Shown here in pieces: positions 1-64,000 of a stretch of DNA of 64,000 bases. The DNA comes from Scolanthus callimorphus (lineage: Eukaryota > Cnidaria > Anthozoa > Actiniaria > Edwardsiidae): NCBI GenBank assembly GCA_033964015.1, contig CM066918.1, positions 25,937,387 through 26,001,386 of the forward strand, given 5' to 3'. The position numbers and the translations under genes were made by a program. Each line of letters begins with the position of its first letter. Positions within the stretch are counted from its first letter, which is position 1. The notes under the pieces were generated by a model. The model did not search any database, was not told the DNA's origin, and saw only the letters and a list, made by a program, of their open reading frames with translations.

Positions 1-668
1 TTTCTACAAAGCCATGAAAACTTAGGATCGGACCTTTGTGAATTTAAAGAATTCTAATAAACTGTTTGATATCGTGCTGCGGGAAGTTTCTTGACGTTCA
101 CGCTGCTTAGAATAAATAATCAGAATAAATAATCGGGGGATTATGGTTCCCTTTGTTATCAGCAACAAGAGCGAACTTTGGTCCAAAAATACCGACGAAG
201 TTTTGCCGTGCGCGGCAACCTTAACATAAACCCTCGATCGAGATGTCAGTGCGCATGCTCGTCTGGCTCTTCTGCTGGCCCAATCTAATGGATCCCGTCT
301 CAGCTAGCGGAAAGACTTTCTCAAAGTCCTTTAAAAAATTGTTCGTGCTTGGTTGGGTCATTATCCTCCTGAGAGGTCGACTTGTGACAAGTCTACTAGT
401 GGAGTGCAACCGAGCCAAATGTAGGTGCGGTTCTTCACATATAAGCTCGACAAAATACTTCTGACCATGGCTAGAAAAAATCCCCAGCGAAAGACACCAA
501 AATGCAGTCTTATGATAGCCAAATCCCACTAGTGGGCTATTATCAATGCTGCATTCTGATTGGTTGGGCTACTAGTAGTTATAGCTTATACATTCTCGTA
601 CCCCGAGCGGCCCGGCTCGTCACATCGCGGGGGAGGTTCCGTCACCTCGCGGGGCCGGGGAGGCTCTG

Positions 669-1533
669 GGGGTCGTTTCTCGAAATCGCCCGATATTTTC
701 GGGCCCGATAAACTTTTCGGGTGGTTTTTCGGGCGAGATTTAGGAGTCACGAAAAGTGTTTTTTGAAACTCCCAAAAAAAACCCGATAATTATCGGGAAC
801 CCGAAATCGAAATTATAATTTCCAAACTTTGCGAATACTTTGCAAAAATAAACATTGAAAACATAGGAAACTTATCGATTCGTCGCTGTCAGGGGACAAA
901 GTGTATCGCCATGTTGGTTCCATCGATAAATGCCAAGAAATTAGATAAAATGTGCAAAAAAGCAAGCATTTTGCACCGAAATCTTGTAGATGTATTGGTA
1001 CTTTGTTTACATGTCAAAAAAGTTTGACAGCCCCTCGTCAAATTTGACAGGTGAGCTGTCAAGAGAATGAATTTGATTGGTCAAGAAGCGAGATGCTTCC
1101 ACCTGATTGGTGTATTTTATCGGGATGGCGGTAAAAGCAACTCGGGAGAGTTACCGGGAAACCATTTCGCGACAAAGAAAGAAAATCTTGGAAACAAAGC
1201 AAGACACCTTCGTAAATGGCTGTTTTACGAGAAGAAACATGCACTTTCCGGGTAATTCAACTTCGCAGGTACTAGACGGATAAATAAAGTCGCAGAGGAG
1301 TGAATAATCTTAGTTAATTTTGTTATTTTTCTTCCTTATTCTGAGGATTTCCGGAAACCTGAAAAACTTTAGGGGAGAAGGGTTTCTCCCCTTATTAAGG
1401 GACCAAAAATGATGCAATTTTATCGGGCGCGAAATACTCGGGAGTTTCGAGAAACGCAAAATTCGTCATCCTCCCGCTTTTCGGGTAATTTATCGGGCCC
1501 GAAAAGTTTTCGGGCGTTTCGAGAAACGACCCC
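669..1533. repeat. Fold-back (MITE-like) element, TCGAGAAACG family
   Basis: The left end reads gtcgtttctcgaaatcgccc and the right end gggcgtttcgagaaacgacc, which are inverted copies. Blocks of cgggcccgaaaag lie inside each end. Related elements occur at about 5387-5598, 53405-53683 and 63391-63863, so this is a dispersed family. No transposase is visible. Confidence 0.75.
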
Positions 1534-1616
1534 CTGGTCTCAGCCCGATTGAAGGCCTTCGGTTATTGCCTAGTTTTGAACGTTGCTAGGAGTGTGCGCA
1601 GAATTCGTTCTCTTAA

Positions 1617-1707
1617 CGCGGTACGGCGTCAATGGTTTTTTGCAGCAGAGCCTCCAGGTAAGCAACTCTGGAGGCTCTGCTGCAAAAAACATTGACGCCG
1701 TACCGCG
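1617..1707. repeat. Long near-perfect hairpin (41-nt arms)
   Basis: Two arms of about 41 nt (starting cgcggtacggcgtcaatgg and ending ccattgacgccgtaccgcg apart from one position) surround a loop of about 9 nt. It lies in a larger palindromic block (about 1560-2040) with repeated aatggtacaaa and cattccg pieces in both orientations. It is probably the core of a fold-back transposon. Confidence 0.8.
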
Positions 1708-2983
1708 TCCAATGGTACAAAACATTCCGGTTGGGGTGAAAATACCGAGTGGAATGGCGCTTACCATTCGCTTTTTGGCCATTTCGGTTCGGATCGGCTA
1801 ACCTATTTGGTCATAAAACCGGTTGAAGTGCCAATGGTACAAACCATTCCGATAGGTTCGTCCCATCTGGAATGGCGAGACAACCTCTGAAGCTGAACCT
1901 CTCGTACCAACCGGAATGACCGAAACATCGACTGTACCATTGGAATCCCAACCGAAATTACCGGTTTTTCGAGACCAATGGTAAGCACCCCAGCTCCGCC
2001 GCGAGACGAGGAGCCGGATGGCTCTGGGTACGAGAATATAGCACTGGACAAGTGTTGGGTTTGAAGCCTCAAAAATGTCGCATGACCAGCAGCCTGGAAA
2101 CGTTTGGCTCGGATTTGACTCTCGCCTCGTGGCCTTGGAGTTAGTGGCCCATTCGGGAAAGAGGAATAATTGATTAATAGTTACTGTTCAAAATTATCAC
2201 TATGTAAAATTTATTTTATTGTAAAAAAATGAAATTAGCTGCAGGGATAGTTCTTAGACTTACAGGATTTCGATTCAAATTACCTTGGATGGACGTCAAC
2301 ATGCACAGTGGGCCTACTTATATACTTTTTGTGTTGAAAACCCTTCTCTGATTTTGGGAAATCAAAAAAAAAAACATGCCTTTTCGATTCCTCTGACCTT
2401 TGGATGGACGTGCAAACTTATTTGTTATTGAAACTCTTTCTGCAAAAATGTATAAAAAAAAACGAGACCATACATCCAGACATCTCCCCGAGAGCTGAAG
2501 CTTCGTATGGCGACCGTACGGTTCTTACGTCCACGCCAGAGATTTCTGCCCTGACAGCCGCTATCCTGAAGGGACTCAGTTAATTGCTCGGTAGCGACTC
2601 AGTGACCTAGCGGTAGCGGCGAGAGTACGCCCGGCCACCAGACCATTTTAAGGACGCCCCTTGTATGAGTAGTGAACAGCCAACCTTATACCTATAGTTA
2701 TCTGTTATCGCAAGGTATATATAGGTCAGAAAGACCTCAATGGGATCCATGTGGGACACGTTATTAAATCTCGATAAATGTCGATTTGTTATCCGTTGTA
2801 TACGACGGACGCAGACCACCTAGTTTCCCGTAAAACTAGTCATACCATTATCAACTCGAAATTGTTTTTCTACCTACATCTATTAAAGTTATGATTATAT
2901 CAATAAAATTTTCTGGGCATTTTGAAAACGTTTGATTTCGCGTTTTTGTGTTCCATCTAAAGCAAATAGTGTCCTTGCCCTGT

Positions 2984-3230
2984 TACTACCATGCGTCCGT
3001 CCATGAAGTGAGCCGATTTTTTCGCGTTGATTTACTTTTCAAACGTGCACGTTTTGTCAAAACGAAGCCATGTTTCTCGCTCTCTGATTGGCTGAAAAAT
3101 AACGATCAAAACTGCAGCCAATCAGCGAGCGAGAAACGCGACAACATCTCGACAAAACGTTCACGTTTGAAATATGCATAAACTAACGCGAAAAAATCTT
3201 CACACTTCATGGATGGACGCAATGGCAGTA
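2984..3230. repeat. Fold-back MITE-like element
   Basis: Inverted ends: gcgtccgtccatgaagtg near 2993 and cacttcatggatggacgc near 3203. Inside, two inverted tracts (cgttttgtcaaaac, gattggctg) face each other. There is no coding capacity. Confidence 0.8.
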
Positions 3231-4864
3231 AGCCTACTGCAGTCGACTGGCTTTCCGTCGCGCCGAAAACAGATATGATATGTGCACTAGCTTCTCTAAA
3301 CACCGCTGGGGTCTGGAACAACCTCTTTATAGTATTAAACCTCATTGAAATTCCCGGGGCTGCCCTTTACCCTAGATATGTTTCACGGTCTAGTTGATGT
3401 CATGGACATACATCAAGTCGAATTTCATTTTGTCACATATCAACAACTGACCTTTTTGGTGTCTATGGCATCCTTGTTGGAAAAAAAACAGCAGCAAAAA
3501 GCAATATTGTCACATTTGTTTCGACAGCGGAGACGCATGTCTCACTATGTTACTATGGACATTCAAGGGACATGTTTGAGCGACAAATGTTCTTGCCGCA
3601 TTGTCCACCTTGCGCAAGGCTGAACATCGTAACAAATGGTGCCGTGGACAACTGTTTCGCGAAATATTCACTTTACATGATGACACAAGAAGACGAATAT
3701 TAGTATATCCAGCACTGAAGCTTACGCAATGTTGTCAGTAGCGCGCATTTTAAAAATGTTCTAACAGCTTCGACTGTACAACCGATGCCAGTTGTTGTTG
3801 CGCTGGAGTGTCTCCATGAATATAGCGGTTGCCGAATTAACCGAACAATGTTGCGCAATGACAGTTTCCAATTTGATGATTCTGGGGGTTCTAGGTGACG
3901 CGAGCAAGAAAGTGGAGTGCCTTAGTGTGAAGTTCACCTCGTCTCCAAGGGCAATCAAACAAGATCATATGTGAGGTAGTGATAATTCTCACTTGACCGA
4001 CAGTCAAGGGCAAGAATGTTGGAGACACCGCGCCATGATATAGTAAGCAAAGGGTAAACATCTTACTTCAAGAAAAAGATACGATCAGCCTCGCATCAAA
4101 GGGGGGAAACGCTTCACCTCAACGATTCGCAGTGATATCTGAGGCCTACCCCGAGCCTTAAAGTCGCGGTAATTTGTCGCGACTTAAGGCGATTTTAGTC
4201 AATCCAGCAAATGTCTTTAAATTCTCAAATCTAGACTGTGATTAAAGCCTTACTTTGGAATTTAAGGCGATTTCAAGAGACGTGTGTGGCGATTTAAGAA
4301 ATGTCTTTTAGGTGACTTTTAGGCCTTTTCTAGTAGGCAAACTTCCTAATCTAAGTTAGAATCTAGGGCTACTGCTGTTATATTGAATCATTTATTGTTT
4401 TTATAATTCTCCACTGTTTTACATCTGTTCACATTGCAGTAAAAACGTTTGATGTTCACATCATAATACAAGAGTCAATTTACGACTGTGCGAATGGCTA
4501 TTATCAATTTTTTTCTTCCTAGCACACGCGCATTATCATCCCTCATATATTTACGCGCGTGATTTTTACTACTCTGACTACTATTACCTGCCCTGAAGAG
4601 CTGAACCCCTGAAGTAAAAGATTGAAACTTTGCCTAAATTCGTCCGTTATATAGTCCTTTTCTGTCCTCTGCAGTTAGTAACAGAGTAACGATTTTTCTC
4701 ACTGGCGTCAGTAGCTTCTTTACAGTCGTACTATATGGAAAGAACAAAATACGGGTGCCATAGCGTGACATCATAGCGTGACAGATGTCACTCCAATTGC
4801 ACTCTCTGAAGCGCCATCCGGCATGCATCCAATCAAAATATAGGAAAGTCCATGACGTCATACA

Positions 4865-6157
4865 TCATGAGATGAATGAGGTGACGAGAGCGAACACCGC
4901 GAGGATCGCTATTGTGATGATTGACGTGTTTACTGAGCATGCGCTGCTGAAAGGCTTACAGACAGTGTGTGTTTTGTTGACCCAGACATCGTTCGGCGCA
5001 TGCGCACTCCGACCCGCCACCTTAAACACGTTGTTTAGCTCGGATTCCTGTCTGATTTCGGTGGAGGCAGGCTGGTAGTTGATACGGTGAGGGACAAATG
5101 CATCGGGAGCTTCCAAATCACGAGATCTGCGGGGAGAAGTGTGAAGAACGACAAAGTGAATTATGGACATTATACAGGGGTAGGGGGAACTGGGAAATAA
5201 ATCTGTTATGTGAAGAAAAAATAGCACTTATAATGAGACACAAGATTCAAACCAGTTCTTATAAGCATGTATAAGGAAGAATTATCACGAAAGTGGTAGG
5301 GCTAAATGCAAGAAATGTATGATGATTTCTGGAAAAGTGGCCCTCCCCCTCCGCTGCCTCTGATAGTATATTTTCAACTCAGCAATAGTTTCGCGAAACG
5401 ACCAAGTGATTACAGTGATTCTCAACTTTTTTCATTTTATTTTTACTATTCTGTCGATTTTAAATAAACTAGAATGTCCTATTCGTGAATATTTTTGTTT
5501 CTACTGCTCGAAAAAAAATTTCAATGTCGAAGTATTTTCTATATAGAGAAAGTTTTTCGCGACCGATAATTCTCGAGTGCTCGAGAAACGGGTCGCTGGA
5601 GCTTACCTTCTCAGGAAAATGAGATATTTCCCATCCCCGTATAAGTGATACGTGGCCTCCGTCTCGCCGACATACTTGTGGACACACATCTCTACCTGGT
5701 CAATCCCAATACCGGACAGGTGAATAACCTCCGGCATGGTCCCGCCCTTGATAACACAGTGAACCTTCAGAGTAGCGTTATACAGCTCATTACTGCAGTT
5801 ATGGACTGGGCCAGGGGGGACAGTGCTTGGGGTAACAGTAGTTGGGGGTTGGGTGGTAGGGGCTGCAGTTGTCGTTACATTTTCAGCTGCTGTTGCGTTC
5901 CAAGATGATGTAGCGTTGGATGTCTGGTTCCCTATTGTCGTCGGGACCGTGGTGGGTCTCGTTGTCGTTGGCGGAGTTGGCTTTTTGCAAGGACTGTTTA
6001 GGACCTCAGCGTAAATAACAATATCCGCTTTTACACTTCTCTGCTCAATCGTTTCCACCCTCCAGTCTGGGACATCAAATGGCCGTCTACAGAATCCATT
6101 CACGCGAACAACCATGACTCCAGCAAAAATGAATACAATTTTAACAATGGAGTCCAT
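4865..6157 (-). CDS. Secreted, mucin-like, probably GPI-anchored protein with NTR/NtA-like signature
   Basis: Two exons, 6157..5607 and 5126..4865, join in phase (AG|A) across a GTAAGC donor and a CCCCGCAG acceptor to give 270 codons plus stop. The start is the ATG at 6157 because it opens a signal peptide (residues 1-21, hydrophobic core IVFIFAGVMVV). Residues 55-118 are Thr/Pro-rich with several N-glycosylation sequons, a mucin-like stalk inside the protein. Flanking it, residues 40-52 (SVKADIVIYAEVL) and 128-184 (LKVHCVIKGG ... GDGKYLIFL) resemble the strand pattern of netrin-like, agrin-NtA and neuregulin-GGF N-terminal modules. Residues 251-270 are hydrophobic and end at the stop, with small residues just before, as in a GPI signal or a tail anchor. 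Seven cysteines lie outside the signal peptide. Exons and signal peptide are seen directly; the NTR-like assignment and GPI anchor are inference. Confidence 0.8.
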
Positions 6158-6478
6158 GCTGGAGCTGAGTTGTTTAATTCTTCCGCAAGAATAATACAAG
6201 AGGACGTCTTGATAGCTCTTGTTAGGCCGCGGAGGAATTCCGATTGGGAGCAGCACTATTTGCCGCAGCTTTAAATCACTAACCGACAGTAGATTGGTCA
6301 TAGCAGGTATTACGAATAGCTGGTCAAAATTCCGCCAATCACAAACACAGGAAAGAAAACACATAAACAAGGCGCGGCGCAAACTATGTATTATTAATAG
6401 TTCCTGTCGCACCTGTTATTATGCGATACACGCTTTGATTTCTTAAAATCAGAGTTGTTTTCTTGATTTTTAGGAGTT

Positions 6479-6640
6479 GTTGGCAGTAATTCGCATAGAA
6501 TCGTATATCTCTTTTTTTGTGGAAATTGAGGACGAGATATCATACGATTCAAGTATATTCAAAGTCTTCAGTCGGTAGATCCCGCCAAAAATAGCTCCCA
6601 AAAAGGCGATCTGAAGCTTTGAATAATCCTATAGAATACC
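6479..6640. repeat. Dispersed repeat containing 'gacgagatatcat'
   Basis: A segment with gaggacgagatatcatacg followed by a cagtcggtagat..ccgcc block. Related segments occur at about 38720-38880 (opposite orientation) and 54320-54500. It lies just upstream of the 4.9-6.2 kb gene. Confidence 0.6.
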
Positions 6641-6978
6641 TCGGAGCGTTTATACATCTGGGACATTTGCTAAAATGTTATCTGCTGTGGATAATACGAA
6701 GTGATGTTACGCTGTATGAGTTGTGCAATAGCGGTTCTTCCACGGGAAACACTCGTCAGGCAATGAATATCTCGATAAATTAAAAATAATAATAGCGAAA
6801 GCAGCGACAGAGCAGTATAAAAGCATGACATACGAGGTAAATACACGGGTATTTAGCTAAGAAGGGCAATTCAGGACACCAAAAGCGAGATCTACTTTTC
6901 GATACCAAAAAAGCTTTTATTTTTTGTCAGTTTAGCGCATTTTACCGAACATACGCGTAAAAGTAGAATTCCTTTCCA

Positions 6979-7212
6979 TTAAAGAGCCTGTGTCAGCCAC
7001 TCCTTTGTTATTGTTTTCGTTCGATATTAGAAGACGAATTACGTGTAGAAATCTCTTAATAAACATCTAAAAACAAAGTTTCAGGTGCGATTTACCAAAT
7101 TCAATCGGGAACAATGCTCTATATTCTTTAAATCAGCCGATGGAAATGGATGCTTTTACCGACATGGCATCTTGCTATGCTGTCAAAATGGCGGCTGACA
7201 CAGGCTCTTTAA
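6979..7212. repeat. Fold-back MITE-like element
   Basis: Ends are inverted copies: ttaaagagcctgtgtcagcc near 6978 and ggctgacacaggctctttaa near 7193. The interior of about 190 bp has no coding potential. Confidence 0.85.
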
Positions 7213-7282
7213 GTCAGAGAGGTTCTGATGCAATGAATCATGGAATGTACTCGAAATAAAACGCATATCTTCGCGGCACCGT

Positions 7283-8572
7283 GTAATATCCTCTATCATG
7301 GTATGTGACGTCACTGGCGGTCATGTAATATCCTCTATATGTGACGTTACTGGCGGCCATGTAATATCCTCTATGTATGTGACGTTACTGGCGGTCATGT
7401 AATATCCTCTATATATGTGACGTTACTGGCGGCCATGTAATATCCTCTATGTATGTGACGTTACTGGCGGCCATGTAATATCCTCTATGTATGTGACGTT
7501 ACTGGCGGTCATGTAATATCCTCTATATATGTGACGTTACTGGCGGCCATGTAATATCCTCTATGTATGTGACGTTACTGGCGGCCATGTAATATCCTCT
7601 ATGTATGTGACGTTACTGGCGGTCATGTAATATCCTCTATATATGTGACGTTACTGGCGGCCATGTAATATCCTCTATGTATGTGATGTTACTGGCGGCC
7701 ATGTAATATCCTCTATGTATGTGACGTTACTGGCGGCCATGTAATATCCTCTATGTATGTGACGTTACTGGCGGCCATGTAATATCCTCTATGTATGTGA
7801 TGTTACTGGCGGCCATGTAATATCCTCTATGTATGTGATGTTACTGGCGGCCATGTAATATCCTCTATGTATGTGACGTTACTGGCGGCCATGTAATATC
7901 CTCTATGTATGTGATGTTACTGGCGGCCATGTAATATCCTCTATGTATGTGATGTTACTGGCGGCCATGTAATATCCTCTATGTATGTGATGTTACTGGC
8001 GGCCATGTAATATCCTCTATGTATGTGACGTTACTGGCGGCCATGTAATATCCTCTATGTATGTGATGTTACTGGCGGCCATGTAATATCCTCTATGTAT
8101 GTGATGTTACTGGCGGCCATGTAATATCCTCTATGTATGTGATGTTACTGGCGGCCATGTAATATCCTCTATGTATGTGACGTTACTGGCGGCCATGTAA
8201 TATCCTCTATGTATGTGATGTTACTGGCGGCCATGTAATATCCTCTATGTATGTGATGTTACTGGCGGCCATGTAATATCCTCTATGTATGTGACGTTAC
8301 TGGTGGCCATGTAATATCCTCTATGTATGTGATGTTACTGGCGGCCATGTAATATCCTCTATGTATGTGATGTTACTGGTGGCCATGTAATATCCTCTAT
8401 GTATGTGATGTTACTGGCGGCCATGTAATATCCTCTATGTATGTGATGTTACTGGCGGCCATGTAATATCCTCTATGTATGTGACGTTACTGGCGGCCAT
8501 GTAATATCCTCTATGTATGTGACGTTACTGGCGGCCATGTAATATCCTCTATGTATGTGATGTTACTGGTAA
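7283..8572. repeat. 38-bp minisatellite, about 34 copies
   Basis: The unit is catgtaatatcctctatgta followed by tgtgacgttactggcggc. Counting gtaatatcc starts gives 7283, 7325 and 7361, then strict 38-bp spacing from 7399 to 8539. Each unit carries TGACGTTA or TGATGTTA, a CRE/ATF-like half site or its CpG-to-TpG derivative. The early copies are mostly tgacgtt and the later ones are increasingly tgatgtt. The array lies about 1.1 kb upstream of the minus-strand gene at 4865-6157. Spacers are absent, so it is not a CRISPR array. Confidence 0.95.
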
Positions 8573-8865
8573 GTTCATTTGTTCTGTTTTGTTCTGTCCA
8601 CCAACATGGCCGCCGCGCGTTTGTGATTTTGTTCCCATAGGAAAAATTGCAAACCCTCATTTGGTTGACTAGACAAAGGCAGGAAAGATGAAACAGTGGA
8701 CCACTAAGCTGGACATCCAAAACAAGACTTGGTATAACAATTCTTATTCTTTTTATTTTTGCTGATGTAATTAACTGTACATAATAAAACTGGTATTGAT
8801 TTTATTATCTATGATCTCTTGAAAATCGTATTCTTTGTTTCTTTTTCCTGTTTGTTTCTGTTTTA

Positions 8866-9632
8866 CAGTTAAAACCCGCGTATAAGAACCTAGATTTTCC
8901 TACATAAATAGATTCTTATAAAAATGGTAATTAGTGGGATTTTAGGCTAATTAGCTTCTTAAAAAGTTTCTTAATTTGATAGGGGCACTGGGAGGGGAGG
9001 GGAGAGGGGAGTCCGGGCGAGAGAAAAATCGATCTCCCCTCCCCTCCCTTTAGAGCCGCTACGCAGGCTATATGATTCCCAATAATTACATTGTGAAATA
9101 AAGTATAAGACATGATGTGGTTCTCATTTTAAGCTCATTCTTTGCGTCTTAGGCCTGAGGCAAACGTCGAACCTCAGTCGCTCTTCTTCTGTCGAACCTT
9201 TCCTTTTTCAAAGGATGCCGCTTCATTAGACTTTATAATAAAAAACTTTCTATTGTTTTGGATTGGAACGGCGCGACTCTGGCACGACGTTTGCCGTAGG
9301 CCTCACTGTTAGAGTGGTTTTCTCCGACTGTGAAATAGATACTAACAAAGTACGCACTGCTACACACTATGAAAGTCATGTTTATTGTATTCTCGTTTTT
9401 AATTATGACTAGTAGACACTATTAAACACTGACTATTAGTTTTTGTTTCACAGTCCGATGAGAAGCACTCTAAAACCATAGACATTTTTTTCTTTTGTAT
9501 TTTCATCTGTAAGATAAGAACCTATTGAAACTTTTAGGCTAAATAGGTTCATATCAGAAGGAGGTCTAAGACGACAATTTTAGCCTAATAGGTTCGTAAA
9601 TTTTAGATTCTTATACCCGGAGTTTTACTGTA
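8866..9632. repeat. Composite element: two fold-back MITEs nested inside a third
   Basis: The outer ends are inverted copies (cgcgtataagaacctag near 8878; attcttatacccgg near 9609). Inside are a copy of the 'ggcaaacgtcg' element (9155-9303, second copy at 22015-22138) and a fold-back at 9311-9474 (agagtggttttctccgactg versus cagtccgatgagaagcactc). A G-rich hairpin lies at about 8990-9048. Confidence 0.65.
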
Positions 9633-10699
9633 TATGAGATTAATCTGCAAGGTCGAGTGATAAACATAATTAAACTCCGACTAACTTAATATATATTATT
9701 TCACGGGTTGCTATTCTTAACGTCTGAATTACGAATGATGTCTGGATGTTAGAATTTGTCATCTTGTATAAACTAAGACTCTTACAAACAGCTATACACA
9801 GGAATTTAACCTGCACCTTAAAGGGGCACTCGCACGCTTAATATTCGTCCACCGTGGACATAAAATAAGTAAAATTGTAACCATAAAAACACATGTACAA
9901 TTGCCCGTAGTAATCAAAATAATCCTCCAGATTAATAGAAAAACCTTTCAAGTGTTATACAAATGCAATTCTAGGTTGTTTTGACTTGTTATGAAGAGGA
10001 TGTAATCGGATTGCGACTTGAGCTATTTTCTTGTCAGAGAAGTGGCCAGCAAGCGTGCGAGAGCCCCTTTAAAGGGCCGGCTCACCTTTCCCACAATGCA
10101 CTGCGTTGCCGCCATTTTCAATTTCAATACCATCAAATTTCAGAGACTCAACCGAAAGTTTTATAATTTCGTTAGTTGAGCGCATTTTGTATTTTTCATA
10201 ATAGCAAAAGTCAGAGTTTCTGATTCAATGAATCACGTAAACAAAAACAAAGCAATGCGTTATGGGCAGGGCAAAACGGCTCCTTCAATCCCTCATTCAA
10301 ACGGCCTTCATGAAAATATCTTTATTTCTCCTTACGGAGAGCGATGCCATGTTGCATTTATCGGTAGCAATGATTCGCTTGCCATTATGTATCAGCATAG
10401 CATGCAGCCATATACGTATCACTAGACACTTGACCCTTTACTCTAAAATCTAACTTCTTCTTTTGAAAGCTGTCTATATTCTGTTTTGAGCTGGAAAATA
10501 CATTTCTCTTCTTCCCAGTGAGATAACTTGTCTCGTTTTTGGACACGATTTGAAGCAAGTGCCACCTGTTCACATTAGATACTTATTTATTCATGACTCC
10601 ACCTGGACTCGAATACTGATGGAGCACAAATTGGGTTGTTCATAATGGTTATCAGTCAATGCTTCAGTATTTTCAGCTACAAATCTGCCGTACGCAGGT

Positions 10700-10950
10700 T
10701 GGAACTTAGTAGTTTCTTCACATACTGCATCTACTATTTAACCAACTTTTTGCAGTGAGTTAGACATGGCGGCTCCATGCTCGCATTGGGTACCTATTTA
10801 TCTGTGTGTGCCACTTGGTCCTTCCGCCTGCGCCAGGTAAGTAGTTTGTTCACATACTGCAACCATTTCTTTGACCAGTTCTGTGCAGGAGTGTGTTGGG
10901 CATAGCGGCCACATGCTCACGTTGGGTACCTATTTATTCGTGCGTTTTCA
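10700..10950. repeat. Two-copy direct repeat at the ORP 3' end
   Basis: Two copies of about 130 bp (about 10700-10815 and 10835-10950) share gtagtttnttcacatactgc, a catgctc..ttgggtaccta block and similar spacing. The second copy runs into the stop codon of the ORP gene (TGA at 10950-10948). An AATAAA-like hexamer is present on the minus strand in the second copy at 10938-10933. Confidence 0.7.
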
Positions 10951-12607
10951 GCTGTTGGTAGTCTCAACACCTTTAGTATCTTCCAATATACTCGAGCCCT
11001 CTCGTGATTTTAGATGTCTATTGAACCGCCAACCATCGTTATGTCTATGAAATAGCTGTCACAAAACAAAGAAAAGGAACAAAGGAATGCTTTACAAACA
11101 AAATAGGGGTGAATGGAAAATAAAACCAGACGCAAATTGACTTACTTTCGTTTTCCATTCGACGCCCGCCTCAGAACGTTCGCGCGCTTCTTTTCGTTGC
11201 CTTTCCTCGAGCTAGTAATCAAACAACACTGTAAAACACTGGTATCTAAATATGCTCTCAGAAAACAAACACGGTAAACGTGAGCAAAAACTCGTACAAT
11301 CAAAGATAGGAGAAGAATGGCCGGGATTTTCTGGAGTGTGCATGCCATACAGTGCGCATCATATGTGCAGTATCATGACGTATCGGTCGAATAAAAGAAG
11401 TGCGTTGTCATCAACTGGTTTTTCAGTCGAATTCGCTAACCTTCAAGGAGTTCTAGTGTGGTGACGCCAACACTGGCAGTTGCTATACTCTCAATTTTGT
11501 TCTTCAAAATGCACATGCATGCTTGCGCATGCTTATGGAGAGACGACGAAGTTGTTCTTGTCAAGACCGTGGCTTGTTTAAAACAGTTAGAAAACCAGAG
11601 GGCCACAAGGTTATTAGCCTTTGGCTCTCTCTCTAAATAAAGTCATTATTGTTATTATTATTATATAGTCTCGCCACGTTGATACTCATTTCTCGACCTA
11701 AACCTCGTCCTTGGACTAGTGGACTATTACTCCACTAGTTACTTCTCCAAAGAGATTGTTTAGAGTAGTCCAGACCTTATTAGATCACCACATAATGAAG
11801 AAAAGAAGGTTATTTACAATTTAATAAAACATGTCTAAGCAAAATATCTAGTCCTACTGAATCATTTCTCACTAGTACGGGGACTCGCGGCACATGAAAT
11901 GGGCAGTTGCAAAAAAATAAATAAAATCCGCAACCCCTGCTGACGAGCCCTGATTGTTCTCACCCACCCTCGAATTCAAATGGATTTTCTCATTACTACC
12001 CTAGATATTATGCTTACTGTGCGACTACGTCAACCGGGCTATTTTGTAAGAAGTTAGCCAATCAGAAAGCGAGTACAGAACAAAGGATCTCGACTTTCTT
12101 GAGATCTGAGACACCGAAATATCGCTTTTCTCGTAAAAATTGTGGAAATTATGGGCAGAAATAACTTCAAAACACTTAATTACTCATCTTCAGATGTATT
12201 GCAGGTGTTAAATTTGCTTAAAAATGGTTTGAATCTCTAAATGACAAACTTTTTACGGGATGGCCCGGTTGACGTAGTCGCACAGTAACCGCCCTAGAAT
12301 TTCCTATTTGGGGAACACCCACCACCTTCAAATTTTGCCCCAGTACTAGGGTACCTACTCCCCGGATTTCCTGGATGCCCAAGGGCCCTCAACTTTGGTA
12401 TTCCTTAACGGAGGTGGGAAAAGGGGAATATGATAGTGTACATACTGCGTGTTTCGCTTCCGTTGATGAGGTGATGTTCTTCGACTTTAAACCCGACGTT
12501 ACTGTCTGCCAGAGTCGCCTGGACTCATACTCCCCTTGGCACGCGATTGGTTGTACTCTCTTGTGATGTACCTTGAGTGTTTTTGTGTCCAGCACTTTGG
12601 GTTCTTC
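10948..12607 (-). CDS. ORP gene, C-terminal exons
   Basis: Exons 12607-12446 ([20 protein letters not shown], then YESRRLWQ), 11211-11146 ([20 protein letters not shown]) and 11055-10948 ([11 protein letters not shown] ... stop). This matches the ORP10/11 tail: ESR.LW, LEE.QR.EE.. and a final ..DGW.. segment. The last acceptor has a long pyrimidine tract (ttttctttgttttgtgacag). Confidence 0.88.
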
Positions 12608-15600
12608 CTGAAATTCGGCCAAATCAACAATATTGCTATCAGAAACATAAACAAGTTGTTTTTATTAAATCAATCATGACAAAAGTGGTCGCGAGTCGCC
12701 AAGTTTAAAAACACTTTTTTTCTACGCACATTCACTTGAAGCCTTACTAAGATGACTGAATAAGTCTATCGGTGAGTCACTAACATGCAAGTTCAACTTG
12801 AATGCCGTGGAATATATACAAACTGCACGATCGCAGAAGAAACTGGCCTTCCCATCTTTTTTTCCATACAAGTACTATGCGTTACCATAGAAATAATGTT
12901 TTATAGAAAGATCGATAGCTCATTTTACAGAGGAAACTATCGAGACCGGGACGAGAATCGCTGCATGTAAGAGATTCCGGAAAGCAATTTTTGCGTGCTT
13001 TGGAATCCGGAATACAGCTATTGGAATCCGGTCTATGGAATCCAGAACCCAAAGGTCATTTGGGTATCTTTTATTGGAATCCAAATTCAAAGACAGTTTG
13101 CAATCCGGAATCTAGCGGCTAGAATCCCGGTAATCCAGACGCTGGAATCCAAAATCCGAATTGCCCTTGGAATTCCTTACAAGAGGTGAGGAAAATAGTT
13201 TACAGTATCATTAATCTCGACTCCATTAACGCAAAAAAAAGAACTCGCTTACTCAAAGGCGAGGGGGACAAGGTGCACCAACATCTAAGAACACTGGCTT
13301 TCATCAAAATAATGTAAAACACAAAACCATGTGGCACTAACCTGATTACTAGTGTATTGCAGTTCAATCTTGCCATTCCATTCCCCGTTGACTTTACAGA
13401 TCACTCGGCCAGTAGACGTGTTCTTGACCTCACCCGTGACCCGATGAAGCTTGCCCCCGTAGAATGGTTTAGTGTGGAACGTCACTGACGCATTGTAACC
13501 AGTCTTAGCGCACGTGATGTGCAGTTTGCCACCGAGCTCCACCCAAGGGATCGTTAATATCGACCTGGAAGACACGTGTGTTTGAAGAGCTTAGAAAGGA
13601 TCATAATATAGTCAGCTTCAGTTACCAAGAGGAATTAAAGTGCCTTTGAAACGAAACATTTGTTTTTGTTTTGGAAAACGAATATTCTATATTAAAACTC
13701 ATTTATGAAACTCGGTCGCGGCACGGAACCTGGCCGGCTATAGATACGGAATGAAATCGCGTTGTCGCGGCACGGCCACGGTCGCGGCGCGGCACAATTT
13801 TGTCCCGGCACTTTTTTCACATCCAAACGAAATCTGCTCTATGTCACGATAGTGCTATTGGTCAGAAGAATCTTATTGTTTAAATGCACACTTCGCTGGG
13901 CCATAAATTGTTATTTTAACACATACCGGCAATAAGCACTCGGGAATGTGAAGTGATACTCCTCATCGTGTTCTAGTAATGAGACGACGGCTGTATGGGA
14001 AGATGACAGTGAAAACCATGCTAAAATCTTTGAGCTGCCATAATAAACACGAATAGTGTTCTACCACGGAGAAAACACAGTGACTACTCTTTCACGTATA
14101 GCAATATAGTCCTCCAAACCAACTGATCTTATTACAAGAGAAGCACTTTTGGCTCAGTGTTATGGCACTGTCTCCAAACGCTGTGCCCCGGATCGACTCC
14201 CGGGCGGGACAGAGGGAATTTCGTTCTGTCCTCATATTGTCATATTTTCTCTCCGGCTCATATTGTGAGCTGAACGTTGTTCTACTGTGTTTTACTGTGT
14301 TTCCTTTTTCGCAGCCCGAAACATCGACTATATTTCGTATTTTGTGCTTTCCCGTTACATTCGTTACGGATGACAGAAAACGTACCTTCGCCAACATTCG
14401 CTACTCCTATAGACATCCCATAGAACTTGGACTTGGTCCATATATGGGCATTAAAACATATCTTTTTACGTGGACACTCGGCATAAAATCCAGAGACTGA
14501 AAGAAAACAAAGTCACTGTTAGGCTAGCCTGAATTAGATCCCTCCCTTCGTTCTCGATCGTACCTCACGTTGCGATAGGAGACTTCTGAATTCAACAACT
14601 GGATTTTCTTATCCATTATGTGATCACAGCCCAGTGGCGGATGCAGACCCTTAAGAAGGGGGCTGGCTAGTACAAAGGATATACTACAGAGTTCAGACCA
14701 AGGGGGAGGGTAATCTTAAGGTTTTTACAAGAAATATGAGAACAAGGGAGGTGGCTAGCCACCCTAATCACCCCCCCCCCCCCTAGATCCGCCCTTGGAA
14801 GTAAAAACCGTTATTGGTTACGACGTTTCAAGACAACACACGCTTTCTTCGACACTTGTGGCGTTGTGGCGCCTGGCTGCCCGGGGGAGCGTGCGTTGTC
14901 ATGGAATCGTTCCTGCACGTCTTACTGTGAAACGCAGCAAATCACATTCTACTGACCGATTTTGGGTCAGAAAATTTCGCTCAAAATTTAGCGTTGGAAA
15001 TTAATTTCTTGATATTCACCGCGAACATCACATTTCCTCCGGCAAACTTTTCAACGACAGTTACTCCGATGGAGGAACCTTCAGTAATGACGCATTTAAA
15101 ACGAGATAAATACTAGTTAAATAGTGCTTTCGAGTGGCATACTGCAGAATCACTCTGAAGCGTCACTTGTATTTTCTTGTATACACACCAGCCTTCAGGC
15201 GAGGGATATTCTGCAGTATGCTACGAGAATTCATAACTATTTTATACCACGCTACAGAAAATTAAGGGCAACGTTTTACGTAAATGCAGTGCACGTTGGG
15301 AAGGTTAATTAGAAAACCGCCGAATATACAACGCCATTCCTGCATTCTGATTGGCTGTATTTTCTGTGGCGTGGTATAAAGAATAAGATCACAGCATTAC
15401 CTGGAGGGTGGTGCGAAAGTTGCTCGGCCACAAATCGGACCCCCCTGTCATCCTCGTCTTCTGCTACGTCATTGGCTAAATTCAGGGGGTTCCTCTCAAT
15501 ACCCGTACTACACTCATCTCGCACATCCCACGAGCAATAAAAAGTCTCTCCTAATATAGGGTTATATGGTTTCTTGGCTAACGAGCCCTGAAAAGTAGAA

Positions 15601-18600
15601 TGTTAGGGTTGTATACTATATGGCTTCTTGGCTAACGAGCCCTGAAAAGTAGAATGTAAGGGTTGTATACTATATGGTTTCTTGGCTAACGAGCCCTGAA
15701 AAGTAGAATGTAAGGGTTGTATACTATATGGTTTCTTGGCTAATGAGCCCTGAAAAGTAGAATGTAAGGGTTGTATACTATATGGCTTCTTGGCTAACGA
15801 GCCCTGAAAAGTAGAATGTAAGGGTTGTATACTATATGGTTTCTTGGCTAACGAGCCCTGAAAAGTAGAATGTAAGGGTTGTATACTATATGGTTTCTTG
15901 GCTAACGAGCCCTGAAAAGTAGAATGTAAGGGTTGTATACTATATGGCTTCTTGGCTAACGAGCCCTGAAAAGTAGAATGTTAGGGTTGTATACTATATG
16001 GCTTCTTGGCTAACGAGCCCTGAAAAGTAGAATGTAAGGGTTGTATACTATATGGCTTCTTGGCTAACGAGCCCTGAAAAGTAGAATGTAAGGGTTGTAT
16101 ACTATAATGGTTTCTTGGCTAACGAGCACTGAAAAGTAGAATGTAAGGGTTGTATACTATATGGTTTCTTGGCTAAAGAGCCCTGAAATGTAGAATGCAA
16201 GGGTTGTCACTCCAGGAATGCCTCATCAAAAGAATAAACTAAAACTAAACTCGGTGCCATACATACCTTTCGTCCCACATGGAACGAAGTCAAGTAAAAT
16301 TCTAAAACAGCTAATATCCTATCCTCTGCAGTTACACCGTCCGCAATTCTACAAAGAAAATCGCAAAAATTATATCTGGTAATATAAACACAAGCCGAAT
16401 GCCCTGTGGAATGAAGTGACATTAATGCCATGCATAGATACAATCATTACAATACAAGTTATAAATGAAGTGCTACTTATACACCTCTTTCAGAAAAGGT
16501 TGCACCGTCACAATTATCTGCTGTAGCCCGCGGTGCGTCATGGGCGAAACTAGAAAAGCAAAATTTATTGCGAGTGATGTATTGTGGAATCATTTAGCAT
16601 AGGTATAGGTATCTATCCCCAAAACAGTGTCCATCATTCTATTTTGTATACCTATTTGATTCCATGACGCCGCAGGCTATAATAGGCAATTGTGACGGTG
16701 CAAACCTTTTCTGAAAAAGTGTATACAAAATAATAAAATGACACATGAAGGTACATGAGTATACCGCACTTACTTGACAAATAGGTCGGGGTGAGCGAAG
16801 AAGTCAGCGTACATTTCTAGTAACGATCGAGGCTCCAAAATAAGGTTGGTAACACAACCTACGGAGAATGATAGCTTGGATCAAATCCATATTCTGAATA
16901 GAGCGGTTTTCACATGACTGTCGTGAAAACAATTGCAATTCAGCAATCACTAGCCAATCAGAATCGAGAGAAATCACGACTTGCTCCTAAATGGCTTTTT
17001 TTCTCAGCCAATTGCAAGCCGAACCAATTACTAAGTAATTACACAATTGTATTTACTACCGAATTTGATTGGCTGAGAAAAATGAGTAGCCAATGAGAAC
17101 GCAAAGCAATCGCAATTACATAACAAGTCTAGACAGTCATGTGAAATCCGCTCTATTCATGACCATGATGGTATTTACTATTACTAACGGAGCGAGGGCA
17201 TCCCGGGAAATGTGAAACAAAGGACTTGGCGTATTGGCTGTGCGATGGCAAATACAAGACGATTTTCGTCAGTCATAAGCTGTGAGCGCACTTTGCGGAA
17301 TTTCCGTAATGCCTCAGGATGCCGCCTCAGCGTCCAATAATAGCGCGCGTACTATCTTTGCAATATTTAACAATCAGACCTCGAGGCCGAATGTGCTATG
17401 ACAAGAGGTCTAATTGTTTTAGTATAAACCAACTAGTTGGTCAGTTTTGGCAATGAATTTAGTTTTCTTGCAAAGAAAGGTGGTGGTTTTGCCAGATACG
17501 GTCTATCACTAATGGACCATTAGTAGCTCAGCCAATCAGAATGCAGGATTTGTAATAGACCATTAGTTGGTTTATACTAAAATAAGATAGTAGCGGTATA
17601 CAATAGGTTGACAATATTGACACTATGTCAAAGCGTGTGTGTACAGTGCGGAATCTCTAAGTGAATTCCGAAATTTCCTTACTTTCATTGATCAAAACAC
17701 GTCATTCATGGAAAACAGGCTTTGTACTATTTTTTAAAGATATAGACGTTGCAAATTATTATTATTATTAGTTACTAGTATTTGCCTGATGTTTTATCGT
17801 GTCTTATAAAGATGACGATATGTGGCGAGCTGTGCGTTCTTCCTGCCCCCTTGCCCCCCTCCCTTCACCAGAGAAACGTGCCCCACCTTAGTCAAGTCCA
17901 TGCCTAGCTTGAGTTGTGACAACAAATGGAGTATAATGCTCTTGTGTTCCTCAACACTCTGATGTTCAGGTTCCTCTCCAGAGCTGTACACTATATCGTC
18001 CGTCACTTCGCTACTCTTGATAAATTCACCTAAGGGCCGATATAACAAAAACATTTGCCACTGGGTCATTCACAACGAAGCCATGCCTCGATAGGCAAGA
18101 ATTTTAAGCAAGGTTTTCTCACCCAAAAGGCTGATTCCCACTGGAACGCAAGCGCTGGAAGCAAACGCTAGGTCAAGGCAAGTGTGAATCATAGCGACCA
18201 AGCTAAAGCCTAAAATCAACATTGATTAGTAACTTGCGCTCGCTTGTTTCACCCTCTAGACGCAAGCACAATTGCAAGCGCAGGGGATCGCAATGTCTCG
18301 ATTTCGTTGCGCTTGCGTTCAAGTGTGAACCGCTCTATCATCTCACTTACCCATATCATTATCCATAGCCTGCAGTGCCCTCTCGCAGCATGAAACGCTA
18401 CTAGTATCCTCTTGTTTGCGCTGGGACTTGGCTCTATCACCTCACTTACCCATATCATTATCCATAGCCTGCAGTGCCCTCTCGCAGCATGACACGCTAC
18501 TAGTATCCTCTTGTTTGCGCTGGGACTTGGCTCTATCACCTCACTTACCCATATCATTATCCATAGCCTGCAGTGCCCTCTCGCAGCATGACACGCTACT

Positions 18601-21600
18601 AGTATCCTCTTGTTTGCGCTGGGACTTGGCTCTATCACCTCACTTACCCATATCATTATCCATAGCCTGCAGTGCCCTCTCGCAGCATGACACGCTACTA
18701 GTATCCTCTTGTCTGCGCTGGGACTTGGCTCTATCACCTCACTTACCCATATCATTATCCATAGCCTGCAGTGCCCTCTCGCAGCATGACACGCTACTAG
18801 TATCCTCTTGTTTGCGCTGGGACTTGGCTCTATCACCTCACTTACCCATATCATTATCCATAGCCTGCAGTGCCCTCTCGCAGCATGACACGCTACTAGT
18901 ATCCTCTTGTCTGCGCTGGGACTTGGCTCTATCACCTCACTTACCCATATCATTATCCATAGCCTGCAGTGCCCTCTCGCAGCATGACACGCTACTAGTA
19001 TCCTCTTGTCTGCGCTGGGACTTGGGTGTACCTCCTGAGCTACGGAGGGACCTCAGGTGCCTCATGTCGGGCTGGATTTGCCGGACAAAGGCCTTGTCGA
19101 AGAGTTGCTGTTGAAAAGAGCAAATGATAGCAATTGATTATGACACAATAGAACGCGATTGATTATGACGCAACAGAACGAGATTGATTATGACGCAATA
19201 GAACGCTATTGATTATGACGCAACAGAACGAGATTGATTATGACGCAATAGAACGCTATTGATTAACACGCAAGAGAACGCATTTTCTTCCTTGGAAGCC
19301 CACCTCCTTCAGTTCGAAGGTTCTTGTGAGAGTGCAATTGAGCAAGTGCAAGTGTAAAAGTAAAACGTCCATCCGGCCCGTGCCAGTGAAACAAAATTTA
19401 AATAATATTGATATTATTATCATGCAAGAGAATGCTATTGATTAGAGCAGATTTCGTATGACTGTGAAAAGTGCCGCGAAAGAGTTGTGCCGCATTCCGT
19501 ATCTACAGCAGGCCAGATTCCGTACCGCCACCGCGACAGTACCGCGCCGTGTCACGGCACTTTTCACAGTCATACGAAATCTGGTCTATCACGCAAGAGA
19601 ACACTACTGATTATCACACAAGAAAACGCGATTGAATATCACGCAAAAAAAACGTTCTCGTACCCAGACTTATCTGGTAACAGCCATTGACGCGTGCGCT
19701 AAATTTGATAAAGAGCCGTTGAGAGAATGAACTTTCTGCGCATGCTCCAACGCTTAAATCAGTCAACCAGTGAAGGCCCTCAAATGGCTTCCACCAAAGC
19801 TTCGGCCCCGCGAGGTGAAGAGCCGAGTAGATCTGGGTACTATATTGGCAAGAGAAACAACAAAATGGCGCGCGCCATAATCTCACAGATTATCAAACAG
19901 CATTTGATTATCAGAAAAATTCAAAACATTCCCACAAGATCACGTATCAGCAGCTTTTAACAGCACTTCGACATATCTGCACAGAAGGTGAGCTCAAAGG
20001 GACGAATGAAAGTCCTTCACAAATAAATTAGCTGCAGCGGAAACAGCGAGAAATGTCTCGTCTGGCTCGAAATGACGAATGTCTAGATGGGAAAATTGTT
20101 TTCTAATCTGATAGCGCGTGGGAAAACAATTGCGAACATTTGTTCTTTTCATTTAGTATTTGATCATTCATTTTATACTCACTCCGTCTGGGAGTAAAAA
20201 TATATTTTACACCTTGGTAAACTGTCGTTTTAAAGATACAACCGTCTCTGGATGACTTTGTTCTCGAAAAAACAAAAACAGAGTAATACATGTACACATC
20301 GAGAGTAAAACTATGAAAGAAGACACGAGGACAAAATAAATTAGTAACGACACAATCTAGATACGCGTTTGTTCGTTGTTTCTATGTAAAACAGCTGATG
20401 AAAATGGATTATTAAAGTATATAGCGTAACATATGATGATAAATGCATAGCTTTTTAACACGTCAAAAACAAAAGATGAAATCGTGAAATATATAGGTCA
20501 TTTTATTACTCGGTTTGGATCTGAAGAGTTCTCAAGTTTTGAATTCACAAACGCGGCTATTCACTACAAACCTCCAACCCTCACGAACCCTTACTCGGAT
20601 CTTCTGGAGAGTAGGTCAGCTTATAGTATCTATTACATCTAAATACACAATAAAGAGTTCCTTTATTTACTTTCCATTTCTCGTTTGTTTTGTTATTTGC
20701 TCAGCTATCTTTAACAAACACTTTTTCAGAAAACCAAAAATTGGGTTTAAATATGAACATAATACGACCAATTCACATTTTCGTGCCCACGTTGAGAAGT
20801 CAGTATATGGTCGCGCTCTGTATAATAATAAACCGCTTCACAGCACTCGTTCGTTAGCTCGTAATTATACTCTAATTTCAAGAGATTGGGGTAGTTTACC
20901 TGGATTTTCGTAATTTTCCTTTGACATTTTTAAGTCTGGCGTTCATCCCGCATGGATCAAGATCCTGGTATTTGTGCTTGGCGAGTTGAGTGATAAAATT
21001 TGGCGACTTGAGTCTGCCATCAGAAAAACACGGCCTTCTAAAATATTAATAACGTATTCAAAACAGGCTGTTCAACACCAGTGACGTAAAAGTAAGATCA
21101 TCGCAGCACGAGAAGAGCGTGTTTTACTTCAATTTTTTTAACTTGCTATTTGCATATTCTACTCTAAGATGTTATTTAAGCAACGCGCGTACATTGTACA
21201 CGAAAAACGAAACGGAGTTGTTTTTCATTTTATCATGCGTAGCTTATCGCCCTTATCTTTGATAATTTTCGCATTCTACTAAAGATACCATCAATTTAGT
21301 TTAAGACTTAAAGTTTCCCTACAGCTGGAACTTTACACGTGTTTTTATTTACAACAAGTTAACTAAAGAGAAAAGTTTATAGTAAGTGCGAATAGTTGTA
21401 GCTGAAGTCCTTTAAGTCTCTACGGCTCACGTCCAGATTTACCATTGTGCAGCAAGAAAAGGTAGAGATTCCCCAATTAACCAATCAAATTTGAGTCTTT
21501 TGGCGGCAAGCACTTTATACCCACGAACTATCAGGCTTTAGTATCACCCAACCAGTGGACTATTGCCAATGCTGCATTCTGATTGGCTACGCTACTAGAG

Positions 21601-24600
21601 GTATTATCAATAGACCTCTAGTAGCGAAAGCGCCGATTTTGAACATGTAAACAATGGCGACCGCTTCTCGTTTTGTCGAGGTTTTCTTGTGATTTTTTAG
21701 ACAATTTTTCACTTATTTTGTCCAACTAGTTGGGTGATACTAAAACAATTAGACCTCTCGCCCTCAAGGACAACGGGTCAATAGCCGGACTCGAGGTCTA
21801 ACTGTTAATTAGACCCTCGCGTTAACAGAGGCGGTAGTGGGGAGGGGAGGGATGGGGCGGGTTTTCTCAACAGATGTGGCGGATGCACGTGATATACATC
21901 CTTTTCAGAACACATTGGAGGAATTATTTTAAAATGTCTCCCATAAGAGACTCATGAAGCAGAAGGAGTTTGGTATGGAGAGGACGAAATATATTGTTTT
22001 GTACAGTGCCTAAGGCCTACGGCAAACGTCGTACTTCAGTCGAACTTCTTCTGTCCCTGTCGAACCTTTCCTTTTTCAAAGGATGCCGCTTCATTAGACT
22101 TGGATTGGAACGGCACGACTCTGGCACGACGTTTGCCTAAATCTATGACCGTTGGGCGACATACAATAATTGGCTTCTTCCGATCAATTCGTTTTGCTTG
22201 TTTGTTTGTTTCGAGAACGCTTGCACTGTGTCAAGAACGCTTGCACTTATTTCATAACCAATGGTGTGTTGTAGAAATAGGTGACAAGTTAATGCAAGGC
22301 ATAGAACATGCAAGGCCATGAAAGCCGGAATAGGTTCTTTGCAGCTCAACAGTCATGTGCTAGCAGTGGCGTAACTAGAGCTGTTTTGTAAGGTACGCAA
22401 GAGTAGTCTGATAGACAACATCATCAGAAAAGCATCAGAAAATGTATAACAAAGACGTGAAAAGTTTAGTACGCAGTTGGGTACTTTGCGTATTGATAGC
22501 TACGCCCCTGTGCTAGTTAGTTCGCTACAAGCCTGTAAGTAGACGTCTAGATTCCAAAGGTAAATCAAACTGGAGAGCAAACAAACTTTTAGCTGACTTC
22601 GCTTGTTTACGAAATCGTGAAGAAATTCGATTGAGATAGTCCGCATATTCGAATTGATTGGACCAAATGTTTTTTATCAGCAGGTATTAAAGAATACTGA
22701 TCATCTATGTTTCATTTTTGCTCTCCAGTACAAACCACATGACAGACGAACTGCAAAGAGCCTATAGACCAAATCGGCTAACGGTGTTTACATCTTGTTG
22801 CCACCTAAATCAGATCATGTGATGATTCCATTGGGTGGATAATTTTGTTAGTTCTGCACATACACTCGTGCACTCGGTCGAGTGAAAATTTTGACAATTG
22901 TAACCACCCAAAGGAATCATCACATGATCTGTTTTGGGTGGCAACAAGACGTAAAACCGTTAGCCGATTTGGTCTATAGCATTCGCCAGTCATTTGAAAT
23001 CTGTTCTACTTAGAAGCAATGCAGAGGTTAATATATGTAATGGAGGGAGGGGATAGGGAGGGGGTAGGGAGGGGGCAACCTACCTTGCGTCTGTAGGATC
23101 CAACCACTCAAGCGTCACACCTGGAACCGATCAAGATTACAAATCATCATATATCAAGAAAGTGCTGTCCGTTTTGACGACTCCGCGCATCTCCTCACCA
23201 TGCCTTTTGGCCGAGAAAAAACAACAACAAAACAAAATGGCGACCACTGCCATGGTGCTTTGAATAATAAGAAACAAAGAATTAAGCGGGATAAAAATAA
23301 AAATAACTTTACGCCTCGCCAGTTGAATTCGATTTCAGGTTAAATGAATAAAAACGGTTAACAAAAACTTGTGAAAATAGAAAACGGTAAGCAAAATAGT
23401 TAGACCGCTGACCGTTGGTAGGGATCAGTCGGCTTTAATTAAGCTATAAGCCGTTCCTCTCCCTTCTCTCCTAATTTTAATGATCTCAAAGGCTATTATT
23501 GTAAAAACAATACTTTTATACGCTAAAATGATGTTGATATTTAACCGGATTGGTGAACTAAACTTTGAACATTATACGCACCATCATTTTCGGCAATACT
23601 CTTACGAAAATATCACTTCCGAAATCATATATTATTCCCTTCGTCGGCGCCCGCAACGCGACTGTATCATTTTAGTTCCATGTCTTGGATTCATAAAACA
23701 GCATCGCTCACGAGAACGGACAAAAAGGAGGCTGAATAGCTGACGTCGGCATGACGCAGTGTTTCCTGCTTGCTAGTGTGAGCTCTGCTAGGGGTTGAGG
23801 TTACGGTATTTTTAGATAACGGCAAGTAGCTATTTTAGTAGCCTATTAACGCGTGGTTAGAGATAAAGCGGTCCGCTCTGAACAAGGATTCGCCGGCACT
23901 AATAAAGAAGATTATGATCAATGTAATAACAAACACAGATTTGTTTAGCGAGATCAATATTAAAATAATAACAAAACACAGGGGGAATAACTCATATTTG
24001 TTGCCGCCGCTTCTGTACGGTAGTTTGAAACATCTAAAGATAAAGAAACTGTGGGCATGTCAAAAACTTAACAGTAACTTTAAAAAGAACACAACACACG
24101 AAGGGCTTATTGAAGTATAAACTGGAAACACGTAACAACCCAAGGTTATAAACTTTTTATGATCACTTTATGGTGCCATTCAAAACAGTTAAGTTAGACA
24201 ACAACACCAACTCTGAGTTGTCATGGAAACATAGTCAAGAGATCATATCTGTATCAGAATTTGTAGCCCTCTGAAACTGCTTTGTAGAAACTTCGACAGT
24301 CGCGATTCAATAATAATAAAAGAAAATCAGAGTTATGAACCAGCCAGACTTCAAAGTGTGGGTTTTACTGTCACTGTTTGTTGTTGTGGTTGCTGTTGCC
24401 AATGCTGTAATCATGTCATGTTGTCGTCGTCGGTGCTGTTACCGTTGTTGTTATTGTTGCTACTGTTGTTGTTGTTGTTGTTGCTGCGTTTACCGTTGTT
24501 GTTGTTGCTCGTAATGCTGTTGTTGTTATTGTTATTGTTGTTGTTGCTGCTTATGATACTTTGTTCTTGTTGTCGTTGTTTTGTTGTTGCCATTGTTTCT

Positions 24601-27600
24601 GGGTTTTTGTTGATGCTGTTGTTACTGCTGCAGTGTGTCGTTGTTGTTGATGCTGCTGTTGTTGATGCTGCAGTTGCTGTTCGTAATGCTGTTGTTGTTA
24701 TTGTTGTTGTCGCCGTTGCTGCTTATGATACTTTGATGTTGTTGTCGTTGCTTTGTTGTTGTCATTGTTTCTGTTTTGTTTTATGCTGTTGTTACTGCTG
24801 TAGTGTGTCGTTGTCGTTGATGCTGCTGTTGTTGATGTTACACAAATATTTTTCCTCATTTGTTTTTAAGGAAGTGTAATGTGTATAAAATTCAATTGAA
24901 CAAAATTCAATTGAATTGACTTGAGGATGACTTGTTTCTAAAAAGCGCAAGATAGAATTCCGGCTGCGTATTGCTTTTTCAAGGCGAATAATAATCAATA
25001 ACAACCCTTAGCGACTTGTAAATGGTGCGCAGTGTTATATTAGCCTGGCAAATACGTCTCGACATCAAACAGGTTGACGCGGATTAGCATTTTGGACACC
25101 TATAAGCGACTATGACTGTTTTATGTGCAACAAAGCGATAGAAATGTGTGTTGACATATTTGTTTCAAATTTTTTATTCCTAAATGGCTGGTTTATAGTG
25201 AGTTTTGAAACATCCCAATGGATGGATTAAAATAAATTGTGAATATTATAATTATTATTTAACATAAAGGATCCACGCAACATGCAGTGCGGAAAACGAT
25301 GTGTCTTCATGGAGAAAACTACGTTTCAAACGTCCTAATTTATTGCATTTCATAATTATGAATAATATAATAATTATTTAACATTAAAAGGATAGAGTAC
25401 CGGGAAACGATGTGTGTGTTTGTTACGAGATAGCAAAACTGATACAGCCTTTCATTAAACATTACACAGGAACCAAGTTATAGCTAATAGTTCAGTAATA
25501 TTGGAACAGAGTTCTAATTCTTATGACTGGGCGATCTAATAGAATTGTATTTTACCAATTGTGTAAATACGAAATAACATAGCATTACCTTAATTGAAAG
25601 TACCCGGTATTACTGAACTTGATCCAAAGTCTTTTTAAAGCCACGAGCCATGAACAAGCGTAATAAAATGCAAGTATAAAATGCCAGTCTTGTATTAGGC
25701 ATGTATTATTCCAAGTGTTATGATAATAGCGAGCTGTGTTAATTCATTCATCTGTTATAAAGAATAATTATAATGACGCAAAATGCTCATCAAAATCATT
25801 TGCATGTCAGAACCGTTTTTATGTTCCAAGTGAAGAAAAAGTTCAAAACATGCTGACAGGTTTAGATATTACAAAAGTAAATATTTTTACAAGGAGGTCG
25901 GCCTCGAACGTCGTACTAAAGGCTAAAATAAAAACTCTTGATGTGTGAATAGAACACTTTGTGGTCAAAATAAAAACCAAATACTACAAAGTGTGGAATT
26001 ACTACAAACACAAAAGGTTATATACAAAGTGTAAATAGGCTATTTAAAATTATTTGGTAAGGTTTTTGGTTGTAACTGGACCATTTATTTAGAACCCGCT
26101 TTAGCGAATTCAATTTTACTCACAAACATTTTAGTCTTAGCACTTCAGTAGCCAATAACACAGGCTACCCACCTGAAGGTAAGTCCTGATTCTGCACCTC
26201 TGCAACCTGTAAAAACACAGGCAATTTCAAAGGACTGGAATTATGTTGAACATGATCTATTAGAGTCCAACCTGGCACAGATTTGCCAATGTGTATCCCT
26301 TCAAAGTATGTTCACTGCTAGTCACTTCGAGTTTCCTTAAGGTGGATCGACCCAGTAATTTTGCACCCATGCCAACCAATTTTGAACCTCTCATATAAAA
26401 ACAGTTTGTTTTCTATAGCGCAGCCAGTATAACACACATACTACCCATAGACTGAAATACATGTCACTACAAAAGTTGGGGAGATCGGAGTTAGTATCAC
26501 GTGACAATTGAGACACGCCTATTTTTACTTTCATATCCCAGTTTCAGGCTGTACCGGCATTTTTTCGATTTTTGTTTGTGATACACACTAATTACATATT
26601 CATTAAACTGGTTCGCACTTTTAATTCAATCTCTCAGTAGAATTCCTTTGTTTCCTTTGTTCTTCTCTCGTTCTTTCTTCTTTTTCTTTCTATCCACAAA
26701 GCAGAGACTCAACTGCAATTCTTTGGGAATGCAAAAAGGGAAGCATTTTCGATAAACAACCGAAAATAAAAGTGAACAACAACAAATTCATTAAAGATAC
26801 ATTGCGTCGCGTTGCGCCGCGACATTTACTTCACGGAAAAGTACAGAAAGCGCGTTTCAAGATGAAAGATCGAACATGACTCAAAATACATTTTTCCATT
26901 GAGCACCTATTTCCAAGATACCTATAACAAATTCGGGAGATTTTACTTGAATACAGAGAGCCCAGGAGATGACGTAAAAAAACCCGGGAGATTCCCGGGT
27001 AATCTAGGAGTATTTTAATCAGAATATAAATATTGTGCATGTTTGTTTTTCACTTTGCATTGAATTGCTTTTGCTATCCATCGTACGCCGCTCGTTTTCC
27101 GAAAAAAAACTACGAACGTATTGAAATAAACGACTTTACTTCTCGTTCAAACGTTATCGAAAATTTTAAAAACGACTTTGGGTTCCGTTTGAACTTTTGA
27201 ATTAGCATAAACGACTTTTAAAGTCGTTCAAACGACTTTGAAGTTAATGAGCACGACTTTTTCAGCCGTGCAAACGACTTTTCAGGTCGTTTGAACGGGT
27301 ACCGAACGACTTAAGGCAAAAAACGGAAAGTCGTTATTATACGTTTTCCCATGCAGGGTCACAAATGCTCTACGGTACCTCGAGATTGACTGATTGCCTA
27401 CGTGTAACCGAAGTTTGACTAAATTCTACAAGCCCGATCTGAAGATATTTTAGGATTTATAAATCAGGGCTATAATTTATGTAAATTCAAGTGTAATGAA
27501 TAAATATGTCAGAGTTTGGTACTTCATGGTTATAAGGAAAAAAAACTACGATTTTTTAAATCAGACCAAATTTCGTGAAAGTAGGCCCAAATTTCGCGTT

Positions 27601-30600
27601 CAGCTGATGCGTGGGGCAATTATGTTGATACTTAAATTGCTATGTTTTTCGAAATCGCAAATAATATTTAATTTTAATCAAAAACATGACCTTCCTTGAA
27701 CAATTACAAATAGAATGAGCTATAATAAAATTTAAATTTATAACCATGAAGTACCAAACTCTGACATATTAATTCACTACACTGAATTTTACATAAATTA
27801 CTATAGCCCTGATTGTCACGTGATACTAGCACCGATCTCCACAACTTTTGTACTGACATATATTTCAGTCTATTGGTAGTATGTGTGTTATATTGGCTGC
27901 GCGATAGAATTGAACCTGTTTTTATATGAGAGGTTCAAAATTGGTTGGCATGGTGCAAAATTACTGGAGTTCTGAACAGGGAAGAGGCAGAAGGGGTAAG
28001 GTTGTGCAACATCAAACTCAGGTTTCTTTGTTTATTTCAACTCTTTCAACTATGTATTAAAAGTAACTAACATTTATTAGTATAATTACTCAAGCAATTT
28101 CACGCGCTGATTGGTCGAGACGTTTGTCATATTTTGCTATATTCACCTATAGGTGAATATAACATTGAAAGAATTGGGGATCTTGCGCACACTTTATTGC
28201 AAAAAACTAAGAAAATACCCCTAAACTAAAACAATTAGTTGCCCCAGGGTCCGTAAATATCGCTATTCGCCGATATTTACGTCGCCTTCGGCGACTAATT
28301 TATAATTTATTCAGCTACACTTTATTTGCTTTCAAATGGGCCTTACCCTTCTTTGTAGAATGGAGAAGCAATGATGCAAGGAACTCAGCGTGGACTGAAA
28401 GCAAAGTTCATATGATTCACCAAATTTGGATTACATACAATATTATTATATTTATAAAATAGCTAAGATAGTACACACGCTCTGATTGGTTGAGAGCTGT
28501 GGAATCTCACATTATAAACGCACAGCAGATGCAAAGCTATTTTATAAAAGCTACCGCTTGTGAGTTTCAAACTAATTTCAAGTGTTTTCCAGCATCCCTT
28601 GTGTGTTTCTTATAAACCACAGAAATCCGCTTTTTATTGCTTAAATTGTATATTAATGGACTGTTAAAAACCATCTAGCCTTCATAGCATGTATCCTGTT
28701 GAAGTTTTAGGAAAAGAATAACCTGAAGAAAAGTGAAGATAACCTGAGGGAGGTTTAGAAAATTGGAGGGGGGGGGGAGATGGTAGGTGAGAAGGGTATA
28801 GGTGGGAGATGGGGATTCAGGGACTTGGACCCTCAATCAGGACCCTCAATCAGGGCCATAGCAAGCCTCCAAAAACTGGGGGGCATGAAATATATAAAAA
28901 AACACAAGGCAGTTTTTAGGAAAAAGGTTAAACTCAACTGCACGCAAAGCTTGCCAAAACTTTAGTGCCCAGCATGTGAAATTACCACATGTTTGAGAGA
29001 ATTTTGATATGCAGGGTGAAAAATCAGAAATTTTAAGAATTGTCTGAGGAAAAAACTTGGAGGGGGGGGGGCATCCCCCACCCCTGGCCCCAGTAAGCGC
29101 TACGGCCCTGCTCAATATTTTGGCATTCAGAACTTGACTGCTACTAGAGTACTGGGATTTGGATTTTTTCTAGAATTGCTTTTTTGTTTGAGAGCACATG
29201 AGCTAATCTCTTTGTGGCTGCACTCAAACCAGAGTCAACGCTACAGTGTAAAATAAAATATGCTCACCTGGCTGTTGCTTTCAATATTAAAACATGCTAC
29301 AAAAACCAAGAGACAAAAAGTGATTAGACACGTTTAAAGGATTTGTGGACTAAAATCTGAAATTCAAATTAATTTTTCAAATTTTGTGCCATCACACTTT
29401 AGGACTCTATAGTAATGCATTAGAAAATGCAAGTCTGATTTACAGTCATCTGAGATCCAGTCTATACCAAACACACATACCTCATCTAAAGGGGCAATGG
29501 ATTCATCCTGTATGGGATCCAACTAAAAATATAACAATCATTACAAAGCAGTAGTTAGTTTGTAAGTCAGACTAGGTGATAAGGTTTCTTTTCAACTATA
29601 TCAAAAATAATTTTGAAAAATCTGAAAAACATGGTGAAAAATGTTGAAACTCTTGGATAAACCAGCACTTGTGGTGATTGATGGGAAAAAACAGATGTAC
29701 CGGTATTGGCCCTGCACCCCTGGAATTGTACACAATCACTGACATTTTTCTATTCATAATTACTGAGCACAACAGCAACCTGGCTGGAAAAGCCAACAAC
29801 CCTTGGTTCACCATTTAGATCTTTCTTCTTTTATAAAGCTGTAAAAAACTGTACAATTCATTTACAAAATGGGGTAATGTGTTCTCATACAATGTACATA
29901 CCTCTAACTGCTCAATCATATTTGTTTGGTCATCCTCAATGGAATGTAAGATCTCTCTGATCCCTGCAAGCTCATCAGTAATATTAGCAGGAACATGGTT
30001 AAATGCCTTCTGTCCCCCTTTAAAGAATGACTGCCCCATTTCCTCCATTTGTGTTACTTCTGTTGCAGGTATGGGTGGGGCTGTCATAGCTTCTGTGACT
30101 GGAGTAGGCTGCGCAGTAGAGGTAACGGTTGGAGGGGACTGCATATGACTAACTAGTGGAGGTGCGGACTTGAATGGTCATTAATGAAAACAAAATAAAC
30201 AAAATAATATAAACAAAATAAAAATGTAATATTATCTCTTTAACATAATTATAATTTGATTTAAAATTAATAAAGAAATACTTTAATATAACAATGTAGA
30301 GTGTATGAAAACTACAAAATTAATAAAATGCTTAGTTTACCAGTAATAACTAAGTACTTACATAAACATGTGGCTACATCATAAAAAGTGCAGGAAGTGG
30401 AGAGAATGTCAAAGTGAAGAAAGCTTTTCCTATGTAACACCTACCCCATACTACTGTACCATTGCCATTCATTAGTTAACCTATTAGGCAATTACTTAAA
30501 TTAAAGATTAAAGCCAATCATTGCAAGGGAAGCCAAGTTACTATACTAGCCAAAACTGGGCAAGAATCTTATTGGCTCACACAATTTACATGGCCAAGAA

Positions 30601-33600
30601 GCAGAAAAGGTCAACTGCCAAATTAATTATGAAGCTGATAAAGGCAAGGCATATTATACCAGAAACAGCTGTAAGCCCTTTTTAGTGTCAGCCATGTGGC
30701 TAGGACTACTATGAGATTTGTTACTTTTGTAACTCTCAAAAATATCAATGTTGTTGCTGGCTGAACCAGTGTGTGTTGCAATAGGATCAATAATCATACA
30801 TCATTATTAGCCCTACCTGTTCTATCAAGACCAGTATAAAATTACTTTTCATAGCTCAAAACATATATATATATTACTGAAGCATTACCCTGTAAAGGCC
30901 TTACATTATTTAATACACTTACTGGTGCCATGCTCTGTGTGTGATACTCGGCAACACTTCGCAGAGTATTTATCCAGTGCTGTCTTTCTTTTGCATTGTT
31001 GGCTAGTGAATAAACATCACACATGATGAAACCCCCATCATTGTTATCAACAAAAAAGAAATAACATTACTTTCTTGGTGGTTTCCAGAATAAGAATTTA
31101 AACCATTACCCCATCATGGAGGGCATTTTCCAAACAATTCCCCACCCCCAGGAAAATAAAGTATATGTGTGTATTATGTAGTACATATGTGTGGAAAAAT
31201 AGCATACCTACATGTAGTAATTATTTTCCCCCTTGGGACACCCCTCAAGAATTTCCAATTCCTCTGGGATGTACATGTAGGAATACCTTTTTTCTAAATT
31301 ACATGTCTGCACTTGTCTCAATCAGTTTCTCGTTGGTATTCACAACTTTTTAAACTTCAAATTGAGGCTCCCACTATATTTATGCGCCGTTGATGCCTAT
31401 TCAGCAGTAGAGTAGAGAATTAAAAACTGGACTATTGCGTACCTCTGAGTTTAAAAACATCTCCATTAGCAGCATTAACACTGAAGGTAAATGAGTCCTC
31501 ATCACTGGGACAAACATCAGCACCCTGGCATACAAAGGGTTTGAAGTAAACTTTTGGATGTGAGTAATTATCATTCTTTACGGTAGATAGGGAGCCAAAT
31601 GTAACTTACAGGATACATGTATACAACATGACTTCTAGATGCTCACTTCACTATAGGAGACCCACTTTAAAAAGAGCATTCATTTATTTATATCAATCGA
31701 TTGAAATGGTCATGTTTCTCTACATTTCTAACATCAAGAAATGCAAGTCATATGATCATGTTGATCAAGTCATGTGAAAAACGATTGATCATTTTTTTTC
31801 CCTGGGTGCTAAGAGTTTAGTGATTTCAGTAGTATCTGTAGCATCAAAGAATGGATACTCACAGCAAGTCTTACTGAGCCACGAGGACCTTGCTTAATCT
31901 TTTCTTTCTCCTGGCAAAAAAAATTTGAGATGAGCACATTAATATTTATTAATATGTATTAATATTTATTAATATTATTAACATTATTTATTATGTTATA
32001 GTTTACACTAAACTGTGTGCAAGTGAAGGGATTTATTATTCCATACCACAGTTTCAAACAATAAAAAAGTAATACACATCAAGGCAGATTAATTTGGGCA
32101 AAGTCTTCCCTGCTATTGAAGCAGCATGATTCTTGCACTGTATGCCTGTTACTGTACTGTATACCAACCATTCAGGGGACAAAGTAAATGTAGCTCTGTT
32201 CACGCTGACTTCATCCATTGACATTAGTGTGCCAACCAGAGATCATTTGGTTCACAGAATAAAGGGCGCTATTAAATCTATGGTTGGCACAATAGAAAAT
32301 AAATTGCACTGTTGATAAACAGTTTAATAGCACTATAGCTTGCATTATTTTAGTAATGACAAAATAAAGCAAGTCTTGCAGTGGCTTGCAGTGAATATTT
32401 GCAGACAGTTGCTAAACTAAACAAATACCCAAGACCGTGAACAACAGAAACATGTAGAAAACACAACTCTGACTGACTTTTGAAAATTTAATGTGTATGA
32501 AATAAAATATGGAATGAAAATTCGTTTTACATACATACATAAACTTTATTTAAGTGTCAGAGTAATTAGCTATAAAGTTAATTGTGGACACTATAAATAA
32601 ACAGGAAAATAAATATAATATTATAAAAATTAGCTAAGTAAAAATTAGCTAAGTAGATATATACCGTTTCCGGGATACGTTGTCACTGGAAAAAGCAGCA
32701 GAGCTTGGTGCGCTAGGGAGTATGGGTAAAGATATTTGAATTTCTGTAAAATACTAGAAACAAACATGCTTAGAAATGTGCTGAAATTTAAAATGTTACC
32801 TGTGGTTGCGATAACTGTGTGAATTCAGATCAAACAGTAGCAGTTTAGATGTCCCCATTATCCTTTGCACTTCAAGCTTATAGGCTTTTTGGTGACAACG
32901 TTTCCCGGAAACAGTATATATATATTTTGCGCAGAAGCATACCACATAATAGTCCAGGACCCCAACATCAGGATCAAGTTTGAACCATCGATATTGCCAG
33001 CCTTTCATGTAGTTGGTCCACTTGCTCAGTTGACCCTCCATTGGTTGCCTTTCAATAAAAATTCAGATACCTCACCATTCCAATAAATAAAACAAAACTC
33101 TCCACAGACTTTATTAAAAATGATCGTGGGACAATGGTCATTCATGTACATGATTGTGTATGTTACCATCCTAGGCGATCTTGTATAACCATCAACAACG
33201 TCACGTCTTTGTATAACATCCAACACCTCATAGTGATAATTTATGTGATGTCATTGATTGTTATTAATGTTTCAAAAAGAGGCTGATTGGTTCACAGAAT
33301 GAAAAACTGTGGTTGGTACATTAGCATTTGAATGGAGATGTTTGTAAGTATGAAGAAGTGCTCTATTGGTATGCACCAAATGGGACAGCAGAACTGGAAA
33401 TTACTGCTGGTCATGCAGACATTGTCTGATCAAAATCACCAAATGTCTGGCCACAATTTTCCAGTAAAGACATACCAAGAAAAAAGTTTTAATGAATATG
33501 TCTGATCAAGTAAGACAAATTATTTCCAGCCCTGTACAGCCTTTTCCTATGGTTGCCATAATGCACTACATGCACAATATTAAGAATCAACTGGTACCAT

Positions 33601-34206
33601 TCAAGAATAAAAATTAGAATAGAAGTGCAAATTTTACTCACAATAAAATACAACTCAAGGCGAATTGTGAGTCACTTGAATTTGTATGGATTAGTCAACT
33701 AAGTAGTCCCAAATTACAGTGTTGTACAAGGCTAAACACCTCTACAACTATAAACATTAAAATATTATGATTCTTGTTTCTCACAACGCAATGTTAACTT
33801 AACTTAACTTACCTGTAGAACTGGTTTTCCTCTTGCTTCTGAAATTGCTACATGAATCAAACAAAAAAACCCTGTGACTAAAACTGCTGCAGTTGGAGGC
33901 ATCCATTATCTCATAATTTCAACATTACATAACGCCTTCATTTAATAGCAGGAACTAATGAGACTGTGGTTTTAGTACTCAGGAACCACCTGAAAACCAA
34001 ACGCATAGGTTTCAAGCTTTGAAGTGCTTCTTGGTGAATCTCTGTTGTTTTAGTCACACGTGCGGAAAACTCTCAGCCAGGTCTAATACGTAGATCACTA
34101 CCTTAGCCTTTTCCATGACTGACACAATAGCAATTCTTTCCTCTTCCGTGTAAATACTTAAATCGATGTCCCCCATCGGGTCGTGAATAACTGTGGGAGC
34201 CGCCAT
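10948..34206 (-). CDS. OSBPL11: Oxysterol-binding protein-related protein, ORP10/ORP11 type (OSBPL10/11-like)
   Basis: Intracellular lipid-transfer protein; the family moves phosphatidylserine and PI4P between ER and Golgi/endosomal membranes. Exons in transcript order: 34206-34102, 33838-33813, 33048-32943, 31910-31863, 31524-31443, 31002-30923, 30168-29902, 29522-29481, 29296-29268, 28394-28347, 26206-26173, 23120-23084, 19107-18945, 18029-17887, 16858-16774, 16348-16267, 15587-15401, 14496-14386, 13990-13927, 13564-13342, 12607-12446, 11211-11146, 11055-10948. Phases agree at nearly all joins; the model is about 765 aa, the usual length of human ORP10/11. Residues about 47-140 are a PH domain ([16 protein letters not shown]). 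The ORD begins near [17 protein letters not shown] and carries [10 protein letters not shown] and EQLSHHPP, the PI4P-binding signatures. The end has DGW as in ORP10/11. No FFAT motif was seen. Oddities: exon 15 is one base short, the joins at 29268 and 23084 are off by one, and two minisatellites lie on splice sites. OSBPL10 and OSBPL11 cannot be told apart here. Confidence 0.93.
11999..12297. repeat. Fold-back MITE in ORP intron
   Basis: The inverted ends tactgtgcgactacgtcaac and gttgacgtagtcgcacagta are perfect, with outer ccctag/gccctag pieces. It contains an internal gccaatcag motif. Confidence 0.85.
12990..13190. repeat. Degenerate GGAATCC-rich repeat
   Basis: About a dozen ggaatcc/gaatccgg blocks spaced irregularly (about 12-20 bp). 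The open frame across it is simply the repeat read as NP..GIQ and is not a gene. Confidence 0.7.
13342..13990 (-). CDS. ORP gene, ORD exons ([11 protein letters not shown] segment)
   Basis: Exons 13990-13927 ([19 protein letters not shown]) and 13564-13342 ([17 protein letters not shown], then [15 protein letters not shown] and INGEW-like [11 protein letters not shown]) follow the ORP consensus closely and join in phase 2 (CG|G, Arg). Confidence 0.93.
14631..14798. repeat. Fold-back MITE, ccagtggcggat type
   Basis: Ends ccagtggcggatgcag and ctagatccgcccttgg are inverted. It includes a poly-C run near 14770. Similar end sequences bound elements at 22361-22515 (agtggcgtaac/tacgcccctg) and 28851-29110 (cagggccatagcaagc/gcgctacggccctg). 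Confidence 0.75.
15135..15380. repeat. Two adjacent hairpin elements next to an ORP donor
   Basis: Hairpin 15135-15226 (gtggcatactgcagaat versus attctgcagtatgctac) and fold-back 15241-15380 (ttataccacgctacagaaaa versus ttttctgtggcgtggtataa). The second ends about 15 bp from the donor of the ORD core exon. Confidence 0.75.
15401..15587 (-). CDS. ORP gene, ORD core exon (KKPYNP and EQLSHHPP)
   Basis: A 62-codon exon carrying both hallmark motifs: [20 protein letters not shown] at its start and [12 protein letters not shown] at its end. The two His and the Lys are the PI4P head-group contacts known from the family. It begins at the most downstream of 12 near-identical tandem acceptors. The following exon (14496-14386) continues [12 protein letters not shown] and so on, in phase. 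Confidence 0.93.
15562..16208. repeat. 54-bp tandem array, 12 copies, spanning a splice acceptor
   Basis: cttggctaa recurs at 15573, 15627, 15681, 15735, 15789, 15843, 15897, 15951, 16005, 16059, 16114 and 16168. The spacing is 54 except for one 55 caused by an extra A. On the minus strand each unit is a pyrimidine-rich ttctacttttcag acceptor followed by exon sequence GSLAKKPY. The unit is 18 codons with no stop ([18 protein letters not shown]); the 16114 copy gains a TAG through the inserted base. Confidence 0.97.
16477..17582. repeat. Cluster of three fold-back MITEs flanking an ORP exon
   Basis: 16477-16727 (ttgcaccgtcacaatt versus aattgtgacggtgcaa), 16896-17158 (gaatagagcggttttcacat versus atgtgaaatccgctctattc) and 17417-17582 (ttttagtataaaccaact versus agttggtttatactaaaa). 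The second type, with agagcrgattt ends, recurs at about 19446-19589, 47605-47844, 47843-48252 and 59185-59349. The third recurs at 21537-21744. Confidence 0.8.
16774..16858 (-). CDS. ORP gene, ORD exon with apparent one-base deletion
   Basis: Acceptor ctccgtag. The frame entering from the previous exon reads VVLPT, then shifts; one base later the other frame reads [20 protein letters not shown]. The family sequence is continuous here (VVLPTFILE..), so exactly one base is missing at ACCTT/ATTTTGG. The observed length is 85 nt; phase requires 86. The donor CAA|GTAAGT then joins correctly to the 16348 exon. Confidence 0.85.
18331..19030. repeat. 99-bp tandem array, 7 copies, spanning a splice donor
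   Basis: The motif cttacccatatcatt recurs at 18346, 18445, 18544, 18643, 18742, 18841 and 18940, exactly 99 bp apart. Copies are almost identical (tttgcg/ctgcg variation). On the minus strand every copy contains the exon end ..GATATGG and the donor GTAAGTGAG. Because 99 is divisible by 3, long periodic frames of 33-residue units stay open on both strands; these are artefacts of the repeat. Confidence 0.97.
18945..19107 (-). CDS. ORP gene, exon whose 3' end and donor are tandemly repeated
   Basis: Acceptor ttttcaacag|CAACTC; the exon reads [18 protein letters not shown] and so on, and ends ..DNDM plus one base at a GG|GTAAGT donor. The last 79 nt of the exon plus 20 nt of intron form the 99-bp unit repeated six more times downstream. 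The next exon (18029-17887) joins in phase to give GEFIKSSEV. The upstream join to 23084 is one base out of phase, so an extra exon or an indel is needed. Confidence 0.8.
19125..19650. repeat. 25-bp tandem array split by a MITE insertion
   Basis: Units of ttgattatgacgcaatagaa plus five bases repeat about six times at 19125-19285; degenerate units reappear at 19425-19445 and 19590-19650. Between them, 19446-19589 is a fold-back element with ends agagcagatttcgtatgac and gtcatacgaaatctggtct, evidently inserted into the array. The region is ORP intron. Confidence 0.75.
19654..19842. repeat. 'ctcgtacccag' fold-back element copy
   Basis: Starts gttctcgtacccag and ends gagtagatctgggtac. It contains tgacgcgtgcgc and aatcagtcaaccag. 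The same family is at about 44098-44315 (plus a partial copy to 44575), 55495-55690 and 61118-61320, with fragments at about 590-680 and 1990-2040. Confidence 0.75.
19850..22760. other. ORP intron sequence without supported genes
   Basis: AT-rich intron of the ORP gene. A 132-codon plus-strand frame (20515-20913) has no recognisable domain, signal or splice context and is treated as chance. Repeats inside: 21537-21744, 22015-22138 and 22361-22515. Confidence 0.5.
22761..22980. repeat. Fold-back MITE, perfect long arms
   Basis: Arms run from ctatagaccaaatcggctaa to ttagccgatttggtctatag and continue inward through ttgttgccacc and gatcatgtgatgattcc. A truncated relative lies at about 52610-52700. 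Confidence 0.9.
24358..24850. repeat. GTT/TGC trinucleotide-rich low-complexity tract
   Basis: Imperfect TTG/TTC/TGC repeats over about 490 bp with an internal duplicated block (the tgctgcttatgatactttg segment occurs twice, about 190 bp apart). The 173-codon frame of Leu, Cys and Val is a by-product of the triplet repeat. Confidence 0.9.
26351..27967. repeat. 1.6-kb element with about 150-bp terminal inverted repeats, carrying a nested fold-back
   Basis: The left arm (26351 to about 26510, through gcacccatgccaaccaattt and catactacccatagactgaa) is the inverse of the right arm (about 27815-27967). A second inverted pair lies inside at about 27455-27815 (cagagtttggtacttcatgg versus ccatgaagtaccaaactctg). 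Between them, about 27075-27345 is filled with repeated AAACGACTTT/AAAGTCGTT palindromes. No transposase frame is visible. Confidence 0.85.
28851..29110. repeat. Fold-back MITE, cagggccatagc type
   Basis: The inverted ends cagggccatagcaagc and gcgctacggccctg enclose G-rich tracts (ggggggg near 29055). It lies in the ORP intron between the 29268 and 28394 exons. Confidence 0.75.
29902..30168 (-). CDS. ORP gene, linker exon (Pro/Thr-rich plus coiled segment)
   Basis: An 89-codon exon, phase 0 on both sides. The first half is Pro/Thr/Ala-rich and low in complexity. The second half ([18 protein letters not shown]) is predicted helical and matches the position of the coiled linker between PH and ORD in ORP10/11. 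Short exons at 29522-29481 ([14 protein letters not shown]), 29296-29268 (VLILKATA) and 28394-28347 ([14 protein letters not shown]) continue this linker; KAT..STLS corresponds to the conserved LKAT segment of the family. Confidence 0.85.
30923..33048 (-). CDS. ORP gene, PH-domain exons (four exons)
   Basis: Exons 33048-32943, 31910-31863, 31524-31443 and 31002-30923 encode [19 protein letters not shown], then [14 protein letters not shown], then [17 protein letters not shown], then [14 protein letters not shown]. This is the ORP10/11 PH pattern, including the conserved final-helix Trp. The phases (2, 0, 0, 1) agree at every join. The first acceptor (ttattgaaag) is weak. Confidence 0.92.
32660..32918. 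repeat. Fold-back MITE abutting the PH exon
   Basis: The inverted ends taccgtttccgggatacgtt and acgtttcccggaaacagta lie in the intron; the right end is about 25 bp from the donor of the PH exon (32943). Confidence 0.75.
34102..34206 (-). CDS. ORP gene, exon 1 (start codon)
   Basis: Begins [16 protein letters not shown] and ends in phase 0 at AAG|GTAGTG after 35 codons. The ATG sits in CAAAATGGCG, a common start context. The acidic [16 protein letters not shown] segment is helical, like the N-terminal helices of some Rab-effector proteins. It is joined to a 26-nt micro-exon (33838-33813; KQEENQFY) and then to the PH exon. Confidence 0.8.
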
Positions 34207-36149
34207 TTTGAAAACTTATTTTCGCGGACAAGCATTCAGAGGACTGGACACGAGGCCAATATTCACAAAGAGGGAGGGGAGGGACGTGCGAGGGAGGATA
34301 TCCGGCTGGATTGCCACGTTGGGAAACTTACCTTAAATTATTGACATCCTGACATTGACTTGAATTAGATACTGCTTTGAATAATGTATCACAATTTTGC
34401 ATGCATTGTATGAATAAAAGATGTATAAAATCAGAAGTAATCACCAAAGAAACCCGAATTTAGCGAGGGGCCAGCGGTACCTCACTCACAGACCGGAGCA
34501 GAAGAGCAACGTAGCGCCTCAATATTTACACTTACCTGGCTGTACTCTGTTATCTAGAGGAAGATTCAAATATATTTTCCCACGAGTTAAGCCATCATAT
34601 ATTAGAATACACTATAGAACTACGCGTTTAAGCAGTTTCGCTTGCCGGTTTCGCTACCGTGTGCTGTCGGCACAAGTCCCCGCGCATAAACATAAGATTT
34701 ACAATATATGCGGTAATGACTCACTTATTAACGCCATAAAATGTTCTATTCTTCTTTCTCAAACAAACTTCGTAAAAGGTGATGTATCCACAACACAGAC
34801 TCTTTTGTTGTTGTTGTTGTTGATACGTGTAACATGTCTCTTTGCAATTTATCACGCAATGGTTCCCTGGATGCACTGAATGAGCAAGCCAAGTGTATCG
34901 GCACGGAACCTGGCCTGCTGTTTTCCAATAGGACCAATAGTTATCAGGTGATAAGGAACGGAGTCAAGTATTCAACGTGATTTAGCACATCCAGGAGCTT
35001 GGCACATCCGTATTAAAACAAAGACTGCAAAGTTTTGGAAGAATTACTTGAAAGTCATCTATCCTTTAAAAATATATTGGCAAAAACATCAAAACGAGGC
35101 TGATGAGCAGCGAATACATTTGATCACTGAATTTTTTTTTATCTCGGTCAGTTTAACCAAAGTTTGCAGTTTTATTTATATAGGCGTATTTAATTCATAA
35201 GTGGGCTCTTCTACGCGATCGGATGACTACATATACGTTTTTTAATAGCCTAATAGAATGGAAACGATCTAAGGTGTTTCATGTAAAAACGGTTTCGAAA
35301 CCGGATGTATTTTTCTACGCACAGATCATTTAAAAGCTTCGGCGCTTGAAACGGAGGTTTAGCAATTCAAAGTGCCGTGTGCATATGGCAAACAGTGTGA
35401 AATAACGCACGGCATCTCCCACATCATTTCGAAAACGGAGATGTTTTAGAAAATCAGGAGTCATCACTAGTGCCATTTCTGCGAGACAACCGAACGTACC
35501 CCTATGGCAATACAGTCGTGAAACAAAAGTGCTAGACCCCGTGCTAGCGCCCTTTGAATTTTGACAACAAAGTTAGCTTAGCGGTTTGAGCTTATGCTGT
35601 AAAATTAAAATTAAAAATATCACTATCACCTCTGCGCTCCACTTGGTATACAGTAGTATCCTTACCTGATTAACATGAATTGAAATTGAATTGAAAAGGA
35701 ATGAAATCAAATAATTCAATGAATAATTCTACGTACTCCTAAGTTAACCAAAGCAAAAGTTAAGAAATACCTGCTTGAGAGAGACAATTTTTCCTGTAAT
35801 AATGACTTTTCTCGATGTTCGCAAGAGAGCAGCCATTATTTCTTACGAGCCATTGTGACACCATTGAACTGTGACATGTAAACAGGATCGTGAAGTTCAC
35901 TGATATAGCTGAATGAAGCGGAGCGTTAATCTTACTGCTTACTGTTACGTGGGGCACGCATGAGGTAGGTCAGAAACTGAGTTGATCAACGTTTTAACTT
36001 AGCATTATTTATTATATAGACATGTGTGTTTCGAAGTGTTTTACTGGGAAATATGTCATTCGTACATCTTTAATATACGAAACTGCATCCGGGACCTATG
36101 TGGCGTATGTTCTATATCTCCGCTAGTACATTTGTAACCGCACCGGGCC

Positions 36150-36410
36150 GGGGATTGAGGACCTCCCTTAAAAAGACGGCCCTCCCTGGAATTTCCACTC
36201 GTGAAACCCCTCCCATGGAATTTCCAACCTCATAAAGGACCCCTTCCCCTGGAATTTTCATTTTTTTCTGGCAAATACCCCTGGAAAATGGTCCTGGGAA
36301 AGTCAATTTTTAACCCCTCCTCCTTGGAATTTCCAATCTCCAGACACACCCCCTCCCGTGGAATTTCCAGAGTCCAATACAACCCCCCTGGAAAATTTTC
36401 CGTAGGTCTC
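36150..36410. repeat. Degenerate repeat of GGAATTTCC palindromes
   Basis: ctggaatttcca-type blocks occur at least five times, with related variants (ctggaattttca, ctggaaaattttcc), separated by C-rich spacers of about 30-50 bp. The core matches the kappa-B consensus palindrome, but the repeat nature makes a chance origin likely. Confidence 0.6.
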
Positions 36411-36507
36411 TAACCCCGGTGTGGTTTAAAAATGCAATCAGCCAATTTGGATTGGAGCAACTTGATATTCCCGACTAGCCTTAGTGTTTCAAACAGTAAC
36501 AGGCGAA

Positions 36508-36540
36508 AGGAGGGGGGGGGGGGTGGGGGGGGGGGGGGGC
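36508..36540 (+). repeat. Poly-G tract
   Basis: More than 30 nearly uninterrupted G residues, followed by ggtataa-type repeats to about 36720. The tract could form a G-quadruplex; its length is also a likely assembly trouble spot. Confidence 0.85.
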
Positions 36541-37132
36541 TGGACTGGGTATAAAAACAGTAGGAAAAATTGTAATTTTGGTATAAAAAAGGGTCTGTAT
36601 TTCAAATCCGATTTTCAGGCTTGGTATAAGAAAGGGGTACCTTTTTCGGCTTTGGTATAAGAAAGGGGTACCTTTTTTGCTCTGAAATTGGTATAAAGAA
36701 GGGTAAGGGGTCCAGAGTGTGAAACATCAAACTTTTCTGGTCCTGTTTTATACAGGTGACCTCAGCCAACTTCGTTCCCCATCTTCTTATCATGTCGACA
36801 ATGGCACACTCCTGGGTAGTCCCCCTACACAGCACAGTAGTCTCCCGCGTATAGCCGTAAGCATTGCGCGACGCACACAAAGGATAGACTACGCGGATAG
36901 ACTACCTTCACAAGCATCTCTCACAAAAAGAACGAAAAACAAAAAAACAAGAGAAACGCGATCACCTGTCCCACGGGCTTCCTGTGTCATACACCGAGAA
37001 GAACGTCCTCGACCAATCAGTGCGTGGAATCGCTTGAGTACCAAATCAGTAGGATTAACAGATTCAAAACGCAATATCGCGCGCGAAACGAACCGCCATT
37101 TTGAGAGTTTTCTCAAAACAGTAAATAGTTAG

Positions 37133-37245
37133 CACTTATTCTATTTCAATTGAGGTGGATAGTGGCAGAATATTTACCGAGAGCCGCAGGCTCGAGGTAA
37201 ATATTCCTAAAGCCACTATCCACCGAAATTGAAATAGAATAAGTG
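37133..37245. repeat. Perfect hairpin element
   Basis: The arm cacttattctatttcaatt is matched by aattgaaatagaataagtg, and pairing continues through tggatagtgg/ccactatcca to a loop around gagccgcaggctc. Confidence 0.9.
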
Positions 37246-37249
37246 TTTT

Positions 37250-38277
37250 AGTATATACCAGCAAGGCAACCTGCCGAATTTTCAGTCGGAAAACAATAAG
37301 AAAAGTTGTGTTAGCGTTTTAAAACTGCGTGCGTGACAAAACTCACGCAAACTTTATAGGTGATTTGCATAAGCACGTTTTTGGTCGATTTTGACAGCTC
37401 TAGAAAGTTTGCAAGCATTTAACTTCGAAAAGCTGCGGAAAAAAGTGGACAATTCAAGGGATTTTCAACAAATTCATGGACATGTAGCGAGCAATATATT
37501 GCATCATTTCAATTCAAGAAGGAATATAGCTGCAAATTGGAGAGCATTTGTAAGCAATTCGCCAAAAGTTTCCGAGATGAAAATTATTTGTCGGCAGCCA
37601 CTCGTTGCACAAGTAATTCTTAGTTTGCTGGAAAAATGGAGTGAGCAAACACCGTAAACACTGGATATTTGAGGGAAAAACGATTTAGCAGGATAAAACA
37701 ACTACACGAAACCTTATGAAAAGGCTTTATGGGGTTATCATCAGGCACGAAGAAGGATAACTAACTACTAACAGAAGTCTCCTTTGTGGCGGACAGTTCG
37801 CTCGCAAAAAAACTACAAGAAAGCTGCCGATCAGTCGTTGCAAGACACAAACCATCCTCAGGTACTTTGGAAATTAGCTCTTTCGACTGTATTTTCTCGA
37901 CATATTGTAGATTATAATTTTGATTTTTGTCAAATAAATAAAATAAAGGGAAAGTACATGCCGAAAAAGAATTTTCATTCATGCTTTGCCAGCTAAAGTT
38001 TTTCAACTCGGGTTTCACAGTGCAAGCGTGTTTTCACAAACAATGCTCAGACGATTTGTGAGACATATTAAATCCAGAGAGACCGATTTTGAGACAAAGA
38101 AATCTAATTTGTTGCTTCTTTAGTTTTGTTGACTGACATTTCTTCGCCTCTACATGAAATTTGCTTGCCAACACAATATCTACTGCATGTTTCGGAGGTA
38201 AATAATGTCTCAGATTCCGAGACTCTAAACCAATCAAATTGGTCGTTCTTAGGAGGTTGCCGAGCTGGTATATACTA
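37250..38277. mobile_element. About 1-kb element with terminal inverted repeats
   Basis: The left end agtatataccagcaaggcaa and the right end ttgccgagctggtatatact are inverted with one or two mismatches. Inside are short frames on both strands: 37391-37657 (plus) and 37761-38018 and 38034-38237 (minus). The plus frame (87 residues; ..IAANWRAF.., ..LLEKWSEQ) has a weak death-domain-like spacing of Trp residues. No transposase recognised; probably non-autonomous. Confidence 0.6.
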
Positions 38278-38302
38278 ATGTTTGATATCTACTTGATATA
38301 TC

Positions 38303-38670
38303 CAAGAGTGGATTAACAAGAGTTAGAATCTTTCCCTACTGTATTTGTCCACATCACAGTCAGAAAAGTGTCTATTTTTAGATTTGAGTTTCGCGCGCGA
38401 AAGTATTCGAATGCTCAGGCTCGAATGCTCGTATACCCAATACACAACAAAATAGAGAATATCCTACCTTATCTTTGCGATTTTAACGGTTTTTCCATTG
38501 ATCTGCGATTTAATTTTAGGCTGGATCTCACAACTGTTCGCGTGGCGAGAAAGTGGGAACCCTGTGGATGACGAATTTTCGCGGGCATCCTAGTTCTAAA
38601 AATAGACACTTTTCTGACTGTGATTCGGGCGTACATAGTAAATATGGAAACTCTTGGTAATCCACTCTTG
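38303..38670. mobile_element. 368-bp MITE, copy 1, with 7-bp target duplication
   Basis: Ends caagagtggattaacaagag and ctcttggtaatccactcttg are inverted copies. It is flanked by atatatc on both sides (38296-38302 and 38671-38677). A 67-codon frame (38368-38571) is conserved in copy 2. Confidence 0.9.
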
Positions 38671-38719
38671 ATATATCTTACTATTTCAGGAACCAATCAG
38701 AGCGCGCGAAAATGACTAT

Positions 38720-38880
38720 TCACTGATTCAAAGCTTCAGGAGGCTAGATTCCGCTAAGAAAATACTAACGAAAAAAGCGCGCAGTGACGAGGGCGATATC
38801 GCCTGTGTGAATTTTTGAATCGTATGATATCTTGTCCTCAATTTACACAAACAAGAGATATCATAGCGGAGCTCCCGTGG
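38720..38880. repeat. Dispersed repeat containing 'gatatcatacgattc' (inverse copy)
   Basis: Contains aagcttcaggaggctagatt and ttgaatcgtatgatatcttg, the reverse of the segments at about 6479-6640 and 54320-54500. Confidence 0.6.
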
Positions 38881-39513
38881 GGCGAAGCCCCATTAGCTAC
38901 ATACAGGAGAAGAAGGAAACAAAACATGCATCGACCTGTTCTGTTATACACCGAATTCATAATTCCCTCTTTCAAGATAACGATGAAAGAGACTTTAATT
39001 TCAGTCAAAAATCATGCTCTTCAAGAGATAACTTCAGACTACAAATTTTCTGAAAACTTCGTACCATTTGATTAAATATTTACAGAATTAAAGGAGCTAA
39101 AACATACCTAGAGATTTGTATGGAATTTTCGCTAGAAGCCTTAATAGCCTCGTTTTGGTGCATTTAGACTACTTCAGATGCTTATATCTAGTCCATTATT
39201 CACTGGTTTCAGTTCAACTCAGCTCAACTTTACTTGCTAGTCCGTCGGACAATAACTCAACTCAATAACTCAACTTTACTCGCTAGTCCGCCGGACTATA
39301 AATAATTAACTGAAGCCTATGATTATCATGTATAACCCGGTGGTCGTTATAAAAACTAACTTCGCCAAACCAATCTATTATAAGCCACTGCAGTGTGTCT
39401 AAATAATTTATGTCATAATATATATTTAGTCAAGGCAGTCGAAACATTTCTTTTTCTGCAGCCTTCAAAGGTAGCGCACTTGCCATTCCCACTAATTTCA
39501 TAAATTTAAGGTC

Positions 39514-39861
39514 ATGAAGTTGGAGCTGCATACAAAAAGATGCAGCGTGTTCACAATATGCGCCTTATCTTTTGTATTCCACAAGATTGTAAAGGCCAAT
39601 TGGGGTAGTTTTACGTATGGCAACTTTGCATTGAGAAATGAAAGTCATCTTTTCAGCAAAGCTGGGTCTACAATCAATACGTCTGTCGAATTCGATGAGC
39701 ACGAATGTCTTATGAAGTGTGTAAACACTCCTGGTTGTTTTTCGGTTAACGTACAATTCAGGGACCACGAAGAAGTGCTGTGTGAACTTCTGAATTACGG
39801 AAACTCTGACTTTAGCTCTTATTTAGTAAAGAATAGCAGCTTCACCACACTCCAGCGACAT
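39514..39861 (+). CDS. PAN-EGF gene, exon 1 (signal peptide and PAN/Apple domain)
   Basis: 116 codons ending CAT|GTAAGT in phase 0. The PAN-type pattern is GNFALRN ... HECLMKCVNTPGC ... LCELLNYG. The ATG is the only in-frame start before the hydrophobic segment. Confidence 0.88.
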
Positions 39862-42800
39862 GTAAGTACTTCGAAAACAAACAAACAAACTTCTACATCT
39901 TTCTGTGACAAAAAAACGCAGATAATTAGTTGTACAACGAGTTTGGAGCGAAAAGTGTGAAACTACTGTCAAACTCCAAAACACGAGAAAAGCAACGAAA
40001 GAAACGATTTCCATAATTCACTGCTTTTTGGCTTCCGTCCATCAAACCTTTTAGGATAGGCGCATAGTTTTTTCGCTTGGATTTTATGGTGGAAAATTGG
40101 TTTCGAAGTCTAACTAATCGTTATTAGTTGAAAAAAATAATAATAAAACTCTCTAAGTCCGCGTGAAAGCACCGCGCGCGGTTTGTTATTTTGCGTAGAG
40201 TTCACAAAATTAGGAAAATTGTATAGTTGCGGGTAAATGGTAAAATTGAAAATAACCTAATCTATGTACGTTGAGTAACTGCAAGAGTTTATTCTTGGTA
40301 ACGGGTTGATTGCTCTCCGTATTATGATTATTTTTTTTTATTCAACACTTTTGGGCTCCGTCGGGTATCAGGCGCCAAATGTTTCAAAATTAATTTTTGC
40401 ACCATGTATACTGATTGCCTTATTACAACATGAATTAACATTTTGCATTTCGCCAAAATCCGTATAATTAGACAAAATCCATTAGTACATCAACACATCG
40501 AATAAGCATTTAATTGAAGCAGAGTGAAATTAAAAGCCAGTTAGAGTTAATTACCGAGATTCGGGCAATAACCCAAATACATCCCACGAGAATCGAGGTA
40601 ATGTGGTAACGGACTTAGTTTACAGTTGGCAAGGTTTTTCAGAAAACAGGAACAAATGAAATGCATTCATCTCGTTGAATTGCACAGTTTTGACAAGGAG
40701 TACAGTTTAAAATTGAAAAGGATAGCGCATTCCGTAGGAATAATTATTGTTAGTTATTTAGCTGTTTTTTCATAGAAGTACGCAATCCCCAGAGAAACTT
40801 ATTGCAATGAATTTTTATCACGCAAAATAAAGTTGTGACAGAGGAAAATGAATGACAACTTTTATTCAACGGGCCATGATTGACAAATGTTTCCAAACAA
40901 AAAAAAATATACAGGTTGAGTGCATCCATAGCAGAACACGAATTATGTCTTTCGTTTCCGCACAAAACAGCCAGTCCAGCCTGTCCTGTCAATCGAGAGG
41001 CTTTTTTTTAAGCGCGACTCATTCAAAGCGCTGTTATTTTCGTTTGTACCACGCCCTGTAGCACACGGATGGAACTGCTTCAAGCTGGAGTAACTGAAGG
41101 CAAGTTTCAGGTATTTTGCGCTCGTTTGTTGTTCTCTACGATTAGATAGTAAACCTGGACATGATTTCATCTGTATTTTCAGGTTAACCTCTTTAAACAC
41201 ACTCTCAATGGGCAAGGAAACCAAGCAATTGGCTGGACAAACACTCGTTTATGGTTCAATGGAAGGCGTTCTCGGAAATGTTTGTGGCGCATAAAGAAGG
41301 ATAATCAGTGGCAAAATATTAGGGGGGCAGATAGTCATCAATAGATGCATAAACTGAGATTATTGGTTGTTTTTTCTCGGGGTAAGTGTATGGATTTGAA
41401 TTCGCAGGTCAAGTTTGGGTTGATAATTGAATTAGTCATTGTGAAGTCTAGGTAAATAGATTCATAGGTAAGTATCAAGATAAAATATATGAGCCATATA
41501 ATTACCTAGAAATTCAATTCAATTATCAACCCCGACCTTCCCCTGGAGAATTCAAGTCCCTCCCCGACACTTTTAGTTTGTTGGGACTCATTTTTAATGC
41601 CCTTTGAATATAACAATGATGGAAACTGCGCCAAATGTAAACTAATTCAAATTAATAGTAGCATTTTCTATGCCACTGCGGTCATGTATTACAATGGCCG
41701 TATTTATACTATACTAGGAGACGACTAAGCCGTCCAGATGGCTTTAACATGTTTTGTTAAGGACGTCTAGTATAAATGCGGAAGTGCGTTTAGGACGACC
41801 GTAGACTAGCTGAGCGCATATAGTCCTCTTGGAAAAGTGAATTCTGAAAAAACAAGTGTCGAGTTTTGAAATAAGCTGCGCAATTTGCGGTAATAAGGCC
41901 GTCGATTGAGTCGTCTCGTCTTTATACTAGACGCCTAAGCCATCCGGCAAGATGAGGTCGTTTATAAGGGCGTCTGTTGGATGCCCTTAATTTCAGACGG
42001 CTAAGTCATCCGACGGTTAAGACGTCTGCTACTTTTCTCGACTTTATACTAGACGGCTAAGGGACGTGTCATTATTTACCGGGGAGGGGGGGCTCATTTT
42101 TTTTTCAAACAAGGCTAAAAAAAAATTAGGACCCTCCCATTGAACATATCACAAAAAAAAATTCTTCGATCTTTTTGGCTTTGCAGTCAACACGCGCGCT
42201 GCCCTTTTATATCATGTAATCGCTTGGGTTCCTCGTAAAATTCACAAAGGCTCCTGTCGTTGCGCTAGCACTGTCACCGCTAAAGCAAACTAAAAAACGA
42301 GTTTATTAAAAAACAAACATCAAGTGGCGATGTTTTAAGGCTGTTTACACAAAAGATATTTTTTTGTTTGGTGTGTGCGCCACGAGGTGATATGAATAAT
42401 TAATTGTTTTACCCTACAAAGATATCATTTAATTTATACAGAAATGGCCACTTTTTCACCGATCTGTACGTGCCCTCGAGGTACTATGACTGATAGAACA
42501 ACTTAATGCGATAACAAATAGATCAGAACTTGTCTCTAAGACATGAATCTACTGTTCCAGGATATTATGACTGATAAGAACAACGTAGCATGATAACAAA
42601 TGGCTAATTCAACAGAACTCGATTCTCTCTTTGCAGTAAAAGCTTTAGTGATATGAATAAATTGTGTTTTTTTTTATCCGAAAGAGGGAGATATTTTAAA
42701 TTTATTCAGAAATTGTCACTTTTCCACGGTTGGGCGTGGCCGCAAAAAGGTACTGACTGTCACATGATCTTCCCTTGCCCCCGAGTACCCACCCCTCCCC

Positions 42801-45800
42801 CAGTCATTCCATTGCGAAATCACTGACGCGCGCGACTGCAGCGGAAGGCGACATGCAAATTAAAGGGCCAGGCTAATGTCACACACGCACGGGAAATTTA
42901 CTTATACGAATATGGATTTTGTATACTTTTCAGCTTCAACAAAAAATAATTTTGAGACATTTGACGCCTGATAGCCGGGTGACCCGAAAGGGGGAGTTTC
43001 TGCCACGCGCAACAACCTAGATTTGCATGTGCCTAAAAAACAAAAAACTGATTTGAATGTGAATTATAATCATATAGCTCCTGCTCTACATATTAGATGG
43101 AATCTTGAATGATGCAATAGGCCGTTATCACGCAAAATTGATTAATAATATGTAATAGTTATCAGAAAATGAAATCCAGTTTTAATTCTACACATCCGTA
43201 TTAGTAAAAATGCAACGTTTCAAAAGAATTACTTGAAAACTGGTTGAGATATGAATTTTCAAAGCTTCGTATTCTGGCTTACTTTTTACTAAGAAATGTA
43301 TGAGCAAATACGTCAAGTCGAGGCTGGACAATGCCCATCCTCGTTTCGATGTATTTTCCCTTACAATAAGCCAGATTACGAAGTTTTGAAAATTCATATC
43401 TCAGTCAGTTTTCAAGCAATCGATCTTCACCCAACTTTGCAATTTTACAAATACGGATGTGTAGAATCAAGAGTGGATTAACAAGAGTTAGAATCTTTCC
43501 CTAATGTATTTGTCCACATCACAGTCAGAAAAGTGTCTATTTTTAGATTTGAGTTTCGCGCGCGAAAGTATTCGAATGCCCAGGCTCGAATGCTCGTATA
43601 CCCAATACACAACAAAATAGAGAATATCCTACCTTATCTTTGCGATTTTAACGGTTTTTCAATTGATCTGCGATTTAATTTTATGCTGGATCTCACAACT
43701 GTTCGCGTGGCGAGAAAGTGGGAACCCTGTGGATGACGAATTTTCGCGGGCATCCTAGTTCTAAAAATAGACACTTTTCTGACTGTGATTTGGGCGTACA
43801 TAGTAAATATGGAAACTCTTGGTAATCCACTCTTGGTAGAATTGAATACTGGATTAATCAATTTTGCATGATAACGGCCTATAACAAAATGTTTAAAATT
43901 TTATGTGACGCCCCAAGTCAGCCTTCAATGCAGTTCATGTTTCTAAGTCATAATAATAATAATAATATATTTGCATTTATAGTGCGCAGTTATCAATAAG
44001 ATATTTTCAACTGCGCATTACAACATGTACCTAATTAAAATTTACATCATATTCCATAAAAAAGAATAAAACCAAGCAAAATAAGTCACATCGCGGCATT
44101 CTCGTTCTCAGAGCTACCCGGCTCGTCACCTCGCGGGGGAGGCTCTGGTGACAGCCACTGACGCATGCGCTAGATTTGATACAGAGCCGTTAAGAGAAAG
44201 ATCTTTCTGCGTATGCACCAACGTTAAAAACCAGCCAATCAGCAAAAGTCCTCAAATGGATGTCACCAAAGCCTACCCCGCGAGAAGACGAGCAGGGGAG
44301 CTCTGGGTACGAGAATGGGGGAGGCTCTGGTGACAGCGCCACTGACGCATGCGTAAAAGAAAATGGTGGTTTTATGCCGCCTCATAATTACTTTAAGAGC
44401 GGTCAAGTCGAAGGCACAGTTTGAAAACACGACTGGGAAACGAATACCAGTGTTATTTAAGCTACTTTTATGTACGCGTGCACACAATTTCAGCCAATCA
44501 GCGAAGTCCCTCAAATGGATGTCACCAGAGCCTCCTCTGCGAGGAGACGAGCCGGAAGCTCTGGTATGAGAATGACCTCGCGGGGATCAGTTCGGGCCAC
44601 TTGAGCATGCCAAACAACTATGCCATCAAAATTATGGTAATCGTATTAATTATTCTGTGACAATTGACATCGTTTTTGCCGCAGACGGCGTGCCATGACA
44701 ATCCATGCAAAAACGGTGGCGTGTGTGAACCGAACATAACAAGTCCTGAAACAAACTACAAATGTCGCTGCATGTCTGGATTTGGCGACAAGGACTGCGA
44801 ATATGGTGGGTTCAATGTCGCTATTCCGTCGCTAGTCCTCTCTGGAATAACCTTTTTCGAGTTCAGGAGGGAATGCTATATCAACCACGTTATTCTGTAT
44901 CTTATAAAACAAATCTAAGTCCCTTGCCCTACGACGAGCCTCCAGAGATTCCCAGCTTTGAAGGGCAGGTGTCTAGTTTGTGTACGTTTTCTAGTATTCA
45001 AAAGACGCGCAGCCAAGTTAGTTGTTTGGTTTAACCAATGCGCAAGGCAACGGGAAGACAATAGCCGTATTCACACTAGAGACGGAAAACTCGTCTGAGA
45101 CGAGTTTCTCGTCAGAAAAAGTTCCTGCTTTATGTCAATTCTGCTCAGAAACACTTTCTTGTTATCTGTCTAAACTTTCTCCTTCAAAAAAATTGTTTTC
45201 ACTTGATCACAGAAGAACAGGGAACCATATTCAAGGCGAGAAAATCGTCTGAGACGGGAAACTCGTCTCTAGTGTGAATACAGCTATTGGTTATACATAA
45301 AGTTGTGCTGGTTCCGAATGACTAACTTAGTTTTGCGGCTATTGAAGAGATAACTTACACAACCTGGATTCGCTCTTATTTTTGTACGAGAAAACATCCT
45401 CGCACAAACCGGTAAGCAAAAAGATAAATAAATAAAATATAATAATAATAATAATTGTACTTTGCCCTAGATATATAAACACAGTTGAAGGTGTGATACG
45501 AGTAGTTTTTAGCTGCATAAAGTCCGACTTTCTGGATGATTTTTGCAACCTAATTTCAAGACACTGAGAATGAAATAATCCAAAAACCCTTAAGTGAATG
45601 GAAAGTTGATCGCAGTGCAATGAAAATAGAGAAAAAACTGCGAGATTCAATTTGTCAGCAAACATTTCATGTTTTTTTTATTATCCTTTTTTTAAAATTA
45701 GATTGCACCATTTTTGATTTCGAAAGCGGAAACCTGGATGGCTGGCAACGGTCAGGGCAAGCATTCCGAAACCAACCTACATTTGGTAACAACATTCTGG

Positions 45801-46195
45801 CCAGGGGGAGTACAGCAACTAATCATAAAGGCAACTGGTGGATAGGATCCTATGAAAATCGGTCAAGCCCTGCGGCAACAGCTGGTGCAAGTCAGGGGAA
45901 TGGACCCCAGGGGTACATCACATCCCCACTCTTCAGGTTCCGAGGCAATCGAATTTCATTTCTGAGCGGGGGCGGGTCTGATAAAAATAAAGCGCGCGTC
46001 ACGCTTTTGTCCGATGCGGTTCTGTGGAAAGCGGTGGGAGCCGACAGCGACACTATGACAAAACGATACTGGAACATTCCCCAACACAAGAACAAGGATG
46101 TGCGTATTAGAATAGTGGATCAGAGCTCAGAAGATCCTTGGGGGCACATCAACTTCGACCATCTTATGGATGAATACTGCGAGGAAAACAACTGA
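39514..46195 (+). CDS. Secreted PAN/Apple-EGF-beta-sandwich protein
   Basis: Three exons, 39514-39861, 44685-44805 and 45702-46195, join in phases 0 and 1 to give 320 aa plus stop. Residues 1 to about 28 form a signal peptide (..CALSFVFHKIVKA). Residues about 36-116 are PAN/Apple-like, with the ECLMKCVNTPGCFSVNV core. Residues 117-156 are one EGF domain (CHDNPCKNGGVC ... CRCMSGFGDKDC). Residues 158-320 begin CTIFDFESGNLDGWQRSG and end near WGHINFDHL, a beta-sandwich module also found next to sugar-binding or glycosidase domains. Coral skeletal-matrix proteins with PAN/EGF and this last module are known; similarity to the group called uncharacterized skeletal organic matrix protein 5 is from memory and unverified. 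The first intron (4.8 kb) is full of MITEs. Donors are GTAAGT and GTGGGT; acceptors tttttgccgcag and aaaattag. Confidence 0.88.
41385..42065. repeat. Fold-back repeats in intron 1 of the PAN-EGF gene
   Basis: 41385-41570: gggttgataattgaatt versus aattcaattatcaaccc. 41690-42065: several inverted copies of agacggctaagtcatccg and its complement around tttatactagacg, a degenerate palindromic cluster. Confidence 0.65.
43117..43882. mobile_element. Outer fold-back MITE interrupted by the 368-bp MITE
   Basis: The ends ataggccgttatcacgcaaa and ttttgcatgataacggcctat are inverted. The element is split by the 368-bp MITE at 43468-43835, so it is the older insertion. Confidence 0.85.
43468..43835. mobile_element. 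368-bp MITE, copy 2, with 7-bp target duplication
   Basis: Same length and nearly the same sequence as copy 1 at 38303-38670, flanked by gtagaat on both sides (43461-43467 and 43836-43842). The 67-codon frame differs from copy 1 by one residue. Confidence 0.92.
44098..44575. repeat. 'ctcgtacccag' family, one full and one partial copy
   Basis: Tandem full and partial copies of the element seen at 61118-61320, with ggaggctctggtgacagc, actgacgcatgcg and aatcagc motifs. It ends about 110 bp before the EGF exon. Confidence 0.75.
44685..44805 (+). CDS. PAN-EGF gene, exon 2 (EGF domain)
   Basis: 40 codons plus one base, with six cysteines in EGF order: CHDNPC, NGGVC, YKCRC, DKDC. No calcium-binding D/N-x-D/E prefix, so probably a non-cbEGF. 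Confidence 0.9.
45059..45290. repeat. Fold-back MITE
   Basis: aatagccgtattcacactag at the left is matched by ctagtgtgaatacagctatt at the right, and inner arms gacggaaaactcgtctgaga pair with tctgagacgggaaactcgtc. Confidence 0.9.
45702..46195 (+). CDS. PAN-EGF gene, exon 3 (C-terminal beta-sandwich domain)
   Basis: Acceptor ttaaaattag. It completes a GAT codon and encodes CTIFDFESGNLDGW, then NWWIGSYENR, SPLFRFRGNRISFLSGGG and WGHINFDHL, ending TGA. The order of these motifs is characteristic of one conserved extracellular module of about 160 residues. Confidence 0.88.
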
Positions 46196-46199
46196 GTAT

Positions 46200-48815
46200 T
46201 CCATATCAAGAATACTCTGAACAAACAATTGTTTCTAGAAACGCTCTCGGCCAAAATCAAATTTTGAAGTATTTGCCTTATTTGAAAGTGACAGTAGATT
46301 ATGACTAGATCCCCTTCTGATAAAAATTGCGTTGACATTTGCCAGAAAAACACTGAATTTTGAGCGAGAACTTCCAGAAATTTTAGCGACTTGAATTTTC
46401 GATGCATCTTCCGATCCATGGTCCTTCATGTTGGCTCTAGCTTAGTAGCCTGGCCAGATCTATTTTGAGAATCCACAGGGTCCCCGCGCGGCTCGCCCCA
46501 AGCTCCGTATGTGTTAAAATTTAAAAACACCAGGAATTTTGAGCACCAAAAATCTCGGGTGTTTCGGAAAAAAGCTTATAGTTCCACATATTTAATTGCA
46601 TCGTACATTACGCTATGTTCGAATTCGAACTGTATTTTTATCATATATTTCCTTCTATGTTACAACATTTTTACTGTATTTTTCACAATTTAATTATATT
46701 ACTTCTAATTAGTTTACCTTGCTCTGGCCTCGCAACCTCTTGCTGCAAACATTCCGAAAACGATCTTGTATACTTTGCAGATCAGCTGATTTCTCGCTCT
46801 CAAATTAGACATTCTAAAAAAATGTTGCAATTGATCCTCGGACTCTCATCTAACCGGGTTTGACGTGTACGATAATTGAATCTAGTTTTTGCTTCCTTGA
46901 GAGGAGAGAACGTGGACTGAAAGTTGTGCTTGAACAAATAGAATGCCAAAATTTTGCTTCCATATCTTTTTTGGTTAACGAGATATGTAAGATAAACGTT
47001 TTATGCAAATTTGATGACGTGGCGAGAGGTATAGAAAATATGCATGCTAATATCAGGCAGCGCGATTATAATCCCGTGACTTTTCTTTCATGGATAACGT
47101 GTATTTGGCTTCTATATCAATGTGTATGAAAACCGCTGGTATAGGAAGATTTATTGACAAGTTAGAGAGTTCTGTCTTAAACAATACCACTCGCCACGTC
47201 ATCAAAACCTAATTTGCATAAATCTTTGATCTCACATATCTCGTGAATAAAAAAAGGTCTCGAGACAGAATTTCCGTCATTCTTATTTGTTGAAGCACAA
47301 CTTTCAGTCCATGCTCTCTCCTCTCAGGGGTGTTATGCACTTGTCAGGAAGCTCAACCAATTTGTTGCCAGACGCAATGAAGAGGAAAAAACTCGTAGTG
47401 TCAGATTAATTCAATTTTGCAGCAATGTTGCGATGCCGCCATTTCCTCGTCTTTATATTTAGGAGATTTTCAAGCTGCATATGTACAAAGGTTATAAGCG
47501 CCGTATAACTGTAGATATATAAACCGCTATATATCAGATAAAGTTCACATTTTCCATTTCATTCTCGCTAATGAACATACACAGAAAACCTCTCTGAGAA
47601 TCCATAGAGCAGATTTCAGACGTATAAATACACTGGGCCAATCAGAAAAGAAATAAATTCGACAACGAATCAATCAGGGGACGAAGTAAGTTCGACCTGC
47701 GTTTAGTCGTGACCCAAGAAAACAAGGAGGCACTGTTTCGCAATATGATTGGCTGACCAAACAAAGATCCAAGGCCTTAACCAATAGAAACTTGTAGGAA
47801 CGCAAGTGATTTAAGTAAGTTCGACCATTTGAAATCTGCTCTTAGAGCGGATTTCCAATGAGTGTCGTGAGTAATTCGCCCTTACTTTGTGTTAACTCCT
47901 ATACGTTTTGTTCAGAATTTGTGTATTTTCTTTGCTTTGGTTTACCCAAGAGCACATAAGAAGGAGCCTCCAATTGGCTTATAAAATTGAGGCACCGTTT
48001 TCCTTGGCCTATCTATTTTTAGAATAGAGTTGTTATGTTAGAGTAAAATTCTTTGTTTGCTGGTTAGGCGCATACATAGATTAAAATGGAATTAGAACAA
48101 TGGGAGGTATTCGCACCTAGATTGTAATTGTGCCATGACGTGTTCTAATAATAGATCGGTCAGTAAAAACGCTGCCTCATGGACACTATGTGAGATGGAA
48201 GCTCGTACTCATTGGCTCCTGGTTTACCACAGTCATGTGAAATCTGCTCTATAGTGCAAAGTCTGAGATGTTCCATAACATTTACATGACATTCAGAGTT
48301 TAAAATGTCATCACTTTACAATGGGATAAATTTCATTTTCGTATATCTTTGCCATTTTTAATCTATCCCCTTAAAACTTGGCAAGGTCGTGAATTCTAGG
48401 TAGAGCTTTGAAGTGGTAGTGATGGATTTTCGCTAGCTTGCGTGCGTGGAAAGTATTGTGACGTCACGATGCGCAAATAGCTTCCCGTGCGCTCTGCGTA
48501 CCTATGCTTTATCTATTATCTCAAAACTTGACAGGGTCGTAAATTCTGGGTAGAGTTTTCAAGATGTATCTTCGTTAGCTTGCATATCTGCGTGCGAAGT
48601 TGACAATTTTGTGACGTCACGACGTGCGCACACACACGCTCCAGCTAAACATGGGCAGGCACTTGACTGATCTGCATCGCCTTTTACGGGTTGTTTGTAA
48701 TTGAGAAAACATAGGTATAAAATGGTTATTACCACAATACGTCCTTTGTTCTTGCTAATTGATCAATACGGCCGGCGAGTTGCTTGTCAGTAATGAAGAA
48801 TCCACAAAGAAACAA
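46200..48815. other. Intergenic region between the convergent PAN-EGF and TY1 genes
   Basis: Contains a fold-back at about 46895-47335 (gatgacgtggcgag versus ctcgccacgtcatc) and two abutting agagcrgattt elements (47605-47844 and 47843-48252). 48260-48720 holds direct repeats with attttgtgacgtcacga-like segments. No supported coding sequence. Confidence 0.6.
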
Positions 48816-48819
48816 AAAG

Positions 48820-48839
48820 TCATGTTTCGATTATTTTAT
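48820..48839 (-). CDS. TY1 gene, proposed terminal exon
   Basis: Acceptor ttgttcctatctttcag, then AT AAA ATA ATC GAA ACA TGA in the phase left by the previous exon, giving DKIIET and a stop. Chosen because the acceptor is strong and close; transcripts could show another 3' exon. Confidence 0.55.
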
Positions 48840-51800
48840 CTGAAAGATAGGAACAAAATCAATCAATTTCGGTGTCGGCTTCCGCCCATTGAGTAAGATA
48901 ACCACTAACACATCCAATGTATCATTTTCTTACTTACCGGATCCCTCGCACTCGGGTTTTATACCGAGCCCTGTACGAGTACCAGATAACTCTTTTCCAT
49001 CTTTATCAACACACCAGCATTCTTCGTCTCCATGGAGACACTGTATACTTTCGAAGTTTCCATTTTCTTTGCACTTGGGCACATAGCTGCCTAAATTAAA
49101 TTTAGCTTCTTGTCTTGTCTGTTGGCAAGGCGTTAATGATTTTCCTGATGAATTTAAGATAAAAATAAACAACTATCATTCCTCCTGTTTCGATCTAACC
49201 TCCAGGGTGTGGGTTAAAAATCCTGGATCTCTCGGCACGGCTTTCCATACGCTTGTGACTGAATCATGACGCTTTGGGGCACAGCTATCGATGGCATTTG
49301 AGCTAAGGGACCGTTCAGTATCTAATGGGGGTACCGTTCTGGATAAACTAAATATATGTTATCTTACGTTCTTAAGACCATGAAAAAATAGAATACAAAA
49401 TCGCTAAAAGATGCAGAAAGAAGCGTTACACTTTCGAAAGTAAGGATTTACATGGATCAGTTATACTTTTATAGTTATCAGTTATACTTTTTAGTTATTT
49501 TAATAATTGTTTGTATGAAATAAAAAAAAGAATTGTTATTAAAACTAGCAATTCGTCAGAAAGGCAACGTAAAAGGTTTCAAATAACACCGCGACTTCTA
49601 AAACTAGGAAACTATCACCATGAATCTCTCAATCTCCAGATTGACATTCATTTTATAATTCATGAAATTTGCAGTCGCAAAATAAAAATCCGCAACCTCA
49701 TGTTGGGGACCACAATCCCCCATCCTGAAATTCCACTAAAATTGTTTCATTCCACCCTGGCATTGCTGGAGGTCCTCAACAGGGGAAGTTTGAATATTTG
49801 TTGCAATTGCATATTGTCTGCTGGATATGGATTTTTGAACACCGTGACTGACCTTGACAAGTTGCGTGACATCTCTGATAGGAAAGGAAATTGTTGGCGT
49901 TGCCGTCACACCCTCCATAGAGAAACACGTCACACTCTTCTGCCGTGGAGTTAAAAAACCAGCGAGGAAGGATTGCATTACACGGGCCACGCTCGAACGG
50001 AAGCTTGCAATTTCCTTTTTCCTCTGCGATAAGAAAAACGTTGGAGTTACTAAAAGAAATTCCGCGCGTTGATTGGTTGGGAGGTTTGTTTTTTCTTGTT
50101 ATATTTATTCATCTCACGAATGCGTGATCATGGAAATAAGCAGCTTTTCTTTAAAGCTACACGTGCAACTGCTCTGACGGGAAGCACCGCCAGAGCTATA
50201 AATTTCCCTCGATAGCAAAAGTGAGCATTGGCTGATGATTAAAATATAAAATGGCGATATTTCTCAATGGACCATCTGCAAGCTCTGGTGAAGTATCCGG
50301 CTCTTCTCGCTAAGATATGAGGAAAAATACTTACATTCCTTCCAAATAAGGTAAGGGGAATATTCTGATAAGGAAGCTTTGCAACCTCGGCAAGGCGACA
50401 GTTTTCTTTTTATTTATTACCCATACCCTTTGCTCTAAGTTATCACTTTTATATCGAAGTTGGATTATATCACATGGACTTTATACGAGGACAATTGGTA
50501 CTTAGAGAGTGAGAATGGTCGGTACGTACAACGCGTGCGATTGCGAAGCTAATTTCAGCCATTTTCTTATGAGGGAGGGGAAATATTTGTAACCATGACA
50601 ACTTATTCTCACGGGATTCAAAATCTACAATCTAAAAATAGATTCATCTAATGCTGTGCTTCGGACGTACACCAATAAGTGATGGAGGCTCCTGGTGAGG
50701 GGCTCCCTGTGCTTTGGAAATCCACCAATAAGTGATTGAGGATCCTGGTGATGGGCTCCCTGTGCTTTGGAAGTCCACCAATAAGTGATGGAGGCTCCTG
50801 GTGAGGGGCTCCCTATGCTTTGGAAGTCCACCAATAAGTGATGGAGGATCCTGGTGATGGGCTCCCTGTGCTTTGGAAGTCCAACAATAAGTGATGGAGG
50901 ATCCTGGTGAGGGGCTCCCTATGCTTTGGAAGTCCACCAATAAGTGATGGAGGATCCTGGTGATGGGCTCCCTGTGCTTTGGAAGTCCAACAATAAGTGA
51001 TGGAGGATCCTGGTGAGGGGCTCCCTATGCTTTGGAAGTCCACCAATAAGTGATGGAGGATCCTGGTGAGGGGCTCCCTATGCTTTGGAAGTCCACCAAT
51101 AAGTGATGGAGGATCCTGGTGATGAGCTCCCTGTGCTTTGGAAATCCACCAATAAGTGATGGAGGATCCTGGTGATGGGCTCCTGGTTGAAGTTAATTTA
51201 CCTTCTGACTCGCAGTTGGCCTTCCATTGGTTCTAGACTTGGCCCTCTCTCTCCCATAGCGACTGGTGCACCAGCATTGGCTTCCCAAGGCATCGCTACA
51301 CTGCATCGTGTCAAAAGATCCATCTGCTCTACACTGGAATGGCCAAGCGTGTTTCATGGTCATCGCATTATTGTGTCCGTAGTGACACGTGGTGATTCCT
51401 TTACCTTGAAACATACGAATAAACATGGCGAGAGCATTAAATGGGTAGTGTCATGATCATTCTAGGGTTAATTTAGGTAGCTTTAATGCAGTCAAATTCA
51501 CAAGAAATGAACAAAAAATCGTATTGGTTTGTTACATTCGTTTTCAGTCACACGTGCACCCTGCACTTTTCGTTTCTGAGTCGCGACTGGTGTTTGATGG
51601 ACGTTAATCAAGACTTTCGACCTCTTCACGGGCCTACGGCTAGCAAAATGTGACCAACCGAGCTTTGTTAAACCTAAAAATGAGCGGTCGGCCATATTTT
51701 GCTAGCTTGTGGGCCTGTGGCTAGGTCGAAAGTCTTGATTGACGTTCACCAAAGACCAGTCGCGACTCGGAATCGAAAAGCGCAGGGTGCACGTGTGACT

Positions 51801-54800
51801 GAAAACGAGTGTAAATAATCTTTCAACTGCTAAATAAGTACGCATTTGGTGTATTTTCGTGTGTTATCGAGCGGGTGGAATTGGATTCCGAATTGGCATT
51901 CGCAAATAAAGAAACACAGAAAACACCTACCATTACACGATGTATTACTCGATTTCAGAAGGATAGTGTTATATAGCGAGTTTCCATATTCATCAACGCA
52001 CCAACAAAAGTGGTCGTCACACTGGACGGGCGAAAATCTACCATCATCAAGGCATTGAATACCATTCTCGCTACTGCTGTTTTGTAGGGCACGACACAAG
52101 TTCTTGTCTAGGAACGAAAGTGAAGCCGAGATCAGTAGAATGGGTAGGCATTCACAGGGAATTTCTGCATAAATCCACCGATGGGAAAAGTTGAATTCCC
52201 CATGGTAGAAGAATGGGAAGTGTTCGGATTCCCCATGGCTATCCATGTGAATTCTGAACACTTCCATGCGTGCGCCTTAGGAAATTGAGCTTTTCCCATG
52301 GATGGGTTTCTGCAGAAGTTCCCTGTGATTGAAGGCGTTGTGTTTATGGCGGAGAACCCTGGTCTTAGAGATCGCCGCTGACATCTTGGATTTTGGAGCG
52401 TGCGCGGCCTGGGGGCAAGGAGAAAAATCGCGCGACTCAAATCCAAGATGGCGGACCGAGAACACAAACCTGGCTAACACCAGCTACCGTCTGCAAACAG
52501 GCTATAGAATAGGCAAGTTATTTGAGTTACAGCAGTTTCAAGTAGCCAGCTTAAGGGGAACCAGTTTATTGGCTTTTGGCTGCTTTTTTTAGTCAATAGA
52601 ACGCTGTTAACATCTTGTTGCCACCCAATTCAGATTATATCATGATTCCTTTGGGTGGTCAATTTGTTTTCACTCGACCGAGTGTATGTGCCGATTTTTG
52701 TCTATCAAACCACGTGAGCCAAATAGATCCAATCAAATCAATTAATCATTGCCAAGTTCTACTGCAGTGAATTGCAGTCTTGCAAGGGAAGCCAAGCGAA
52801 TGCAATGGGCAAGAATCTTATTGGCTCGAACGGATTGCATTGATTGCAACGCAGAACTCCACGATGCTGTATTTCGCGTTATTTCGCGTGTTACCTGAAA
52901 CAGCTGTAAAATTAAACAACGCATGCGTCAATGGAGACTGGGGAGCCTACCAACAGGGCCTGGGGTGACAATCATGAATTTTTTCTCGTTTACTTTCTAA
53001 CAGACATTGAGTTAAAACAGAGTAGAGAGTGCAATATCTAAATGTTATTTCTTCGGCTTTGGACGGTAAACAGAAACTCCAAGCGACATGCTTGGCATTT
53101 TTGTTATTGATATAATTACCGCAGTTTGGCCTTACGCCGGGGTCTCGTCTTGATCCGGGGATTTCTTCTCCTTGTGACGTCACACACCAGCACACGCGGC
53201 TACTCGGATTACACTGAACAGACTCGTAAGACCCATCTGCTTTGCATTCTGGGTAATAACGACCCACAACAGGGATACCGTGTATGCTAAGCGCATTTCG
53301 CCGCTGAATTTGGCATGGACTCAACCAAGCTATGTGATACAAATAAAACCAAATCGGTTAAATGGAATGTCTGAAAGGTAAGAAGCCCCAAAACCCTGAC
53401 CGGGGGCAGGGGCCCGCTCCTCGAACAACCGAGAATTCTTGAGCCGTAAAACGTCCCTTTTACAACATAGTTTTCAGAAGAAGCTGCTCTCCCGAGACTT
53501 ATCGGGTTGAATGAAATCTATTTTTTCAAACGTAGACACTAAAAATATCCATGAAAACGAAGTTCTAGAATATCAGCAGGATAGAAAAGAAAGCGAAAAA
53601 AAACTCGGGATCAATCTGCTAAAATTGAAAACACAACTTTTTCGGGCCCGAGAATTCTCGGGTGTTTCGAGAAACGGGCCCCAGGTACCTCATCACTTGT
53701 TTGACGTTGATGAGGAGAGAAATATTATATGAGATTTTTACTCTTAGTAATGGACTCTTGCGTGAACATCTCTGATCCCAACCTGAGGTGCCTTTTCTCT
53801 CCTCTCACTTTCCAAACAAAAAGAAAATCACGAGCTTAAGCCAATCAGAAATAAATGGCCTCCTTACCTAGAAGTTTGCAGTCAGGCCTGTGTTTTGAGC
53901 GGGTACCCTGTCTCTCGTATCCACGTCTGTTCACACACCAACAATCCATTTGATCACACTGCACCTCCTCGTACGAGCCGTCAGCTTTACAGGTTGGCTT
54001 GAACTGACCAGGACGCTTTTGCTCTTCACATTCCTGACGACGTCGCTGGCACGCAGTTTGGGTTTCTGAGATATCATCAGAAAGTATAAGCTAAAAGAGA
54101 ATTATACCACAACGCGCGCGTTTCTCGAATTCTGATTGTCTTTCAACCATGGGTACATAAAAGCATATACCACAAATTTGTCACAGTAAAACACGCCCAC
54201 AAACACCGGTTGGCTGCGCGCGCAATGTTTTGGTCTTTATATTTGCGCCTCGTGAGTCCACAACATTTTGCTCACTTTATTACGTCATTCCGTGGTATAT
54301 AAGAGGACATACCACATAGAATCCTATGATATCTGTTTTTTGTGTAACTCGATGACGAGATATCATGGGATTCAAGTCTATTCAAAACGTTCAGTAGGTA
54401 GATTCCGCCGAAAATATCACTCTTGCGATATCGCTTTTTTCGTGCTATTTTCTTAGCGGAATCTAGTCTCCTGAAGCTCTTTGAATAATCATATAAAGTC
54501 ATTTTAAATGCCATATGAATTAATCCCTGTTGTTTTTGCTATCTGGACTTTGGAGGACTGAGTCGAGCCACCCACGGGCTATCTGCGGGTTATCTAGCGT
54601 GGTTACCAAGCCAAAACGATGGTGGACAGATTGAGAACTCGAGTCTCTGTAATCCATGTAAGTTTTCATTCAACATTTCGCCGTTTTCTTGCAACTTTCA
54701 CTCAAATTTTTATCAATAGAGGATCTTTTGTCACTTAATAATAAGGTAAACGATTCCAAATATGGCTTTGATCGGCCGTTAGGTTCTGATTGAGGCTTGC

Positions 54801-57800
54801 CTTTGGATTTTAGTTTTCTAAGGCGCTGCCAGGTTTGTTTGAAAGACCTTAAGCTAACAAGCTCTTCAGACAGTGTGCACTCATTCTATTGGTACATGCT
54901 ATATAGAAACAAGGAGGATAAAACATAATGGACGCATATTACAAATGTAACCTTATTTGGTTACTTACCATTCACCCCTGCACAATCTTTTCGTCCCCAT
55001 TTTCTAGTATCTGCTATCTCGTTTCCATTCCTGTCAACACACCAACAGAAACCCGTGGCAGCGTGGCACTGGAGAGGACTGTAGCTACCGTCGTCTCGAC
55101 AGCGAGGGAGGAAGAATGGCAACTCAGAACGACGCCGCATGGCATGGACTAGACGGCGCTCCATTGAACACGCGCCTAGTGACTCTATAGAAGAGAAAAT
55201 GAAGCAATAACCTGGAGAAAAGCTAAAGAATGTAAGACGGAATCCCCCAGAAATTCGAGAATGAAGGGCTAAAATTAAGAACAAATCTGGTGGCAGAAAA
55301 AATTGGAGCATAGATCCTAAATTTTGGTACTTTTTTGACAAGCCTGTATGTAATATATCTCCAGTGACATCAACATTTAACTGTTATGGAAACCTGCGTA
55401 TTTAGGATGCAAAATAATGTAGATTTCAGTCCTATAGACATTGGCAGATAACCTGCGTGGGAAATGGGGCCCACGATGGCACGGTATTCCCCTTTCGCGT
55501 TCTCTCGTACCCATCGACATCGTTTTCCCTGTCATCACCTCGAGGAGGAGGCTCTCGTAACAGCCACAGACGCATGCGCGAGATTTTATACAGAGACGAT
55601 GAAAGGAAGAACTTGCACGCCCGAACGTTACAAAATTAGCCAATCAGTAAAGACACTCAAATGACTGTTGCCAGAGTACAAGAACGGTTCTCTGTTAGCT
55701 CTGCCAAGGTGTACTTCGCTCTTGAAACTCCACAGAAACACCCGCTAAGAAGGTAACAAAGGCATAGGCTTACCAATACGTTGGCAGTCCACTTGTCCCC
55801 GCTGTTTTGTACCAGGTTGTTCGTTTCCGTCCTCATCCACGCACCAACAGTAGCCTTTATAGCACTGGGCATGCGCGTACTTACCACGTGACGTACACGT
55901 GGGGATAAACCTGACTTGAGAATGGACGGGCCACCCCATCGTAGCACGATCACGCTCTTGTTGACACTCGGGTAGAAGTGACCGAGGTTTGTCTAAAGAC
56001 AAAAAAGAAGTAAAAGAAAAAACTGTTAGCGTTTGTATACCGTAAATTACAGCTAAAATCGTTGCATCGCGACCCGCGTTTTCAAAACATCGATTTCTTT
56101 TTTACTTTGCTGTTCCGCCAGTCAAATCTTATGAGCCAATCAGATTCTTGCCCTGTTTCGCCTAGTGCAGTCGCCTGGCTTTCCGTCGCGACGTTGTCTG
56201 GCTTTAGTTGAGAGGGAAGCCAGTTAATTGCACCAGGCGAAACAGGGCAAGAGGTGGCTCAGGTAGTTTGATTAAGGGAACAGCAAAGTCAAAAATCAAA
56301 ACACATTTTGATGTTTCTTGCGTGGGTCACGATGTAACGTTTTAGCTGTAACATACTGTATTTGATCAAATGCGGTTCCCAGGGTTGTGAAATGTGAAAT
56401 GATATCTAAGATGAAGACTGCAATTTCATACTGTACAATCGTGAGTGTAGTAGTGTAGTAAAATTAACGTCCCTGATACGTTTCCCATATACAGGTTAGG
56501 TGCAATGGAATGTGAGGGATATCGATTTAATGTCTCATCACTTTTAAGATGCGGAACACAGGATTAATGACGAATCATTTCAACCCACAAGCAAGGTCTC
56601 GAACCCGGGTAACAGAGGCGAGAGACTTGAACGCCGTAACGCTAGCGCCACCCAGGCTCCCTAAAACATGAAATTCCACACTCGTGACAAATGGCAATGG
56701 TAGTTCAATCGTACCCGATCTCTTGGCACAGCTTACATCACCCCATCTTTGCGTTCTCGATATCGTGTATCCTGATTGATCGACACACCAATGAAACTTG
56801 GAGTTTCCGAGACGTTGCCGGGGACTGTACTCGCCGCTCGGTGTGCACTCGGGAACATGTCGGCCGATTGTCGGGACGCCTGTCCTTCCAAGAGCTATTC
56901 GTCGTTCTTGAAGACAAGGAGTGACTTTCTCTGATAAAAAAATAATACAAAATAAACAACAACAACAACAACAGCTTGACAATGATGGGACATTTAAAAC
57001 AACGTATTCTATAAAATTGAGCGGATTTCTTGACTGTCATGAGCAATTTGCAATCACTTCCATAGGTTTTATTCAAGACAATTGGTGTAGTACTTTTCGA
57101 TTGGTTTCACTACAGTCATATTAAATCTGCTCTAAGGGTGGGACTGATCTCGTACTTGGTCGAAATAAATGCACGAATCCAGCAATAATGAATAATGCGT
57201 TCTCCAATGCTGTAGTTGTGCCATATTGAACGAATCAAGTGACCAGTATAAGCGCGTTGCATCTGAATACTTGTGTACATTCTGAAGAAAAGAGAGCGTG
57301 CGCAATTATAGCTGGAACGAATCGAATCGTCAACCAGCATCTTAACAGGCTAAGCAGGCTAACAACACTGCCATTCATGTCTTTCTCTCACCTAGCCCAT
57401 TGCACACAGGAGTTCCATCTGACATCCTAGTATCAGGCTTCTCTGCGCCATTCTTGTCCACACACCAACAGATCCCAGATACTGTATAGCACTGAAGAGC
57501 TTGGTATTTCCCTCGGATGGCACAGGAGGGAGTGTAATGGCCGAGTACTAGATGGGATCGTCTTCTGCTTTCTGCTAAACACCTCGGGAATACACCTACA
57601 AAAATACAATGCGTGACATTTTGAATCTTGATCCTAACAAAATGAAAATACCATATTTGAAAACAGCTTGCCGAAATTAGAAAAATCCGAAAATTTGAGA
57701 TGATTTGAATACATATTAGCAAAGTTATTGGCGCCCGAAGTAGGCTGTTTCTCTATACGTTTAATGTTGTGGTGGGCAACATTAAACCTATAGGAAAACA

Positions 57801-60800
57801 ACCAACTTCCGACGCTCATAACTTCTGTGTTATTTGTCGAAATCACCTCAAATTTGAGGATTTCACACATTTCGGTGAGCTCTTTTCAAATATGGTGATT
57901 ATATTTTTCTAGGATCAAAATTCAAAATGTCACGCAACACCTGCAAACTCCCCATTCAAACTAACTGAAACTACTGAGATTGCTATAAGTAGGCGAAAAG
58001 TCAAGAGACCGATCAGAAATTGTCGCGTAAACAGCAGAAAAAACTAAGTGTACAAACAAACAAAAAGAAAGAAAACAGGGAAACAATAGTAAGCAGTTTT
58101 TCGCGTTTTGATTGGCTGACTAAACAATGACGCAATACCTCAACCAATAGGAACTTTCAGACAACGCAGGCCTGATTGAGTTTCGAGCTAGCGGGAAACT
58201 AACCAAGCAAACAAGCACACACACACACAGAAAAACAATGGAATGGTGTTACTAAAGATGTACGCTTTTCTCAGACGGTTTCCAACTCTCGTAACTAGCT
58301 AATAGTCCTTTCCACAGTTCCTCGCTCTATTGTGATTCAAATGGGAATTCTAGCCTGGAGTCGAGCCTACCGTTGACCAATGCATTGTTTGGTCAACAGT
58401 ACTAGAATTCCAATTTGAATCACAATATCGCGAGGAACTGTGAAAAGGACTATTTCGCAACTACATTGCGAATACTGACAGACCTATGAAAAAAAGGGTA
58501 ACGATGGGTAAATCCGAGACTTGCCGAGACGCCGAGACTGGCAGTTTAAAATCCGAGCCCGAGACGAAGAGAAAATTTCAGCTCATATATTTACTGTATT
58601 AGAAGTTTGAGAGTAAAAATCCGAGATTCCGAGACGCACGTTAAAAAATCCGAGATTCCGAGACTCTGCTAAAATTTGGCGAGACTCTTGATATTTTAGG
58701 GACCCATCGCTACCCCTAAAAAAGGCAATCCTTTCCTCAAATGCCTCACCTGCGCACTTTCGTCGACACTTATCGTGTGTTGGAAAGTTGTTCGCATTGC
58801 CTCCACATCCACTGTACTTAAAAGGCAGACATTGCCCATTGATACTGTCATAGTACCAAGCGCCAATCGAGGCATGACAGGAACCAACGTCAACCACTAG
58901 ATTACAATGGTGTTCGTCTAGGAAGATGGACAGGAAAAGGATGCTGTTATTTACAAAAAGGCACCAGTATCTCTGGCTACTGTCTAGGGTACATACTCTG
59001 GCGTCCACGTTTTTCAACTTGGCGTACACTTTTATCACGACTGGAATGAAACACACCTTCAAAGCTCTTTAAGTGGTAAAGACATTCTCATCCGAAAAGG
59101 CTAGGAATGGACATCTGCTGTCAGGATATTTGCGAACATAAACGAGCAAGTCTTGATAGTGATAAGTAAATAAGCAATTCCAATAGAACAGATTTCAGAT
59201 GAGTGAGAACACTAAACGCAAAGGAAATACACTTAGCCAATCAGAAATGAAACCCATTCAATAACCAACCAATCAGGGTAAGTCGTGACCCAAGAACAAT
59301 AAAAAGTAAATCTGAATTACATTTGACATTTTCTGAAATTCGCTCTATTAAAAAGTAGGGTTCCAAAGTAGCGAATACCTCTACCAGCTTCCCTTGTCAT
59401 ATTAGAAATAAATTCCGCCGTCTGTGAGCGACTCTTCGCCAGCGATCTGTAGCTCTCCGCGGTAAATACATTTTCAGCTCTGGATGATACCAACATGAGT
59501 TCACTGATATCAATACCGCTGCCGACCCCGACACTGAAAACGTCGACCCCCTTGGACTTCAGCCCACTGGATGCCTGGTCTAGAGGAATGTGTTTTGTTC
59601 CTTTACCGCGGTTTTGTTTCTTGTCGATCACTAATACCAGTACCTAAAATAGAAGATTATTTAAGCATTAGAGCACAATTTATCGGCGAAATAGAGCACG
59701 CGTGATGTTGGGAGACACGTTGTAAAATTACGAGTGAGGTATAGTCAGAAACATATAAGTGAGTTGAAACGTGTAACAAACATACATTGCTTTAGTGCCA
59801 AGCTGCGGAATATTCGCAGAATAAATAATTGAATAGATTTTGAAAATAATGTTCTTGAAAGACTTCAAGATGTAAAAGGTTAGTATATTATCACTTACCA
59901 CTGTTGCACTACTTTATTTGAGAAAAAAAATGAAATATTATGAAGAGAAAAACTTCTTGGGTTAGCAGTCGAGGGTTCGTTATTGACCAAATGTGGTCAT
60001 AAACTGGCTATGAATAATCCGCAGCTTGGTTCGCCGTTACATGTTTCTGGTATAGTTTATCTATACCTTAAGTTATTTATTTATTCGTGTATGTTTTTCA
60101 CGTATTATTTCTTCTTCTTTTTTTCGTTATTGTGTATTGTTGCTAGTTGTTGCCTCAGTCGGTGCACGTACCTCTGCTGAGCCTCATTAGTGCCGGATTA
60201 GCTCGCTATTGGCAATTATCTTATTTTAAAAATGGTTATGTGAATGGTTTGAATACCAGCTCGACATTCTTAACACTCTGAAGTTCTCGAACTTACCCGT
60301 TTGGCATTTCTTCTCATTCTGTTCGATTCAACGAAAACCTTCTCATCTAAGAATCGCAACCCTTGATCAAGCTTTCCTGCCTCTCCTTCCATATCCATGC
60401 TTCTAATGATGTCCAGCACCCTCTGTTTCGAGCGTCTTCCCCATGGCAGGCTAGAAAATTTCAGAGGAACCTGCACTTCTGAAGCGGATATCACAAGACT
60501 CACGTGGGTACCCCTGCGCGTTACGTCGAAGGAGGAGACAATGGAACTGGCAAATCGACGCAGGAACTTTTGGACGGAAGAAGACGGGGATGGCGGAAGC
60601 ATTATTACTAGATCCAGAGGGAATTCTCCTATAGCAAACAAACGAACTGATTATACACGACATATAAACAATCAAAGAAGGCCTACTAAAGAAGACGGGG
60701 ATGGCGGAAGCATTATTACTAGATCCAGTGGGAATTCTCCTATGGCAAACAAACGAAGTGATTATACATGGCATATAAACAATCAAAGAAGGCCTATGCT

Positions 60801-62668
60801 CAGCTCATTGATGTGAAAGCCAATACACATCAAAACGTGGTCCTGGTTGTATTATTACAATATTTGGATGTGTTGATCATCTTGATCATCATTCTTGATC
60901 ATCACTTTTTTCTGGTTTTGATGTCATCAATGATAACACAAAGAGGAAGTTATAAAGTTAACAGGATTTGAAATTTGTAATTTCAGGATTGCCGAAACGT
61001 CAATTCGCAACCAAACAACGTTATCATTTTTTAAAAGTTCTTCCATTGAAGATTCCATGCCTTTCCCGTTGTCCTCTCTTAATAACTGTGCGCAATTGCG
61101 TAATAATGTTTCCGTGGTCATTCTCTTACCCAGAGCTCCCCGGCTCGTCTCCTCGCGGGGGAGGCTCTGGTGACAGCCACTGACGCATGCGCAAGATTCA
61201 ATACAGAGCCGCTGAGAGAAAGACCATTCAGCGCATGCTCCAACGCTCAAAATCAACCAATCAGCAACGGCTCTCAAATGGATGTCCCCAGACCCTCCCC
61301 TGCGAGCAGACGAGCTGGGGAGTTTCCTGGTCTATTATTACCTGATTGAGAGATGTGGCAGCGCGCGTGTCCCCACGTCCGAGTCCCTGTGATTTCTTGG
61401 CCCCGCTCATCCACGCACCAACACAATCCTGTCGCGCCATGGCATTGTACCTCTTCGTATTTACCATTAGGTTTACACTGAGGTAGGTATCTTGCTGAGC
61501 TAGGCCTTCCTGTCAGACCCAGTGCTATGATTCGTTGTTTCTGACAAGCTGTCATCTTCTCTGGAAAACAAGCGGCGCCTCTGTTACACGTACTTACAAT
61601 GAAAAACGCTTAACTGGTGGCGCACAGAGCAACTACAGCCTACAAGCACCCTGTCATCAATTAAGGCCCATAAGCACCCAAGTCGCATTGCAGGCTCACA
61701 AGGTAAAACGCAGTTGAAATCGATACAAATTTTCAGTTTGAACTTGTGAAATGCGAAGAACAATAGGAACCCCTTTGAGACCTACATTACCAGCCAATCA
61801 CAGCTGTTGAATGACAACAGATCCAATCGAAAACAAAGCTCAAATGTTCCCGGTTGACTATGGGCCTTAAATGGTGACAATGATGACGATTATACAAACA
61901 ATAAAAGGACTGGCTAATGATGTTGGCGTTACCCCTCAATCAGCCACCATTTTATCATCTCATAACAAGCGGTATTTTGTGGATATCATGTTGTCCCTTA
62001 ATGTCCCGCAGTTTTGTCCCACGTGGTTTTAGTGTAACGTCATGCTTTGCGTGTGTCATGTGTCTTGGTCATGGCTAGCAGGGATAACTCAGAAGGAGGT
62101 GATTAATAATTCATAGGCTTCACGGTAGAACGAACCCACATATGCCATGTTACGCCATGTAGCTTCGTTCTATTGTTTATGCCTATGCATTATATCACCT
62201 CCACTGTGGGAACCCCATCTAGCCACGACCATGTGTATTTGTGTCGGCCATCTTGTCATGTATGAACGCTTATTTTGTTAGTATTTTCGTTTGAGGGCAA
62301 GAAAACGCGTACAAGACATTTGAGTGGCTATTTCTTGGAATCAAGTTGGTGGCCACCACAAAAAGTTTTCAAATTATAAAATCAAGTATAAAACTTTGGT
62401 TGCAATGCCAATAGCTATCACATCAATAGCCAAGTGACGTTTGACCTACCAAATGATTTACAATTTGGACTCCTGCCTCTGGTCACGCTTCCTGGAATCA
62501 GCACACCATTGATGTCCCCACACCAGCATTGTCCAGTAAGGCCATGACACTGTATCTGGTCAAATCCACCATCCACTCGGCATTTGGGGATGAAATACGG
62601 AGTGTCGCCGTTTTTCGAAACAGCCGTGTAAGCTGACCGAAGAATGTGTTGGCACCTTGTAAGCGGAG
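48820..62668 (-). CDS. Mosaic protein with 11 thyroglobulin type-1, one VWA and two Kunitz domains
   Basis: Exons in transcript order: 62668-62450, 61560-61342, 60628-60297, 59643-59379, 58917-58750, 57595-57392, 56930-56715, 55992-55774, 55184-54969, 54065-53868, 53329-53120, 52107-51931, 51404-51202, 50023-49853, 49144-48938, 48839-48820. Domain order: TY1, TY1, VWA (two exons), Kunitz, eight TY1, Kunitz, TY1, short tail (DKIIET). About 1,080 aa are visible; no signal peptide exon was found, so the gene is probably incomplete at the 5' side beyond 64000. Every TY1 and Kunitz exon starts and ends in phase 1, so modules can be duplicated or skipped without frame loss. TY1 domains often inhibit cysteine cathepsins (thyropins; equistatin of sea anemone is an example) and Kunitz domains serine proteases; a secreted protease-inhibitor or matrix role is inference. 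One TY1 exon has an apparent frameshift. Confidence 0.94.
48938..49144 (-). CDS. TY1 gene, thyroglobulin type-1 domain 11
   Basis: CQQTRQEAKFNLGSYVPKC, NFESIQC, EECWCVDKDGKELSGTR ... PEC; complete, ends GGATCCG|GTAAGT in phase 1. Confidence 0.94.
49853..50023 (-). CDS. TY1 gene, Kunitz domain 2
   Basis: GNCKLPFERGPCNAILPRWF, EECDVFLYGGCDGNANNF, RCHATC: six cysteines in BPTI order. P1 is Asn. There is no in-frame Met at its start, so it is easily missed. Acceptor tttttcttatcgcag. Confidence 0.94.
50655..51190. repeat. 53-bp minisatellite, 10 copies, beside TY1 exon 10
   Basis: caataagtgat recurs at 50673 and every 53 bp to 51150. The array starts about 10 bp beyond the donor region of the 51404-51202 exon. 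Long minus-strand frames here are repeat artefacts (period 106 nt). Confidence 0.95.
51202..51404 (-). CDS. TY1 gene, thyroglobulin type-1 domain 10 with apparent frameshift
   Basis: CHYGHNNAMTMKHA, FQCRADGSFDTMQC, GSQCWCTSRYGRERAKSR then TNGRP; the expected PNC reads PTA in this frame but NC one base later. The exon is 203 nt; phase 1-1 needs 204. A single base missing at GGCC/AACTGC restores NGRPNC. Confidence 0.85.
51534..52480. repeat. Three fold-back elements around TY1 exon 9
   Basis: 51534-51815 (cgttttcagtcacacgtgca versus tgcacgtgtgactgaaaacg), 52149-52333 (tcacagggaatttctgca versus tgcagaagttccctgtga) and about 52340-52480 (gacatcttggatttt versus aaatccaagatggcgg). Exon 9 sits between the first two. 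Confidence 0.8.
51931..52107 (-). CDS. TY1 gene, thyroglobulin type-1 domain 9 (short first loop)
   Basis: CRALQNSSSENGIQCLDDGR, FSPVQCDDHFCWCVDEYGNS ... TSC. The first loop is about half normal length, giving a 177-nt exon; the six Cys are kept. Confidence 0.9.
53120..53329 (-). CDS. TY1 gene, thyroglobulin type-1 domain 8
   Basis: CQIQRRNALSI ... YYPECKADGSYESVQC, RVCWCVTSQGEEIPGSR ... PNC; complete, phase 1-1. Confidence 0.94.
53405..53683. repeat. TCGAGAAACG-family fold-back element
   Basis: ccgagaattcttgagcc near the left and gggcccgagaattctcgggt plus gtttcgagaaacgggcccc at the right. It lies in the TY1 gene intron. Confidence 0.7.
53868..54065 (-). CDS. TY1 gene, thyroglobulin type-1 domain 7
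   Basis: This exon has no internal Met. TACQRRRQECEEQK ... FKPTCKADGSYEEVQC, MDCWCVNRRGYERQGTR ... PDC. It has an additional Cys (QEC) in the first loop. Confidence 0.92.
54969..55184 (-). CDS. TY1 gene, thyroglobulin type-1 domain 6
   Basis: CSMERRLVHAM ... FFLPRCRDDGSYSPLQC, TGFCWCVDRNGNEI ... KDC. Acceptor ttctcttctatag; donor GTAAGT. Confidence 0.94.
55495..55690. repeat. 'ctcgtacccag' family element in TY1 intron
   Basis: Contains ttctctcgtacccatcgaca, cgaggaggaggctctcgtaa, acgcatgcgc and ccaatcag in the family order seen at 61118-61320. Confidence 0.7.
55774..55992 (-). CDS. TY1 gene, thyroglobulin type-1 domain 5
   Basis: CQQERDRATMG ... FIPTCTSRGKYAHAQC, YKGYCWCVDEDGNEQPGTK ... VDC; complete, 219 nt, phase 1-1. 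Confidence 0.94.
56036..56363. repeat. Fold-back MITE in TY1 intron
   Basis: tgtataccgtaaattacagc versus gttttagctgtaacatactg at the ends, with inner arms ttgccctgtttcgcc and ggcgaaacagggcaa. A relative of the ctggctttccgtcgcg core is at about 3235-3265. Confidence 0.8.
56584..56662 (-). repeat. tRNA-derived SINE head or tRNA-like relic
   Basis: On the minus strand it reads gcctgggtggcgctagcg at an A-box position and cccgggttcgagacc at a B-box position, about 45 bp apart. It lacks a clean acceptor stem and is read as SINE-derived, in the TY1 gene intron. Confidence 0.55.
56715..56930 (-). CDS. TY1 gene, thyroglobulin type-1 domain 4 (lacks one disulfide)
   Basis: CLQERRIALG ... HVPECTPSGEYSPRQRLGN, FHWCVDQSGY ... 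WGDVSC. The third Cys (QC) is R and the fourth (first Cys of CWCVD) is H, whereas the other four cysteines remain; these two normally pair. The frame is otherwise intact. Confidence 0.9.
57392..57595 (-). CDS. TY1 gene, thyroglobulin type-1 domain 3
   Basis: CLAESRRRS ... YTPSCAIRGKYQALQC ... GICWCVDKNGAEKP ... PVC. Complete TY1 signature, phase 1-1. Confidence 0.93.
57606..57944. repeat. Fold-back MITE in TY1 intron
   Basis: tgcgtgacattttgaat versus attcaaaatgtcacgca, closing through ttgttgtggtgggcaacatt-like central pairs. Confidence 0.85.
58301..58463. repeat. Fold-back MITE in TY1 intron
   Basis: aatagtcctttccacagttc versus gaactgtgaaaaggactatt with inner arms through attgtgattcaa and ttgaatcacaat. 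Confidence 0.9.
58750..58917 (-). CDS. TY1 gene, Kunitz domain 1
   Basis: CNLVVDVGSCHASIGAWYYD, then NGQCLPFKYSGCGGNANNF and DKCRRKCA: six cysteines in BPTI order. The P1 position after the second Cys is His, unlike the Lys/Arg of trypsin inhibitors. Confidence 0.94.
59379..59643 (-). CDS. TY1 gene, VWA domain second exon
   Basis: VLVLVIDKKQN, SSGLKSKGVDVFSVGVGSG, ISELMLVSSRAENVF and ESYRSLAKSRSQTAEFI follow the second half of a VWA domain. The usual T-D-G metal contact is I-D-K. The donor is either 59378 (GTATTC) or six bases upstream (GTAGAG); both keep phase 1. Confidence 0.85.
60297..60628 (-). CDS. TY1 gene, VWA domain first exon (MIDAS residues absent)
   Basis: EFPLDLVIMLPPSPSSSVQK opens the Rossmann-like VWA fold; the usual DGSGS metal site is replaced by PPSPSSS. 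It continues HVSLVISASEV and LDQGLRFLDEKVF. It joins in phase 0 to the exon 59643-59379 (VLVLVIDKK, then GVDVFSVGVGSGIDISELML). Confidence 0.88.
60568..60790. repeat. Two-copy tandem duplication covering the VWA exon acceptor
   Basis: A unit of about 107 bp occurs twice: gaagacggggatggcggaag appears near 60580 and 60691, with matching gaattctcctat(a/g)g and tataaacaatcaaagaaggc. Each copy carries the intron end tttgtttgc(t/c)atag followed by GAGAATTCCC. The upstream copy runs into a TGA after about 20 codons. Confidence 0.92.
61118..61320. repeat. 'ctcgtacccag' family fold-back element
   Basis: The left end has agagctccccggctcgtctc, and the right end gagcagacgagctggggag. Between lie ggctctggtgacagccactg, acgcatgcgc and accaatcagc. 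Directly next to TY1 exon 2. Confidence 0.8.
61342..61560 (-). CDS. TY1 gene, thyroglobulin type-1 domain 2
   Basis: CQKQRIIALG ... YLPQCKPNGKYEEVQC, then GLCWCVDERGQE, TRTWGHARC. Complete six-cysteine pattern, 219 nt like domain 1. A 'ctcgtacccag' element (61118-61320) abuts its donor side. Confidence 0.95.
62041..62240. repeat. Fold-back element
   Basis: tggtcatggctagcaggg versus ccccatctagccacgacca, with inner ggaggtgat/atcacctcc and gaacgaa/ttcgttc pairs. Confidence 0.75.
62450..62668 (-). CDS. TY1 gene, thyroglobulin type-1 domain 1
   Basis: CQHILRSAY ... YFIPKCRVDGGFDQIQC ... GQCWCGDINGV ... PNC: all six cysteines. CWCGD replaces the usual CWCVD. Phase 1 in and out; donor GTAGGT. Confidence 0.93.
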
Positions 62669-63109
62669 CTGAAGTCAAAACAAAAAGTAGAATGAGAAAT
62701 ATTATCTGGCAGATCCTTTCCTTGCTATGGCAGGGGAAAGTATATCTTGTATACTATCTGTGTACCGATGATTGTCTCCTTGATTCAGCAAAAGAGCAGA
62801 TTTGGTAAGTGGTAATAGGAGCAAGGATGCATTAAAACATTTATGGGTATACTGGGAAATAAGAACAACTAAATAGCATAATAAATAATAATAATATTAA
62901 TAGGCTTTAATATCCATTTTTAAAAATATATATACACAATGAATTACATTGCAACATTCTAAGTGCAACTTGTGTACCATTCAGTACGCAAGAATGGTTT
63001 AGGCTGACGTGCTGCATTTATATACAGCTTCATCTCCAAAGGCTCTAAAAGCGGTTGACATGTATATGATATTTCTCATCCTCAAAAAAGGGTCGGCCTG
63101 CTGATACAG

Positions 63110-63388
63110 TTTAAAATCTTGTTAGCACTGTTACTTGGGATGGTCGAGGCTCCCGCGTCTCTGTGGTTCTTTGACGTCCCTCTTGTTCCGATTAGTGTAG
63201 TGTTTTCGAGAGACCTACGATTTAACGTCCATTATCCGAGATGGTCAATCATTTGCAGATGTTAGAGCAAAGGCAGTACCTTCTCCTCAATTATATCGAA
63301 AAGACGTCGAGTTTTTGGCCGGCTGGCCATCGAACTCACAACCTCCCGCACAACAGCCCGGCGCTCTACCAACTAAGCTAACAGGGCA
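63110..63388 (-). repeat. tRNA-derived SINE
   Basis: The minus-strand head reads gttagcttagttggtagagc (A box) and gaggttgtgagttcgatggc (B box) with tRNA spacing, followed by a body of about 200 bp without coding potential. The anticodon stem does not pair, so this is not a functional tRNA. Confidence 0.75.
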
Positions 63389-63390
63389 GG

Positions 63391-63863
63391 GGGCCGTTTC
63401 TCGAAACGCCCGAGAATTCTCGGGCCCGAAAAGTTTGTTTTGAAATTTTAATAGATTGATCCCCAAGTTTTTCGTTTTCTTTTCTACCCTGATGGTTTAA
63501 GTAGTCTAGAACTTCCTATCCGTGAATATGTATACTGTTTACGTCTCAAAAAAGAAATTTCCGATTTCATTGAAACCCTCAAATCGAAGAAAAATCACCC
63601 GAAAAGTGTCGGGAGGTCAGTTGCTCCCGAAAACTTTCCATTGTTTTTCACCCGAGTATTTCGGGCGCCCGAAAAGTTCGGTTTAAACTCACGTAATTCT
63701 AAGTACTATAGAATAGAAATAACTACGAAAAGGGAGTTATAGACTATTAAAATCAGCAGGGTAGAAAAGAAAACGAAAATCTTTTTGATAAATCCATAAA
63801 AATTTCAAAACAAAGTTCTCGGGCCCGAGAATTCTCGGGCGTTTCGAGAAACGGGCGCCAGGG
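63391..63863. repeat. TCGAGAAACG-family fold-back element
   Basis: gggccgtttctcgaaacgcc at the left is matched by ggcgtttcgagaaacgggc at the right, each followed inward by gagaattctcgggcccg. It abuts the SINE. Confidence 0.9.
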
Positions 63864-64000
63864 CCGGAAATTAAGAAAAAAAAAAACGAGGTCGCCGTTT
63901 TGGACAATAGTTTCAATTTTAAGTCACATTTTACAGACTGTGGATGACAAAATTGCTTACATTTTAGTCGCAAATTAGAAACGTTTAGTCGCAAAAGTGA

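Follow-up and report, generated by a model that had tools for sequence, protein, structure and literature searches.

Candidate splice acceptors repeated by a 54-bp minisatellite before the ORD core exon of an ORP-family gene in Scolanthus callimorphus

In an OSBP-related (ORP) gene on the minus strand of the analysed window (a 64,000-nucleotide stretch of contig C8), every unit of a 54-bp tandem array contains a splice junction, with polypyrimidine tract, CAG and exon start, which places the repeat at an exon-intron boundary. We judge the chances to be even that the exon-proximal acceptor makes the protein and that the upstream copies compete with it, which would give stop-bearing transcripts from the window and possibly longer proteins from a second version of the locus on contig C24. 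The features on which this account draws are as follows (window coordinates, all on the minus strand).

15401..15587, minus: ORD core exon, containing LSHHPP; length 187 nt when counted from the exon-proximal acceptor
15563..16207, minus: 54-bp tandem array, 12 acceptors in all
15603..15605, minus: in-frame TAA in the exon-adjacent unit, closing acceptors 1-11
15981..15983, minus: second in-frame TAA, in the unit after acceptor 16019
16102..16104, minus: TAG from a one-base insertion in unit 2 (55 bp)
16126..16131, minus: acceptor 2, CAG/TGC in place of CAG/GGC
16267..16348, minus: exon preceding the array, ending in phase 0 at the donor AAAG/gtatgt
18332..19025, minus: second splice-site array, 99-bp unit, predicted donor ATATGG/GTAAGT

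The gene, the array and its two versions

The joined exons matched PF01237 (Oxysterol_BP) with an E value of 6.5e-31, which identified the gene as an ORP gene with an ORD, and the best solved relatives of the protein are ORP8 and Osh6, ORP8 being the better of the two. TRF described the array as 11.9 copies with 96% matches and a score of 1197, a 12-copy repeat that is not due to chance. One unit comprises ~25 bp of exon start, ~29 bp of intron end and the joint between them. With an acceptor defined as TTTCAG followed by GGCTC or TGCTC, the first exon bases of the 12 acceptors lie at 16182, 16128, 16073, 16019, 15965, 15911, 15857, 15803, 15749, 15695, 15641 and 15587, so that the initial annotation of 12 tandem acceptors before the ORD core exon was borne out. 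From the donor of the preceding exon, the intron measures 84 nt to the first acceptor and 679 nt to the last. The acceptors are spaced by 54 nt, except for one interval of 55 nt on C8 and one of 53 nt on C24, and are thus not NAGNAG tandem acceptors, which stand 3 nt apart. From -14 to +3, nine of the 11 upstream acceptors in the window are identical to the last one. As had been assumed, the preceding exon ends with GRK in phase 0, and the 54-bp period is frame-neutral in principle; this neutrality may be chance, because a period is divisible by 3 in one case out of three, and a given frame has no stop in 35% of shuffled units.

Contig C24 aligns with the window in collinear pieces of 92-99% identity, from which we infer that it carries the apparent second haplotype (sister allele) of the locus, though it could instead be a recent duplication. 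The ORD core exon is identical between the two versions across 211 aligned bases, and the preceding exon differs between them at 16333-16335 (GTA/CTA) and 16270-16272 (CGA/AGA). On C24 the array has 16 acceptors; over -14 to +3 only four of the 15 upstream ones equal the last, so that the copies there are less alike. The head-to-tail array, with 12 acceptors in the window against 16 on C24 (the presumed haplotypes), is therefore a minisatellite of the VNTR class, although its assembled lengths could be wrong. A search of the 597-Mb assembly that skips very common words found no third locus with the array beyond C8 and C24.

The paralogs bear on the age of the intron. A KPxNP motif was found by script in six paralog loci, with an AG just upstream in L004, L005 and L006; read by eye, L005 and L006 are each interrupted at the array position by an intron with a single acceptor, and L001, L007 and L008 read through that place without one. 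The intron position is thus common to only part of the family, and the single acceptors in two paralogs indicate that the intron probably predates the array; on these grounds we rejected its creation by the tandem duplication. The array itself may have arisen from a local duplication between two AACCC stretches, one intronic and the other exonic, with ~7 bp of filler, and later expanded by unequal exchange or slippage.

Stops, unit variants and a second array

Reading the units one by one showed that the window allele is largely closed. A TTA>TAA change occurs in two units, which read QP-stop-HSTFQ after acceptors 16019 and 15641; the unit had been described as free of stops, which does not hold. 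Since one TAA sits in the last unit before the ORD exon, all upstream acceptors run into a stop, and only the exon-proximal one at 15587 is open (1 of 12, not the 10 that had been proposed). The two TAA codons therefore allow no protein ladder from the window allele as assembled. At 15603-15605 the same change also converts CTTAC, which lies 16 nt before the last acceptor, into the branch-site-like motif CTAAC. On C24, 15 of the 16 acceptors are open, the first being closed, and the 14 complete 54-bp units are all free of stops. The predicted ladder of isoform lengths thus fails on the window allele and stays available on C24.

The one-base insertion producing TAG in unit 2 is present in the assembly, as annotated. 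Two bases present on C24 are missing from the window, a T near 16843 within an exon and a C near 19070; C24 in turn is short of an A in a different exon (near window 12582). One-base indels in exons of both versions suggest assembly errors, with homopolymer errors on each, so that neither the unit 2 insertion nor the 53-bp unit of C24 need be real.

Variation among units was counted in 24 of the 26 units, the two of odd length being left out. Ten distinct changes were found (5 silent, 4 missense and 1 stop), with a silent excess at P 0.045-0.10, depending on the assumed transition bias, which is not convincing as protein selection. The intron-derived positions look unconstrained (2 silent, 2 missense and 1 stop change).

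The 99-bp donor array probably belongs to the same ORP gene, as it lies on the same strand upstream of the ORD exons. It has 7 copies in the window versus 18 on C24, and only the first, exon-proximal donor is open on either (1 of 7 and 1 of 18). The initial annotation mentioned neither this array nor the difference in arrays between haplotypes. Three of the 13 window arrays straddle a predicted splice site, with periods of 54, 99 and 111 bp; all three periods are multiples of 3, in too few cases to build on. Sampling of 200 kb from contig C8 (20 blocks) gave 41 arrays of period at least 20, or 54 counted together with the 13 of the window. Around 16 of the 25 sampled arrays with period at least 30, ORFs were listed and inspected by eye. 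A long ORF encloses one of these arrays (L019), another (L033) adjoins a Pfam-confirmed exon (EphA2_TM) and begins just inside the intron, and no splice-site-straddling array was seen among the 16, a weak negative given that, of these ORFs, Pfam covered only that at L033.

How the acceptors may be used

We propose that this lipid-transfer gene of the ORP family already had the 3′ splice site when the minisatellite expanded over it, turning each 54-bp unit into a spare acceptor. On both alleles the normal protein would come from the exon-proximal acceptor, the one copy with the full exon directly behind it, and the near-identical upstream acceptors would be used part of the time. Transcripts spliced to them would hit a stop on the window allele and be open to NMD; on C24, all acceptors but the first would add copies of an 18-residue repeat just before KKPYNP, from 1 to 14 in number, or none from the last. 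In a reporter library, splicing favoured the first donor of a tandem pair when both matched the consensus, but tandem acceptors gave no such order preference (PMC6783452), which makes some use of upstream acceptors plausible. Against the proposal, the copies on C24 are less alike, and a human catalogue describes minor tandem acceptors as tending to higher expression when they precede the main site than when they follow it (PMC8055015). Acceptor 1 is moreover only 84 nt from the donor and non-productive on both alleles: its heavy use would leave little protein.

A realistic alternative, though a less probable one, is that the array is a silent intronic minisatellite, in which the real exon is marked by exonic signals or by the downstream donor, the exon-proximal acceptor alone is used and the other copies do nothing measurable. 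The stops on the window allele, the lack of clear protein constraint among unit variants and a neighbouring donor array likewise open solely at its exon-proximal site all agree with it, but the core acceptor sequence is preserved in most upstream copies on C8, and equal tandem acceptors were used without regard to order in the cited reporter library (PMC6783452).

It seems rather unlikely to us that competition among acceptors goes as far as an allele-tuned splicing lottery, in which copy number and unit bases among 12-16 near-equal acceptors would set the productive share of transcripts and, on stop-free alleles, the number of 18-residue repeats before the PI4P-site motif, with one window substitution both making the stop that closes the upstream acceptors and giving the last acceptor a better branch-site-like motif. 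We strongly doubt that the array provides a functional isoform ladder, in which alternative acceptors insert varying numbers of the repeat to tune the ORD. The open frame of C24 would permit it, and the segment linking GRKG to KKPYNP, whose length departs by two residues from that in ORP8 and Osh6, may tolerate a change in length; yet the ladder is shut on the window allele, the intron-derived positions appear unconstrained, and 18-residue inserts beside a ligand-contacting strand are, in our judgement, more likely harmful. That the window allele is decaying or misassembled, its stops uninformative on the working gene, is highly improbable: its missing T and C would fit, but C24 lacks a base of its own, the TTA>TAA substitution occurs in two units, and the ORD core exon is the same on both versions. 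Micro-exons within the units, using AGTATAC as a donor read from sequence only, are unlikely given introns of 29 nt and the weak donor.

Relation to known repeats at splice sites

Repeats at exon-intron boundaries that alter splicing are already known (PMC5954066, PMC2812944). The variable repeat in intron 18 of human ABCA7, whose unit starts with a splice donor, resembles the 54-bp array in bearing a splice site and differing in length between alleles; retention of a single unit was reported in ~2% of cDNA, with frameshift and premature stop, and the effect growing with repeat length was skipping of exon 19 (PMC5954066). The ABCA7 unit, however, is a 25-bp donor unit out of frame, whereas the present units are 54-bp acceptor units in frame in principle, with a separate 99-bp donor array. 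Among variable internal tandem repeats of human genes in segmental duplications, minisatellites at exon-intron boundaries, as here, alter gene structure, and 66% of the intron modifications were also supported by a transcript keeping the repeat in an exon (PMC2812944). Those units average 30 bp in 4 copies in young human paralogs, in contrast to 54 and 99 bp in 7-18 copies here, where the gene family is conserved and the intron older. Tandem alternative splice sites likewise place several candidate acceptors before one exon (PMC8055015, PMC6783452), but the reporter pairs stand 2-59 nt apart (PMC6783452), and here 12-16 near-identical candidates, known from sequence alone, follow one another in 54-nt steps. 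In Drosophila, tandem duplication of an exonic proto-splice site also copied splice signals and led to intron gain (PMC2891723); in the present gene, unlike that case, the intron was seemingly already there, as in L005 and L006, and none was created.

The locus teaches that no repeat ladder should be predicted until every unit has been checked for stop codons. It also offers a natural test of how the spliceosome chooses among many near-identical acceptors, with a single assembly giving a 12-copy and a 16-copy version whose surroundings are otherwise similar.

The acceptor array on two versions of an ORP gene

The joined exons of the array-bearing gene matched the oxysterol-binding domain PF01237 in a Pfam search (E 6.5e-31), as did the reading frame 15309-15602 on its own (E 4.7e-12). 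ORP8 and Osh6 were the nearest solved structures to the encoded protein, and the gene is probably a member of the ORP9/10/11 branch. Two features define the region ahead of the ORD core exon.

15563-16207, minus strand: 54-bp tandem array (TRF: period 54, 11.9 copies, 96% matches)
last base 16267, minus strand: end of the preceding exon, ...HVGRK, with donor AAAG/gtatgt

The minus-strand unit reads ...ACAACCCTTACATTCTACTTTTCAG/GGCTCGTTAGCCAAGAAACCATATAGTAT..., in the order intron end, AG and exon start, and the tandem copies of these elements described in the initial annotation were confirmed as 12 acceptors on C8, the contig of the window, with first exon bases running from 16182 to 15587. 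The intron from the donor at 16267 extends 84 nt to acceptor 1 and 679 nt to the last acceptor. Pfam search of the whole assembly (597 Mb, 302 contigs) located a second copy of the gene's exons on contig C24, and an assembly search that passes over very common words found no third array location beyond C8 and C24. The C24 stretch (29.7 kb) was collinear with the window, with gaps, and its aligned pieces were 92-99% identical, a pattern that would be expected of an uncollapsed allele, with a recent duplication as the alternative.

The two versions were found to differ in their stops. Two C8 units, those after acceptors 16019 and 15641, carry TTA>TAA and translate as QP*HSTFQ, and because the second TAA sits in the last unit, all 11 upstream acceptors reach a stop, leaving 15587 as the one open acceptor (1/12). 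A stop-free unit is thus true of the consensus only, and the proposal that ten downstream acceptors keep frame did not hold on C8. The one-base insertion in C8 unit 2 is present in the assembly and yields the TAG as annotated, but the TAA would close those distal acceptors in any case. On C24, 16 acceptors and no TAA units were found, and 15 of the 16 are open, the sole closed one being the first, next to which comes a unit of 53 bp; the predicted ladder of 18-residue insertions is therefore frame-open on C24 only and fails on C8.

Compared with C24, C8 lacks one T near 16843 and one C near 19070, and C24 lacks one A near window position 12582, all exonic. These single-base differences look like homopolymer assembly errors, and the odd-length array units may be errors of the same kind; error is a less likely cause of TTA>TAA, a substitution in two units. 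Among the units, 10 distinct substitutions were counted, 8 of them confined to one version, and the TGC and TCT variants are common to both when odd-length units are included. Array turnover seems faster than that of its flanks.

Origin of the array

Two adjacent ORP copies on contig C6 (L005 and L006), which we read as ORP8-like, have an intron at the same position, tag/GGTTTGAAGAAGCCGTACAACCC, with one acceptor each. In the ORP paralog L004, too, an AG lies shortly before the KPxNP motif, and three others (L001, L007 and L008) read through the position with no intron. Since L005 and L006 carry the intron with single acceptors, it would predate the array, which was probably laid over an older intron common to part of the ORP family. 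The intron ahead of the first copy reads GTGACAACCC, the exon CATATAACCC and the joint within the array CATATAGTATACAACCC; AACCC at both ends of the duplicated segment and ~7 bases beyond its length point to a duplication joined by microhomology, in which 47 bp plus filler would give 54 bp. The frame neutrality of the unit need not reflect selection, because one-third of periods are divisible by 3 and a given frame lacks stops in 35% of shuffled units.

Other splice-site repeats and known systems

18332-19025, minus strand: 99-bp array with predicted donor ATATGG/GTAAGT, copy number 7 on C8 versus 18 on C24
60578-60796, minus strand: 111-bp repeat, two copies, duplicating a VWA exon acceptor (first exon bases 60739 and 60628)

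The 99-bp donor array is probably part of the same ORP gene, judging from its strand and its location upstream of the ORD exons. With the acceptor of its exon, which has no domain assignment, placed by eye, only one frame is open from the exon start into the array on C8 and C24 alike. In that frame splicing at any distal donor would bring in GGT AAG TGA, and the exon-proximal donor is the only open one in both (1/7 on C8, 1/18 on C24). Another frame is open throughout on C8, within a 267-codon ORF, and is not reached from the exon start. In the frame of the VWA exon, whose domain was matched by Pfam, the upstream 111-bp copy stays open for 21 codons before a stop.

The neighbouring stretch 48930-62753 (minus strand) holds many reading frames that we read as thyroglobulin type-1-like and Kunitz-like; Pfam confirmed one thyroglobulin_1 exon and one VWA exon in it. 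A 53-bp array (10 copies, 50654-51183, minus strand) begins just within the intron that follows a thyroglobulin type-1 exon, with the donor, by eye, outside the array. The end of a 38-bp array (~34 copies, 7282-8569) adjoins a plus-strand GGTAAGT, where no exon was identified, and in L033, a sampled C8 block outside the window, a 43-bp array (4884-5016) begins a few bases into the intron after an EphA2_TM-matching exon.

Minisatellites at exon-intron boundaries are reported to alter the structure of human duplicated genes, often with a repeat-keeping transcript present (PMC2812944), and the ABCA7 intron 18 VNTR unit starts with a donor and is retained as a single unit at ~2% (PMC5954066). No many-acceptor array with a frame-neutral unit appeared among the literature matches listed, which cover few subscription papers and do not prove absence. 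The kind is already known; the acceptor number, the allele contrast and the nearby donor array set this case apart.

Acceptor use and its consequences

From -14 to +3, 9 of 11 upstream acceptors on C8 and 4 of 15 on C24 match the last acceptor, the others differing by a tract T>A, CAG/TGC or one missing T. CTTAC, a branch-site-like motif, precedes 9/12 acceptors on C8 and 11/16 on C24 at a distance of 15-16 nt. Before the last C8 acceptor and before acceptor 15965 of C8 the motif is CTAAC, presumably a better branch site than CTTAC, and it arises from the same T>A change as the TAA stop; this coupling is limited to one allele, because the last C24 acceptor keeps CTTAC. Any insertion would fall between GRKG and KKPYNP, where the length already differs by 2 residues from ORP8 or Osh6, and KKPYNP presumably contacts PI4P, as in ORP structures.

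Heavy use of upstream acceptors would be disfavoured: neither version has a productive acceptor 1, and on C8 every acceptor except the last is likewise non-productive, yet the two versions show no difference in the ORD core exon across 211 aligned bases. Some upstream use would be supported by analogy with published tandem sites. In a reporter library, the first of two tandem donors was preferred when both were consensus, while order made no such difference for tandem acceptors 2-59 nt apart (PMC6783452). A human catalogue shows a tendency to stronger expression for minor acceptors lying upstream of the main one than for those downstream (PMC8055015). Weighing the frame and stop evidence against upstream use and this tandem-site behaviour for it, we favour a mixture, in which the exon-proximal acceptor would be productive and the other acceptors would compete with it. 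Such competition would cost C8 transcripts, and may lengthen C24 proteins.
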